Shown piece by piece: positions 1 through 64,000 of a stretch of DNA of 64,000 nucleotides. The stretch is from the NCBI GenBank assembly GCA_030374765.1, contig JARGXX010000093.1:372001-436000 (forward strand), given 5' to 3'. How positions within the stretch are numbered: the first letter of the stretch is position 1; each line of letters starts with the position of its first letter. The DNA comes from Agarophyton chilense (Eukaryota > Rhodophyta > Florideophyceae > Gracilariales > Gracilariaceae). The position numbers were made by a program, and so were the translations under genes. The notes beneath the pieces were generated by a model. The model saw only the letters and a program-made list of their open reading frames with translations, was not told the origin of the DNA and made no database searches.

Positions 1-648
1 AACGGAGTGAGCAGACACCTGCGACAGCGATCGGACTGCCGATGGGTCGCTTGCAGCGAAGGAAAAGGGGTGGTAGAGCTACAACACCAGCGAGCTGGAA
101 GTGGGGTGTAAGTCCACTAGTCGCAAGCGAGGGTGAACAGTGCAACTGTAAAAATTGATGGGACGTAGGTACGAGACGGCTCGTGAAGTGGTTGGGGGCT
201 GACTATCTATTATAGCTCGTCCGGATCTCCGGTTAAGGAATCCGAAGCGAGGAACAGAATAGTTATGATGCCCATGTTGTCTCCTTTACTTGGAGTCGGC
301 GCTCACTTCTGGTACACAATATACTGTGTGCCAGGGTGAGTGCCCAAATAATACGTAAATAATACCCAGTGGTCAGCTACTTAGCCAAACCACTGTATGG
401 GTATGGTCCCTAATGGACTTACATCTACAAAGGGTAGTAAAACCAGCCACGTGGATCGCCACTACATGCGCCGCTGCAAGCCACTCCACTCGTGATACCA
501 CGTGTTCCAACAATGTACCCTGCCTCCTGGCATCCTACGCGGTGTGTCGCTTCTTATCCTAGCACTGACCATGCCACTCAGTAATGAGTTACAAACGCGA
601 CTTTCCGACAAAGAAACCATCGGAACGCCGAAGTAGTAGAATACTACA
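1..648 (-). repeat. G1 3' LTR (window-edge truncated)
   Basis: This stretch repeats at 8332-8980. The shared end reads AGTAGTAGAATACTACA in both copies, and the first bases of the window match 8332 onward, so about 15 bases of this LTR lie outside the window. On the minus strand it is the 3' LTR, next to a purine-rich stretch at about 649-665 that could serve as the polypurine tract. Confidence 0.93.
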
Positions 649-1128
649 TACGCCCCTCGCTAAACGCGAACCGTATCGGGCGCAAGATAGGTGCACCACA
701 TGTGCGACAACCGGCGTTCCGAGTACTCATCGTTCTCACGACTTCTTTTAGCTCACCCATTCCTCTGGTGTTTGGGCGCCAGCCGCCTTTTCACATCCTG
801 CGATGAACGGCAATGGTCACATCCCGTCAAACTTGACGGCTAAGTCGTGCCTTCAGGGTTCCTTCAGCCAGTGTGGCTTCAGCAAAAAGTCCACTGCATC
901 ATACGGTGTCTGCCAATTTTGGAAAACGCCACACCCAAGCCACAAAGAAATACCAATGCTACCGGTTGTTCCGGGCCTAGTGAGTCGCTGACTTCTCTTC
1001 TCGCCTCTCGAGTTCTTCATAGGTGATAATCAGTAAATGTCCTGTGCTTGCGCGTTTTCACGTTTCTTCTTCATGACTTCTTGTTTCCTTCTCTCCTTTC
1101 GAGTTTTTACTACCTTTGTAGCTCATAC

Positions 1129-1599
1129 TTAGAAATGGGATGTGCCCATGAGCCCGACTATCGAGGAGTCGATCTCCCTGGGGAGTGGTAATCGCATGCG
1201 TCGATGATATCGCACGAGTTGCGAACGGGGGATATGAGCAATAGGTTCCCACGTATCCGCTTCCAGAGGAAAACCGTACCAACGGACTCGATACAGTAAT
1301 TCTCTAGTATCTTCATGCTCGCCATGTTCACATATGCGATCCATAACATATTCCTGGGCGTTTCCCAATGCTTTCGCTGTTGGCACGAAACTCCTGTTAA
1401 CACGTTTGAAATGCCTTAGGGCTGACCCCAGCGTCTCTGTGTTAGCAGTCTCAGCTTTGCTAAGCGTTCGCTCGTCGACTAACTGTCGTTCTGCCCGCAG
1501 GGGCAGTGTACTCATTCCTTGAAAACCTTTCTCCGATAAAGAGCTATCCTGCTTTCCAGGTTCCATAGAAACGTACTTCTTGCTACTTCTCAATTCCAT
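1129..1599 (-). pseudogene. G1 integrase C-terminus with chromodomain
   Basis: The segment contains a chromodomain-like stretch with YRVRWYGFPLEADTWEP and a downstream helix around RSQLVRYHRR. Aromatic residues and the W-x-G-F / TWEP pattern are typical of chromodomains at the C-terminus of chromovirus integrases, where they are known to steer insertion towards particular chromatin. It lies directly downstream of the integrase core on the same strand. It is part of the fossil element G1. Confidence 0.75.
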
Positions 1600-1859
1600 T
1601 CGTGGATGAACTTCCTCCGGTTTATCCGATTCTGACCGCTGTTGGGTGGATCATGGTGCTTGCAACACGACAGGAGGCGATACCTCTTCTTCTCCCTGCC
1701 CACGAGGGATGGGAGCCGATATCGGCGGAACAGCGAGTGGCGCTTCACCTGACGGTTCAGCCTGAAGCGGCAACGGCGCGTCATCGCGTGCACTCGTTTC
1801 CAAGTCCTTGGGGCCAAATTCCAAAACATCTTTCCTGCTTTCAGGTTCCATTTCTGTAC

Positions 1860-4172
1860 TTACGGGTGTGTGCGTGCCACGGGGCATATCCCGATATTTT
1901 GGAAGCTGTCCGTGATTGGCGTACGCAACCGCCGGCGGTGGGAGATCAGGAGCTTCTCCTCCGCTCCAGCCATTGGTGGCGATTCAATCTCCCCAGAGTC
2001 ACTTGGGCTTTTGCGTTGACGTTCCGTCGCACTTGCCTCCTTAGTTCTACCAGATACCTGGACTTCCACTTGCGGGTCAGGCGCGACTTCAACGCGATGG
2101 CGCGATACACGTTCAACGTTTTCACCTGTCTTGAGGACCACTGTATCTTCATTAAGGTCCACCACTTTGAAGGGTCCAGCCGCTATCGGCAACAACTTAT
2201 GACGAGACTCTTCCTGTTTGTAAGGTCTTTCGACTCGCACGAAGACGTGACTTCCTACTCGGATTGCCGGATTTCCTCTTCGCCTTCTGGAGTCATAGTT
2301 TCGCTTATAGCGAGCTTTCGTCTTTGATAACTCCTTAGCGACTTCTTCCGCTCTGGCTTTCAGGTCATTCCTCCATTTCAGATGGTACTTAGCCGGGGTC
2401 GGCGCGTCCAATTCTGTCTCGTCGTCGAGCGCAACCGGTAAAGCCGGAGGGTTACGTGAGAGCACGAGGTCGAACGGTGCCGTATTTGTAGAGGTATGCA
2501 CTTGCGTATTGTACGCGTAGCAAAGAGTATCTGTAAACATGTCCCATTCTTTCGGGTGGTCCGCGATGTAGTGTCGTAATGCTGCTATCAGCGTGCGGTT
2601 GAAACGCTCCACCTGACCGTTGCATTGCGGATGATAGATCGTGGTATACACGTTTAGAATGCCCATAATGCAGCAAACATTCTGAAAGAACTTCGCAACG
2701 AATTGCTTCCCATTATCTGATAACAGAACTTCTGGTGGTCCGTATATAAATACCCAGTGTTTGATAAACGCCTGTTCGATTACGGCTGCGGTTATCCGCT
2801 TCAGCGGCACCGTCCGCACTAGCTTCGAGAAGCGGTCGGTGATTACCAATAGGTAGCGATAACCTCGCCTTGAGCGAATCAATTCCCCTAGGATGTCGAT
2901 ACTGACGTATTGTAAAGGCACTTTCGCCTGGAATCACGTCATCGGTTTACGCTTCCTGTAAAGCTTCACGCGATTCTTCACACATGTTGTACACACCCTC
3001 ACTGTAGCATGGCAGTCTATTGCCAAATTAGGCCAGTAAACATCTCTTCTTAGAGTCATGAACAACTTCGTTCCTCCTGGATTACCAAATAGCCTGCTGT
3101 AGTGTGCCAGATGAAGTACTCGACTCTTCAAGACGTGTGGAATAACGATTTGATCATGATTTTCGACATGTCTTAACAGTATTCCTCGTGATTCGAGTGA
3201 AAAGGGGAGCTCCTCCCCCCCGTCAAGACGAAAGCGTATCGACGCACAAAACGTATCGGCGTGTCGCTCAGTGAGGAGCTCAGTCCACGAGATTCGCTCG
3301 AGTTTAAATGAAGGATCAGTGTCTGCTAATGAAAGGAACGGGTCTGCATCCGAATATTCATCAAGGGTCTCTTGTTCCTCTTCTTCAAAAGATGGTGAAT
3401 GGGTCTCCATGTGGAAGCAAGGTATCTCTTCATCGATTTCGCCTTGGGTTTCGCCCAGTGTTTTGAGTCGCGATAGCGCGTCAGCTTGGACATTGGCCAA
3501 TCCCTTCTTATACTTCACTTCGAAACCGAATTCAAAAAGGCGTAAGCGCCATCGTGTGAGATGACCAGACGGGTCTGTAATGGACAGTAACCATCGTAGA
3601 GACGAATGATCCGTGTTGACGCTAAAACGTTCTCCTTGGAGATACGGTCGCAATGTGGTTAGAGCCCAAACGACTGCAAGGCATTCCCTTTCTGAAACTG
3701 AATACTTCTTCTCAGCTGCGTTCAGCGATCTTGTCCAGTACCCTATGGGTTTGCGTTCACCATCAGGGTGTGTTTGAAAATGGGCACACCCTACTTTGTA
3801 CTCGCTAGAGTCGGTATCCACTGAGTATGGCAGGTTGGGGGTGGGCAGCGCCAAGACTGGGGCTGTAATAATCTTTGTCTTCAGCGTGTCGAACGCTTCC
3901 ACTTCAGCTTGTCTTAATTGTTCCAGCTGTACTGGTTGTCCTTTACACAGCTTTGCGTTGAGCGGTGCCGCTATATGCGAGTATCGCCGCACGAATCGTC
4001 GGGAGACGTTGCACAAGCCGAGGAAAGAACGCACTTGCTTCTGTGTCGACGGAGGATGTACTTCGCGGAGAGCCGCTGTTTGTGCGTCTTGAATGGCAAG
4101 CTGTCCCGGCTTGATCACATGTCCTAAGTACTGGACGGTGCCAGCGAACCATTCGCATTTCTTGAACTTCAA
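1860..4172 (-). pseudogene. G1 RNase H and integrase region
   Basis: The RNase H part carries YSVDTDSSEYKVGCA, ERECLAVVWAL and NTDHSSLRWLL, followed by KGLANVQADALSR. It leads into an H-H-C-C integrase zinc finger (HLAHYSRLFGNPGG, then CTTC). The integrase core follows with YVSIDILG, LLVITDRFSKLVR, SDNGKQFVAKFF and YHPQCNGQVERFNRTL, the DDE-type Ty3/gypsy signature, and a C-terminal DNA-binding region. Domain order and spacing are standard for gypsy pol. Fossil part of G1. Confidence 0.9.
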
Positions 4173-4187
4173 TGTAATACCTGCGCT

Positions 4188-5072
4188 CTATAGTGCTTTG
4201 AGGATCTCCTCGACACGCCATAAATGGCTTTCCACATCCTGGGAAAAGATGGTCACATCGTTCAAATAGACTAAACAAGTCTTATACTTGTATCTTGAGA
4301 GCAAGATGTCCAGAGTACGCTGGAAAGTAGCCGGTGCATTCGTTAAACCAAAGGGCATCCTTTTGAAACGGAAGAGACCGGCGTGACACGCAAATGCGGT
4401 TTTATCTTGGTCTTCTTCCGCTACAGGCACCTGCCAATAGCCAGAGTTGGCGTCCAACGTGGTGAACACGTTTGCTTCTCATAAGCTGTCAATACATTCG
4501 ACCATTCGAGGCATCGGGTACGTATCTCGAACTGTAACTGCGTTCAGTTTTCGATAATCCATACAGAATCGTAAAGAACCAGCAGGTTTTGGAACCAGCA
4601 CCACCGGTGAGGCCCAAGCAGATTGAGCTGCTTCGATTACTCCTTCTTCCAGCATTTTGTGGACATTCTCCTCCTCAATTTGGCGAGTTGGCGGTACCGC
4701 TATGTAGGGTGGTTGGGAGATGGGTCGTGACCCTGGGACCAAATCAATGTGGTGTTCCGTAGCGGAGATCTCTCCTAGTTTTCCACTCAACATGGATGTA
4801 TACTTCTTCAGCATAGACCTGATCTTCGTTCTGTAGTGTTCCGACACATGTGCCAAGTCTAGCTCATGGACCAGGCTCTCTGGATCCTTTGCCGTTTGCA
4901 ATTGATCTCCAGACGGAGTTTGCAGTTGTTCGTCTGTGTCACCGACATGGATTAATCCCAATACTTCTGCGGTAGAAATATGAGTAGGGACCACCACTGT
5001 GGGATGAGGCAAAGCCGTTGCAACGACCTGATTATTCGATATCTGATAATCGTTATCGGTGAAATTACTCAC
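4188..5072 (-). pseudogene. G1 reverse transcriptase
   Basis: Reverse transcriptase motifs are visible in order: SAWASPVVLVPKPAGSLRFC, DYRKLNAVTVRD, the F-x-T-L-D-A-N-S-G-Y-W stretch, PFGLTNAPATFQR and a YLNDV catalytic-loop region. These are the palm motifs of Ty3/gypsy reverse transcriptase. Preceded by protease and followed by RNase H on the same strand. Fossil part of G1. Confidence 0.9.
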
Positions 5073-5078
5073 TAGTAT

Positions 5079-5723
5079 CTAAAAGGGGCTACCAGGATCA
5101 ACCTGAACAATGCCGTTAGCGACTAGCAATCCATGGGATTCGTACATCCGAGTATTCGGTTGAATTACCACGAGTCCGTGTCGTTCTGTTCTTACTTGAA
5201 CCCAAGTTTGGGTTTGCGCCTTCAGCATGGCACTCTTCGCTACTCGAATCATCGGCGAGACACGTCCTCGGGATTTCCCGTATTCCATAGATGGTGGAAG
5301 TGGAGGTGCTTCGGGGCAACGACGCATTGGCTTGCGAACAATTGGTACCATTGATCCATCATCTAGTTCCACTAGTTTTCTTCGCGGGCGAATGGCTTCA
5401 ACAAACTTGTCGCAATAATCACATCCCAGTACCACTGATGCATCTAACGTCTTACAGACGATGAAGTCGACTAGAACTACAAAGCGTCCCAAACGCACCT
5501 CGAGTCGAACTGTTCCCAGTGTCTTCACAGCATTTTTGTTGGCATCCCGGATGTCCGGTAAAGGACCGTATCGAATACGTTCTAAGTCAGCAGGAGCGAG
5601 CTCCGATTCCCGTATAAAGTTCGGACCAGCACCTCTGTCCAGGATAGTCAATCGACGAGATAACAGATTCCTGTCAGAGCCGATGTCGGCATAGACCTTA
5701 TAGTTTCTTTTAGACACTACCAT
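5079..5723 (-). pseudogene. G1 protease-like segment
   Basis: This lies between gag and reverse transcriptase and contains a segment around GAGPNFI, followed by VVLGCDYCDKF. Both match the active-site surround and the second conserved patch of retroelement aspartic proteases. The downstream half resembles the spacer that links protease to reverse transcriptase in this lineage. G2 carries the same pair of patches at 11404-12400 and the old relative at 60417-60900. Fossil part of G1. Confidence 0.75.
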
Positions 5724-5947
5724 GAGGTATCATTCCCGTTTTGACGGACAAGTATAACGTCTCCAAGGACGATGTAACTCACAGTCAAACTGTACTCGCT
5801 TTCCGTCCAGCAGATTGATTCCGTACGGCGGAAATTCCTGAGGCCTCAAGAGAATCTTGGGCTTCCAAGCGCGGGAGCAGGGGGGCGAGCTCTCCCTGGT
5901 CAGCACTACGGGATCGACTAGTGCCGACCCCCTAGGGGCTCCCTCAC

Positions 5948-8263
5948 TTAGTTTTCCGGTTGCACCGGCTTATTCGCCTCAAAGTCGCCTCTTCCTACCG
6001 GGGTACCGGGTTGTAACACTTCAGCATTCTGAGCAACCGGCTTGTCCGTCCGGCGCATTGGTGTCTGAGAAAACCAAATTTTGGCTTTCCAATACATGCC
6101 CACCGGTACGCGGCTCCTTTCCTTTTCTGAGAGTGCTTCATAATTCGTCATGATACGACTCAGATCCTTTGCAGGAAGCGTGCATGCTGCACTCAAATGG
6201 TGTTTTCCATAACATGAATAACATATCAAACCGTCACGACGGTTGGTCAACTTAGGTTGTGAACGGTATGCCGTGCGAGTATCCACCCATCCGGGTTTCC
6301 CGTTCTTAAAACCTCCTTGTGGAGGCATCTTGTAGGGACGGTACATAGAGCGACGGCCCTCCATAGCCATTAGGGCTTCCTCGTCCTGAGACTCCGAGTG
6401 TGGGAGATCCACTGTAGGTACAGAAGAGTCCGTATATTCCATTAAATAGACCGCCTACTCATGCGAGTCACTCCCTTTGGGTGCCAACGACGAATCTCGC
6501 GAGTCAACGGGAGATTCCAGATGTAGCAGTTTGCTGCGCTGATTAACTCTGGCGGAGATCTTCCCCCTACCCATTGAAGTTCCAAAAGCCACTGAACGAC
6601 GGGGGCTACCACGCGCTCTGGCCGCGTCTCCTTCAGCTTTCGCAAACTGAACTAACCCCAAAAAGGAGACTCTTCCATGCTTCTCTCGATATGGAGCTAC
6701 CAACGACTTGATGCTCGGGTCCGGCCCGTCGGTGTACAAGTTAATCTTGTCCTCCGTCGAGTGGACGTTTCCACAGCGGACTGAAGCTTTGTTAAGCCTT
6801 GAGCTGTACTCAGCTTCGCCCTCCTCAGGTTTTTGGGTCACATCTCTTAGGTCCAGGATCGCCTGACGTATCGCGTTTGAAGTCGCGTAACTGCGCAGCA
6901 AATACTGCACTGCCTCTGGCCATGAGGTAACGCCGCCTTCATCGGCTTTCAATGATCCGCATACGAAACGATATTGCTCTAAAGCAAAACCCCTCAGGAA
7001 GTGTGGTAAAGACACAAATGCCTGTGGTTCACTCATCTCTAGAGTGTCTGCTTCGGCAACGAATCGAGTGAGAAACTTGATAACGAGAATGGGGGGTTTC
7101 CCATCAAACGTTAAATCATTAAGGCCGATCTTCAATCGTTTGATGTGATCCTTCACCTTCGCGGTTTCGCGTCCTGAGCGCTTCTTTCTCTTGACCTTTA
7201 GATGGTAGTACCTGTAATTTAGGACCTTCCGATAAAGCGGATTCGTGCACGGGAGCACCTTCAATCCTCTGTAAGGTGAGCCTTTTTTTCTCAATAACCA
7301 CGAAGACGTGTTCTTCTTCCGAGATCGGGACCTTCGATGACCATCATCACTGTCATCGTCATCTGACGTATCTGAATCATCAGAATCATCACTACTGGAA
7401 CTGAAACCCTCCGTACTTGACGATTCATCACTCCAATCACGTGCGGACTTCCGCTTCTTACGTCGTGACTTCGAATTCTTCGAACGAGCTTCCTTCAAAG
7501 GAGCTCCTTCCTCTTCCAGCACGACTGGTGTAGCAGCAGTGTGCGCATGAACTGCCGCCTCCAGGGGTTCTAAACGAGGGTTAACTCTAGTGAGGACTTC
7601 CTCTACATCCACGGTTAAGCCGGGTGGCGCATCGGGCGTATTCCAGTACCTCTCCAGTAGATGGTTCAAATCCTCACGTATTGTTTCCACTGATGCAGAG
7701 ACCTACTTCCCATCGTCTTGACGAACGAGTGCTTGATGCGCACTGCGTAATTGTTCGACATCAGCGATAAGAGCAGCGATCTGCGATTCCAACGCAACCA
7801 TGCGCACATGCGAAGCGCTTGACTCAGACTTGAGACGACGCACTTCCCTGCGCTAATCATCCTCTTCTTGAGGTCCGACGACCTCAGGGTCAACTACGGC
7901 TTCTGTGGAGGCCGTGACTGCCGCTGCCACAGGGGCCGGTACATCCGAGAGTTCTCGCTCATCATTCACCGAGCGTGAGCGCGACATCGCTTGACGATAC
8001 AGCCGCTCTCCGGCTTCAACAGATGAGGCAAGTCTCGGTTTTGGGGGTGGTTCTGCAGGACCGGGGCGACCAGTACTCGACTGGCTTCGGGTTTTCGGCA
8101 TCCTAGACCAAACCTGAGTCCAGGTGCGAACTAAATGGTGCCTTCGACTTCTCGACCACGAGTTCAACCACGATGAATTCCGCAATTGCCAGAGGTGGTT
8201 CGATAAACAATAACAGTACTGATTCCACTTCTTCCAAGTATCGATATCAATTCCACGTTCCAT
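5948..8263 (-). pseudogene. G1 gag with zinc knuckle
   Basis: This gag-type region has a serine/proline-rich N-terminus (TRSQSSTGRPGPAEPP), an acidic and serine-rich low-complexity stretch (SSSDDSDDSDTSDDDDSDD), a central capsid-like helical domain (ALEQYRFVCGSLKADEGG; YSSRLNKASVRCGN) and a zinc knuckle CYSCYGKHHLSAAC near its end. The same order is seen in the old relative at 57238-60080. Fossil part of G1. Confidence 0.85.
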
Positions 8264-8293
8264 AAACGAATTGTTCAGTGCAGCTGACCACAG

Positions 8294-8314
8294 TGGTTCT
8301 AAGTCGGGAGACCA
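8294..8314 (-). other. G1 candidate primer-binding site
   Basis: Two bases inside the 5' LTR, the minus strand reads TGGTCTCCCGACTTAGAACC. It starts with TGG, as a site complementary to a tRNA CCA end should. The old relative keeps a clearly related block at the same place (about 57023-57043). Which tRNA primes it cannot be told without the tRNA set of the organism. Confidence 0.55.
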
Positions 8315-8316
8315 CT

Positions 8317-8980
8317 TGTATTATCCGCTCTAACGGAGAGAGCAGACACCTGCAACAGCGTTCGGACTGCCGATGGGTCGCTTGCAGCAGAGGAAAAGGG
8401 TTGGTAGAGCTACAACACCAGCGAGCTGGAAGTGGAGTGTAAGTCCACTACTCGCCAGCGAGCGTGAACAGTGCAACTGTAAAACGTTGATGGGACGTAG
8501 GTACGAGAGGGCTCGTGAATTGGTTGGGGGCTGACTTTCTATTATAGCTCGTCCGGATCTCCGGTTAAGTAATCCTAAGCGAGGAACAGAATAGTTATGA
8601 TGCCCATGTTGTCTCCTTTATTTGGAGTCGGGGCTCACCTCTGGTACACTATATACTGTGTGCCAGGGTGAGTGCCCAAATAATACGTAAATAATACCCA
8701 GTGGTCAGCTACTTAGCCAAACCACTGTATGGGTATGGTCCCTAATGGACTTACATCTACAAAAGGTAGTAAAACCAGCCACGTGGATCGCCACTACATG
8801 CGCCGTTGCAAGCCACTCCACTCGTGATACCAAGTGTTCCAACAATGTAACCTGCCTCCTGGCATCCTACGCGGTGTGTCGCTTCTTATCCTAGCACTGA
8901 TCAGGCCACTCAGTAATGAGTTCCAAACGCGGTTTTGCGACAAAGAAACCATCGGAACGCCGAAGTAGTAGAATACTACA
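8317..8980 (-). repeat. G1 5' LTR
   Basis: A 664-bp LTR running TGTA to TACA on the minus strand. Its outer end contains a short perfect palindrome, GTAGTATTCTACTAC. It is directly followed at 8981 by G2 integrase sequence, which marks the insertion point. Confidence 0.93.
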
Positions 8981-8991
8981 GATCGTACAGT

Positions 8992-10071
8992 TCAGGCCAA
9001 TTGGATAATGCGGTCGATGCGTCGGCGCGAGTAACACTTCGCCTGGGTAGGAGTCATTCCTTCGGTTCTGTCCTGGGGTATGATAGACTCTTGAAGGTCA
9101 AGAGCTATCGGCAGTGGCGCTCTCGTTAGCGTTAAGTCAAACGGTTTTTTCCCTGTAAAAGCGTGCCCCTGCTTGTTGTAGGCATAAACTAATGGCTCAA
9201 CGTAGTCGTCCCAGTCCAAATGTTGCTCCGAAACGTAGTGTTTCAATTGGTGCTCCGAAACGTAGTGCTTTAATTGGTCCAGAAGGGTGCGGTTGAAGCG
9301 TTCGGCTTGGCCATTGGTTTGCGGGTGGTACACCGTGGTGGTCAAATGTTTGATACCTAAGGTAGCACAGACAGGCGAGAAGAATTTAGATACAAACTGG
9401 CTGCCGTTATCCGTAGGGAGGTATAGTTTCATGCCATATGGATTTACCCAGTGGGACAAAAAGGCCGTGGCGCCATCTGTGGCCGTTGTCTTTCCTAGGG
9501 GTAGGGCTCGGGTAAGTTTGGTAAACATATCGGTTATAACCAAAACAAACCGTCTCTCATGGGACGACTTCGGCAAAGGCCCACGTGTATCCATTGCCAC
9601 AAATTCAATCGGACCTGCAACGGGGAAGAGATTCAATTTGGCCTGATGGTTGGCACGAGACCCTCGAATTTGTGCGCACGATGCACAGTTCCGTGTGGTT
9701 TGCAATAGGTCCAGCGCCATTAGTGGCCAGTAGAAGAACTTCCTTAGGGTCTGGTACATTCGTCGGCCTCCAGGGTGACCAGACAAGGGGGGGGAATTAG
9801 CGAGGTATAGGAATCGCGCCCTTAGCGAAATAGTCATTACCCGTTGGAGTGCGCCATCCAGCGGTGAGCGGCAACATAGTAGTCCAAATCGGTCATAGTT
9901 TAACAGGCACCCTGGGGTTTCTACCAATTGGGCTGTTTCCTTGCAGTAAGCGTCTTCGACCTGCGCCTTTAGGAGTTCCAAAACAGTTATTGAGAGGAGT
10001 TCTTTTTCCTCCGGGGCTATCGCATTAACCTGGGGTGGTGCCGAATTGGGCAGTTCTGTCTCCCAGTCCAA
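8992..10071 (-). pseudogene. G2 integrase
   Basis: An integrase zinc-finger region (YLANSPPLSGHPGGRRMYQT, then CASCAQ) is followed by a DDE core with FVAMDTRGPLPKS, FVLVITDMFTKLTRALPL, TDNGSQFVSKFF and YHPQTNGQAERFNRTLL, then VYAYNKQGHAFTGKKPFDL. This is typical of Ty3/gypsy. The C-terminal part is cut by the G1 LTR. Fossil. Confidence 0.9.
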
Positions 10072-10099
10072 TAAGTATACTACGTTCTCCTTTACCTCA

Positions 10100-11391
10100 A
10101 GTTCCTCCGATTACACCTTACCCATAAAGTTATATGTTTCCGTATAGACTTGAGGTCCATTATCTGTGAAGGGGGTGGGTAATAGGTCGTCCAATGGGGT
10201 GTCATCAGTTCTGTCGGTAATGATTCGCGAGAGGGCATCTGTTGCCTAGTGCTTCAAGCCTGGCCTATAGGTTATCTCGTAGTCATGTTCGAAGAGCCTG
10301 AGGCGCTACTGAGCGAGGCGACTCGATGCATCGGTCATATTGAGTAGCCAGCTGAGTGAGTCATGGTCTGTCCTAATAGTAAACCTGGTTCCCTTGGGGT
10401 ATGGACGGAGCGGTAATACGAAACATACGATGGCTAGACATTCCTTCTCGGTCGTACTGTAGTTTTGCTCTGCGCTGGTGAGCGTTCTGCTCCAGTAACC
10501 AATAGGTCGATACTCCTTCGGTGACTCCTGTTACTGTAGCAGTGCACAACCCACTTGGACATCAGAAGCATATTTGTCCAGGACGTAAGGCCTATTGGGC
10601 TTTGGTAAGGCCAATATGGGTGGTTTTGGATATTTGTCCTTTAGGGTTTGAAATGCTTCGTACTGGTCCTCCGTAAGGGCTCCGAAGGTGTTCCCTTCTT
10701 CAGCATCGCGTTGAGAGGGGCCGAGATCTTGGCAAACCCTTGGACGGACCGTCGGTAAACGCTGCACAAGCCCACGAAGGATTCTAGTTCCGTGTGGGTC
10801 CTAGGAGGCTTAGCCTGGGGAATCGCATTCGTTGTCCTTGTAGCCCCCTTTAGCTTTCCTGGGAGGACCACGTGACCGAGATAGTTCACTGAGGCCTGGG
10901 AGAAAACGCATTTGCGGAGTTTCAGTGTTCCTCCAGCGTCCTGTAGGATTGTTAGCACCTTCTTCAAGTGGCGAAAGTGTTCCTTTAAGGTCCCTGAGAA
11001 GATTATAACGTCACCCAAATAGACCAGGGCGAACTTCCATTGGACTCTGGACAGTTTAGTGTCCACTACCCGTTGGAAAGTGGCTGGTGCATTCTTCAAA
11101 CCAAAACGAAATGCGAGTAAATCTGAACGGACCTCCATGGGTGGCAGAGGTTGTCAGTGCTCTCGCATCTTCGGCCAAAGAGATTTGCCAGTATCCGGAG
11201 TTAGCGTCCAGTGTGGTAAAGACGACAGCTTCGCCTAAGGAATCCAGACAGTCGTCCATGTGGGGTATCGGGTATGAGTCCCTCTTTGTTTCTGCGTTCA
11301 GATTCCTGTAGTCGACACAGAACCTGACGGAGCCATCTGTTTTCGCCACGGGGACAAGGGGACTTGCCCATTCGGATTGGTTTGGTGGCAC
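10100..11391 (-). pseudogene. G2 reverse transcriptase and RNase H
   Basis: Reverse transcriptase motifs SEWASPLVPVAKTDGSVRFC, DYRNLNAETKRDSYPIP, TTLDANSGYWQISLA, NAPATFQRVV and ALVYLGDVIIFS are visible, then KCVFSQASVNYLGHVVLPG and the start of RNase H (RPYVLDKYASDVQVGCALLQ). The order is standard for gypsy pol. Fossil. Confidence 0.88.
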
Positions 11392-11403
11392 CAGCTCTAT
11401 GGC

Positions 11404-12400
11404 TTAAGGTTTGCGCATCTTGTCTACCTGGTCGGCGACAATTTCCCTACATTTAAGGCTTGTACGGTATGGGTGCTGGAACCGTGGTCTAGCATCATCC
11501 TGAAGGTCCATGTGGTGTGTAGTGGCTTTCATTGTGCCCAATCTACCTGACCACATGGCCTGGTGTTCTCTAAGGAGATCAAGTACCTGGGGCCTATAGG
11601 ATTCGAATTCTTCGCCAATAGCGACCGTCCTATCCCAAGAGTCCACGTCCTCGTCGGGAGTTGGCGTCGCAAGATTATCCAATTGGGCCTCCATAATGGC
11701 CATGGGCGCAGGTAGAGTAATACCAATCACTGTAACTTTAGGTAACCGCACGGGTCTATATCGGAAGTTGCTGATTGTGACCAAAAAGGACCCGTTGGGA
11801 TGGATGTCCATTTCTCCATTGGCTATCAAGGTAAGGTGCTTCAGAACCGTTTTCGGGTGGTTCTGAATCGTTACAAGACCTGAAAACTGGGAACAGACCG
11901 ATACAGAGATTTGGGTCATCGGCGGTATTGTTATGGAATTTGACAGGCGAACCTTATTGGACGTCGTGTTTTCGGAGACAACCGCTCGTTGGCGGTCAGC
12001 TTCTCGCCCTGAGGCGCAACCAGTTATGAAGATGGAAGGTGCGCGGTAGAACGCGACTTTCTTAAGGCCTGGAAAAATCTTGATGTATCGATCGATAAAG
12101 GAGGTCTCTAGGCTTGCCTCAGCGCCAAAGTTAGGACATAGTAGGAACCACGTGCGCACTTTGAATTGTCCTAACTAGAGATAAATTGGTACTATCCCTT
12201 TAATGTCCATTGGTGTACGTGATGCATCGGTAATCCTTGGGGTCTTCCTTGCCTAAACGAAATCTTTCCAACCCAGTGGGAGTAGACTATGATGGACCAA
12301 GTTGGGACCAGCGCCTGTGTCATATACGGCTGTGGTCACTCGAAAGTTGTTGGAACGAAGTCCCACGATTACTCGAACTTTGTAATTCTCTTTCTTGAGG
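11404..12400 (-). pseudogene. G2 protease-like region and linker
   Basis: The minus strand near 12290-12330 encodes a short patch with DTGAGPNLV, the aspartic-protease active-site type of retroelements. It is followed leftwards by a strand-rich region (IPPMTQISVSVCSQFSGLVT) and a linker containing TMKATTHHMDL just before reverse transcriptase. The same linker pattern (TEHHIDLVPGSRPISQPPY) is present in G1. Fossil. Confidence 0.75.
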
Positions 12401-13260
12401 ATATAGACAGGGTTGTTACTGTGTTCCAATTGTGGTTCATCCAGAGTGGTTCATTGTGGGTGGTTCGTATTGGGAGGTGAGGAGCTCTTGGGCTCATTAC
12501 CGTCCAATTGGTTGAGGCAGGGGCTTAAAGAGGAAGGATTTACCTCAAGTCATCCCTCTAGAAGTTTTCCTATGGGGTTTCCGTTTCTTCATTAGGATAG
12601 GGTTCTTCCACGGGGTTGTTCGTAGGATCTAAAACGGCGTGGAGCTGTGGGGCTTTGATCGGATTATCTGGAGGCGTGGCATAGCGTGAGCTTCCAGGGG
12701 TCCCTGTGGTTCGTTGCTGTACCCTGTTAAACATTTATTTGGATCTCTGCCCCCCGTAACTCTCTTCCCTTAGGGGTAGGAGGTTTTTACGTGCGTCCTC
12801 AGCCAGATACCTCGTACAGTCACAAGGTTGGGTCAGTGATAGGCAGAGGAAGTAGGCCCTTGGGGATCGAACAAAAACGTCCTTGTGGTGCTGAAAGGGA
12901 GAATACTTGGGTGTGGGTGGTCCAGTGGGCCTGTAACGCAATGAAGGGTGGGTCAGCTTACGGGTCCCGACCGGTGGTAGCGTGGTAGGGCGGGTCCTAA
13001 GGTTCGAATCCTTGACGGTGGCACTCCCAGAGTACTTGGTTCAATGGAATGGCGTTTTCTGCGTAGTCCTGCAGGTTGGAGCTACGGAAACGATGGCTTG
13101 AAGACCAATTGGTGAAACTAATGTATCAAAGAGGGTTATTTAGTATCCTTACGGTGCCTACCTTACTCTAAGGATGAAGCGTTACTCGAGCCAAGTAAAT
13201 AGTACTGGAGAGGCGCTGGGATCTCCCTGGCACTGTCATGCTAATATTTTACACTAAATA
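12401..13260 (-). other. G2 upstream side, unresolved
   Basis: By position this should hold the gag end and 5' side of G2, but I see no zinc knuckle or other clear motif. A short AT-rich stretch near 13240-13280 may mark an LTR or the edge of the element. A tRNA B-box-like sequence at 13000-13010 is treated under rejected items. Confidence 0.3.
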
Positions 13261-15339
13261 AAATAGAATAATAATCTAAATCAGTCCAGCTGAGGTCTGC
13301 CAGTCCACGTGGCATCTATCAGCTCCCTCAGGGCCCGGAGGCTTACAGGGCTCAACCGTCATCGTTTATCCTTCACAAAAAGGTTAAAAACAGAGAAGCA
13401 CTGATGGGCGACAATACGGGGACGAAGAGAAATAAAAAGAGCGTAATAAGAAGCCAAAAAAGGGCATGGGAGCTCAGCTCCAACCAATGGAGTGTGTACG
13501 CTGGATATTAGGCGTTAAAAGAGCAGTACAAGGAGTGCAAGGCGTTCTTTTCCCATTGAAGCAGCTCTTGGAATGCTGAGAGCATGATGGAGGGCGGTGG
13601 CGTGGCAGGGCGAGCTTGCTCCGCCACCTTCGGGGGCAACAGCGGCGCTTCGATGATGGTAAAGCAACTACGGTACGTACCCTGCGCCGCGTCGCCGACG
13701 GACATGCAGTTTTAGTGGAGTAGCGGTTCAGCGCGTGCGATACAAACGGTTTGGGCGTTCTGACAGCTCAGCAGCACACGTGAACGGCTTGGACGGCGTT
13801 GATGGCGTTTACGAGCCTCTTCGAAGGAGAAGATGCGGAATCTCGACGCCGAAGACGTTAGGCGACTCGCATCTGACTATTACGACGGAACAATGAAGAA
13901 GGAACGCGGCGGCCACAATAGAGGACGCATCCCGAGCGCACCGCCGTTCCATAGCCTCGCCTTCTACGCTTCTATTCGTGACCAACGTCTCATTTCTCTG
14001 CACTGCAACAAGACACATCCCCGTCAGCAGCGCTGCGATCATTACCACTCAGCTGTCAGTGTGCTCCATTTCTTCCCGTCTTTCAACCACACCCGCTGGC
14101 CGCCAGTCTTCTAAGCGCGCTAACCACAACCAACCCGCATCTCACTGGCCTCCAATGCCGCATTCCTTACCCACCAACCGTAATATACTAAATCCCGTCG
14201 AGAGAGGGGCTTCATTACCCACGCTTGCCGTCACACTTTTTCTCCGCCTCCCAACTGAAAGTCAACCCCAAACTTCCAACTAATTCAACGTCCGCCGCAT
14301 TTGACTCGCCCAAGATATCGTTCCGTTCGATGATGCGCACTGTGAGTGAGATGAAGAATTAGTAACCGGGGAAGCCTCTGATTCCCGTGCCTGTACAACC
14401 ATGATGAAGATTCTTTCTCGACGACTTTGGGGCAAACAAAAGCGGGAACTGCTCCCAATTCAAATCGCCTAGTTACGCACGGAGAAAGTAGGGTTTGTGT
14501 ACATCTTCGGTGGATCGAATCGAATACGATCAGAGTCGAACCTGGTGCGAGATGAACTGGAATTGATTGTTTGTTGAAAAAGAAAAGTTGGTTTGAATGC
14601 ACCACAGGTCCTTGGAAAAGACTCCTGTGTGTTTTATATCCTGACCGAAAACACCAGACTGCGTGACGTCTTTGCATTCATCGTTCCGACCGAAATCCTT
14701 CGTCGAAGATGATCCACCGCTACAGTCCTCTTTCCTCAGGAGAGCACAGATTTATTCCAGTTCTTCAATTATGCAGATCGTGTATGAGGAAGGGAATAGA
14801 TCAGCGTGAGGGCACATCGACTAACTCATATCATGAAATTGTTTTGCTAGAACTTCATCATCATCTATGCATTCTCCGGAGAGGGCCTCGATTAGATATT
14901 TTGGAACCCCTAATAGTCGAATCTTAATGGTAACACAAGCTACGTAGAACTATGTGGAAGAATCGCACATCTTTTGATTCCATTTTTTGTCTCAATGCAG
15001 GCTCAACCCCTCGAAAGACCTCATATGCCGGATGGCGCAGAAGCAAATGTTTGAGAAGATCTTCTTCTCCACCCCATCCACTAGACTGTGATTCAGCGTC
15101 TTTCTCACGCCCTCGCAGCCGCGAGTTTCTCGCACGGCGAGGGCAAACCTCCTATCCTTGAAAGTAAATCCACCTCATAATAAAGAACAACCGTGGACCA
15201 TCTAGAGATCCTCCCTGACAAGGCGAAGGTTAATGAAGTACTCCTTCTTGTTGTGCCTAAACTTTCGTAGAGCAAAAAGAGAGGTCAATGAGCCTGGTAC
15301 GGCAGGTTATCCGTTTGTCCAACACAAATTCCACATTGC
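13261..15339. other. No recognisable gene
   Basis: About 2.1 kb with only short overlapping frames on both strands, none with a domain signature or a convincing start and length. I see no repeat shared with other parts of the window. It may be decayed mobile-element DNA. Confidence 0.4.
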
Positions 15340-15721
15340 ATCCAAATTTGCCCCGATTTGAACAAGACTATCCTGCTCTTCCTTCTAATCGTCTTCTAAT
15401 GCGTCGTGATACTCAACCATCATATTGTGGAGTATGATGCAGCATTTCATGATGTTTTCCATGTCTTCTTTGTACCACAGTCGGCACAGGCGCTTTAGAA
15501 TGTGCCACTTTGCCTTCAAAACACCGTACGCTCTTTCTACTTCTTTTCGTTTTCCTTCCTAACAGGCCGCCAAAACTTTCTATTTCTGCGTAGTTAGTTG
15601 TGATACAGAGAGGAGGAAGAAAGGACACTATGGATAAATACCGGCACAAACCCAATACAGAAAATTTCTCTTCTCTCCAGCGATAGTTTACTCTAAAGAA
15701 GGGGACCATCTGCAATTTCAT
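15340..15721 (-). pseudogene. PIF/Harbinger transposase C-terminal remnant
   Basis: Read on the minus strand across two frames, the segment carries the C-terminal signature of DDE_Tnp_4 (Harbinger) transposases: an arginine-rich EVERA-type helix followed by KAKWHIL, CRLWYKEDMENIMKC and CIILHNMMVEYHDALED. Upstream is the YP-x-x-x-FLPP segment typical of the same family. At least one frameshift separates the two halves and the N-terminal two-thirds are missing, so it is dead. It lies next to the LTR copy at 15910. A second, different Harbinger N-terminal part begins at 63788. Confidence 0.75.
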
Positions 15722-15909
15722 TGTAAAGAGAAGAGGCTTTAAACACGTTGATGCCGTTTTCTGAACCTGGTTTGGCGAAATATGCAGGCCAGATCCAGAG
15801 TATGTGATTTGCGAAAGCTTCTGATGTGATGTTCAGCACTCCTTCTTTGCCTTCGTAAGGCCCGTTCCAAGCGGTTGGACAGTTCTTCCACCCCCACTTC
15901 TTTCAATCT

Positions 15910-16702
15910 TGTAGAGCAATTCCAAATGGGGAAATACCTCGCGTGTTCGAGTTCTGTTCTCGCGAAGAAGGGTAACTCAGCGAACCAGCGTTTGTGCCAC
16001 CAATGCGTAGGTATAAGATACAAGTGGTTCAGTCAATACCTATGAAAGTGATGAACCCAGGAAAAGGGGAAGAATCAAAGGGAGAACCAAGGGCAGGGAT
16101 ATTCCGTAGACAACAGAAAAATGTAGGGCGAAAATGTAGGGCGAGATAAGATGCACGACCAAGCATACAGACCTATGAAAGGGGTATCCATTCTGGATAA
16201 GCGAAACCTAGACAGGGGCGTTGTACCGTCCTAAACACAGAAAAACAAGCAAGAGAAAGAAACACACCATTAACAATGGTACAGTGACGCCTGAGCTTTG
16301 CGAGGGGATGGATTAGGCAAACCGGTCGCTGTTCCTCCCGTTAAGAGACGTACACTCACGTAGGCTACATAATCTAGAGCCAAGCACTCGGTTACCATTT
16401 ACTTTGTGGTATTGATGGCGTTGAAGCCATCACTAAAGTCTATTCTAGACAGTGAACTATGCGTGTAGACTATAGTAGTGCAAACCAACCCTGGTCCATA
16501 CACGTATCATGTGTTTAACCTCAGCCTTGCACGTCCATCCGTCCACTGCGATACTACTGTAGAGACTTAAATAACATACCTTCTCAAGTGTTTATAATAC
16601 TAAAAACTAATACTACTCATAATATCGGTGTGGTGGTCCCCGATATATCGGATGCCATATGAATGGTGCCCCGACCGGGTATACGCGCACGTGTTGCTCT
16701 AC
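15910..16702 (+). repeat. LTR copy of family C
   Basis: About 790 bp starting TGTAGAGCAA and ending TTGCTCTAC. It matches, in inverted orientation, the 815-bp solo LTR at 58220-59034 over its whole length. A TTAAATA box at about 16568 could be its promoter. Its flanks are a different element on each side (Harbinger remnant to the left, chromodomain scrap to the right). No exact target duplication is visible, so it may be a solo LTR with decayed ends or part of a rearranged insertion. Fossil. Confidence 0.75.
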
Positions 16703-16871
16703 GGAATTCCAGAACATCAGAAAGAAAGACGGAAAATTGGACATCTTGGTGAAATGGAAAGGCTTTAAGGAAAACGAAACCGAATTGGTCTCATTGGAAA
16801 GCCTACAACACGATGCACCAGTGTTGGTGGAGGAATATCTGGAACAAGTGATAAAGAACGGTACAACATGA
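16703..16871 (+). pseudogene. Chromodomain fragment of a retroelement integrase
   Basis: The plus strand encodes KDGKLDILVKWKGFKENETE followed by LESLQHDAPVLVEEYLEQ. This is chromodomain-like and resembles the C-terminal chromodomain of G3 (VQVRWKGLSPTEDTLEPLE, DVPVMLKRLL). It is probably the tail of an integrase whose rest is lost or displaced by the LTR to its left. Fossil fragment. Confidence 0.6.
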
Positions 16872-17039
16872 CAAAAGAAACAAATCGAATTTTCATGACC
16901 AAGCTTCCATATTTCTGTCGAAGAATTGGTCAAAGAGGGACTATTAACCACCAACGAGCATGTCTGGGATGCGTAGGTGCACCCAAAAGCAGAGTGCTGC
17001 GGAACTGGAATGAAATAGGGCAACTTCAGCCCAGAGTGG

Positions 17040-17894
17040 ACTGGAGTCTGGAATGAGATGCGGGCGCTTGGACTGCGTAGGACCTTGAGGAAGACAGTTG
17101 CTGGACGGCAGTGACACCTACGCAGCGCATGCATCATAGAAAATCTAGAAGCGCAACCCACGAGCTGGCCTTGGAGCACCAAAGACTACTTTACAATAAA
17201 GAATACCAGACTCTGTCAAAGATTCTGAAGGCAACTGACACAGCGCGAAACTTTGCTTGGTGCCCAAACTTTTGCTTCACGTGCGACGAGCGCGAATCGC
17301 GACACGCCAACACTGGTGCCGTGGTTGAAATAATATCATCGTGAAGGAATTAATTTTCAACTAGACAGTGCACGGATTTAGAATGCCAAGTACTTTAAAA
17401 AAGGGGTTTAGGATGAGATAATTGAACGAATGGAGTGGCCTCCGCACTCACTTGATATGCATTCTGTTAAAAACTTATGGAGCATTTTGGCTCCCCGCGT
17501 GTATGGGGAAAATCTTCAGTTCTCTGCGAAGGAACAGCTAAATCAGGTATTAATGACATAGTAGGCCTAAACTGTCATTCATGTGCTTTGAACGTTATTA
17601 AAAAGCATGTCACGTCGCTGAATGGGTTCTATAAGAGCAAACGGTGAAAAACGAAGTAATAAGCCATGACGGTGGTTGCACTGCCTGCAAAATTAACTAT
17701 TTTCTTATTTTTTGACGTGGTGTTTTAATCAGTATTACAGAGCTGCACTGTACTCGTTGAGTTTTTGTGAGAAAATTGTATAGTATTCCTTGAATTGTGG
17801 TCTACTAAAGGCGTTGACAAATACAACAAAAATGGTTGAATGTCGCCACGAACATGGTGGGTGTGGTGTTCTTAAAATTTTGCACACAACTGTA
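17040..17894 (+). mobile_element. Tc1/mariner transposon remnant
   Basis: The plus strand holds the C-terminal catalytic half of a Tc1-like transposase: FQLDSARI, then KYFKKGV, EWPPHSLDMHSVKNLWSILA, RVYGENLQFSAKEQLNQ and KSMSRR near 17600. These correspond to the second Asp region (FQQDNA) and the third catalytic segment (WPxxSPDLNPIENLW) of Tc1/mariner. The usual S-P-D-L-N-P-I-E reads S-L-D-M-H-S-V-K here, so key residues are lost, and several stops interrupt the frame. A terminal sequence at 17863-17894 marks the right end. The left end is not recognisable. Confidence 0.75.
17863..17894 (+). repeat. Right terminal repeat of the Tc1/mariner remnant
   Basis: The sequence GGTGTTCTTAAAATTTTGCA runs into CACAACTGTA. 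Its reverse complement starts TACAGTTGTGTGCAAAATTT, a standard Tc1/mariner terminal inverted repeat beginning TACAGT after a TA target. I do not find the matching left repeat. Confidence 0.65.
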
Positions 17895-18143
17895 TCTTGG
17901 TCAGGGGCTTGTCCAAAATGTTAAAATAAATCAACTTTCACGATTCCTGGAATTACCAATGTGCAGACTACTTTTGAGAGAAAAACTCTTGGTGCCGTAG
18001 TGTGGCGAACTACGCTGGTTGCGTTGTTTAATCCTCTGGTTCGATGCCTCTCCTTTACTGTGGAGGGATCGTGTGGGTGCTTAAATACCCCTACTGTGTC
18101 TCTCTTAGGAGGGACATAACTTGTCTAGAAGGCTATCTACGCC

Positions 18144-18241
18144 TGCAACCTACGCAGGTACTACCTACGCGTATGCATGCTGACGGAAACCTGTGTCCTC
18201 CTCGGGTTCTATTCAGCCAGGCAGAGCCGGAAACGGCTACA
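18144..18241 (-). repeat. G3 3' LTR (98 bp)
   Basis: Direct repeat of 22904-23002, with TG...CA ends and only a handful of differences. It contains the partly repetitive block TACGCAGGTACTACCTACGC. Similarity to the other copy does not extend beyond these ends. Confidence 0.8.
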
Positions 18242-18251
18242 CTATCCTCTT

Positions 18252-19607
18252 TCAGAGAGCGAGTTGCAAACGAACGGCACACGCTAGCTTTGTCGGGGTG
18301 TTCTTGCGATTGAGTAAGCGCTTGAGCATGACTGGCACATCTTCGTTGATTCGTTCCAACGGTTCCAATGTGTCTTCTGTAGGACTGAGTCCTTTCCAAC
18401 GAACCTGAACCTTGATTCCATCATCCGTTTTTACCAGCTTCATCAGACGAGCCACAGGCATACCAGTCTCTGAAGTAATTACATGGGACATGATTGCATC
18501 AGTGTCCAGAGAGCTGTCATGGTAGTACTTCAGCCTGCATGCATGAATGTCTTCCGTAAGTCCGTTGCGTAGGTCCTCGACCTGATACACGTAATCCGAT
18601 ACTGTTTTGAGGATGCGACGTGGTCCGCGCCAACGCAATGCCAGCTTCTCACCGGCATGGAATTCTTCACGAGCTACTAAGACAAAATCTCCTTCTGTGA
18701 AGTTCGGAAGCGTTCCCTTTGACAGTTTCTCACGAGATGCTTGCCTGTTATTCTGCAGCTCAGAATTCACTAATGGATGGAGAGCACAGCAGGCCTTCTG
18801 CAGATTGTCAATGTTGACACAGCGCTCACAAATGACGTCTGCGACTGTCATTGCCTTCTGAGTAGATGTTCGTAGAAACGATGAAACTGGCGGAGTTGGC
18901 TTCATGCCCAGAGAGGCTGTGACAGGGGCGACGTTTATCCTATGCGGCGAATAAGAGTTGTTCAGAATGCTTTGTATAATAGGGAGCAGATCCTTCCATT
19001 CCTTGAACTCCATCTGCATTTCAGATGTTAAAGCGCGAAACGTGCGTAGAACTTCTTTCCCCAAGCGCTCGATTGACCCGTTGCTCCACGGAGTGTATGG
19101 GAGAGTGAAGTAATGTGGTACAAGTAGGGATTTGCAGAGGAGGCGAATGGTTTTGTTTCGGAAATGCGTTGGGCCGTCGGACATGAGACCGTTTGGTACA
19201 GCGAATGCAGCGCATCAGTCGACAATAGCCAGAGCAGCATTCTCAGCTGCTGTTTTTGCAAATGCAAAGAGCCACTTGTAATCCGAGTGATCGTTGCGCA
19301 GCATGAGAACGTGTTTTTCTCCGCTTCGGCTTGGTCCAATTTCCAGATAGTCGAACTGCAGAAGATCATTTGGCCCGGTTCCATGAACTGCTGGTCCGAA
19401 GGGGCGAGGAACTTTTTCACCCCCTGTAGTAGAGATGTAGTGAATGCAAGCTCGGATGAAAGTTCGGATGTCACCCTTCTGGGTCGTCCAAAAAAATGTT
19501 TGCGGAGGGTGTTCATAGTGGGAATTCGGCCTCGGTGCCCCGGAGGACCAGTGTGTGCAATGATACACAAGCGTAGCTGCAGTTCTTCGGCGTTGTCAGG
19601 GATCTAA
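18252..19607 (-). pseudogene. G3 integrase with C-terminal chromodomain
   Basis: The integrase begins with an H-H zinc-finger region (IIAHTGPPGHRGR) and the core has LLQFDYLEIGPS, then SDGPTHFRNKTIR, HYFTLPYTPWSNGSIERLGK and LLPIIQSILNNS. The C-terminal part has FVLVAREEFHAGEKLALRW followed by a chromodomain-like stretch (IKVQVRWKGLSPTEDTLEPL). Family members integrate cDNA. Fossil part of G3. Confidence 0.85.
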
Positions 19608-21175
19608 ACGGCGCTATCCTTAAATTTCCAAAGTTCATTTTCCTTCTGTAAGTCTTGCGGACGCGCGAAACTGTTAGACGATTGTGCGGCAAAGATTTCG
19701 TCAAGCTTTGGCCAGGAAAAACCTTTGGTTGAGCTGGAAGGGAGAGCAGGGATCTTCACAAGGCGTCTGACAGTAAGTGGTGCTGCCCAGCGTGTGAGCA
19801 TGTCGGCCCATACATTGTCGGTGCCTTTGATGTGGAAGCAAGTGTAGCTGTAGGGGTTTAATTTGACTGCCCATCGTAACACCTTTCTGGCAGATGGTAG
19901 GCTGAGATCTGGGATGAAAGACAACGGGTCGAAAAGGAAGATGAGGTTGTTGTGGTCTGTGTAGAGATTAAAACTGGCTGAGGTGGCTACGGGCCAATTC
20001 ATCCGCTCCAGTGTAGCCAGTATTGCAAAAGCTTCTTTCTCTAGCACTGACCAGCCTAGTTGCGTAGCATTGAACATGCCTGAACAGAATTCCAAGGGAC
20101 TGTGGCGCTGCTGCGCATGGGGCTTGTGGAGATCAGACGGGGGTACTTGCGTCAGTATTACAGACCAGATGTTGTCGGAGGCATCTGTGTAGACAATGAG
20201 TCGCTGGTTTTCGTCTCTGTGTGACAGTTTGACGCTGTGGGCAAGAACGTCTTTGCAGGCACGAAATGCTTTCGTCTCCTGTTCTGACCAGTCAAGAGAT
20301 GCGAGGTCGACTTTTGCAACAGAGGTTTTGGTGCGCTTCCCGGCTTTCGTGTAGACTTTCTCCAAGAATGTGTGCAGGGGAAGGATGAGGTGAGAAAAAT
20401 TCGGTATGCTCATCTTTACCAACTGTAATGCACAAAGAAACTGCTGCAAGTGTGCGCCACTGGTTGGTAGCTCCATCCGCAACAATCCTTCGAGTTGTCG
20501 CGGGTCATACCGCACGACCGATGCAGATATGATTCTTCCACACCATCGGATGGAATTCGCGAAGAGGATGCATTTCTTCGGATGGAGTCTGATGGAGTGC
20601 TCTTTGCACACGTAGACGAGCTCTCTGATGCCTTGTAGCAGTTCTTTGATGGTCTTGTGATGAAGGAGAATATCGTCGAGCCAACATAAGAGAGATTGGC
20701 GTAACTCCTTCGGAAATATCTCAGCCAGGACTGATTGAAGGTGTGTTGTGGCGTTGGTGGTGCCATGCAGTACTCGAGTTAGTGAGAAGATACCGTCAGG
20801 TGTGACGAAGGACTGTAGTGCCTGAGAATGTTCGTGAAGGGGGAACTGCCAATACTCGTGGGAAAGGTCGAAGGTGGCAAAAAATTTCGATCCCCCTAGC
20901 TTCAGAAGTTCTTGCTCAATATTTGGCATTGGAAATTGGTGCCTAACAGTGTATTTGTTAACGGGGCGCCGGCCAACGTTGAATCTGAACTTAGCTGGGC
21001 CAGACTTTGGAACTATCAAGGGCGCACTGGGCCATGCAGACGTTGGGTTGGCGTAAGCCATGCCGGTTCTGACGAGATCGTCCAAGAAGCGCTGTAAGAA
21101 CAGTCGTTGGTCTTGGGAGTAATTGCGCAGTCTCACGCGCACTGGCTTTGCATCAGGGAACAGCTCGATCTTCAA
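19608..21175 (-). pseudogene. G3 reverse transcriptase and RNase H
   Basis: A long segment with reverse-transcriptase motifs: PTSAWPSAPLIVPKSGPAKF, RRPVNKYTVRHQFPMPNIEQ, FFATFDLSHEYWQFPLHE, FSLTRVLHGTTNATTHLQSV and LLCWLDDILLHHKT. RNase H follows with LIVYTDASDNIWSVILTQ and YTDHNNLIFLFDP. It is clearly diverged from G1 and G2, so it is a third gypsy lineage. Fossil part of G3. Confidence 0.9.
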
Positions 21176-21253
21176 AGGCCTTATTTTTGCCGGTGGGCCG
21201 TCCGAGAGAGATACGCGAAAGACGTCGATGTTCTCCGCCAGAATGCTGCGAAG

Positions 21254-21919
21254 CTAGGTGACATCGATGGCGCTCATGCCGTTCTGTAGCGCTATATCCA
21301 GTATTCCGGTAACTGCGGCTTCAATTTTAATATGATGATCCTTTTCAATGGGATTGAGTAGCGAAGGGTCAGGAAAGAGGTCCTGGTCTTGGCGTGCGGC
21401 GTGGAAATTGGCTCGCGGGTGGTTTGTTGGTGTTTGAATGCGCTGAACCGCATCCGAGGCATTCGAATCCTTGTGTAGGCTTGCGACCATCAGGCGGCCG
21501 ACGTAGCTTTCATCGGAGTCGACAGTGAGATTTCCAACTTCCGAGCAATCTGCACCGTTGAGTGCAAACCGGTTGTTGTTTAGTAGCGTCTGGGTGTCGA
21601 CTCTGAGGTGGCGCTGTACAGGGCGACCAATGAACAATTCTTCGCAAGCGAGGTCATTGTCTGCGACCAAATAAGTGATGTTCTGTAGAGCCAGACTGCC
21701 TGATGAGAGGTGTAGGACTGTACGAGGCGCAGTCCACGTTCGTGAGAATGCGAAACTTTGCGGTTCGGTTCCGGATTTCAGAGTTACAGACAAGTGTGTT
21801 GTCTTGATGGCTGGTAATCTTCCGATTTCTTTGAGCGCCGCCTTCTCGGCGAAAATGGGAAACACGATGCTGTCGTCGCTGCCGTCGTCACACCTTCCTG
21901 TGCCGTCAAGTGAATTCAT
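21254..21919 (-). pseudogene. G3 linker/protease-like region
   Basis: This lies between gag and reverse transcriptase. It contains LQNITYLVADNDLACEELFI followed by GRPVQRHLRVDTQTLL, which resembles the second half of a retroelement aspartic protease (strand, then a G-R-P-x-L motif). The active-site aspartate patch is not obvious. Fossil part of G3. Confidence 0.6.
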
Positions 21920-22123
21920 ACCATCCGGAACGGTGATGAGGCATGAAAGAGGGTTCTTCGGGTTCGAAAAAGGGCGTAATATATTTACAGTACCTTTGTT
22001 GTTTAAGAAGTCGTCTCGTGCTCCCGATTTGTTCTTCTGACTACGAGTTGACTTGGATGGACCGTCTGCAGCATTTCATGTCGCGAATTCGGCCTTCATT
22101 TCACGCTTCTCTTCTTTCGTGGA

Positions 22124-22826
22124 TTACTCGCAATCTTCAACCCAGTGACGATTGTTCTTAGCCTTGCAAGGTGGGTGTGGGCACAGAAGAGCGGGTCTGC
22201 GGGACCTTGATTTTCGAGGTTCTTCGCTAGAACTCTCAGCTACGGTGTTGTCTCTTTGTCCCTGCGGCGAGTGGCTTTTCCCATCTTCTTTCCGATTGCG
22301 CAACGAAAGGATACGAAGTGTAGGGCTGTTATCGAGATCCTCGAAGGAATGAGACACTTGAATGGCGTGTTTAAAGAACGCGCTGAAGTTTTTCTTAAGC
22401 TCCAAATGCGAGAAATCAATGTTAGATTCCAGCTTTGTGCGCAGTGATTTCGGCTTAACGGCCGAAATTATATGTCCAATTGCGGTCTTTGGTTGTGTAA
22501 AGGTCACCCACTTCAAGCCATGTCGTCGAAGTAGTGAAAGGTAGGAGGTGAAGAGATTTTCCATTTGCATGGGAGCAGATGTATCTGTCATGTGCATTCG
22601 GAGTTCCTTGTCGACAATAGTGTTTAGAGCGGCCAGGGAAATGGTGTTCTTCTTTGTCTGCGCTCTTTCTTCTAAGAACTCGCGCAGCATGGCGTCCGTA
22701 AGCATACTGGAGTTTGTAAGGTCGGGAATTAAAATTCAAATCGACAATAGATTCTATCAATTCGGGATCAACACAGTATGTCAAATTGAGGGGACGGACG
22801 GGTTCTGTAGTTGTTGAGTCAACCAC
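22124..22826 (-). pseudogene. G3 gag-like region with zinc knuckle
   Basis: A helical gag-type domain (ENLFTSYLSLLRRHGLKWVT, then LESNIDFSHLELKKNFSAFF) ends in a basic and serine-rich tail and a zinc knuckle, CPHPPCKAKNNRHWVEDC, of C-x4-C-x5-H-x4-C type. The position directly inside the 5' LTR fits gag. Fossil part of G3. Confidence 0.75.
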
Positions 22827-22903
22827 TGCGAGTTGTGAAGCCCGCGCTGTGATTTCCTTGCAGTACTGATCGTACGAGCAGAGAAATTTCCTGATTGAGG
22901 CGG

Positions 22904-23002
22904 CTGCAACCTACGCAGGTACTACCTACGCGTATGCCTGCTGACGGAACCCTGTGTCCTCCTTGGGTTCCGTCCAGCCAGGCAGAGCCGGAAACGGCTA
23001 CA
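22904..23002 (-). repeat. G3 5' LTR (99 bp)
   Basis: Partner of 18144-18241. Beyond 23002 the similarity stops at once, as expected for an LTR edge. Confidence 0.8.
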
Positions 23003-23299
23003 CGTAGTGATGTTTCAGACCATATATGTACTTCGCTATCGAAGACTCGACAGGTTTTGCGAAGAGTTCGTTTACAATTGCTTCGTCTACATCTGACTTG
23101 TCACGACAAACCTCATTACCATGATTATGAACAGCAAAAGAGTTCACTTTGAAGGCCAACTTCCAAACTGAACAAGCGTAACTTGACGTTGGTCTCTTGT
23201 CATCACCCGGGAGGTGCTCAAACTTCGGACTTTCGCAGAATATCTCGCTTCAATTCTTTACCAGTGCCCTGCCTTTTATTCGTTCGGGTATGTTCCCGC

Positions 23300-23480
23300 T
23301 GAACGGATGTTCCCATTGAACGCTGCATAGCAATTTGGTTGCTTTTGCTCTGGTCAAATTTGAACATGGACAACGTTGAATAACATTACAAGAATCTTTT
23401 CGAGTACATTTGCAAGGTAATTTTCAAGTCATCTGTGATGACAAACAGATGACTACAGATGACTACGAAAAAGATTCCTG
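23300..23480. repeat. Flank repeat, copy 1
   Basis: About 180 bp just downstream of the membrane-protein gene at 23486. It recurs in direct orientation at 26718-26900. Shared blocks include TTTGAACATGGA, CATTTGCAAG, CATCTGTGATGAC and ATGACTACAGATGA. The remaining part of 23003-23485 shows no gene. A TTTATT at 23275-23280 would be an AATAAA poly(A) signal for the gene. Confidence 0.7.
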
Positions 23481-23485
23481 TATCC

Positions 23486-24877
23486 CTATGAATTCTCTTC
23501 TATAGTATCTTTGAAACTTTTCCCAACAACACCACCATGAAATCTTTCAACTTCTGCCATTTCTTCGCGTTCCATGCCGAGCTGACACGAATCGCCATCT
23601 TGATACTTCCTTCGAAAACTTATTCGCTCCGCGGCACTCCATACAGTAGAACTACGCGCTGCAATTCCGAGCCGATTTAGAAATAGCCGTTCGAGTCCAT
23701 CTTCAACGTCATTGGCAACCAACACCCCTAATGTCATTCGAACCAGAATGAGAGCACCACAAACCGCTATCAATGTGAACATTGAAGAGTTTCGCTTTGT
23801 TCTCTGAAGCAGCACTCCATTTGGTTCTTCTGTGAACTCATCCCCCGGATCCGTTATATTTCGAACAAGTGTCCTTTCTGTTTTAATGAACGTGAGTTTT
23901 TGTTTCAGCATGCCGATAATTTCAGTAGCGTATATCGGTCCGTCCTGTTCTTTTATTGTCCTGTTATTGCAAGCGACGCGAACAGAAGCAATTACCACAT
24001 TGTTTCCCCCGAATGTCCTGTTTTGCTGAGTTCCAAGACGTTCGATTATGGTTCGTTCCCCGCAGTGCAATGCAAATCGGTCAAGGGCAAGATCAACTAA
24101 TGGCACCACAGAGTTCTTTGAAATAGACGCCTTCAAATTCTTCTCTACACCTACACCACTGAGCTGTGTCCATTTGGCGCCAAATACCGCGGACCCCCGA
24201 AATATGACCCTCACATACACATGTGTCTGACGTTCGAGCGATATGTCAAGGCCAGAAATATTTGACGCCACTCCCTCGGCTAAGTTCGGGGTGTCACACA
24301 GCTGAAACACAGCTCTCACAGAATCCCCAGTTCGTTCTTCAAACCTCGCCATACGGCATAAGGAAAGATAGGGAATAGTTTCTACAACGCTTAATTCTTC
24401 CTCTACACCTAACCCAATTCCACTAAAACCGGCCTGTTCGAACGTCAATTCATTTGTTCTGGCTAGTACTAACCCCACAAGAAATGTATCAGTGAATGGT
24501 GTGGCAACCAAAAGAAGCAACAGAACAGCACTTGTTCTAAACTTCACGCGTGCGGAATCACGTGATATTCGGGTATCGGAGGGAATGTCGCCCCAGTAAT
24601 AAAGACGAGTCAGCCAGTCCAGCCGTGAAACACTGTTCATGACAGCGAGTGGGGAGGAGAGATACCTTGTAAGAAGGGCAATTCCAAAGGTGTTCAATTT
24701 AGTCTCGTTCCTTTTTTTCAACCCCAAGGTGATGCTAAACAGAATTGCTGCAACTTGGTACGAAATCAGGGTAACGAAAACAGATGTGACAAGTGAACTG
24801 AGGAAAGTATCCTGAATCTCAAAGGAGTGCCATGGTCGGTCAACAGAGATGTAAGATAGCTTGTTATTGCGAATCAT
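23486..24877 (-). CDS. Multi-pass membrane protein, paralogue A
   Basis: A 463-aa protein of unknown function from ATG at 24877 (MIRNNKLSYISVD). Hydrophobic segments lie at about residues 30-52, 66-85, 113-138 and 345-370, with a large probably non-cytoplasmic domain of about 200 residues between the third and fourth. That domain has several cysteines (LSLCRMARFEERTG, FQLCDTPN, VACNN) and N-glycosylation-type sites (NIS, NRT, NIT). The tail is charged. The protein at 28203-29546 shares the start MIRN, the length, the membrane layout and the patterns (F-x-x-x-G-F/N-x-G-G/I-x-L-G; C...LETRLG / C...FEERTG), so the two are paralogues, here head to head. The frame is whole. I know no named family; a receptor-like or channel-like role is possible but unsupported. 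Confidence 0.75.
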   Translation of the reverse strand: MIRNNKLSYISVDRPWHSFEIQDTFLSSLVTSVFVTLISYQVAAILFSITLGLKKRNETKLNTFGIALLTRYLSSPLAVMNSVSRLDWLTRLYYWGDIPSDTRISRDSARVKFRTSAVLLLLLVATPFTDTFLVGLVLARTNELTFEQAGFSGIGLGVEEELSVVETIPYLSLCRMARFEERTGDSVRAVFQLCDTPNLAEGVASNISGLDISLERQTHVYVRVIFRGSAVFGAKWTQLSGVGVEKNLKASISKNSVVPLVDLALDRFALHCGERTIIERLGTQQNRTFGGNNVVIASVRVACNNRTIKEQDGPIYATEIIGMLKQKLTFIKTERTLVRNITDPGDEFTEEPNGVLLQRTKRNSSMFTLIAVCGALILVRMTLGVLVANDVEDGLERLFLNRLGIAARSSTVWSAAERISFRRKYQDGDSCQLGMEREEMAEVERFHGGVVGKSFKDTIEENS

Positions 24878-25265
24878 GTTGGGTCATATGATATTATAAT
24901 CCGTTCTTGTATAGTTTCGATGTGTTCTTAATGAAAGCTGGGGCTTGTGTGTCAGCTCACTAAAGTTTCGTGGTTTTATAGCGCGTGAAGCAGGCCTGAC
25001 GCAGAGTTGTAGAGAATGCTTAACGGCATGGTATACAAGGATGTGGGGTTGGCAATGCTCACCCAGACAACAAGTTGGCGCAGTTGACAGAGAAGGTTCG
25101 AAAGGTAGATACCATAACATGATGCGACAACCACATAAATGTCCGCTTGTCGTGCAAAATCTTGGAGAAGATACTTGGTAAGTAGACATTTGTTGAAAAT
25201 TCCTTATCATCAATAAAGGTTATTATAGGTTCTGGATAACACAATAGAAGCAAAATGTCAAGTGG
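24878..25265. other. Upstream region of paralogue A
   Basis: No gene is seen. It should hold the promoter of the minus-strand membrane-protein gene. A weak TATA-like run (ATGATATTATAA) lies at about 24887-24898, immediately upstream of the ATG. Confidence 0.35.
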
Positions 25266-25806
25266 GCTACAAGAAACTGGAGAAAAAGACATTTCGATTA
25301 TTATTAGAAACAGTGCTATAATGTTTTTTATTAAACTCTAAACTTCAAATTACAGTACTCGAAATATATTGTGTTTCTGACACGTGCTTCTATTCAGTTG
25401 GTTGTCAGAAGAGGAATGTATTCAAACTCGCTTTTTGTAAGATCTAGACAGTTGACATGGACCAGTTCACGGCAAAGTTATGTTGCCACAAATCGTCAAT
25501 GTTCAGAGATTTCTTTGATGCGGAAAGCTTAACTCTGTAGAACCACATAAGGGCTGCCGGTGCATGTGCTTAACTTTCTGCTTATCGGAAATAAAGAGCG
25601 ACTTTACGGCATAATGAAATTGGTTTTTATGCCAAAAAAGTGCTAAAACAGCGTTCTTACAACATCATAATTTTCGTGTTTAGATATGTTCCTGGAAAAA
25701 AAAGTACTAAACAATGTTCATCCTACTCTGTAGATACTCTAGGTAGCCGATTTGTTGCTTTGCTCTACAGAGTCGTCGACTAAACGCCAGAAATCTTTTA
25801 CATAAG
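25266..25806 (+). repeat. Long inverted repeat, left arm
   Basis: About 540 bp that recurs in inverted orientation at 26893-27441. Matching blocks run from TACAAGAAACTGGAG at the outer end, through AGTTATGTTGCCACAAATCG/TGCATGTGCTTAACTTTCTG, to CGACTAAACGCCAGAA at the inner end. The arms are roughly 90% alike by eye. Confidence 0.85.
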
Positions 25807-26892
25807 CGATATTTTTCAAATATGCTTCAACCGCACAAAATGAATTAGCGGCATTGTATGCACAAGAAACCCGCAATGTCTCCCAGAGTCACCATGTTTT
25901 AGAAATCAGACAGGGGGTGTCGCCCTGACACTAAACAAATTTGAAAATGTCGCTCTCTGACCAGTAACCCATTGATTCGTATCATTTACGCTTAAAATAA
26001 ACCAAATCAGCTATATTATACTTGAGGGATATTGAAAGACGTCTTCTGAGAAAAAGCTCAATAAAGTGGTAAAAATGTCAACTACAGTAGTCGCGTGTGT
26101 TTTTAAAGTCTACGCCATCATTTCTAGAATTCAAGTGCTTGGTTGTGCTTATGCTGGGAAAAGAGAAATAACTGCGTTTAATATAAAAACCTTCCAAGAC
26201 TTCCACAAGGCAAAAAGCACCACAAAGTACTGGACTGCTCTTCTCTGGAAACCGAGTATCAGGATCAGGTTGAATTTGTTTTCCATGATTCATTGGAAGC
26301 TTTCCTTAATGCTTGCTTGCATCCATCCTCTCTGGTCTCCCTAGGATATGTGAACACAGAGCGTAGAAAAAAATGTTTCTCTCCACAAAAAGTAAGGGGT
26401 TCTTTGTTTAGACGATGGGTTGAAATTTTTGAAATTATGGTAACCAGTAGTATACTTAGCATTCTACTATTATCTGCAACCAGCCATGTGTGTTGCCAGA
26501 CTTATTCATGATGCACAAAAACTAGGTTTGCCACGAAAGGTCTACTAAATCGAAAATGCTTGCCATGAAAAGCAACAGCGTTCCACAGACATGAGGGAAG
26601 CAACATAGTAAATGCTTCTAGAACGGCAAGCTGATCACACTCTCGAGAGGGCTAGCTAGGAAGCTGACAAGGCACCTTCAGAAAAATGTCACGCTTGAAT
26701 TATTACAAGTGCACTACTTTTATTCGTTTTGAGTATGTTACCAATGAACACTCTACAACCGTTTGATTGCTTTTACTTTGGGCATGTTTGAACATGGAAG
26801 ACATTGAATAACAATACAAATATCTTACAGCATACATTTGCAAGTTACATGTATATCATCTGTGATGACGAACGGATGACTACAGATGATTA
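25807..26892. other. Spacer of the long inverted repeat
   Basis: About 1.09 kb, AT-rich, without a recognisable gene. Its right end (26718-26890) is the second copy of the repeat found downstream of paralogue A (23300-23480), so part of it derives from duplication of that gene's flank. Confidence 0.5.
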
Positions 26893-26900
26893 CAATACAC
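26718..26900. repeat. Flank repeat, copy 2
   Basis: Direct copy of 23300-23480, ending where the right arm of the long inverted repeat begins. Blocks such as CATCTGTGATGACGAACGG and ATGACTACAGATGATTAC are nearly identical between copies. Confidence 0.7.
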
Positions 26901-27441
26901 GTAAAAGAATTCTGGCGTTTAGTCGACAACTCTGTAGAGCAAATCAAAAAATTGGCGGCATAGAGTATCTGCAGAGTAGGATGAACATGGGTTAGTACTT
27001 TTTTTTCCAGGAACGCTTCTAAACACGAAAATTATGATGTTGTAAGAACGCTGTTTTAGCACTTTTTTGGTAGAAAAATCAATTTCATTATGCCGTAAAG
27101 TTGCTGTTTATTTCCGATGAGCAGAAAGTTAAGCACATGCACCGGTAGCCCTTATGTGGTTGTACAGAGTTAAGCTTTTCGCATCAAAGAAATCTCTGAA
27201 CATTGACGATTTGTGGCAACATAACTTTGCCGTGAACTGGTCCATGTCAACTGTCTAGCTCTTACAAAAAGCGAGTCTGAATACATTCTTCTTCTGACAA
27301 CCAATTGAAAAGAAGCACGTGTCAGAAATACAATAAATCGAATACTGTAATTGGCTTTTTGAGTTCAATAAAAAAACTTTTTAGCACTGTTTCTAATAAT
27401 AATCTTAATGTCTTTATCTCCAGTTTCTTGTGTAGGTTAGC
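26893..27441 (-). repeat. Long inverted repeat, right arm
   Basis: Reverse complement of 25266-25806. Both outer ends share a CTGGAG-A/T-AAAGACATT...GATTATTATTAGAAAC block, so the arms end at comparable points. Confidence 0.85.
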
Positions 27442-28202
27442 GGTCTACGGTCGTGTACCCCGCGAGACTCCTTGCTGAAACAGTATTTTCCAGCACCTCC
27501 CAGATGGAAGTAAGGTTGTAGTTTGTTGTTGGGTGCCGAAACTTTTCATGTTGAATAACAACGTGGCAAAGCGGAAAGTAGCTTTCCATTTCAGATTTTC
27601 GTGCGTGACAACAATATCTCAAAGGTCAAACCATTCGAGTTCCCCAGGGGTAGCGTTGGTTTGAAAAAATAAAGAAACAGTTTTATTCTCAATGGACAGC
27701 ATTTGACCCCATAAATCGAAAACAGATCAAGAGGCAGCCATCTCGTGGTTGCAAAATACAACGATTGTTGTGTACGAAACTGGTATTCAGTCGCCGCTTC
27801 TCAAATGGAAGAGGCTAAATACTTATGACACATTTTCTGAGGCTTCAAAGAGTTACTTAATAATAAAGTTCGCGGCACGGGAGTTTCCTTTGCATGAGTT
27901 TGAGGCTCACGAATGGTTACGACGCGCCATTATTCTCGTGGTTACATACGGCAACAAAACAAACATGTTTGCGGCGCGGTATATTTCACAGCAACTTCAA
28001 GCACAGCCAGAAACTGAATAGCATCCAAACAAAGATTTCTCTCAAACCGCCCTCCGCAACAAGGACGGCTTTAGAAGAAAAATATGTAATGTCTGAAAGC
28101 AGTATAAGAGATCTGTAATACCCAGGCTCTAATCGACCAGACTCTAATCGACCAGACTCTACAAATTCTGCTGTTAACTTTCGCCTTGGTGCATTGCCGA
28201 AC
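27442..28202. promoter_or_regulatory. Upstream region of paralogue B with a 15-bp tandem repeat
   Basis: No gene with an ATG is seen here. The unit CTCTAATCGACCAGA occurs twice in tandem (28127-28141, 28142-28156) with a partial third unit, 46 bp upstream of the start of the plus-strand membrane-protein gene. A TATAAG at 28103-28108 is a possible TATA box. Confidence 0.45.
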
Positions 28203-29546
28203 ATGATTCGCAACGACCATTTGACATACGCTGGGGCTGAGTCGGTGTTTCGAAATTGGCGACCGCAGGATGACAGCATCTACGAAATGGTGTTTTCTGC
28301 ACTGATTACGGTCTTCGTCTACCAGCTTGCCAAACTAGTTCTTGAACTTTGCCTTGGCCAAAAACGTAGTGGCGAGATACCAGTGTCAGATCTCTACCTA
28401 TACGTTGTTTTGTCCGGACTCTCATTTTCCTTGGTCGTCTCTTCTTTTCGATCAATTATCCAACTCGCGCAAGAGGCTGAGGATTTGTCTCTGAGCACCG
28501 CTATGAAGTCTAAACAGTCTCGTCGTACTGCATGGACAGTTGGAAAGTTTGCATTGCTCTTGCTCGCAATACCCAGCATTCAGGTTGTTGGTCTGTTTTT
28601 TGGCGTCGAGGGAGAAACTGATATCAGCTTCAAGGACGTAAACTTTGGTGGCTTGGCCTTGGGGCTGGTTAAGGACGTACCTACGATTACACAGAATAAT
28701 ACCTCTAGATGTCAAAAACTTGAAACACGCCTTGGACATGGAGAAACAGAAAGAACTAATTTCTTTCGATGTTATGGAATATCTGAACCACTTCCCTTCG
28801 AAACAGGGGCGAATTTGGGGGCTGGGAGTTTTCTGGTTTTTTTGATGTCAACTTCGACCAATATTGGCTTGACGGTTGTAGTTCCAGGCAAGCGATGGAT
28901 TTCTTTTCTTTCCCTTGATATCAATGACGGGAAAAACCCCTACTCACTGCGCAACGTGCTATCCCTCGAACAAAAATCTCGGATATTAGAAGTCGGGGTA
29001 CAGAAAATGGTGAAATCTTGCCCCTCGGCAGTGCAAACAAAGGGAGTTGACGTTTCTTGGGTTTTTCCTTCTCTAACTGAGAGTGAATCAGAGCAGCCGA
29101 GACTGAGTGTGCTTGTTGAATGTGCTGATTATGACGAAAATCATCTTGTCGATGTGGCATTCGGAATGCTGAACAATGTTTCCTTCATACATACGGATCA
29201 TTTTGACGTTTCCGAATCAATCAATGCGGAAGAGTTTGTCTCCGGGGATGATCTTGTATTTTTCCGAAGAAGGGGAAGTAACGCGTCACTACTGGCGATG
29301 CTAATAGCCACTGTTGTCGTGATAACTGGTAGGATAATAGTTGGACTTGTACTTTACAACGAAGGCCCCAAGGCGCTGGAAGTGATCCTCAAGGATGGAT
29401 TGGCAGTGAAATGTTGCGATTCTTTACTTCAGTATGAGCAGATAGTACACTACACAAGCGAGAGAGAGAAATCAAATGGGGGAAATTCTTGCTTCTGGAG
29501 TGACACAGAAACTTGCAGCAGTGGGCACACGGATTCGGGCAGATGA
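28203..29546 (+). CDS. Multi-pass membrane protein, paralogue B
   Basis: A 447-aa protein of unknown function. I choose ATG 28203 because it gives MIRNDHLTYAG, aligning with MIRNNKLSYIS of paralogue A. Hydrophobic segments lie at about residues 30-50, 65-85, 115-138 and 362-385, with a large domain between the third and fourth that contains spaced cysteines (TSRCQKLETRLG, FFRCYGIS, SCPSAV, VECADYDEN) and an NVS site. The cytoplasmic-type tail is charged and then Ser/Gly-rich with further cysteines. The frame is whole, and an AATAAA lies 92 bp after the stop. Compared with paralogue A the sequence is well diverged but the layout is the same. The repeats between the two suggest they arose by local inverted duplication. 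Confidence 0.75.
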   Translation: MIRNDHLTYAGAESVFRNWRPQDDSIYEMVFSALITVFVYQLAKLVLELCLGQKRSGEIPVSDLYLYVVLSGLSFSLVVSSFRSIIQLAQEAEDLSLSTAMKSKQSRRTAWTVGKFALLLLAIPSIQVVGLFFGVEGETDISFKDVNFGGLALGLVKDVPTITQNNTSRCQKLETRLGHGETERTNFFRCYGISEPLPFETGANLGAGSFLVFLMSTSTNIGLTVVVPGKRWISFLSLDINDGKNPYSLRNVLSLEQKSRILEVGVQKMVKSCPSAVQTKGVDVSWVFPSLTESESEQPRLSVLVECADYDENHLVDVAFGMLNNVSFIHTDHFDVSESINAEEFVSGDDLVFFRRRGSNASLLAMLIATVVVITGRIIVGLVLYNEGPKALEVILKDGLAVKCCDSLLQYEQIVHYTSEREKSNGGNSCFWSDTETCSSGHTDSGR

Positions 29547-29637
29547 GCGCAGGAGCACGAGGTAGTCTTTGCAGTGACAAAAGTAGATGCGCAGTTGCAC
29601 CGTGCCGTTGCCAGTCATTGCACACAATTTTTGAACT

Positions 29638-29643
29638 AATAAA
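29638..29643 (+). terminator. Poly(A) signal for paralogue B
   Basis: AATAAA 92 bp downstream of the stop codon, in an otherwise gene-free stretch. Confidence 0.55.
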
Positions 29644-31008
29644 TCCCGTTAGGTACCATTTACCACAAGAGTCTGTACTACATGGCATACCCTACATACC
29701 TCTGTGTCGGTGAGTTAGCAGTGAGAAAGCGATATGCTAGGAAACGCTTATGCGGCGTGCTGATATTGTGAGAAGTCAAGGGCGAGGAGGGGACGTGGAG
29801 AAGAGCTGCTGATCGATCCATTGGCGTTCCTTTTTGCATGCGATCGCGCGGCGTGAAGTGCTGATGATCCGCATTACACACGCAGTGTTTCGCGGCGCTA
29901 CGGGGCAATCTGTGTTAATGGCGCTTCTGTGCGGATACAGGAAAAGTGGCGTGTGGGACACAACCCGTTAGCTTTAGGATGAACATTGGATATCCATCAC
30001 ACGTGCAAGTTGTAGAAAAGAGGCCAATACCGTTCCAGACAAGGGAAATTTGGAACACTGGGTAAAGTGAGTGGAACAAGAGTCATTCAGTGTTTCGCTC
30101 TCTCAAGATGGATCGTTGATAACGCTATCCGATTCAAATGCTCTTTACATAGTGTAGCTAGTACACGCAATTGACATTGAAACCGTTTCTCACTTGAGTT
30201 GCTGCTACGCCTTCATCGTCAGCAATGGTAAGCACGACCAAAAAGCTATTGTAGCTCGCTTCAGAAGCAAGCAACAGGCGGGAAACTTGGTCGTAGCGTT
30301 GGGAGGAGCGTTGTTTACCCGGTATCCCGAGAGCGCGATCGAGACAGAAAGCTGTTCCAATTCACGCTGGTCTGGAAGGGTAGATAGACACTGTATTTGG
30401 TAGGCCAGAGTCTCCAAAGCGTTTGAGATGCGGTCGAAAAGGCTCTGAACAGTTTTCATGTGCGCTGGGTGGCGTTGAAGCCTTGAAGACGGAAACATGT
30501 GCAAGTGTTAGGACGTAGTTGCAAGTAAACAAAAGCCATTTGCTACTGTCAGTAAGTGATGTCTCGGCAGAGATGTGGGAAATGGTTACCAAGACAAAGG
30601 CGGAAATCAGTTTGAACGAGGTGGGTGTGGGTTTGTTTGCGAATAAAGTTGCTTGCTGGCGGACGCAGGTGCAGCTGGTTGGAGCGCATGACGCCAAACG
30701 TAGAGCATGGCGGGCGCGTATGAGTTGTATTAATTGGCTGCTGCTGTATGATAACGTTTAGATACCAACGTGTCGAGCGAGAGCAAGTTGGAAGCCAGCC
30801 ACACACGCGGAGCGTGCGACGTGCCACGTATCACGGCGCGGCACATGGGGCTCGGGGCGTCTCGAGTGCGACGGCGTTGTAAGCTAAGTTGGAAAGTTGA
30901 GCGGCGGGAGTGGCAGGACGTGGGCGCGGGCGCTTAAAAACGGTACGGGGCGCGCGATGAAGGACGTTGGTGGAGGATTGCGAGAGTTGTGAAAGGGAAA
31001 GTATCATC
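29644..31008. other. Intergenic, no recognisable gene
   Basis: About 1.4 kb with only short frames lacking motifs. The right end must hold the promoter of the C2-domain gene. GC content rises from about 30700 towards the gene island. Confidence 0.4.
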
Positions 31009-31740
31009 ATGTCGCGCATGCTAACGATCACGGTGCACTCGGCGCGCGATCTGCGTAACGCGGACGCGGAGGAGGGCGGGTCGTCAGACGCGTTTGTGCT
31101 GGTGTGCTTCGACAATAAGACGGACCAGGAGCTGGGACGCACGGCGACGGTGGAGAATTCACAAAACCCGACGTGGGAACATGAGATGCAGGTGGACGTG
31201 GCCAAACACGTGCAGTCGGTGGTTGACGACGGATTGGACGAGCCGAAGATGATCACGTTCTGCGTGTACGACGCGGACGAATCGGAATCAGAACCGCTGG
31301 GGGTGGCCGGGTTGTCGTTCAGTGAGCTTGTGAAAAAGGGAAAGATCAAGGAACAGGAGCTGCCAGTGTTTCTTGGCGAGGGCTTTGTGACGGTGAGCGT
31401 GGCGCTGAAGAAGGTGAAGAAGAGTAGTATGCTGACTGACGATGGCATGCTCAAGGTGGCCGGCGGCGTGGTGGGCGTGGCCGCGCTCGGGGTGGCCGGC
31501 GGATATCTGTTCCAGCGCTACCAAAAGAAAAAGGAGCGTCTGGCGGAGGAGGAGGAAGCGGCGGCGGAGGTGGTGTACGACGGCGAGGGCGACGCGGGGC
31601 GCACCGGGCTGGCGTTCGGCTACAACGAGGATAGCGACGAGGAGGAGGAGGACAAGAAGGGCGACATCAAGAAGTGGTGGCAGATGGAGGACGAAAACGA
31701 CGACGACGACGACGACAACCGCTGGGGCGACGCGTATTAG
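31009..31740 (+). CDS. C2-domain protein with membrane anchor and acidic tail
   Basis: A 243-aa protein. Residues 3-130 form a C2 domain: LTITVHSARDLRNADAEEG, SSDAFVLVCFDNK, TATVENSQNPTWEHEMQVDV and FCVYDADESESEPLGVAGLS. The acidic residues in the first and second top loops (D-x-F/V, DADE) fit a Ca2+-binding phospholipid-binding C2. Residues 147-166 (VAGGVVGVAALGVAGGYLFQ) form a glycine-rich membrane segment followed by basic residues (RYQKKKER), then a strongly acidic tail with DEEEEDKK and DENDDDDDDNRWGD. A tail-anchored or single-pass protein tethering membranes, or a synaptotagmin-like regulator, is possible. I chose ATG 31009 because it starts two residues before the first C2 strand; upstream codons lack an ATG. 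Confidence 0.85.
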   Translation: MSRMLTITVHSARDLRNADAEEGGSSDAFVLVCFDNKTDQELGRTATVENSQNPTWEHEMQVDVAKHVQSVVDDGLDEPKMITFCVYDADESESEPLGVAGLSFSELVKKGKIKEQELPVFLGEGFVTVSVALKKVKKSSMLTDDGMLKVAGGVVGVAALGVAGGYLFQRYQKKKERLAEEEEAAAEVVYDGEGDAGRTGLAFGYNEDSDEEEEDKKGDIKKWWQMEDENDDDDDDNRWGDAY

Positions 31741-31906
31741 AGAGCAAGTACGTTTTACGTTGTGAGTGACGAAGGATGATTTCTAGCTAGCTGTAAACTA
31801 CAAGACACAGCACGTAGCGAAGGAGTTAGATGCAAACACAAGCACGACGGCAGCGCGGGCGCGGCTCCAAGCCGGCGCCGCGCGCGCGGCAGTCAGCGCG
31901 CGGCAG

Positions 31907-32187
31907 TCAGCGCGCGTCAAGCGCGACGTCGCGCCCGGCGGCGACCTCGACGGCGGCGGCCTCGGCGACGGCGGCGGCGGCGGCGGCGGCAGCGGCAGCG
32001 GCAGCGGCGGTGCGGTGCTTGTTGGTGGCAAAGTGCACCAGCATGTTCTGCTTGGTGCCGAAGGCGGCGCAGCACACGGCGCAGCGAAACGGACGCACCA
32101 TGCGGTGCACCAGCAGCGTGTGTCTGCGCAAGTGCTCGCGCTTGTTGAACGACTTTCCACACGCGCAGTGGTGCGACCGCGCGCGCT

Positions 32188-32224
<37 letters not shown>

Positions 32225-32368
32225 GAGTCGCGTCTTCTTCGCGCTGCTGCTGTTGTTGTTGTTGTTGTTGTTGTTGCTGGTGCAACTGCTCGCCGAGCAG
32301 TCGCTTCCCGCCGCGCGCGCGTCGCAGTGCACCAGGAACGAAACGCTCATCTTGCGCGACGCCGTCAT
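31907..32368 (-). CDS. C2H2 zinc-finger protein with homopolymer runs
   Basis: A 153-aa protein from ATG 32368 (MTASRKMSVSFLVHCDAR). An N-terminal part has runs of Asn (8) and Thr (about 11). Two zinc fingers follow: CACGKSFNKREHLRRHTLLVH (unusual one-residue C-x-C spacing) and CAVCCAAFGTKQNMLVHF...H, linked by RMVRPFR, similar to the TGEKPF linker. A long Ala run (about 13) and an Ala/Val/Glu-rich tail follow. Probably a nuclear DNA-binding protein. The homopolymers are encoded by pure triplet repeats and are likely to vary in length. It is divergent from the secreted-protein gene at 32869, with about 500 bp between. Confidence 0.7.
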
Positions 32369-32398
32369 GCAACAACAACAACAACAACAACAACAACC
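31965..32398. repeat. Cluster of triplet microsatellites inside the zinc-finger gene
   Basis: Four separate trinucleotide tracts lie within 430 bp: GCG/GCA (about 31968-32010), CGT (about 32189-32222), TGT (about 32248-32277) and CAA (about 32369-32396). The first three are coding (poly-Ala, poly-Thr, poly-Asn) and the last lies directly upstream of the ATG in the 5' leader. Confidence 0.85.
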
Positions 32399-32868
32399 GC
32401 CCACCGCGCAGCGTCCCGCGCTCTGCGCACCGCCGCCCGCCGCTTCCAACCTTGGGCGCCCCGCCCTCGCGCGCTTAAGACGCCAGCCGCTGCAGCCCGA
32501 AGCGGAACCGCTGCCGCTTTGGGCGCCACCACCCGCCGCGCCGTGCCCTTTCTCGTCTCTCTCTCTCATTCTCATTCTCTCATTCTCATTCTCTCATTCT
32601 CTCGCTCTCCCGCTCTCTCCCGCTCTCTCCCGCTCTCTCGCTCTCGCTCGCTTGCTCCCCGCGCGCCTTCATCGCTGCGTTGCGTGGCCGCGTTGCGTGG
32701 CCGCGTCGCGCCCGCCCGCCGCACCGCCGCCTCCCCGCCGCCGCCTACTTGAGGCCGTCGCCGCCCGCCGCCCGCCGCCACCGCCACCGCCGCCGCCCTC
32801 GACTCCCCATCCGCCGCCCACCGTCCCGCCGCAAGCTCTGCGCGCACGCCCCCCACGCGTCGCCCATC
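32369..32868. promoter_or_regulatory. Shared divergent upstream region with CT-rich tract
   Basis: A GC-rich 500-bp region between two divergent genes. It contains a pure pyrimidine block of CTCATT/CTCTCC repeats (about 32558-32655), the kind of tract often seen in core promoters, followed by CCGCC-rich repeats. No TATA box is seen. Long open frames here are low-complexity artefacts. Confidence 0.5.
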
Positions 32869-32949
32869 ATGACCGCCGCCGCCCGCGCCTCGCTACTCAC
32901 GCTTCTCGCGCAGCTCGCGCTGCTCGCACAGCTCGCGCCGTCGCTAGCA

Positions 32950-32980
<31 letters not shown>

Positions 32981-34014
32981 CGTCGCCGTCGTCGCCGTCG
33001 TGCGCGCACGTCACGCCGCGCGCCGCCTTCACGCGCGCCGCCTTCAACGCCACGTCGCGCTTCGTACGTCTCGGCGTGCCGTCGCCCGCCGTGGACGCGC
33101 TCTTCCGTCGCGCCCTGCTCGACGTGCTTCAGCGCTGCTCGTGCGCGTCGCCGCACCTTCTGGACGCGCTCTGCGTGCGGCTTCGCTTCACCGCCGCCCA
33201 CCGTCCGCGCACGTTGGAGGCGCTCTTGTCTGCGCACGCCGCCCATTTCTTTCCGCTCTACGACGCCGATGCGCCGCTGACGCCCTTGTCGCCGCTCGTT
33301 GCCGCGCGTTTGACGCAGGCTGCCGACGAGCTTGTTGCGTTTGTGGCGCCTATTGCGGCTGTTCATGCGCCCAATCTCATTTGGAATGCGCCCGTGTTCC
33401 CGTCGCACGACCATTTGTTCCGTCCGTCGCCCGCACTCGTCTCTTCTGCGTGCGCGCGCTATCGTGCAGCCTTTGATAATGCTTCTGTCGTCGTCGCCGA
33501 CGCCTCTTCAAACGAGCAGCGCTTTGTGTCGGCAAAGGATTCTGTCGCATACGCCCTGGCCGTTGTGCAGGTTGTGCGCTACGCCAATGGAGACGTCCCC
33601 GTCGCAACCGCCCTGCTCAACAATCATACGCGCTTTGTGTACGCCGCCGCACTCTGCTTGCACAAGAGCGGTCCCGATCTTCCCGTCCCCACCGCCGCCG
33701 TGCTTGACGTTGTGCGACACGCAAAACTCCTCATCAGTACTGCGTTGCACGATTTGCATAACAACCCCGGTACTTTCTTGCAGTTTTATCAGTATTATCT
33801 GCCCGCCCCCGCCCACATGGAGAATATACACGCCATTGGAGAACCCGCGCTCAGAATGTTCAGGCCGCTTGTTCAGCAGCTTGCTTCCATTGCTTCGGCC
33901 GGCAACGCCGATACTTACATGGACTTTACCACCTCGCGCGGCAAGAGCGTCACCGTGCGCCTCACACAGGACTTGCTGGCTGCCACCAATCCGTATGAGT
34001 ACTTTGAGTTCTGA
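32869..34014 (+). CDS. Predicted secreted or vacuolar protein of unknown family
   Basis: A 381-aa protein from ATG 32869. Residues 1-29 (MTAAARASLLTLLAQLALLA, then QLAPSLASS) make a strong signal peptide, followed by a Ser-Pro repeat linker coded by a GTCGCC repeat. The mature part is alpha-helical looking, with CSCASPHLLDALCVR, HAPNLIWNAPVFPSHDHLF, YALAVVQVVRYANGDVPVAT, LHNNPGTFLQFYQYYLP and a C-terminal DLLAATNPYEYFEF. A few cysteines and possible N-glycosylation sites (NAT, NAS, NHT) support passage through the secretory pathway. I do not recognise the family. Codon use is strongly G/C-ending at the 5' half and milder at the 3' half. The frame is whole; a poly(A) signal follows at 34162. 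Confidence 0.8.
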
Positions 34015-34161
34015 TGCCGCCCTACGTGCATTGCGTCGCATTCATTTGATCAGCGCATCCGATGCGATATCAAACCCAAAAACAAAAGTCAACCACCACT
34101 TTACTCTTGTTCTTCTGCTCCAACCTCTCTCTGTTTAACTGTACCACTTTCAACGCTTCAC

Positions 34162-34167
34162 AATAAA
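34162..34167 (+). terminator. Poly(A) signal for the secreted protein gene
   Basis: AATAAA 148 bp after the stop at 34014, followed by T-rich sequence. Confidence 0.6.
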
Positions 34168-34283
34168 TGCTAACAATTACTTTTTTTTACCTTCTTCAAC
34201 CTGTCTTTGTTCGTACACGCGTGAAAGCATTTCGTGTGAGAGCAACACTACCACTGCGCAAAACTACACCCAGTGACCGCAAC

Positions 34284-34430
34284 TAATGTAGGCCACATTA
34301 AAACGGTGCTCTCTTCCGCACTGCGGCTCACGCATATTAATGTGGCCTACATTAATATTTGTACCCACATTAAATCGCAAAGTCTCAAATGGTGTGGGCT
34401 ACGTTATATGAAACGGTAGAAATTAATGTG
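34284..34430. repeat. Terminal/subterminal repeats of the pogo-like element
   Basis: An 18-bp perfect inverted repeat, TAATGTAGGCCACATTAA (34284-34301) and TTAATGTGGCCTACATTA (34337-34354), is followed by related motifs CCCACATTAA (about 34364) and TTAATGTGGC (34423-34432). This cluster next to the 3' end of the transposase gene looks like transposon end plus binding sites. The matching outer end is not found to the right of the LTR insertion. Confidence 0.6.
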
Positions 34431-34480
34431 GCTTCAAAAAACAACCTTTTTTTAATTGACTATTGCTGACCAATAGCATA

Positions 34481-35905
34481 TTAACCGCTTTCAACAAGTG
34501 GAATGACTGATTCCCCTTCAAAATGGTGGCGATACTTTCTGATAATGTCCTGGAGATTTGGGAATAGCTGCCTCTCCTCCCATAGCCCATTCAAATTCAA
34601 AGACATTCCAGTCCGGATCATTGCCTTGCGAGCATAAGTCAAACCATCCACATATCTCTGTGTGTTCACATCTTGCACAGCCATCATCCCCAAACGCAGA
34701 AAAAAAGTGCTTACCCGGGTTTCCAACTTTTCCTGAACATGACAACACTCCCTTCGAAACAATTTCCGATTTGTGAGCCTCCCATCGCGTGCACCACGCC
34801 TTTTTAATCTTCTGAATTACAAACGAGTCAGCTGGTCGTATTAAATGCGTCTCATTATTGGGGAAGTAACGAATTGAGGCTTTAATGGCATTCTCAGCGT
34901 ATTTAGCTCTTCAGTTTCTGCAGGGCCGCTACAGTTGTCCAAAAAAGAACTCGTTCTCTTCTATATGGCCCAGATCGATATGAAGCACCACAGGCATCAC
35001 CGGGCACATTCTTGATAGGATACAACCTTGATTTGTTCTGGAAAATCATGAAAACCGGTTGAATACGAGCGTCCTTACCACCAGAAATGCCAACTACCAT
35101 GGTCATACCCTCACCTCCGGAAACCACATCAGCATACTTCACTTCCTTCTCATCACAAAATCCTAAAGTTTTTCCGTTGTCAACATTAATTATGAAATGA
35201 GTTTCATCCGCATTTTCGACGTTGTCTTCTTCAAGTTCTTTGTTCTTAAAAGCCCTCTTCATTTGACCGAGATGAAACGCAACTTCTTTCTCAATGGAAG
35301 CTTCTTTATTCTGCGACAACGGGTGCTTCCCAGTGAGAGAGCGACTCACGATTCTATGGCGATATGTAAACGCTTGCATCCAGCGCCGAGTAACGCAGAC
35401 TGGAATTGGGGTTTCGCTTCGCGCATCAATCATATCCTTAAAGTACGACTGTTTCGATGAGAAAGATATCAGATGAAGTACAAGGGATTGAATAGTCTTC
35501 CAACTGAATTTTAAACTAAGTTTGCGAAGGCGGTCGAACTCCTCCACCATATCATGCTGTAACGCTTGCACCCATGGTTTTATTTTGCGCCCTTGTCCGG
35601 CCCTGGCCTTGAGACTAACCGTTTTCAATCCATTGTAAGTGTTATGAGTAACAGAAGTGGTCACACCGTTTGCGGAAACTGTCCCATCATGATTGACGAG
35701 GTGTTTACGATTTCTCCAGAGACGGCTTGCTTTCTGAAGATTAGCTTTCTGAGAAGTCCGAAACAGAGAGGCGAAGTGTTTCACAGCTTTTGATGGGATG
35801 TTTTTTGGCCCGTGGCTGTTGTTTTCTGCAATCATCCACTGTGTGATCTTAATTCTGTTTGCGACAGAAAGTACAATATGAGCCGCATGAAATTGTGCTT
35901 TTGGT
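34481..35905 (-). pseudogene. Pogo-like (DDE_1) transposase, broken
   Basis: The minus strand encodes a helix-turn-helix N-terminal region (VANRIKITQWMIAENN, KNIPSKAVKHFASLFRTSQK), a CENP-B-like part (WMQAFTYRHRIVSRSLTGKH) and the catalytic domain: VENADETHFIINVDNGKTLG with the first catalytic Asp, YADVVSGGEGMTMVVGISGG, then FMIFQNKSRLYPIKNVPG. After a break in the frame near 34900 it continues with NETHLIRPADSFVIQKIKKAW, the pogo-type second-half motif, and the C-terminus ending LVESG at 34481. So the gene has at least one frame break between the catalytic halves, and its N-terminus is truncated by the LTR at 35909. Plain DNA transposon; related elements are common in oomycetes and algae. 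Confidence 0.75.
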
Positions 35906-35908
35906 TTT

Positions 35909-36680
35909 GTAGGACAACGCTTGGAGCGGAGACACCACGAAAATGTTCGGGATCTTCTTCTCTTGAGAGACACGCCTCAGGCGGAGGAGACGCGTCCCCG
36001 CGGAGCACAGGCACAGAACCACTCTGGAAAGGCACGATGGAGTCGGGTGTAAGACCGAGGCCAATCCGGCGGGATATACCTAGAGTGTTTAGGTGAGCAC
36101 GGCACAGTCCGGGGTGTGACCAATCCTAAGCGGAGCGGTACCACGGCGATTGTCGGAAAAGGAGCGATGAAACACTCATATGAGGTGGACGAGCGGGGGT
36201 AGTGGGGCGGCCACTCACGAGAGCCAAAAACGAGAACAAGAGGAAAACGGGGGCGAAACCCTATACAGGGGCGAGACTACGAAAAAGGTCGGCGATTAAA
36301 TATGAACCCACGGTGGTGGTAGCACTCTGGTCGACAGAGGGGTGGATGAACTAACGTGCGACGGGCGCTCACGCAGTATGCGGTGAAGACGCGCCAAAGG
36401 CGAAGAGTTCAGAGCCGATACTCCCTCCTTGGTCTCCCAAGAGGGTGTTTACTGGGGAGCAGTGCTCAACCTCCTAAGTAGTGTGGCGCGCGGCCCCTGA
36501 CAGTGGGCGTGCGCCCGAAAAATGGACACAAAATAGCGATAGCGTAGCTAAATAAATACTGAAAATTACTAAATAATACTAACCATTAGGTAGAATCCGG
36601 GCCACGTGTGGCACGCCTCGCACTCGAGCGTCGGCATCCGTGCAGTCCACGTGTTCCACCAGTATGCACCTTCGGTCCTA
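35909..36680 (+). repeat. LTR-like repeat (family B)
   Basis: About 770 bp starting TGTAGGACAACGC and ending near GGTCCTAA. It shows the same plan as the family C LTRs (TGTAG...CAA start, a GTTCG block about 45 bases in, GGGTGTAAGACC followed by ATACC further on, and an AT-rich TAAATAAATACTGAAAATTA stretch near the end). It replaces the N-terminal part of the pogo-like transposase, so it inserted later. No second copy is in the window. Fossil retroelement part. Confidence 0.5.
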
Positions 36681-36828
36681 ACCGGCGGTACGCACGCAAT
36701 AGCGGTATAGCTTGTCATAGACCAAGCTAGTACTCCAGCGAGCGAAATCTCTAAGTCCTGGGAAGAACCCTCCTTGAAGGGTATTGCACTTCATATCCCT
36801 GTCCTTAGGTGACGAACACGCCGTCGAC

Positions 36829-37554
36829 ATGGCGGGGAAGCAACTGTCCAACCTGCATAAAAGCGAGCCGCGTAACGCGTCCAGCGACCACTCGACTGCC
36901 GAAGACAGAGCTGCACAACCGAACGACAAACGCACCAACGCGGTAAGCACTCCTCGAACTTCGAGCGCTCTTCCGCATCGTACGCCAACTTCCCGCGACC
37001 ACATCTCGATACCTCGGCGACCAGTACTCCCGATGAACGGTGGTAACAATCCCCGCCGGGGTTACTTCTCCGGTTTCTATTCGGCTCCCCTTCCGCGGGG
37101 GAGTGCCTCGTCAACCGCGCCGAGCCGACCCCGGGTTCCCGTTGAAGCTTCAAGCCACATCACTCCTGCGGAGGACACCTGGCCCAGTTACGACGAACTC
37201 GTCGGGTTAAACCCGCGTCAACATGCGGCGATTCTCCGGAGAGCTCTGTGGTTCCATCCGACAGCGGTCTTCGACGAAAAACTCGTGGCATTGTATGCTG
37301 ATGGCAATGTGCGTCTCCCGGGCGAGCTGCCGGCTTTGATCTTCACTTCGTGGGACTGGCGACGCCGTGTGGCGGTTCCCATTCACGCAATTCTGCGGCG
37401 AAGGCGCGAGTCGGCGGAAGAGGCGCATTGTATATTCGTCCGCATCGGTTACTCACGGATCAGCCGGGCAAACTTTCAATACCCCATCCCCGATGAATTC
37501 GGCTTCGATCTACGGATGTACCGGACATGTTCTTCGATCTCATGGGTGGCTTAA
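36829..37554 (+). CDS. Gag-like or hypothetical ORF after LTR-like repeat
   Basis: A 241-aa open frame starting 150 bp downstream of the LTR-like repeat. The N-terminal half is Ser/Arg/Pro-rich and probably disordered. The C-terminal half is folded-looking (PSYDELVGLNPRQHAAILRR, ALIFTSWDWRRRVAVPIHAI). I recognise no family. Its position fits a gag of the element that owns the LTR, but no pol follows before the AT-rich stretch at 37560, so the insertion would be incomplete. Confidence 0.4.
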   Translation: MAGKQLSNLHKSEPRNASSDHSTAEDRAAQPNDKRTNAVSTPRTSSALPHRTPTSRDHISIPRRPVLPMNGGNNPRRGYFSGFYSAPLPRGSASSTAPSRPRVPVEASSHITPAEDTWPSYDELVGLNPRQHAAILRRALWFHPTAVFDEKLVALYADGNVRLPGELPALIFTSWDWRRRVAVPIHAILRRRRESAEEAHCIFVRIGYSRISRANFQYPIPDEFGFDLRMYRTCSSISWVA

Positions 37555-38361
37555 ATGAGGAAAGAGTGGAAGTAGAGCATATAACGCACAGGTATTAATT
37601 GTCGCCAGATTCGGTGTCAAACTACTTCAAAAAGGTAATTTACGCTTTATTCAAATACTTCGACATGGTCATGCCAAAACTAATTAAGTCTTCTCCTGGT
37701 GAAAAAAGCTGGTTGCTGAATGTTTTATTATTTGGAATGTTAAATGCATGATTCTTTTAAATGGGAGCAAAAACAAATGTTGGCGTTCCACAACCAACAA
37801 AGAACAAATAAGACCGTACGACGGTTACAAAAAGGCGCACTAATGAGCAATCTTTGTCTTTTGTGACCTTTACGGACAATTTATGAGGCTGGAGAAAATG
37901 GACAAAGGTGCGCACAGCGACGTAAATCTGTACACGAATTCTGAAGTATATGTTGGATGTATCTCGTTGTACTTAACCGGTACATCCGTCAGAAACTTAT
38001 GGTGAACGAGTAGGGCATAGCCTACATCAACAAGCGTTACAGGTTGTTCTTACGACGCTGTTTATTTCAAAAAGTGCTTTTCTCTATATCATATATGGTT
38101 GTGGCCTTTCTGTCTAGCTGGCAGTTTAACCAACATGGATACGCTAAGCAGACTAGAGAATATTACGTCAAAAAGCTCGAGGCACACGTGTGCAAACCTG
38201 ATTCATATTCTAACTCAAATTTTGAGTTTGAGTAACCGGTATACCTTTATTCTATCATACATATTCAACCCGCGCGCAGAATGTATGGCAAAAGTTACAG
38301 CGAAAAGAAGCGGAGCCAAAGAAAAAAGTCTATCATTGAGAGCGCTTTGCACTGAGCTTAA
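37555..38361. other. AT-rich intergenic region
   Basis: About 800 bp without a supported gene. Short frames only, and no repeat shared with the rest of the window was seen. Confidence 0.4.
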
Positions 38362-38940
38362 TCATTCCTCCACAACTTCGCTTGCGTCAGTGTCTTCGCC
38401 GCTGAAAGAGGAAGCATCTGAGAGCGGAAAGGGTGCTGCGGCCAACTTTTGCTGCTGCGATGTTTGCAAGGACATTAGCGCGAGATCAACCACAAGCAGC
38501 GATTCTGGCAGTGCTGGAGGGAGCATGTTGATGGGCTGCTGTATCATCAGGTTGTGATTGCGCGCGAACAGATCGTTGAGAATACCGAATTGTTCGCTCT
38601 GGCGGTGCTGCAGCGCCGCGCTCTCATTCGTCGCATTCGCAATGCGCATCTGCGCACGCAACAGTTGCAACTCCTAAGCAGAATGGCGTTGCCTTCGTTC
38701 TTTGTCTAGCCTCCGCACGGCCCCTCTTCTTTGCTTCGAACGAAGATGGCGCTTCTGTTTCTGTGTCCGGGACTCATGGGACTTCGCGATGGCTTTCACT
38801 GCGTCTTCCTCAGAGGTCAAAGTTCTCTTAGATGACGAGTTCTTGTAGTCTAAAAAAGCCTGATCGAGAAAATGCTGGGCATCTTCTTTTCTCCCTCGCG
38901 CCTTACGTCTGTGTTCTCGGAATGCTAGATAAGTGTGCTA
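38362..38940 (-). pseudogene. Hypothetical basic/coiled-coil protein fragment
   Basis: On the minus strand a single frame runs from about 38940 to 38362 with one in-frame stop. The upstream part is very basic and helical (RKEDAQHFLDQAFLDYKNSS, AIAKSHESRTQKQKRHLRSK, RRLDKERRQRH). The downstream part has ELQLLRAQMRIANATNESAA and an acidic C-terminus (SGEDTDASEVVEE). It looks like the C-terminal part of a nuclear protein, perhaps the Myb-like accessory protein that accompanies Harbinger elements, but no DNA-binding motif remains to show it. Confidence 0.4.
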
Positions 38941-39703
38941 GATAGCCAGTTTTGTAAATAAAAAGCCAAAAAATCTAAGAATTTTGCAGATTGCGCTAGT
39001 TCGGCACCTGAAAAAAAATGGAAATAATAACTCCATGCATCTTATTGTTTTGACCACTTATTGCAGTTTAATCTGCATTTGCAGTTTACTGGTCACTTTT
39101 GACCGCTCTAGGTGGAGATCCATACCAAGGCAGTCGTCAGTACCTTCTACCTCCTTACTGGCCCTTTTGCTTACTAGGCTCCAGCGTTCCACCGGGAGGG
39201 TATTTGAGGTTGAAGAAGTCCACCACCGCATTCTCAACCTCGTCCACCTCCCCACTGCTCAAGTTCCTCACACCCGGCTGCCCCACCACACACACATTCC
39301 CACCCTTCTTCTCCACATCCTTACCAACCCTCCTCTTCTTCAGCCGACTCTCTCCAACTCCTCCCCCTTTCCATTCCTCTCTCTCCTTCTTCATCCCAGC
39401 CGGCTCCCCGCGTCTCCCTGGCGTCACCGGCGACCCTTTCGCTCTCCCCCTCCCCTCTCCAACCTCCTTCAGATACTCTGAAACAACTGTTCAAAGAGCG
39501 GTATCATATCGTTACCTATGTGCAGCGTACAAGGAAGACTAGCAAACCGGAACGTCTTTACTAAGATGTTCAGTTAGCAAACACTCTTCACATCGACCTT
39601 AACGTTCACAATCACACTAACTACACTCTTCGGAGTTATAGACCCAGCTCTGCAATATACGCTTCCATTCAGATTCAACTCTCTCCTTCGGTTCATTCTC
39701 ATA
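38941..39703. other. Intergenic with pyrimidine-rich tract
   Basis: No gene supported. Between about 39225 and 39475 the plus strand is very rich in C and T (runs such as CCACCCTTCTTCTCCACATCC), producing long but low-complexity frames. Confidence 0.4.
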
Positions 39704-40405
39704 ATGCTATTGAGGTGTCCTATCCAAAGCCTGCTACACATTCTCATAATCGAAGGAGGCGTACAATGTATAAACGCGTTATACGGGTCTCTACAAACTA
39801 CGCCGTTCAATCCAAACCAGCGATATACCTGGAAGAAAAGATCCTTTCTGGAATTCGGGGCTCTACTCCTTACTCTACTCATCCCCCTCAACGCCATACT
39901 TTTCCTCGTTCACAGCTTCATTCCAGTCAGCGGTACCCTTTCATCAGACGTGAAGACAAATTGTATCGCCTTCTCCACAGGAGGGGCTGCAGTTGGCGCT
40001 TTGGCATATCTCCTCCAGCTTGTTTCTATGTCCTTCTTTCCAGAGTCCTGTCTTAACACAAAGTTCACAATGACCCCGGAACCACGGAGAACCTCTTTTA
40101 TGAACCTCGTGCTTGGCGCCCTCTCCCACTCTTTTCAACAGGCTTTATTCATATCCAGTCCGGCTGTAACCTTCCGACTACTGGGTATGAGGCTTTCGGC
40201 ATGCACTTTCGCTGCACTCTCTTCAACCGCCTTTTCCACATCTCGCATTGAGGGCCCTGGTGTTCCTATACTGCTTGGTAACACAGTGGATGTCGTAATC
40301 TTGATATCTTCGACAGTTGTCATTCACTATGAGAAAGAGAAAGCAAGTGCTGCTCTCACGCGTTTCAATCCAGTTGTTCAGGTGTTTCTACTGAAAGACG
40401 ACTGA
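39704..40405 (+). CDS. Hypothetical membrane protein
   Basis: A 233-aa protein with four to five hydrophobic segments: about residues 50-72 (GALLLTLLIPLNAILFLVHS), 90-112 (GGAAVGALAYLLQLVSMSFF), 132-155, 160-175 and 190-208 (NTVDVVILISSTVVIHY). No family motif is recognised. The frame is whole and ends 81 bp before the convergent gene at 40487. The short distance to that gene raises the possibility that it belongs to the same large element, but nothing in the protein supports this. Confidence 0.55.
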   Translation: MLLRCPIQSLLHILIIEGGVQCINALYGSLQTTPFNPNQRYTWKKRSFLEFGALLLTLLIPLNAILFLVHSFIPVSGTLSSDVKTNCIAFSTGGAAVGALAYLLQLVSMSFFPESCLNTKFTMTPEPRRTSFMNLVLGALSHSFQQALFISSPAVTFRLLGMRLSACTFAALSSTAFSTSRIEGPGVPILLGNTVDVVILISSTVVIHYEKEKASAALTRFNPVVQVFLLKDD

Positions 40406-40457
40406 TCACTATTACAAGAAAAGGGGACTACTCCACATATTACCTCAAATTGTACTC

Positions 40458-40463
40458 TTTATT
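40458..40463 (-). terminator. Poly(A) signal for the dioxygenase gene
   Basis: TTTATT on the plus strand, AATAAA on the minus strand, about 24 bp past the last codon of the gene starting at 44176. Confidence 0.55.
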
Positions 40464-40486
40464 GTTCAATAGGTAACAGATACTAT

Positions 40487-43400
40487 CTAGTCGTCGTCGT
40501 CGTCATCCATTATCATACCGCCGTCTTCATAGTCTCCATCTGTGTTAGCCGAGTTGAGACCCATCCCAGGTTCATCATCCTCTTCTTCATACTCTTCTTC
40601 CCCACTTTCAACAACTTCCATTTTATAATCTTCATCCAACTCCTCATCCTCATCTACCTGGACGTCTTCATCATCACCCTTGTTGGAATCATCCTCTTCG
40701 AACTTCGGCCAAAATGCTGGTTGCCTATGCACTGCGTCCAGTAGCTTGTACCCATCCGGTACCAAGTACATGTGATACCTCATGCAAACTTCCTTAACCA
40801 ATGCATCCTCGTATCCAGCTCCAGCATGAAACACATCTCCTCTTCCAATAAAAATGGAGTACGGCGGAATCCTGAACTTCCTCACTACCATCGTCCGAGA
40901 CAGCCGCTTCAAGCTCCTGTCGTCGGGCACGTACATGTTATGTGACCTCTCACAAACCCAAAGCATAAACGAACTCGCTCCCGACGCCATCATGAAGAAC
41001 CCTGGAACCTCTCCGACGTTCTTCTCGGCATCGGTCAGTCCTCAAAAGTCCGTATGTAACACCTGCCTTGGACAGCCCTCCGCCGTACACAGCACTCGCC
41101 CCCCTGTTTCAGGGGCATACATCCTCTTCTTCCCCGACCGGTTGTTGCACAACCGAAGAGCGGCCGCAATCTGTCCAAACCTCGCATCCAACAATGCCCT
41201 TTTCCTCACCATTAAAACGTTGTTCTCGTCCCCCTCCACAGAATCCACAATCCCCACCTTCGTCGTAATGTACCGCCCAACTCCCTTCATTCTATCTCCA
41301 GCGTCTCTCTCCTTACCAGCGTTGATTATAGGGTCCCATTTATTTCTATCCCCTTCAATCGTCAAGTCCGGCTGGTTCAAGAAATCCGTCTGGAAGAACT
41401 CTAGCAAAGTCCCAGTCACATCCCCATCGAAGTTTACCCCCCTCTTCTTCTCCTCATCCGCCATCCCCTCGTCCGTGGCAAACTCTTCCAGCACACAAAA
41501 TCCTTTCTCCATCAGCTCACTTCTCTTAGTCGCGAAGTACTCGCGGGCCAAGTCATCCCTCTCCATTGCTGCCATCCATATCGCCTGCTCTTCATTCACA
41601 GGGTGGTCCTTCGTCGGTAGAATCACCCCAAGAACCGGTTCTTTCGTGGAACCCAGTTCCTTGTGCCTGTTATGAGCAGCACGCCAATAAACCGCATGGT
41701 GCACACTTTTCAAGTCTTCTACCCTCAAGCACTCCGCCCTGTGCTTGTTCCGTAGGTAAATCATCTGCATCCAGAGGTGCTGATGCTTCACTCCATTTTC
41801 ACCCGCCGGCCACTCGCTCGGAAGTGCATTCACCAAGTACACCCACGACATACGCAACCCCCCCGAATACGGTCCCGCCCTCTTCAGCCCCTTCGGAACA
41901 CCCTCCGGATTATTGTCTTCGAAGCCACGCATTTGCACACCTTCCTCCTCTTCGTCCCCTACAAATGCACCCTGCCCCCCGTCATCATCCAGTTCATCCT
42001 CACTCGATGAGAAAATATTGAGTACATGTTCCTTCAAGAAGCGCTTCAGCTCTTTCCTGCTCATCTTCTTGAACACATCCACCACGTTAGCCGGTATTTG
42101 AGTCGCAGATGTGCCCACCGTCTATCTCCTCTTCCTCTTCCGCTTTAAAGGCTGTTCATACTCGCGTTCATCATCACTAATGACCACAGCCTTTCTCTTC
42201 CCCTTTCTCTGTCTAGGTTCCATCACCCTCTCACCCGCAGCATCCAGCCCGCGCTCAGTACCTTTTCTAGTTCGTGTGATGCGTCTGGAAACCACGGTTT
42301 CCTGGTGTGGTACAGACTCCCCAGCACTAGACGAAGGAACATTCACAGAAGGTGGCACTTCCACCACATCCTTCTCCGCACCTGGGGACGCCAGACTCAC
42401 TTTCAGACCGCCTTCAATCCGCCTTTGTGCGATTTTCATCCTCTTCGACACCAACCCCGGCCACAACCGCTTCCGACAACTGAGCTCCATCTTCGCCGTT
42501 TGCATTCAAAAGTACTCCCTTAAAAACACCTCGTTCTTTCCCATCACAATTGTGCTGTCTAGAACCTTCCCCGCCGTCAGACCCTTCTCCTTTCCCGCCC
42601 TTTCGCATAGTTGGAACATTCCTATGGCGCATTGGAAGAACTGCTTTCGCGTCTCCTGGAAACTTCCCATATTCCCCGTAGAACCCATCCTCACCCTCAC
42701 ATGTAGCTGCAAACAACGGATTGTGAAACGGAATATTTCGTCTTCGAGTCCTAACAACAAGTCACTCGACACATGCGCAAGCGTTAGCACTGGACCCTCC
42801 TTGCATACGTTCTCAAAGAACTCCAGGAGACCTTCGCTCCTGACGAATTTCAACCCAAGAGTCGCATAGCGATTCAAGTGGCGCAAGCTGTAGATTCCTA
42901 TAGCTTCGCTCGTCTTCAGCGCCCCAGCTATCCGTGTAGGAGTAAGGTCAGCCAACTTGGTTCTCTTATCGTCAATCAAGTTGCAAATGAAGGACACTGT
43001 CGAATGAACCTTGTCGGCGAAACTCATCTTCAACACATTTGAACTTATTTCATTGAGTACATTACCAAGACCGAGCACTTCCTTCAGCGATAAAGGCTTC
43101 CGGTCCTTGCGTCTCCAAAGAACGACATCAAGAGACCGCACAATTTCCAACCACTTTCTCCCTTCAGAGGGATCATTCTTCAGATCTCGCAGAACCAAGA
43201 CGCGGTGATGACCGTCAATGAGTATGACAGGCACCACTACCCTCCCATTGTGAACAATTTCACTGAACTCTAATTCCATTCCCCCGACGATGGCAACAGC
43301 AATCGACCCTGCCGACGCAAGCCAGCCAAACGTTTTGCACTTTGCCATCGTCACCGCCCTATGTTCCGCATTCACACTTCTGACAGTCTTCTCGGGGATT

Positions 43401-44176
43401 TGTATGTCATCTATGTCCACAATCAAGCGGCACTGGTCATAGTCTGAAACAGAGATCTTCTTTTCCACGAGAGTCCTATCCACTTCCTGCGAAGGAACGG
43501 CATCGCTGTCATCGAACAACTCCAACTCGGGACCGGTGTGCGAATCCCCGCGTACATTCACCGCTGACCCCACCTCCACAACATCTTCATCAGAATCATC
43601 CACTATCGTCACCCTCTTTTTCGGCTTGACGGGTTGCTTCATGGCCGGCGGCACTGTTGTTGGCTGTGCCCTCTTCCCCCTCAAAGGCGTAGCAGACTCC
43701 TTCGAGGGGGTCGCGCTTTTGGGAGTCTCCGGCCAAGGAGGCCCTGGAGTCAGCACAGAGGAGACGCGTGTCATCATCGAGGTATCCCATGCGTATATAC
43801 CTGCCGACACCATATCCTTCAGCAACTCCGGCGGCTCCTCTGCTCCCTTGAAGGAGTACGGATACTTGGAGTTGATCCCCTCCTTAATTTCAGTCCTCCA
43901 GATGGCCACCAAGTCCTCTCCCGGCATCGCAGACTCGCGCAACGAATGGCCATGCATCGCTCTGCAAAGCGCCTTCCCGGCCGCCCCACTGCCCCCAACA
44001 CCTCTCAACTCCGCAGTGCCAACCATAGTACCCTTCTTCTTCCCTGTCTCATCCGCCAGGAACAACGCCACCCTATCCCCACCAGCCAGATTGTTTCCCG
44101 ATGTAGCTTTTCGTGGAGTGGCGCGTGGAGTACCCCGCGGAGTACCCCTCGCTTTCGCTTTGCCTCGAGTCATCAT
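40487..44176 (-). pseudogene. ParB-like domain plus 2-oxoglutarate/Fe(II) dioxygenase fusion, interrupted
   Basis: One reading frame of 1230 codons from ATG 44176, interrupted by three stops and no frameshift. The N-terminus is basic and low-complexity (GKAKARGTPRGTPRATPRKA). At about residues 245-345 is a ParB/Srx-like domain: IVDIDDIQIPEKTVRSVNAE, then GSIAVAIVG and VVVPVILIDGHHRVLVL, where GHHR is the family core. A long helical region and an acidic/basic middle follow. Near residues 1030-1135 is a double-stranded beta-helix dioxygenase signature: CPRQVLHTDF (H-x-D), PPYSIFIGRGDVFHAGAGYE (distal His) and RYHMYLVPDG (Arg for 2-oxoglutarate). The C-terminus is strongly acidic and ends in poly-Asp. 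By family knowledge such dioxygenases oxidise bases, methyl groups or proteins; the substrate here is unknown. It is divergent from the methyltransferase-SET gene. Confidence 0.65.
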
Positions 44177-44468
44177 TTGAATCGGATCGTAGTCGGTCGA
44201 GGTTGCAAATGGTCGCAGAGCGCTTTGAGCCTTTTATGGTATACAGACTAAGACGTATTGGATCGAGCTCCTTTGGTGGCGACTATCCGGAACACTCCCG
44301 AGAGCAGTTCGTTGCAATCAGCCTGAACTACGTCCGCTTAGTTTCAACCTGAGCTACGTCCGCTTAGTTTCAAACTCAAGAAACTCCTTGTCTCTTTCTA
44401 TCGCAAACACGCCTATTGGCTTGGTAGGCGATACAAGAAAATAAATTAAAAAATTAAAAATATCCTGA

Positions 44469-44537
44469 CGGCCGACAGAGGTGCGCTCCGACTTCATCGG
44501 GGGTCCCGATGAAGTCCCCGCGCACCTCTGTCGGCCG
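44469..44537. repeat. 69-bp near-perfect hairpin palindrome
   Basis: The outer 17 bp CGGCCGACAGAGGTGCG (44469-44485) pair perfectly with CGCACCTCTGTCGGCCG (44521-44537). After a 3-bp mismatch the inner arms GACTTCATCGGG and CCCGATGAAGTC pair again, with a tip of only a few bases. Such a long stem with so small a loop is far from chance. Confidence 0.9.
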
Positions 44538-44586
44538 ACATAATACATATAATTTTGTAATTTTTAGGACGCCCAGGTGTACACTG

Positions 44587-44612
44587 TGCATTCTGTCGGC
44601 CGACAGAATGCA
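44587..44612. repeat. 26-bp perfect palindrome with the same core
   Basis: TGCATTCTGTCGG followed directly by its reverse complement. The core CTGTCGGCCGACAG also forms the outer ends of the hairpin at 44469-44537, so the two share a likely protein-binding sequence. Confidence 0.9.
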
Positions 44613-44778
44613 ACCAGGATAGCTGCGAAGTCGTTCCGCAACAACCGTTCTTCCCTGTGCGCTCCTCAACCGTACTCACAATCTTTCGGTACCCACCCGC
44701 ACCCACCCGCACCCGCTGCTCTCTTTCGCTCAGGCTCTCAAGACGACCGCCCTTGAGGTTGTTTGAACACGTACATAA

Positions 44779-47700
44779 ATGGCTCCAGAACCCACGAGAA
44801 CTTCTTCATCGCCTGCGGCAGACACCTTCGAAATGGGTAAACTGTTTGGTACGGGGGATGAAGTTATCAGGGCGTGTCTGGATTTGCGTGATCGTTACGC
44901 ATCAACGAGGCGGGAGGAAGATGAGCCGCGAAAAGTGGGGCACACTGCATTCATCGATTTCGCAATGGCCAATCGCCACATCCTACCGGAGACCGCGAAG
45001 CTTTTTTATACTATCCTAGGTCCCGACCACACCAATTAAACAGAAGATGAGCTCCGAGTTGTAGGAATGAGGGGCTCGAACTGTCAGAATTATTTCTCGG
45101 CGAGGTTGCTGGATATAAGGGATGGGGACCCAGATAGGCGCGTGAGGGACTTTTGGAACGCGTACGAGGCGGTGGAGTTCAAGGGCATCCCGAAGAATGT
45201 CACTTTGACAGAGTTCTTCAAAGGTCTGGATACAACCCGAAAGAAGGCTAGCAAAAGCCGGGCTCCATTCGCGACCGACTTCCCGACAATGTTCCAGAGG
45301 TTGCTGTTCCTCATTTGTATTCAGTCGGTCTCTATGGAGGAGAGAAGAGTCTCCCGTAAGCGAAGAAAGCGGGACAGAACCTACGATACGCCATTTTCGA
45401 AGGTGGCGATTTATGACAAACCAGTAGCTCAGCGTGTGGGCTTTGGTGTGCAGCTCGTCAATAACGCGTGGGACAGCTTCGCCCAGTATTTGGGATTCCC
45501 TGGCGTGGAATTAATGGTTTTGCCCTTTATCCATCTACGATATTCTAATATGCAGTTCTAGGCAATCGGAAACAGAAGGAATGGGTTCTCTCCCAAGGAC
45601 ATGGCCCAACGACTCATTCCTGGTAGAAACCGTACTTTATTGGAGGAGGATGTCGTCCCATGGGAGTGGAACCTGCCGGAGTACGTTGACACTCCACTTC
45701 GTATGTTGGCCAAATAGTTTCTCGCTGACCTGCACAAAGTGGTGGTGAATGAGCAGCTTTACTCTATATCAGCTCCCAAAAGATGGGATGTTCTAAAACC
45801 GTTTACATACACTTTGCCTAGAGTGTTTGCGGAGAGATTCGACTGCTTCTCGAACTCTCTTATCTCTACCATCTCGGAATACATATCGCCACTAAAGCTG
45901 CGAGGGAGTGTGGAGGTGGAAGTGGTGGCTGCGACAAAGGCAGAACCTACTATGGTTATGGAAGAAGACGAGATAGAAGTTGTACCCCCTGAGAAAGATT
46001 CGGAGGCTCCGGCGGTGGAGGGTGGAGAGGGAGTGGAGGGTGGGACTGGGAATGAGGAAGAGAACATGGGTGTTGGTCAGCATTCTTCCACAGCTGGACC
46101 AAGGTCGGTCGAATCTGAGTCGGTGGATATTCTGCCGCCTCACGTCCTTACCTCTCTGGATGATATAATGTATCTCCAAAAGTGCGAGTCGGAGATGGAT
46201 AAGCACTGTCGAATGTACAATTGTACTTTCGAGAACCTGGTGGAGATTGACGAGACATTGCGCAGCAATGTGTCTCTCCGATAGGGAAAGTGCAGTTGGT
46301 TCTCACGGACCCGCTGTATAGTATACGTGCGAAAAAGAACAGGAAAAACAGCTGGTACGACGTTCTTAACCAGCAAGACATGGTGAAGACGGCGAAGCTC
46401 ATCTCTAAACTTCTGCGTCCGGGAGGGCATATCGTTATATTCTGCGCGATTGAGCAGGTGAACGAATGGAAAGAAGTGTTGTGTCGAATCGGTGCAAAGG
46501 ATGAGAATGGACAGAAGAGCAGGTCGTTTGTCGTGGACAAGGTTCAGCTGCACTTCATTCGCTCTCAAGGCAATCCGATGCGTAATCCCGGACGTAGTTC
46601 GTGCTCCCTGTTTCCCGGAACAGAGTACGCCATTCATGGAGTTCGCAGCGGGTTGTCCTACGCCGAACAACATGGCATGGTGAACTATGAGAACTTCAGC
46701 TATGTACCATCGCGATATCCGGGTTACCATAGCGTGATTGACCAAGTGCCTCCCATGTCCAATGGTGAAACACTTCTATGGAAAAGGAAGAATGCCAAAG
46801 GAGCAGTTACGTATCAGAAAGTGCGGGCGGAACAGAAGTCACGCGCTTTGCTGAAAAAGCTCATCAGCAGGTTTTCTCAGCCGGGAGACATAGTGGTGGT
46901 CCTCTTCGCCGGAACATTTTCAACGGCCATGGCATGCATGGAACTGGAAAAGCACCGTCAGTTTCTAGGGTGTGAGACAGATCCGCAGTGCTTTGCTAAT
47001 GCGAAGCACGCCGCTACAGTGAAATTTGCGTCATGCATGCGGAACAACGAGACGGACATTCATATAACGCAAGATGTTCGGAACGCTGTGACTCGAGTGA
47101 CATGCTTGTTTCCGGACGTCGTCATAAAGCGTTCGAAGTCCTGGAAAACACCTACCGGATTTCCCGAGCATCAGATGTTTCCACCCCATATCGTGGATTT
47201 TCTCTCCTCCATGTGGCAGGATAAGAATATATCGGAGATTGGGCGACGGCAGGCGCTGTATGAGTGGCCAAGAAGTTTTCAAGGAAAGATGTCACTGTTG
47301 GATTGGAATGCTATTCTGGCGGTGGAGGCGACAGTATGTGGTTGTCGGATTGCAAATGCTGGAGTTGGTGTGTACACAACACGCCGGGTGATACAAGGTG
47401 AGACTGTTTGTTACTTTTACGGGACTTTGGTGTACCATGATCTTTCAAAGCGGAAGGAAGTTCATTAGGCATACGGAGGGGGGCTATTGAAAGCGACTGC
47501 TGATCGTTTTCGGCAGTACGCGATGGAGATAAGCGTCCGAGGGGAAGTGTTTCACAAGCTACCAGGAAGAATTAGTGGGGTGTCTCTTATTCCGGTGTGG
47601 ATTGTCCCTGCTCGATTTTGCTTGGGGGGAACAATTAACGACCCCAAGTATGTGGAAGGGGATAGGGACAGGGATGCGGTTGAAGACGGGTTAATGAGAC

Positions 47701-47888
47701 GCCGAACTGCAAATGTTCGGGTCATCAGAACTCCGGGGACGGGGCGGACCCCATTTCAGTTGAGGGACTATAGATTGCTTTCGGTGCAAGCAATTCGAGA
47801 TATATAAATAGGAGAGGAGCTGTTCGCGGATTATGGGACAGAGTATATCTGGAGTATGAATAACACGCCAGTCATGGTAATCGATTAA
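44779..47888 (+). pseudogene. DNA N6/N4-methyltransferase fused to a SET domain, interrupted
   Basis: Starts at ATG 44779 (MAPEPTRTSSSP). The first 1.5 kb encodes an uncharacterised region with an acidic stretch (VMEEDEIEVVPPEKDSE). From about 46290 a methyltransferase of the N6_N4 type follows: VQLVLTDPLY (motif IV, normally DPPY), LRPGGHIVIFCAIEQV, then GDIVVVLFAGTFSTAMACME and FLGCETDP (motif I and the acidic loop). The order IV then I marks the beta class. From about 47340 a SET domain follows: GVYTTRRVIQGETVCYFYGT, LGGTINDPKY, then AIRDI and GEELFADYGTEYIWS. About six in-frame stops and one frame change interrupt the span, so this copy is probably dead. Family knowledge: the first domain methylates adenine or cytosine in DNA, the second lysine in histones. 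DPLY in place of DPPY would also be expected to harm catalysis. Confidence 0.7.
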
Positions 47889-48212
47889 AAGTGCATCGCT
47901 TTTGTTACTTTACTTCATTGCAGTGTACCAGATATTGTGGGCTTTTACTATGCTTGTCGCTACATATAACGTCAAAGCGTGACGTAGTACATATGCTAAA
48001 GGAAAGTCATGTACACCGAAGGAGAATACTTTTCCAATATCTGGTGCGTTCGAGCGCATATTTAAAATATCTGAAAAGTTTGGGGGTTTTCTGAGAACAC
48101 GAAAAGGGTGGAGGTATATTTTTGGAAGCAGAATGTTTCGAAGCTTCTCTCCCATCCATCGCATTGCAACGCGTGGAAGACCATACCACGATCGCTCTCT
48201 CTCTCTTCAACC
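47889..48212. other. Short intergenic spacer
   Basis: About 320 bp between two plus-strand genes with no gene of its own. It should contain the promoter of the coiled-coil gene. A CT-rich GATCGCTCTCTCTCTCTTCA run lies just before the ATG at 48213. Confidence 0.4.
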
Positions 48213-48941
48213 ATGGCTCCGAAGCGCAAATCGAGAAGCGAGAAAACTAGCGGGCGCGGTACAAAATCACGGCAGCATGGAGGGGATGCGGAGGGCGGAA
48301 GGGACAAGGGGCGTAGGCTCCAGGGCGCGAGTGGAGAGAAGGGGGGCGTGCGCCTGAGAGGTAGATCAAGGCAAGATGGTGGGGAAGGAGAGGCGAGTGG
48401 GGGCAAAGGAAAGGCTGTTCGCGCAAAGGAGACGGTGACGGAGGAGAGTGCGGAGCAAATCACGTCGCCTACGGGAGAGATGGTGCGGAGCGGCGATGGA
48501 AAACGGGATGGCGTGCGAAGAAACCGCACGCGTGTACCTAGAAGTGGATTGCGGGGGAGGGCGAGCAGAGCTCCAGGGAGGACAAGGAGAGGGGATGCAT
48601 CCGAGCGGACTCTAAGTGCTGTACTCACGTCTTCAGCTGATGGGGAGCCGGTAAATCCATGCTCTGCACCTGAAGGAGGTGAAGAGATTCCGAATGAGAG
48701 GACGAAGGGGCGTAAGGAGGGAGAGAGAATGTTCGGAGAACGTGGATCCCGCCTCAGAGGCGTTGAAGAAGCAGGGGCATCGTTTACGGGTATGAGGGAA
48801 GAGGACGGTGATGATGAGATACAGAAAGGGAGAATAGAGAGTAGCCGTGGTGGGGAGGGTAGAATAGGTGGACCCAGTAGTGGTCTAATCGCAGGCGCAA
48901 GAGTCGTTCGAGAGAGGATAACGGGGAGAATGCGAATTTAA
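48213..48941 (+). CDS. Basic Arg/Gly/Glu-rich ORF (possible N-terminal part of the next gene)
   Basis: A 242-aa open frame from ATG 48213 (MAPKRKSRSEKTSGRGTKSR). It is low-complexity and very rich in Arg, Gly, Glu and Ser, with many RGR/KGR clusters, so probably disordered, nuclear and nucleic-acid binding. It has no domain. The next ORF is also open upstream of its own start in a different frame, overlapping the end of this one, so the two may be exons or halves of one gene separated by a frame change or a small intron near 48940. Confidence 0.5.
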   Translation: MAPKRKSRSEKTSGRGTKSRQHGGDAEGGRDKGRRLQGASGEKGGVRLRGRSRQDGGEGEASGGKGKAVRAKETVTEESAEQITSPTGEMVRSGDGKRDGVRRNRTRVPRSGLRGRASRAPGRTRRGDASERTLSAVLTSSADGEPVNPCSAPEGGEEIPNERTKGRKEGERMFGERGSRLRGVEEAGASFTGMREEDGDDEIQKGRIESSRGGEGRIGGPSSGLIAGARVVRERITGRMRI

Positions 48942-48946
48942 ATGTC

Positions 48947-50452
48947 GTGGAGAACGCCGTCCGTATAGTGGAAGATGAAGCAAATGATGATGACATAGGT
49001 TTGTTGCCGCGGTCGATGCTAATCGAGAAGATGAATGTGTTGAAGGGACAAATGGGACGTATGAAGGAAGACAGCTACAGTGTGATGGTGAGTTTGAAAA
49101 TGACCCAAACGGAGCTGGATCGGGCGAGGGAGGAAATGAAGCAGCAGAATGTGCTGATTGAGAGTTTGAGGGAGGCGTTGAAAGGTAGAATCGCTGGGGA
49201 AGGGAGAGGGGAGGGAGGCGTGACGCGGCGACGAAAGTATGACATCGGAGTGCAGGAATGCTTTTATGGATTTGCACGTCGTGTGTATGATAGGATTCTT
49301 CATTATGCAAAACTGGAGGCATCGGAACTTTGCTTCGACATCGAGAATGTGGGTCGAAGCTGGAAGAATAGAAGTGAGGCGGTTGGGGAGAGTAGGGAGG
49401 AAAGTATGTTTGTGGTGGGAGAGAAGGAAATGGTTCCGAGATGTCCAATTGAGGTTGCATATGAGATGAGACCGTATACGCCGTTGACAGAGGTCGGGAG
49501 CCATTTATTGTTGAAGCACGTGGTAGAGACTGAGTTAATGGGAGAGAAATCGGAGTCGATAATGGAAGCGGGGAGTTTAGAGGAGTGCGTGGAAAATGTA
49601 AGTGCGGATAGGTGCTTGAGACAGAGGATGAAGCAGACATTGAGCGATGTGGTTGGGGTGCGGAAGCGAGCAGCGCGTGATAAGCTGTTTCCCATGCTTC
49701 GATATGATTTGATCGCGAAACGATCTAAGGTGACTGAAGGGACGGAGCTTTGGGCGGAGTTGAAGAAGCAGATTGAGGAGGCGCAGGAGAAGTTGATGGG
49801 GTCGGGGGAGGATGGGAGAGGTAAGCTGTGTGCGTGGAGAACGAGTGCGATTGAAGATAATACTTATTCTGGATCGAAGGTGTCTGAGAACTTGGAGGAC
49901 TTTGGTGAGGCAGATATGTATTTTCGAAATCAGGTGTCGTTGAAAGTGTTGGAGGAGTTTATGGGCTACGCGGTAGAGAGTCACAGAAATGGAGAAAGGC
50001 AGTATGTGGATAGGACGGTGATGCATCTTGCGCGACTTGATGCATGGATTGGATGTGTGGTGACCACGATGGATAGAGACGTTGGGCGGGGAGGCCAAAG
50101 GCAATTTTTGTTCTCGACGCTGTTTGGGAGGTTTCTGCCACTGGCTGTTGAGGACATATTGAGGGTTGCCTGGAACATGGTGAAGGATGAGTATGCTGAG
50201 GAGTTTGAGAATGATGGATTCTGTGGAGGGAATCGTAGAGATGTGAGTGGGAATAAGGAGAGAATCGCGACGGTTGGGCTATGGATACCGTCGAGAGAGA
50301 AAATCTATCTGGCGCTAAGGGAGGAGTTTTTCATGGAGAATCTCACGAGAAGACTTGGAGCGGTGTTAGATTGCTATATAGCGTCATGTGGACCAGAAGA
50401 ACCACGGTTCAAGCGCTTAGCGTTGGGGAGTAGGCAAGGAGTGGGAGAGTGA
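48947..50452 (+). CDS. Coiled-coil protein of unknown function
   Basis: About 500 aa, open from before 48947; the first ATG in this frame is 49016 (MLIEKMNVLKGQ). Residues near the start form a coiled coil (MGRMKEDSYSVMVSLKMTQT, ELDRAREEMKQQNVLIESLR). The rest is a charged alpha/beta-looking domain with VTRRRKYDIGVQECFYGFAR, VVGVRKRAARDKLFPMLRYD, QRQFLFSTLFGRFLPLAVED and a C-terminal IPSREKIYLALREEFFMENL. I recognise no family. It lies between the methyltransferase-SET gene and the convergent transposase and ends only 87 bp before the transposase stop, so it may be an accessory protein of the element. Unlike its neighbours this frame has no internal stop. Confidence 0.6.
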   Translation: MENAVRIVEDEANDDDIGLLPRSMLIEKMNVLKGQMGRMKEDSYSVMVSLKMTQTELDRAREEMKQQNVLIESLREALKGRIAGEGRGEGGVTRRRKYDIGVQECFYGFARRVYDRILHYAKLEASELCFDIENVGRSWKNRSEAVGESREESMFVVGEKEMVPRCPIEVAYEMRPYTPLTEVGSHLLLKHVVETELMGEKSESIMEAGSLEECVENVSADRCLRQRMKQTLSDVVGVRKRAARDKLFPMLRYDLIAKRSKVTEGTELWAELKKQIEEAQEKLMGSGEDGRGKLCAWRTSAIEDNTYSGSKVSENLEDFGEADMYFRNQVSLKVLEEFMGYAVESHRNGERQYVDRTVMHLARLDAWIGCVVTTMDRDVGRGGQRQFLFSTLFGRFLPLAVEDILRVAWNMVKDEYAEEFENDGFCGGNRRDVSGNKERIATVGLWIPSREKIYLALREEFFMENLTRRLGAVLDCYIASCGPEEPRFKRLALGSRQGVGE

Positions 50453-50530
50453 TAAGGTACGGGGGGATAAGGGGGTAAGGAGGTGGAGCAAGATGGGGGT
50501 CGGCTATGGAAGAAAAGCAGCGGTGACTAT

Positions 50531-50536
50531 TTTATT
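50531..50536 (-). terminator. Poly(A) signal for the KDZ-like transposase
   Basis: On the minus strand TGA TCC is followed directly by AATAAA. The signal sits almost on the stop codon (50540-50542), an unusually short 3' end, and in the 87-bp gap to the convergent gene. Confidence 0.55.
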
Positions 50537-50539
50537 GGA

Positions 50540-53500
50540 TCATGTGCCTTGGGAGGTATTATTATGGGTGCCACCCAGTGGTGGTGTTGTGCCACCAGTG
50601 GTGGTGTTGGAGAAGTAGGGCTTGGCAGTTGGGTCTCGGTAGAATCTGTTGAGGTAAAATCGATGGAAGCGCCAGTGCAATCGAGGGGTGAAGGGGGGTG
50701 CGGGGTAGTTTTGGCGAAGTACATGAACGGGGCCGAGAATGGAAGAGGGTGGTACGAGGCTGAACCAGGGGGAGACGTTGTCGGAGTTGGAAGTGTTTGA
50801 GAAAGGAAGGGGGTGGGCGGTGTGGTTTTGTTCGTCGTCTGTTGCCCATCGGAGGCAGATGCAATTAAGAGAGACATCGACTTGATCCTGGGGTGGAACG
50901 AGTTCGAGGAACTGAACGAAGGCGAACTCGTTATGAGTGGAAGGGGAAGAAGGGGTGGTGAAGCGAAGAAGAGAGTTGAGCTTGCAGACCCAGGCGGTGG
51001 GAGTGGGGTTGGAGAAGCTGGAACCGGCAACGAGGATGTGGGAGAACTTTGGGGTTTTAGAGGGACCGAAGAAGGGAGCAGCGAAGATACGTTGAATGAG
51101 TGGGAGAGGGGGATCTTTGACGGCGAGCTCGTTTCGATCGGCGATGTAGTCGTCTAGGGTTGGGGTGAAGCCGCCGACGACGTATGCGGAATTGACGAAT
51201 GTGAGACGGGTTTGGCGGAGAGTGGGGGAGTCCTGGTTGAGAGCTGGTGTTTCGAGTGTGAGTGTGACGAAGGAGGGGAGTGCGAGGGTTCCAATCTGTG
51301 AGATGATGGCGATAGTGTCTGGGGAGAAGAGGTCCTGAAGGGAAGAGATTGTTGAGTGGGGGTTTGCTCGAAGGAATTTGTGAGCGGTGATGAGATCGGA
51401 AAAGGAGATGTGCTTGCCATCACGGACGAAACCTGGTTTGCGGGCTTGGAAGGGAGGAGGAGGGGCATGGAAGGATGAGGTGACGGAAGGATCAGCGGAG
51501 AGAGAAATCCAATTGTTGACGGCATCGGAGCGTTCGATGGCACGGGTGGTTTCGTTGTGCGCGGTGGGTCTGCGCTTGGAGGTTCGGGAGTAATGTGCTT
51601 TGAAGAGGGTATGGGCTTGTTCGAAGATGCCTGCATCGTTGAAGTGGAAACCCCCAAAGCGTCGAATGTCGTCTACGATGTGATCGAGGAGGTGGAATTT
51701 GAGGGTGCCAAGGTGGGAGGTATGGTATGGACCGAGAACATCGACAGCTCTGTGCTTGAAGGAATGGATTTGGGAGGCGAGTTTGGCAAGACGAGAAGTG
51801 GTCCATTCGGGGACGGAGTTTTAGCACATGGAGGTGAGGAGGAGGTCTGTGTACTTGGAGAAGACGGTTGTGATGGGTGCGGAATTGGCTTCGTCACAGC
51901 AGCGGTCGAAGAAGGCGCCGATGAAGGGGAAGACCATGTCGAGGGCGCGGTAGTCTTTTGCTTCTAGCATGCCGCGGACGCCGTCAGTTATGAAGAAGCC
52001 GTTGAGGGACTGCCCGCTTTCGGAAGTAGAGAAGTCGATGTGGAGGCCGGTAGCTGGGGAATGATTTTCGATGGCGGTGAGGATGAAGTTGGAGTGCTTG
52101 AGGATGGAGGTGCGGACGGAGTGGAAGGAACGGCAGGAGTTTGTGGAGCTGATGGTGGTGAATAAGTGTTCTGATCTGAGACGTTCGATGGTGGCGAGCT
52201 TGATGAGTTTGGAAACGCCGAGGTGGAAGTTGTGGAGGGGTTCGAAGGGGAAGATATTGTATGGGGTGAGGAGGGGGGTGATGTTGAAAAGGGGGTAAGA
52301 CTCGAAGAGGGAGGGGTCTTTTGCGAGGGAGAGGGAGTGGAGTGCTTGGAGAGCTTGTTCCTTGAAGTTGCGCGAGACTCTTGGCTTGCGGGCGAGGAGA
52401 GCTGCTTCGGAGTCCTTGAGGAGGGAGAAGTGTTTGTTGCGAGCTGCAAGGGTGAGGGGAAGAGATCGAGGGGGATGGGCGTGAGAGTGTTGGTGGAGTT
52501 GTGAGCGAGGGACAGAGCATCTCTGGCAGGGGTGCTGGGGGCGGGTGCCGTGGGAGATGGCGAGAATATCCTTTGCCTCGGGAATGTCTGCGCAGTAGCT
52601 GGCGATGATGGGGTGGCATTGACGAAGAACGTTATCTGCGTCGCGGAAGGGGAAACCGGGGAGGGCGGAAGAGAAGAGAGGTTGAAGGAGGGAGGAGATG
52701 GTCTGCTGTATGAGTTCCATTTTTGTTTGGCGGGGGATGGAGGAGGAATGAGTGATGATATCTGCATCTGGAGAAGGAGTGATTGGGGTGAAGGAGGTGG
52801 GAAGATAGACGAGGAGTGTGAGATTGTCGGAGATGCATTTGCGGCGAAAGGAGTCGGAGAAGTTGAGACGGGTGATGTGGAGGGGGTAGGAGGTGATAGA
52901 AGAAGATTTGAGAGAGGTAGAGGACTTGTCGGAGTAGATTTGGACGAGGGCGATGAAGGAGTCGATACCGGTGGAGTGAGGGAGATGCCAGACGATGTTA
53001 TCTTTTGTGGACTGCATGATGGCGGTCTTGAGTGCGGGGACGACTTTTGAGCCGAGGGTGGCTGCCATGGGGTGTGCGAAGGCGGGGGAGCCGGAGGCGG
53101 ATGTTTGGGAGATGGGGTGGAAAAAGGTGTTCTTGAAGTGTACGAGGGCGAGCTGTTGTTTGAGGACATGAATTGCGTCTTTCTGGAAGAGGGTTGCGGA
53201 GAAGCGTTTGTGGGGATCGAAGATGGTGGAGGGGGCGAAACCAATGGACCTGATTCTCTGGTGGAAGAGGTCTGCCTGGAGCTCGAGGCATTGCTTTGCG
53301 GAGGAGACTGAGTTCTGGAATGTTGATTCGGAGAAGTGGGGATCATTAAGGAGAGTGATGAGTTCGTCAGCCTTTCGTTGTCCAAGCTTGGAGGCGATGG
53401 AGGAGATGTAGAGGACCATTTTCTCCAGGTGGGGGTTGTCGAGGGGGGGAGTGGAAGGAGGGAGGGGGGAGAGAGCGAGAGAGGAGGGGGAACCGAGAGG

Positions 53501-53803
53501 GGCAGTGGCGACGTGGATGGTGTCCTGGGTGTGGAGGGAGAGAGAGAGCTGGTCTTGGAGGTAGGAGTCATGGTGTGCGAGAGGGACGTTGTCGGAAGGG
53601 CGATGTGAGGGAGGAGGATGACGGGGGAGTTGTGAAGTGGACTTGTGGCGTTTTGTGCGGGGGGGGACGTTGGGTTCGTTTCCGCCAGGGGAGAGGAAGC
53701 GCTTGTTGGCGGAGAGGCGATGAGGGCACCTTCTCTGGTGCCGCTGGAGGGCAGGGATTTCTCGGGCGAAGAAGGAGCAACCGTTGAAGCAGTAGGAAGG
53801 CAT
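50540..53803 (-). pseudogene. KDZ (Plavaka-like) transposase with N-terminal zinc finger
   Basis: From ATG 53803 one frame of 1088 codons runs to TGA 50540 with a single in-frame stop about 60% along. Residues 1-30 form a zinc finger (YCFNGCSFFAREIPALQRHQ, then CPHR). A Pro/Ser-rich linker follows, then the RNase H-like transposase core: PLHITRLNFSDSFRRKC, LTLLVYLPTSFTP, FRDADNVLRQCHPIIASYCA, DIPEAKDILAI and CQRCSVPRSQLH, matching Plavaka (GYLP, HPILACFIGDYPEQ, CPKC). Next comes LLTPYNIFPFEPLHNFHLGV, like the Plavaka FDxLHQLxKGV, and later LLDHIVDDIRRFGGFHFNDA with IFEQAHTLFKAHY. The C-terminal 400 residues are unfamiliar. Family knowledge: KDZ transposases cut and paste DNA transposons. One stop and otherwise full open coding suggest recent death, or read-through, or a short intron. 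Confidence 0.65.
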
Positions 53804-54121
53804 GGTGGGTGGAGGAGAGGTGGTGGGAAAGAAGTTGGTAGGGGGCGTAGACGGAGAGAGAGTATGGCGCACACAGGGCACGTGACAGGGGAGGGCGGTG
53901 GAGAATAATATAGAATGCAAGGCACGTGAGGTCTGCCAGGTCGGGCCGCGATTCTATTGCGATTGATATGGATGGTACTAAATGTTCAATTTCTATTTTG
54001 AGGTCCATTTTGGGACCGGTTGTTTGTACTAATCTGTCAATCTAGAGCACACAAAGATTGAATCTGCTCCTGCACTACTTCTCTACTTTTACCTTTAAAC
54101 TGCGGCGACAGAAAGATTCAC

Positions 54122-54191
54122 GCTAGTTTTACCTCCATCAAAACTAGGAAAACTGCAGATATGTGCTAGTTTTCCTTCCCATACAAACTAG
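54122..54191. repeat. Two CTAGTTTT hairpins in tandem
   Basis: GCTAGTTTTACCTCCATCAA runs into AACTAGG, and GCTAGTTTTCCTTCCCATAC runs into AAACTAGC 40 bp later. Each forms an 8-bp stem with a loop of about 10 bases. They lie about 320 bp upstream of the transposase start, where a transposon end or transposase-binding site would be expected. Confidence 0.55.
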
Positions 54192-54442
54192 CTCTAATGA
54201 ACGAATGAAAATATTTTCGGAAATTAACACCTCCAAATTTGGATAAATTCACGGGTTTTTCGGTCATTTCAATTCGTCCTTTTTTGACCACTGAACTAGC
54301 ATTCCGAGAACACTGACGTAGCCACCGGCCTCTCGTCTTCTTCATCGTCTCCGTTCAGCGTCGCGATGACCACTTTCTCCGCCATCTCATTGACGCTGTT
54401 CGCGACATGGCGCACATTCTCCGTGGTAATGCGCACCATCGT

Positions 54443-54760
54443 CTACCTTCCATAGTTTATCCCGAACTCTTTCTGCTCTCGTAGGATCGTGGCGTCGGGC
54501 ACGTGGCGCATCTTTGCCGCTGCTGCGACACGAGCGCTCGTTTTGTAGAGCTTCTTTACCTTTTGCAACGGTGCGTTGAGGTTCATGAGCTGACGAATCA
54601 CCCAGGCTTTCTCGAAATTTTTCATTACGAACCATTGCGGTGTATTCGGTGGGATGACTTTAGCAGTGTTGGCAGGAATTTGAAAGATGACAGCATCGTT
54701 GATGGATTTGGTTTGGGTGTGCAAAGCCGCTTCACTAGCATCGTGACTGTTGGGAGCCAT
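54443..54760 (-). CDS. Small hypothetical protein
   Basis: A 105-aa open frame from ATG 54760 (MAPNSHDASEAALHTQTKSI). The middle is helical and basic: VMKNFEKAWVIRQLMNLNAP, LQKVKKLYKTSARVAAAAKM. No family is recognised, and no start or stop context supports it beyond length. It could be a small DNA-binding protein or a chance frame. Confidence 0.35.
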   Translation of the reverse strand: MAPNSHDASEAALHTQTKSINDAVIFQIPANTAKVIPPNTPQWFVMKNFEKAWVIRQLMNLNAPLQKVKKLYKTSARVAAAAKMRHVPDATILREQKEFGINYGR

Positions 54761-56307
54761 GCCGCCCTCTTGCTGTGGAGGTGCCTGAAAGGGGCAAGGC
54801 CTGGCAGTGGAAACAAAAGTAATAATTTAGTGGATATCGTCGAGACTTGTTCTTAAAACATTTCTTTTTGAAAATTTAGTGCAAAGAATAAGGTTTTTAG
54901 CACTGCTCTTTAAAAAAGGGGTTGTGAGGAACTGAACCTTATTTCGGAAATAGAGCCGTTTTTCGCTTTACTAAAAAGGGTCGATATCAACCGTGCGCTA
55001 ATTATCACAGCGGTTTTTATCTATGTTGTCAAACGTGGCAAGCACCAGCCCCAGCCTCCGTCCCCGCCATCAAATCGTGATCGTCCAATTCACCAACGTC
55101 AACGCGCCTACAACGCAATATACCGCTACCCACCAGTTTCACCCGTGAATAGTACCCAACAACAAACAGCGCAAAGCACTTGTTAAAACCACAAAAGTAC
55201 ATCCAACGACAAAAGACAACAAATTATCATCAGCTCTATCTAGAATCAAACAATTTAATGCCCTATCAAGTTTTTTCAAAGACTCTAAAGAGCTAAGACA
55301 CCATAATCAAAACTAAGAAGCCAGATTTTCAACTATTTCGAGAAATCCAAATTTGGGAGGATTTAAGCATGGTTATCGGAATCTTTGGAGACTAACGAAT
55401 ACTTTTGCGTCGTAAACGAAGGTTTCATAGGCGACGAAGACGAAAAAATAAAATTTATAGCATCTTCTCGTGGCCTGATTACCACCAGTCTACATGAGGC
55501 CGTCAAAAAGTTGATTATTGACTCTTCATTCTGTTATTTACTTTTCGAAAATTCTTTCCTATCTAACGAAAAACTTTAAACATATACGCTCACTGTGAAA
55601 TACACCAGCTAGTTTTGAAAAAAATCTGAATATGATATAGAAAAGCAGGCGGTCTCGACGATTACCTAGAGAAACAATGCCGTCATGAAGCAATTTTTAT
55701 TAAATCAGAAGCACACTAATACGTATCTGAGAAAATAAGGGTTGTTGAAGCACTCTGTGGACTCTCGGAAACTCAAAATACGTTCTATTGAACTACAGCT
55801 ACTTTTCTAGTCATACATGCGCCTCCCATATTATTGGAGACCAAACCAATACTCCAGACATTTCAGTGTTCTTCATCCACTCTATAGTTCCAAGCAGCAT
55901 CCTTTAACAAGCACAGAACTCTCTCAAAGAAAGCCCTCAAATCAAAACGCTTGATCAGATGCTCTTTAGAATGTCCAACCTGGTAACCACAATGTATTTC
56001 ATGACTTCTACACTTTGACGAATCGATTACAAAACTGGTTTTGAAATTCGTAAAAAGCATCTTTATTAACTTTAGCAACACCCTAACACTGTAATGTCGA
56101 ACAAACCAGTCGCTAAACAGATTATTCCTCTCACCAGTATCGACAAAACCGATATATGTACGCAACATTTACGAGCACTTTAGGCCCTTCTGGAAGCTCA
56201 GTCTGCCAAAACCGATGCAAAATCAGACGAGATTAAAGTTCTTACCGACTCCGGAGCCCACTTGTTGCCTAGATATAGGTTACTTACAACCATCACAAAC
56301 CTTTTCG
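54761..56307. other. AT-rich region, no convincing gene
   Basis: About 1.5 kb of AT-rich DNA with short frames and frequent stops on both strands. It may be decayed retroelement sequence, but no motif supports a family. Confidence 0.4.
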
Positions 56308-57020
56308 TGCTGAAGAATTCTACTACTTAGGTGTTCTGACAATTTTTTTCTCTTAAAGTTGCGTCTGGAACTCATTTCTGAGTGGTGATGTCAGTACTAT
56401 GGTATGAAGCGGCCTTCTGCATATGATTCCCAGAAGCAGGATGCATTAGTGGAACACGTGGTGTCACAAGTCGAGTGCCTTCCCACGGCTCGCGCGTATT
56501 TGCGGCCTTTCTTAGAGGAATGCTGTATTGGAAACGACCTATGTAGTGGCGATCCACGGGTTGAATTTTACTACCCTGTATAGCTATAAGTTTATTAAGG
56601 TTCATACCCATGCAGTGGTTTGGATAAATGGCTTACCATTGGATATAATTTATATAATACTTGGGCACTAATCCCGGTACACAATATATAATGTATCAGA
56701 GATGATCGCAGACTCCAAGTAAAGGAGAGAGCATGGGCACCATGACTCTTTTTTTCCTTGCTTAGGAATTCTTAACCGAAAATCCTGAGAAGCTATAATC
56801 GAGAGTCAGCCCACAATTACTTTTCGAGCCGCCTCTTTTACCAAGTCCTGTCCGAATTTCACAGTCTATGTTCAACCTCGCTGGTGAGTAGTGGCCTTAA
56901 AACCCACTTAAAGCTCGCTGATGTTGTAGCTCTACCACCCTTTTTTTCGCCGCAAACACCACTTTGGCTGTTTGAAATCTGTTGCAGGTGTTTGTTTTTA
57001 GCACAAGAGCGGGTACTACA
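56308..57020 (+). repeat. 5' LTR of the old G1 relative
   Basis: Resembles the G1 LTR in sense orientation: the ATTCTACTACTT block at the start, the block with GGTACACAATATATAATGTA in the middle, GTTGCAGGTGTTTG near the end and GGGTACTACA at the end, followed by a G1-like primer-binding block at 57023-57043. Identity is low, consistent with great age. Confidence 0.7.
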
Positions 57021-57237
57021 AATGGTCTGCTGATTTAGAAACATTTTGCTTGATAGCACGAAATCTTACGTTCCTGGAACGTGGAATCGATATCGAAAAT
57101 GGAAATTATTGGATTTGCACTTTCGCAATTAGATATCGAACCACCTCCGGCAATTAAAGAATTCATTGGGGCTGAACACGCGGTCGAAAAGTCAAAGACT
57201 CAATTTGGTTTACACCTAGACGTAGGTTTGGTCTAGG

Positions 57238-58219
57238 ATGCCGAATACTCCAAGCCAGTCAAGTACTGGTAGCCCTGGTCCTGTGGAACCCCCCCTGAAA
57301 TCGATGTTCGCCTCATCTGTTGAAGCCGGAGAGCTGCTAGATCGTCAAGCGATGTCACGCTCACGTTCGTTGCATGATGAAAGAGATCTCTCGGATGTAC
57401 TGGCCGCTGTGGCAGGGGCAGTCGCGCCCACCACAGAAGCCGTAGATGACCGAAAGAGCGTCGGACCAAAAGAAGAGAATTATTTACGTGGAGAAGTGCT
57501 TCTTTCAAAGTATGAGGCAGGCAGTTCGTGCTTGTGTATGGAAGCTTTAGAATTGCACATTGCTGCTCTGATCACTGATGTCAAACAATTACGCAATGAA
57601 CACGAGGTATTTGTTCGACAGGACGATGTTGGTTAGATATCTGCATCTGTGACAATATTACATTAGGATTTGAACCATGTACCGGAAAGATACGGAAATA
57701 CGCCCAAGGCGCTACCTGGCCTAGCCATGGATGTAGAGGAAGTCCCCACTTTAGAAAACCTTCGTTTAGAACGCCTGGAGGCGAAAGTTGACACCAGAAC
57801 CACCGCTTAACCAGCTTTGCTTGAACGGAAAGGAGCGATTTTAAATGAAGCTCGTTCGAAAATGTCGAAGTGAAGACGTAAAAAACGAAAGTCCGCTCGT
57901 AAATCGAGTGATAAATTGTCAACTACAGAAGATTTAAGTTCCAAAACACATGATTCTGACGATTTAGTAACGTTAGATGACGACGAAAGTGATGATGGTC
58001 ATCGGTGGTCTCGTCCATAGAAGAAGAAGAACACGTCTTCGAGGTTAATGAGAAAGGAAACCCCACCCTACAGAGAATTGAAGGGGCTCCCATACAAAAA
58101 TCTACTTTATAGGAAAGTCCAAAATTACAGGTACTGCCGTCTGAAGGAGCAGACAAAAAAAGCTTTCCGGACGCAGAACTTAGAAGGTGAAAGATCAGAC
58201 GTCGAACATCGGCCTTAAT
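57238..58219 (+). pseudogene. Old G1 relative: gag, first part
   Basis: Begins with NTPSQSSTGSPGPVEPPLKS, close to the G1 gag start, and continues with a coiled middle (EVPTLENLRLERLEAKV) and the acidic stretch before the solo LTR. Fossil. Confidence 0.75.
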
Positions 58220-59034
58220 TTTAGAGCAACGCGTGCGCGTATAATGGGTCGGGGCACCATTCATATAGTATCCGATATATCGGGGACCACGTCATGTCAT
58301 TTATGAGTAATATTAGTTTTCAGTATTTTAGAAACCTTAGAAGGTATGTTATTTAAGTCTGTACAGTAGTACGGTTGTAGACGGATGGACGTGCAAGGCT
58401 GGGGTTACACATATGATACGTGTATGGACCAGGGTTCGTTTGCAATACTATAGTCTACACGTGTAGTTCACTCTCTAGAATAGACTTAAGCGATGGCTTC
58501 ACCGCCATTGCTACCACCAATTATATGATAACCGAGTGCTTGGCTCTAGATTATGTCGCCTACGCGTGTCTCCGTCTCTTAACGAGATGAACAGCGACCG
58601 GTTTGGCTAATCTATCCCCTCGGGAAGCTCAGGCGTCACTGTACCATTGTTATTGGTGTGTTTCGTTCTCTTGCTTGTATTTCTGTGTTTAGGACAGTAC
58701 ACTGCCCCTGTATACGATTGTTTTGCCGGCCTTGGTTTCGCTTATCCAGTGTGGGCACCCCTTTCATAGGCCTGTACGCTTGGTCGGGCGTCCTATTTCG
58801 CCCTATATTTTCGCCCTATATTATGCTGTTGTCTACGGAATATCACTGTCCTTGGACCTCCATTTGATCCTTCCCTTTTTCCTGGGTTCATCACCTTTGT
58901 AGGTATTGCATGAATCACTGTGGTCTTACACCCACGCATCGGTGGCACGAAGGCTCGTTCGCTGAGTTACCCCTCTTCGCGAGAGCGGGACTCGAACACC
59001 CGAGAGGTATTTCACCGTTTGGGATTGCTCTACA
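58220..59034 (-). repeat. Solo LTR of family C inserted in the old gag
   Basis: An 815-bp LTR that matches 15910-16702 in inverted orientation. It is flanked on both sides by TTAAT (58215-58219 and 59035-59039), an exact 5-bp target duplication, and the old gag resumes right after it. Its ends form a short inverted repeat (TGTAGAGCAA / TTGCTCTACA, one end changed). Exact duplication plus absence of internal sequence fits a solo LTR left by recombination. Fossil. Confidence 0.85.
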
Positions 59035-59039
59035 TTAAT

Positions 59040-60080
59040 GATTACATGTTTGATGAGAAACTAATATGATCGTTTTCGAGTTTTTCTCTCAGTTCTTCGC
59101 CGAGGCATGCGCTTTGGAGATGAATGAACCACAAGCATTGTTTCCTTTATCACTCTTTTTGAAAGACTTCGCTTTGGAGCATTATCTTTCTGTTTTCTGA
59201 TTTTTAAAAGCCGATGAATGCGTCGTTACATTCTGGTCAGAGATAGTACAGTACTTGATGCGCAGTTACACGACTGCAAACGAGATACGTTGGGCGATCC
59301 TAAACCTAAGAGAGTGCCCAAAAAGTCTAATGAGAACGGAGTTGAGTACAGCTCAAGGTTTAATAAAGCTTCAGTCTGCTGTGAAAATGTTCACTCTACG
59401 GCTTGTTTAACGACGGATCAGATCCGAGTACCAAGTATTTGGTAGCTCGATATCGAGAAAAGAATGGAAGATTTTCATTTATAGACTTAGTTCAGTTTTT
59501 TCAAGCTGAAGGATTTGCGGCAAGAGCGCCTGGTACACGACGCCGCTCAACGGCTTTTTGTACCTTTATGGAAAACAAGAAGAGCTTCTCAAAGTCAGTT
59601 CGAGCATTAAAATTCATCATCTGTAATCTCCTCTAGACTCACGAGATTCCTCGTTGCCACCTCGGGGTAGCGATTCATATGAGAGAGTGGTCTATTAAAT
59701 CTATTATCTGAAATCATCCGTATTAACAGTAGACCTACCACACTCGGAGTCCCAAGACGAAAAATTCTTTATGGCTATGGAGGGCCTCTCCCCATGTACC
59801 ATCCGCATAAGATACCTCCACAAGGAGGACGTAAGAACGAGAAACCCGGATGGTTGAATACACCTAAGGCCTAGCGTTGAAAATCTATGTTGACCACCAG
59901 TTGTGACGGTTTGATATGCTATTCATGTCATGGAAAACACCATTTGAGTGCAGAATGCATGCTCTCTGCAAAGGATCTGAGTTTTATCAAAGCTAATTAT
60001 GAAGCTCTCTCAGAAAAGGAAAGCACCCGCATACCGGCAGGCATGTATTGGAAAGTAAAAAGGAAGTTTTCTCAGTCCTA
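59040..60080 (+). pseudogene. Old G1 relative: gag, second part with zinc knuckle
   Basis: Continues the capsid-like domain (FALEHYLSV against FALEQYRFV of G1; YSSRFNKASVCCENVHST against YSSRLNKASVRCGNVHST) and ends with the knuckle CYSCHGKHHLSAEC and LSEKESTRIPAGMYWKVK. Fossil. Confidence 0.8.
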
Positions 60081-60416
60081 ACGCGGGAGGGCGGATCAGT
60101 CTACTTTTCGCAGTGCCGAAGTTGTACAATCTGAAACCCCGGTACGAAGAGCCTTCCATGAGGCGAATAACAGGCGAAACTAGAAATCTAAGTGAGGGAG
60201 TCCCTAGGATTTGGCACTAGCTGTTCCTCTATTGTCGAATAGGTACAGCTTGCCTCCCTGCTCCCACGCTTAGAAGCCCAAGATTCTTTTGATGTCTCCC
60301 GAATTTTCCTCCTAACGGAAGTAATCTGTCAGTCCGAAGGCGAGTACAGTTTGACTGTGAATTATACCGTCCCTGGGGACGTTATACTTGTTCGTCAAAA
60401 CCGGAAAAGTTAGCTC

Positions 60417-61500
60417 ATGTTAATGTCCGAAAGAAAGAATAATGTCTTTGCCGACATCGGATCCGACTGGAATTTATTAACCCTTCGATTGATAATCATG
60501 GATGCAGGTGCTGGTTCAAACTTTTTGCGGGAATCAGAGCGTGTTTTTGGTGACTTATAACGTATTTCATGTGGTCCTTTATTACACATCCAGGACCCCA
60601 TCAAGAATGTTGTGAAGAAACTGGGAAGAGTTCGACTTGTAATGCGATTAGGACACTTCTTAGTCCTATTCTAATTCATCGTCTGTAGGACGTTATCGGC
60701 ACCAGTGGTGCTGGGATGTGATAACTGCTACTGGGTTATCGACTTAATTCGCCTGCAAAGGAAACTAGTGGAACAAAATGATGGGTTCACATTCTTAATA
60801 GATCGCAAGCCGCCGCTTCTTTGCCCTGAGACACCTTCTCCTCCCCCATCAATGGACTATGGGAAATATAAAGGACTTGTCTCACTGGGTATTTGATTTT
60901 CACAGACTGTCTTTCTGAAGGTTTAAACCTAAAGTTTGGTTAAAATAAGAACAGAGCGACAAGGACTCCTGTTAAATGAACCAAATACTCGGATGTATGA
61001 ATCTCGTGTATTGCTAGTCTCGAACCGCATTATTCAGGTTGAACCTGGTTAACCGTTATGGATACCATTGTGTAACTTTACCGATAATGATTACCAGATA
61101 CCGAGAAATCAGGTTGTTGCATAAGCTTTGCCTCGTTTCACAATCGCCGTAACCATTAATATTTCTATCGCAGAAGTATTGAGATTAAACCATATCGGTG
61201 ATAAAGACGAAGAGTTCCAACCTCCATCTGGAGATCATTTGAAAGCTGCGAAGGATCCAAAGAGCTTGGTTGATAGTCTGGATTTAACACATGTGTCTGA
61301 ACACTTCAGAAAGAAGATCAGATCACTGCTGAAAGAATTTGCCTCCATGTAGAGTGGGAAGTTAGGCAAGATCTCAGGTACGGATCATAATACTGATATA
61401 ATTCCAGGGTTTCGACCAATCTTTCAAATACCTTACAAACATAATTTATAAAGTATTGAAGAACTTATCATCAGTGGTAGCCACGAAACCGATGCCTTCA
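60417..61500 (+). pseudogene. Old G1 relative: protease-like region and start of reverse transcriptase
   Basis: Contains NVFADIGSDWN, IMDAGAGSNFLRESE and VVLGCDNCYWVIDLIRLQRK, matching the G1 protease-like region, then SIAEVLRLNHIGDKDEEFQP and SLDLTHVSEHFRKKIRSLLK, matching the G1 linker before reverse transcriptase. Fossil. Confidence 0.75.
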
Positions 61501-61759
61501 CCGTATAGGACTTGACACACTCTGACCTTAGACATCCCGTTCTCCATCCCTCTTCGTCGCAACCTGTTCACTATTTTTTATCTCTGTTTAATACACAGTC
61601 TACCCCTCGTTACCACTGCCAAGCGATAATCACCTTCCTATTGTTACGGGCCCAGATACAGGGCAAAGTGCTATGCCGTGTCGTCGCCGGTTTTCTTAGG
61701 ATGTCAAATCTGTCTCTTGGACTGATGGAAAGGGTAATAGAGAAGTGTATGCGATTCAA

Positions 61760-62410
61760 GTTAAACTGACGAATGCATTTGACGACATGTTTACCGACTC
61801 AAGCTAAAAGAAAATACCAAATAGTTTACGTTGGATCAAGGTACAGTCACAGCTATATGAACGAGCTAGAGATCTATGCAAATCTGTACCTGATGACAAA
61901 ACTCAAGCAGAAAATGGAAATGAAAAAATAATGAAAGCTTTCTACAAACGTGATGCTTTTTCCGTTGTCGCTGAAGTTTATCAAGGTTTCATTAGTTTGT
62001 TGTTCCTTCAGCGCGGCCCGACGGAAAAGTTTCAAAACTTTGAAACCCGAACTGAACCTCAACTCTCAAAGATTAGTTCTATGTCTGGTTCCATTAACCT
62101 ACCTGAGGCATTCAATGCCTTCATGCTTTTGGCATATTCAGGCATTAGAAATGTAAAAAGAGTATCCTTTATTGCCTTTGCTGCTTCAAACAATAATTTG
62201 AGTGCTGATGCCACAGAAGATCAATATTTAACGTATGTTTTAAAAGAAAAGGTTGCATCAGATCTTCGTCAGTGTGATGAAAATGGTTCGGAAGTTATGG
62301 TTAATATGCTCCCAAATCGTGTTGTGTCCGATATAGTTCCCAACGGTTTTATGGGACCCCTTTTTAATGATGGTGTACCCTACAGGGAAATAAAAAATGC
62401 GGGGTTTTAA
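61760..62410 (+). pseudogene. Retroelement gag-like fossil, possibly copia-type
   Basis: A helical segment with YERARDLCKSVPDDKTQAEN, FYKRDAFSVVAEVYQGFISL, FQNFETRTEPQLSKISSMSG and LPEAFNAFMLLAYSGIRNVK. The F-x-x-x-x-Q-L-S-K...LPE-x-x-x-A-x-M-L-L plan resembles Ty1/copia gag (UBN2-type) domains. It is unlike the gypsy gags in this window. The following 300 bases hold no clear motif. Fossil. Confidence 0.5.
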
Positions 62411-63787
62411 ATACTGCAATCTTCGATTCTTTGTGATTGGAACGGTGAAATTCTTTCCAATCCCTGAGCTGTATGATTGCGAGTTCGGAGAGTATGGCTG
62501 TGGCCAGTATTTTGGTGAAAAACGCCGAATTCTTGGCTGAGTATTTTGGAAAGAGTTATCATATATTGGAACTATTGCTGCAGTCTGTAACCCGATTAGT
62601 AAAGAATCCTCTCAATCGGTTTTTGGGAGCATTGTCACGAGGCGCTGCATTACTGAACATTTTAATGGAAACAAGTTAATGCTCTTTACTCTGCCAGGCA
62701 GCCGCGCTCTTCTGCTTCGTGTTGCGGCTAACGATGTCGATTGGAAACATGCTCGCTGGAAGGTGAGTGAAGCCCCGCGCGTCTAGGTACTGGTGGCCGT
62801 GCTAAACAGAGTCGCCCAGCGAGCACGGAACGGGTTTGCGTCTCCTAAGACCAAACTTTGACCTCCTATGGCGAGTGTCCATCTTTTGCCCCGGCAAAAG
62901 AACGGAACGGAAAGGTGTCGGAATCATGCCTTTATTCAGCCCCACCACACTTTTGCGGGACGTCCAGAATTGATGATCATACAGTCCGGTGGGCAATTTC
63001 GACATCTCTGAAACGATGTTGTGGGAAAGACGATCGCAGCGGAGCTCGGTCGATGTAGGTATAGAACTGGGGTGCACTTTGCACGTACTGCCATGTATTC
63101 ATGGGTAGGGGTAGTTCTTCGAACGCCTTCGAACTGGCAGCTCCCCATCTCTTTCCCTCTATCAACAGAACAAGCGGCGTAGCCGCAAACAAACAAAATG
63201 CGAGGCATTGTGCGGACCCCACATACAGAACTAAAACTCTCTTGGGAAGGCGAATAACACTTCATTGAAACCGAACAGATCGTGAGAATTAAGGAAAGCC
63301 TTGAATCGACTCTGAAACAGCGCTACATGTAGGAGAACAGTAGTACAAAGTGGTTGCACCGACCAAAATGTTGCTAGCAGGTCGTTCTTAGGCCGTAGTG
63401 GATTTATTTCTTTCTTTGATTTTCGTCGACACCGCTGTGTTGAGACGCACCGGCAAGTAAGGCCTGTCGTTATAGTTCAGTATTTGGAGCTTCATAAAAT
63501 CACAAATGGTGTCGGTACACAAACACATAAACGGCAATCTGTTTGTGTGTAGTAAACTAAGCACTCGCACGGAAAAACGAAGCGCACAAATTGCGTAGGC
63601 TTCACTATCGCGCGATACAAAGCTTATAGAATGAGCCCCCGATGCCGTCGTCGGTGAATCCAATGTTTTTTCAGGTCATCAATGACGGCTCTGAAACTCG
63701 TATTCATACTTCATCACTCAAGAGCACAAATAAAGCCTTCCTTTCAACAAAAGCTAACTAATAAGGGTAGAAGACGGCGCGATCGTT
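62411..63787. other. Coding-like fragments, unassigned
   Basis: Minus-strand frames at 62977-63222 (AFCLFAATPLVLLIEGKRWG) and 63388-63663 (SEAYAICALRFSVRVLSLLH) look more protein-like than chance and may be scraps of one decayed gene, perhaps a membrane protein. No family is recognised, and the frames do not connect. Confidence 0.3.
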
Positions 63788-64000
63788 GAATCACGCGACA
63801 GGCGCTACAGCATCTCTTTTTGTCTGCTTGTGAAGCCCGTTTTCGCTCAGGATATGACCAGTCGTTGATCACTCTCTGCGGTTTCGATCATGCCGCATTT
63901 CGCCATCTTCTGAGACAATTTGAATATTACTTCAATTCCTACACTCCCTACAGCAAGCATGGTATGATACGCCACATCCCCTGGCGGCAAAAGCGACGAG
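63788..64000 (+). CDS. PIF/Harbinger transposase, N-terminal part (runs off window)
   Basis: The plus strand is open from a stop at about 63787 to the window end: QALQHLFLSACEARFRSGYD, QSLITLCGFDHAAFRHLLRQ, FEYYFNSYTPYSKHGMIRHI. The pattern F-x-x-L-x-x-x-F-x-x-x-x-x-x-x-T/S-P-Y is the N-terminal helical part of Harbinger-type (DDE_Tnp_4) transposases of algae, which ends before the DDE core. No ATG lies in the visible open part, so the start is upstream through an intron or is lost. Plain DNA transposon; intactness cannot be judged. Confidence 0.6.

What the first reader, a model, noticed from the sequence alone, without database searches (positions are those of the whole stretch)
40440..54200. 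A KDZ-type transposon that may carry its own chromatin toolkit
A Plavaka-like transposase, a methyltransferase-SET fusion, a ParB-like dioxygenase fusion and a coiled-coil protein sit together within 14 kb with short gaps. KDZ transposons in fungi are known to travel with TET/JBP dioxygenases. A version combining a DNA methylase, a SET domain and an oxygenase would be a distinct self-contained system for writing and removing chromatin marks, perhaps to escape host silencing. That the genes form one element is inference from spacing and shared decay.
Basis: partly seen in the sequence, partly recalled or inferred. Interest (0 to 1): 0.88.

Follow-up and report, generated by a model that had tools for sequence, protein, structure and literature searches.

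The report
Jumping gene with DNA-marking toolkit
A large jumping gene, probably in a red alga, exists in dozens of copies that mostly carry a likely DNA-and-histone methylating enzyme, a ParB-type protein joined to a likely oxidising enzyme, and, between them, a row of mirror-image DNA sites they may act on, so it may write and erase its own chromatin marks.

Summary
The genes belong to one Plavaka-type DNA transposon, 38906-54318, with inverted ends and a TA duplication; a relative of the unfilled site reads straight through. The window copy is decayed; an 18.8-kb copy elsewhere has open cargo and transposase frames. Of 63 loci of the methyltransferase gene, 46 have both the ParB-dioxygenase gene and the transposase beside it in the same order. 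The methyltransferase is a beta-class amino type fused to SET. The ParB part folds like Noc/ParB; the dioxygenase rests on motifs only. New here: the two cargo genes are divergent, and the gap between them holds an array of the palindrome TGTCGGCCGACA, mostly 60-65 bp apart (487 in the genome, 5 for the reversed control); all six cargo-free derivatives fetched keep at least traces. A second family of the pair lies beside helicase genes, mostly near contig ends, with another palindrome array. The host has no detectable C5 DNA methylase, so the fungal reason (escape from 5mC) probably does not apply. Most likely: a self-contained writer and ParB-guided eraser acting on the element's own sites; inferred, not shown. 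'KDZ' is wrong. New variant of a known kind.

The parts
38904..38905 (.). target-site duplication TA, left
   Evidence: single TA at the unfilled relative C96:577933
38906..38928 (+). left terminal inverted repeat CGTCTGTGTTCTCGGAATGCTAG
   Evidence: core found 305 forward and 285 reverse in the genome at up to 3 mismatches, control 26/17
40485..44176 (-). ParB-dioxygenase gene, decayed: in-frame stops at 42506-42508, 42122-42124, 41042-41044; open frame of 1247 aa in another copy
   Evidence: ParB fold (on a relative); HxD...H...R
41042..41044 (-). stop directly after the HTDF motif of the putative dioxygenase
44234..44778 (.). gap between the two divergent cargo genes, holding a shortened palindrome array and a 59-nt inverted repeat 44443-44501/44505-44563
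44529..44540 (.). palindrome TGTCGGCCGACA
44587..44612 (.). 26-bp palindrome with the same core
44779..47888 (+). MTase-SET gene, decayed (in-frame stops, one frameshift near 46280; DPPY reads DPLY); open frame of 1043 aa in other copies
46290..47000 (+). N6_N4_Mtase domain
   Evidence: PF01555 E 2.9e-14, residues 14-250 of the frame starting at 46251
47361..47835 (+). SET domain (position carried over from the open C10 copy, approximate)
   Evidence: PF00856 23.4 bits against cut-off 22.4 in the open copy
48213..50452 (+). coiled-coil gene, broken at 48916/48917 by a deletion of about 0.4 kb relative to the C10 copy (where it also lies in two overlapping frames: intron or frameshift)
50540..53803 (-). 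Plavaka transposase gene, in-frame stop at 51821-51823
   Evidence: open frame of 1137 aa in other copies
52211..52966 (-). Plavaka domain PF18759
54296..54318 (-). right terminal inverted repeat
54319..54320 (.). target-site duplication TA, right

Best explanation
SHOWN: a Plavaka-type transposon of about 18.8 kb (15.4 kb in this decayed copy) with inverted ends and 2-bp duplications carries, besides its transposase and a coiled-coil protein, two divergently oriented cargo genes: an N6-adenine-type DNA methyltransferase fused to SET, and a ParB/Noc-fold protein with a C-terminal HxD...H...R region. The gap between them holds an array of palindromes of 12 bp or more, mostly 60-65 bp apart. INFERRED: the ParB part binds the palindromes as ParB/Noc bind parS/NBS, and brings the fused 2-oxoglutarate dioxygenase to the element; MTase-SET writes 6mA (and perhaps a histone mark) there; the dioxygenase removes the base mark. 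Writer and eraser thus share one promoter region and one set of sites and set a local chromatin state (a switch) that lets the element be expressed or hide, in a host that seems to lack 5mC.
Against: No base or histone modification, binding or expression was measured. No profile library calls the ParB or dioxygenase parts; the dioxygenase could not be modelled (mean pLDDT 34.7; that part below 50 almost throughout). In the ParB matches that span both domains the rmsd is 5-14, so only the first domain superposes well. SET barely passes its cut-off. Within the young family dN/dS is near 1 for open MTase copies (median 1.05, 7 pairs with at least 20 differences; 0.73 over 213 pairs with broken copies) and 0.53 and 0.59 for ParB-dioxygenase (12 and 260 pairs; 86% or less of the gene), so recent selection on the writer is not shown. 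Two of 20 loci have no perfect palindrome, and one of six derivatives has only near ones. The derivatives share breakpoints and may go back to one event; that they spread without cargo shows cargo is not needed in cis. Many cargo copies are broken.
Confidence: 0.55

Rival explanations
1. Partition or tethering: ParB part plus palindrome array work like a plasmid centromere (parS) that holds the element to host chromatin or keeps an excised circle; MTase-SET and dioxygenase tune that binding.
For: Closest folds are Noc, ParB and KorB; arrays of perfect palindromes next to the ParB gene in two different carriers.
Against: No ParA-like ATPase among the element's frames scanned with Pfam; the copies seen are in chromosomal contigs.
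Confidence: 0.2
2. Silencing cargo: the element carries a writer that represses its own copies (self-limitation) or other elements, and the ParB protein is its autoregulator at the shared promoter.
For: Divergent gene pair with operator-like palindromes in the gap; a bacterial-type amino-methylase with chromatin partners marks transposons in bdelloid rotifers (PMC8885841, abstract read); KorB, a repressor, is among the nearest folds.
Against: Autoregulation alone does not need a conserved dioxygenase motif set.
Confidence: 0.2
3. Captured host or bacterial genes with no role for the element; the array is an ordinary tandem repeat.
For: Cargo-free derivatives also multiplied; many cargo copies broken; dN/dS near 1 for the open MTase copies.
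Against: Key residues conserved in relatives at about 30-50% identity; the same pair recurs in a second carrier with its own palindromes.
Confidence: 0.05

Closest known systems
TET-bearing Plavaka, KDZ and other DNA transposons of fungi (PMC12730594: abstract and passages read)
   Same: DNA transposon, here Plavaka, that carries a likely Fe/2OG DNA-modifying enzyme beside its transposase; 2-bp duplication as in PlavakaA
   Different: Oxygenase is not matched by Pfam as TET/JBP and is fused to ParB; adds a DNA methylase-SET protein and a palindrome array; host without detectable C5 methylase; termini CGTC...GACG rather than TGT..ACA or CATCA..TGATG
Retrotransposons with C5 methylases in dinoflagellates and charophytes (PMC5890265, abstract read)
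   Same: Mobile element that encodes its own DNA methylase
   Different: Retrotransposons and 5mC; SET, ParB-oxygenase or site arrays are not mentioned in the abstract
N4CMT of bdelloid rotifers (PMC8885841, abstract read)
   Same: Bacterial amino-methylase in a eukaryote lacking C5 methylases, joined to a chromatin domain
   Different: A gene of the animal that marks transposons; fused to a chromodomain, not SET, and not described as carried by an element
ParB/Noc/KorB with parS/NBS/operator sites (bacteria and plasmids; site facts recalled)
   Same: Fold; palindromic sites next to the gene
   Different: Eukaryotic transposon; fused to a putative dioxygenase; site binding not tested; sites arrayed about every 63 bp
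Telomere-linked helicase repeats of fungi (name seen in search listing only)
   Same: Second carrier sits near chromosome ends beside an OrsD-helicase gene
   Different: Carries the MTase-SET and ParB-oxygenase pair; probably a red alga

Membership tests
Plavaka | Plavaka transposase domain PF18759 | tested here: met
   E 1.8e-21, 1.4e-22 in an open copy
Plavaka | 2-bp (A) or 2-3-bp (B) target duplication | tested here: met
   identical dinucleotides in 16 of 19 scorable pairs of ends (20 pairs fetched, one without the CGTC motif on one side; two pairs share flanks; two of the 16 have one changed letter in one CGTC), plus the window copy
Plavaka | termini TGT..ACA (PlavakaA) or CATCA..TGATG (PlavakaB) | tested here: not met
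   termini CGTC[T/A]GTGTTC...: Plavaka by transposase, but in neither described subgroup by its ends
KDZ | KDZ transposase PF18758 | tested here: inconclusive
   no match in the genome, but no control rang either
KDZ | 8-bp duplication (Zisupton) | tested here: not met
   2 bp
TET/JBP dioxygenase | match to a TET/JBP profile | tested here: inconclusive
   no TET/JBP row in Pfam scans to E 10 of the open copy, four relatives and the second-carrier protein; fast filters can miss
Fe(II)/2OG dioxygenase | HxD...H metal triad and an Arg after it | tested here: met
   H1060, D1062, H1136, R1152 invariant in four proteins; the same columns invariant when a distant relative is aligned with three of them
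Fe(II)/2OG dioxygenase | double-stranded beta-helix fold | tested here: inconclusive
   models too poor
Beta-class amino-methyltransferase | N6_N4_Mtase profile with DPPY before the SAM motif | tested here: met
   PF01555 E 3.4e-18; TDPPY, then DLFAGTFST, in the open copy; window copy reads DPLY
SET domain | PF00856 over cut-off | tested here: met
   23.4 bits, cut-off 22.4; 29-30 bits in two relatives
ParB/Noc | ParB/Srx fold with following DNA-binding domain | tested here: met
   on relative P0015, whose residues 61-390 have block means of pLDDT 41-83; the first domain superposes well (rmsd about 3), both together loosely; no Pfam match
ParB/Noc | binding to a palindromic site near the gene | not testable with these tools
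   palindrome arrays exist in both carriers; binding needs an assay

The most novel reading that the evidence does not exclude
A eukaryotic transposon runs a parS/Noc-like loading system: ParB-fold clamps loaded at a palindrome array spread along the element and carry a fused DNA-base dioxygenase, opposed by a 6mA methylase-SET, giving a heritable on/off chromatin switch; the gene pair with its site array is an exchangeable cassette also used by repeats at chromosome ends.
Probability: 0.3. Interest if true: 0.94.

Novelty: new variant of a known kind. Interest (0 to 1): 0.83.

Why it matters
Transposons are known to carry a DNA-mark eraser (fungal TET, PMC12730594) or a writer (C5 methylases in retrotransposons, PMC5890265). 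Here one element carries a likely writer and a likely eraser with probable target sites between their genes, in a host without detectable C5 methylase. It makes 6mA as a transposon-controlled mark testable, perhaps from long-read signal that already exists for such assemblies, and suggests that ParB-type site binding was taken up for chromatin control in eukaryotes.

Tried and rejected
KDZ membership: rejected on the transposase and duplication length. Alternative genetic code for the in-frame stops: rejected, since another copy is open at the same places with ordinary codons. RIP-like decay: the stops compared with the C10 copy are not all C-to-T changes (read by eye). Escape from 5mC: unlikely (the controls are prokaryotes and the search is exon by exon, so absence is likely, not proven). 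Relatives in viral contigs: none for ParB-dioxygenase, one weak methylase match (30% identity), not followed. PDB sequence searches with the ParB-dioxygenase protein and alignments: nothing useful. First structure model: too poor. No dioxygenase appears in the structural lists, which says nothing as that part of the model is poor. Extra open frames at the left end of the C10 copy: no Pfam family over its cut-off. Last homology search with the alignment added one distant protein, P0018. Literature (open-licence library only): 'Plavaka' with 'Rhodophyta' 0 papers; transposon, SET domain, adenine methyltransferase, eukaryot, ParB together 0; ParB, 2OG, dioxygenase, transposon, eukaryot 2, unrelated by their listing; Plavaka, transposon, methyltransferase 2, of which one was opened. 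A broad survey of 6mA in eukaryotes (PMC12695648, passages found by term) has no occurrence of 'red alga', 'Rhodophyt' or 'Gracilaria'. So the combination was not found in print by these searches. Genome-wide copy number of the helicase gene of the second carrier: not obtained (service busy).
Full report
SETTING. The window lies in an unnamed eukaryotic genome of 79.8 Mb in 135 contigs. The only relatives of the methyltransferase with an organism name among 14 hits are proteins of the red alga Gracilariopsis chorda; they group with this family's gene in a tree (100/98 support). A red-algal host is my inference; the species is unknown.

ONE ELEMENT. A repeat scan found 32-nt inverted arms at 38904-38935 and 54289-54320. 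Their core occurs 305 times forward and 285 times reverse in the genome at up to 3 mismatches, against 26 and 17 for the reversed control. I fetched both ends of 20 copies, nearly all chosen from pairs of exact cores. The repeat starts CGTC[T/A]GTGTTCTCGGAATGCTAG, and in 16 of 19 scorable pairs the two bases outside are the same on both sides; one of the 20 lacks CGTC on one side and was not scored, two pairs share flanks and may be one insertion, three pairs disagree. The window copy has TA on both sides, so it spans 38906-54318. Joining its flanks gives a continuous reading frame, and a relative of this place at C96:577933 reads straight through the junction with a single TA (74% identity); a second relative at C21:216474 also spans it, less cleanly (72%).

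THE GENES TRAVEL TOGETHER. The genome has 63 listed loci of the MTase gene of this family (of 104 hits, 37 belong to other groups and 4 are second pieces). Of the 63, 46 have both the ParB-dioxygenase gene upstream (mostly 3.6-5 kb between hit starts) and a transposase hit downstream (mostly about 6 kb), on the opposite strand; 3 have only the first, 11 only the second, 3 neither (with transposase hits; lists are lower bounds). Randomly placed genes give 0.76 of 63 MTase-ParB neighbours, at most 3 in 200 trials. A copy on C10 (918487-937296, 18.8 kb, from the alignment) has open frames for MTase-SET (1043 aa), ParB-dioxygenase (1247 aa) and transposase (1137 aa); its coiled-coil gene lies in two overlapping frames. 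It is 97-99% like the window copy, which lacks about 2.3 kb at the left, more than half of the array gap, and 0.4 kb in the coiled-coil gene, and has stops in three genes. The 20 MTase copies fetched are 98.4-100% like C10: the family is young.

The gap between the divergent cargo genes of the C10 copy holds nine perfect TGTCGGCCGACA sites. In 20 fetched loci the gap (in three of them the 1500 bases upstream, as the MTase start was not in the locus) has 0 to 15 perfect sites: 18 of 20 at least one, 20 of 20 at least one within 2 mismatches, mostly 60-65 bp apart; about 3.2 kb of coding sequence per locus has none perfect and one near match in all. The genome has 487, against 5 for the reversed word. 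Of the first 50 listed (contigs C1-C3), 48 lie inside or within 3.5 kb of listed element ends and two could not be placed (compared by hand). Six short elements chosen from the end list carry a shortened transposase and show no match to the cargo genes, yet keep a piece of the left end (0.7 kb in five, 0.3 kb in one), array sequence (five with perfect sites, one only with near ones) and the right 0.2 kb. They share breakpoints, so this may be one ancestral deletion, but it fits a cis-acting site served in trans.

A SECOND CARRIER. The genome holds a diverged version of the pair (36% and 35% identity over nearly the whole proteins). At the end of C95 it lies next to telomere repeats, with the ParB-dioxygenase and MTase-SET genes again divergent, followed by a 1880-aa frame with OrsD and helicase domains. 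The gap holds a tandem 773-bp repeat with the palindrome ATTGCCTGCAGGCAAT, 177 in the genome against 0. Of the 37 MTase hits outside the first family (mostly 46-53% identical, a few relics among them), at least 26 lie within 60 kb of a contig end, 7 could not be judged, 4 do not (coordinates with contig lengths seen); only C95 was seen to reach telomere repeats. ParB partners were listed for 11 of the 37 within 25 kb, and no Plavaka hit lay within 15 kb of 36 of the 37. On C10 two units follow each other at 99.9% identity. One copy inside contig C4 is 95% alike, damaged, and also followed by the helicase frame. So the pair and a palindrome array occur in two otherwise different settings.

HOW IT MAY WORK. 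See best explanation. The host has no match to the C5 DNA methylase family, while 10 of 14 control genomes, all prokaryotes, do. That makes the fungal reason for carrying an oxygenase unlikely here and 6mA the likely mark.

LIMITS.

Noticed in passing
L083-L085 (G000:C95:1-26000): A diverged pair of the same two genes beside telomere repeats, with an OrsD-helicase gene and a 773-bp repeat carrying a 16-bp palindrome; many near-identical copies, mostly near contig ends.
   Followed up: partly
G000:C79:655360, C105:1199179, C71:762401, C128:250771 and others: A set of short MTase pieces, each in a 165-aa frame with one TAG: probably remains of a third, older family.
   Followed up: no
window 1-648 and 8332-8980: 95% direct repeats around gypsy-type pol frames: probably an LTR retrotransposon.
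   Followed up: no
window 25269-25801 and 26901-27431: Inverted repeats of 0.53 kb, 91.6% alike, between two related membrane-protein-like frames.
   Followed up: no
window 38300-38905 and 54321-54920: The element sits inside a reading frame that has relatives at C96:577933 and C21:216474; it may itself belong to another repeat.
   Followed up: partly
window 31800-34100: GC-rich stretch (66%) with many simple repeats and a long frame, unlike its surroundings.
   Followed up: no
G000:C2:40675-59131 and C12:654628-673551: Two copies have nearly the same flanks in opposite orientation: a duplicated region or a second haplotype in the assembly.
   Followed up: no
window 36587-36786: 88.5% match to the sequence just outside the C10 copy: both may lie in copies of another repeat.
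   Followed up: no
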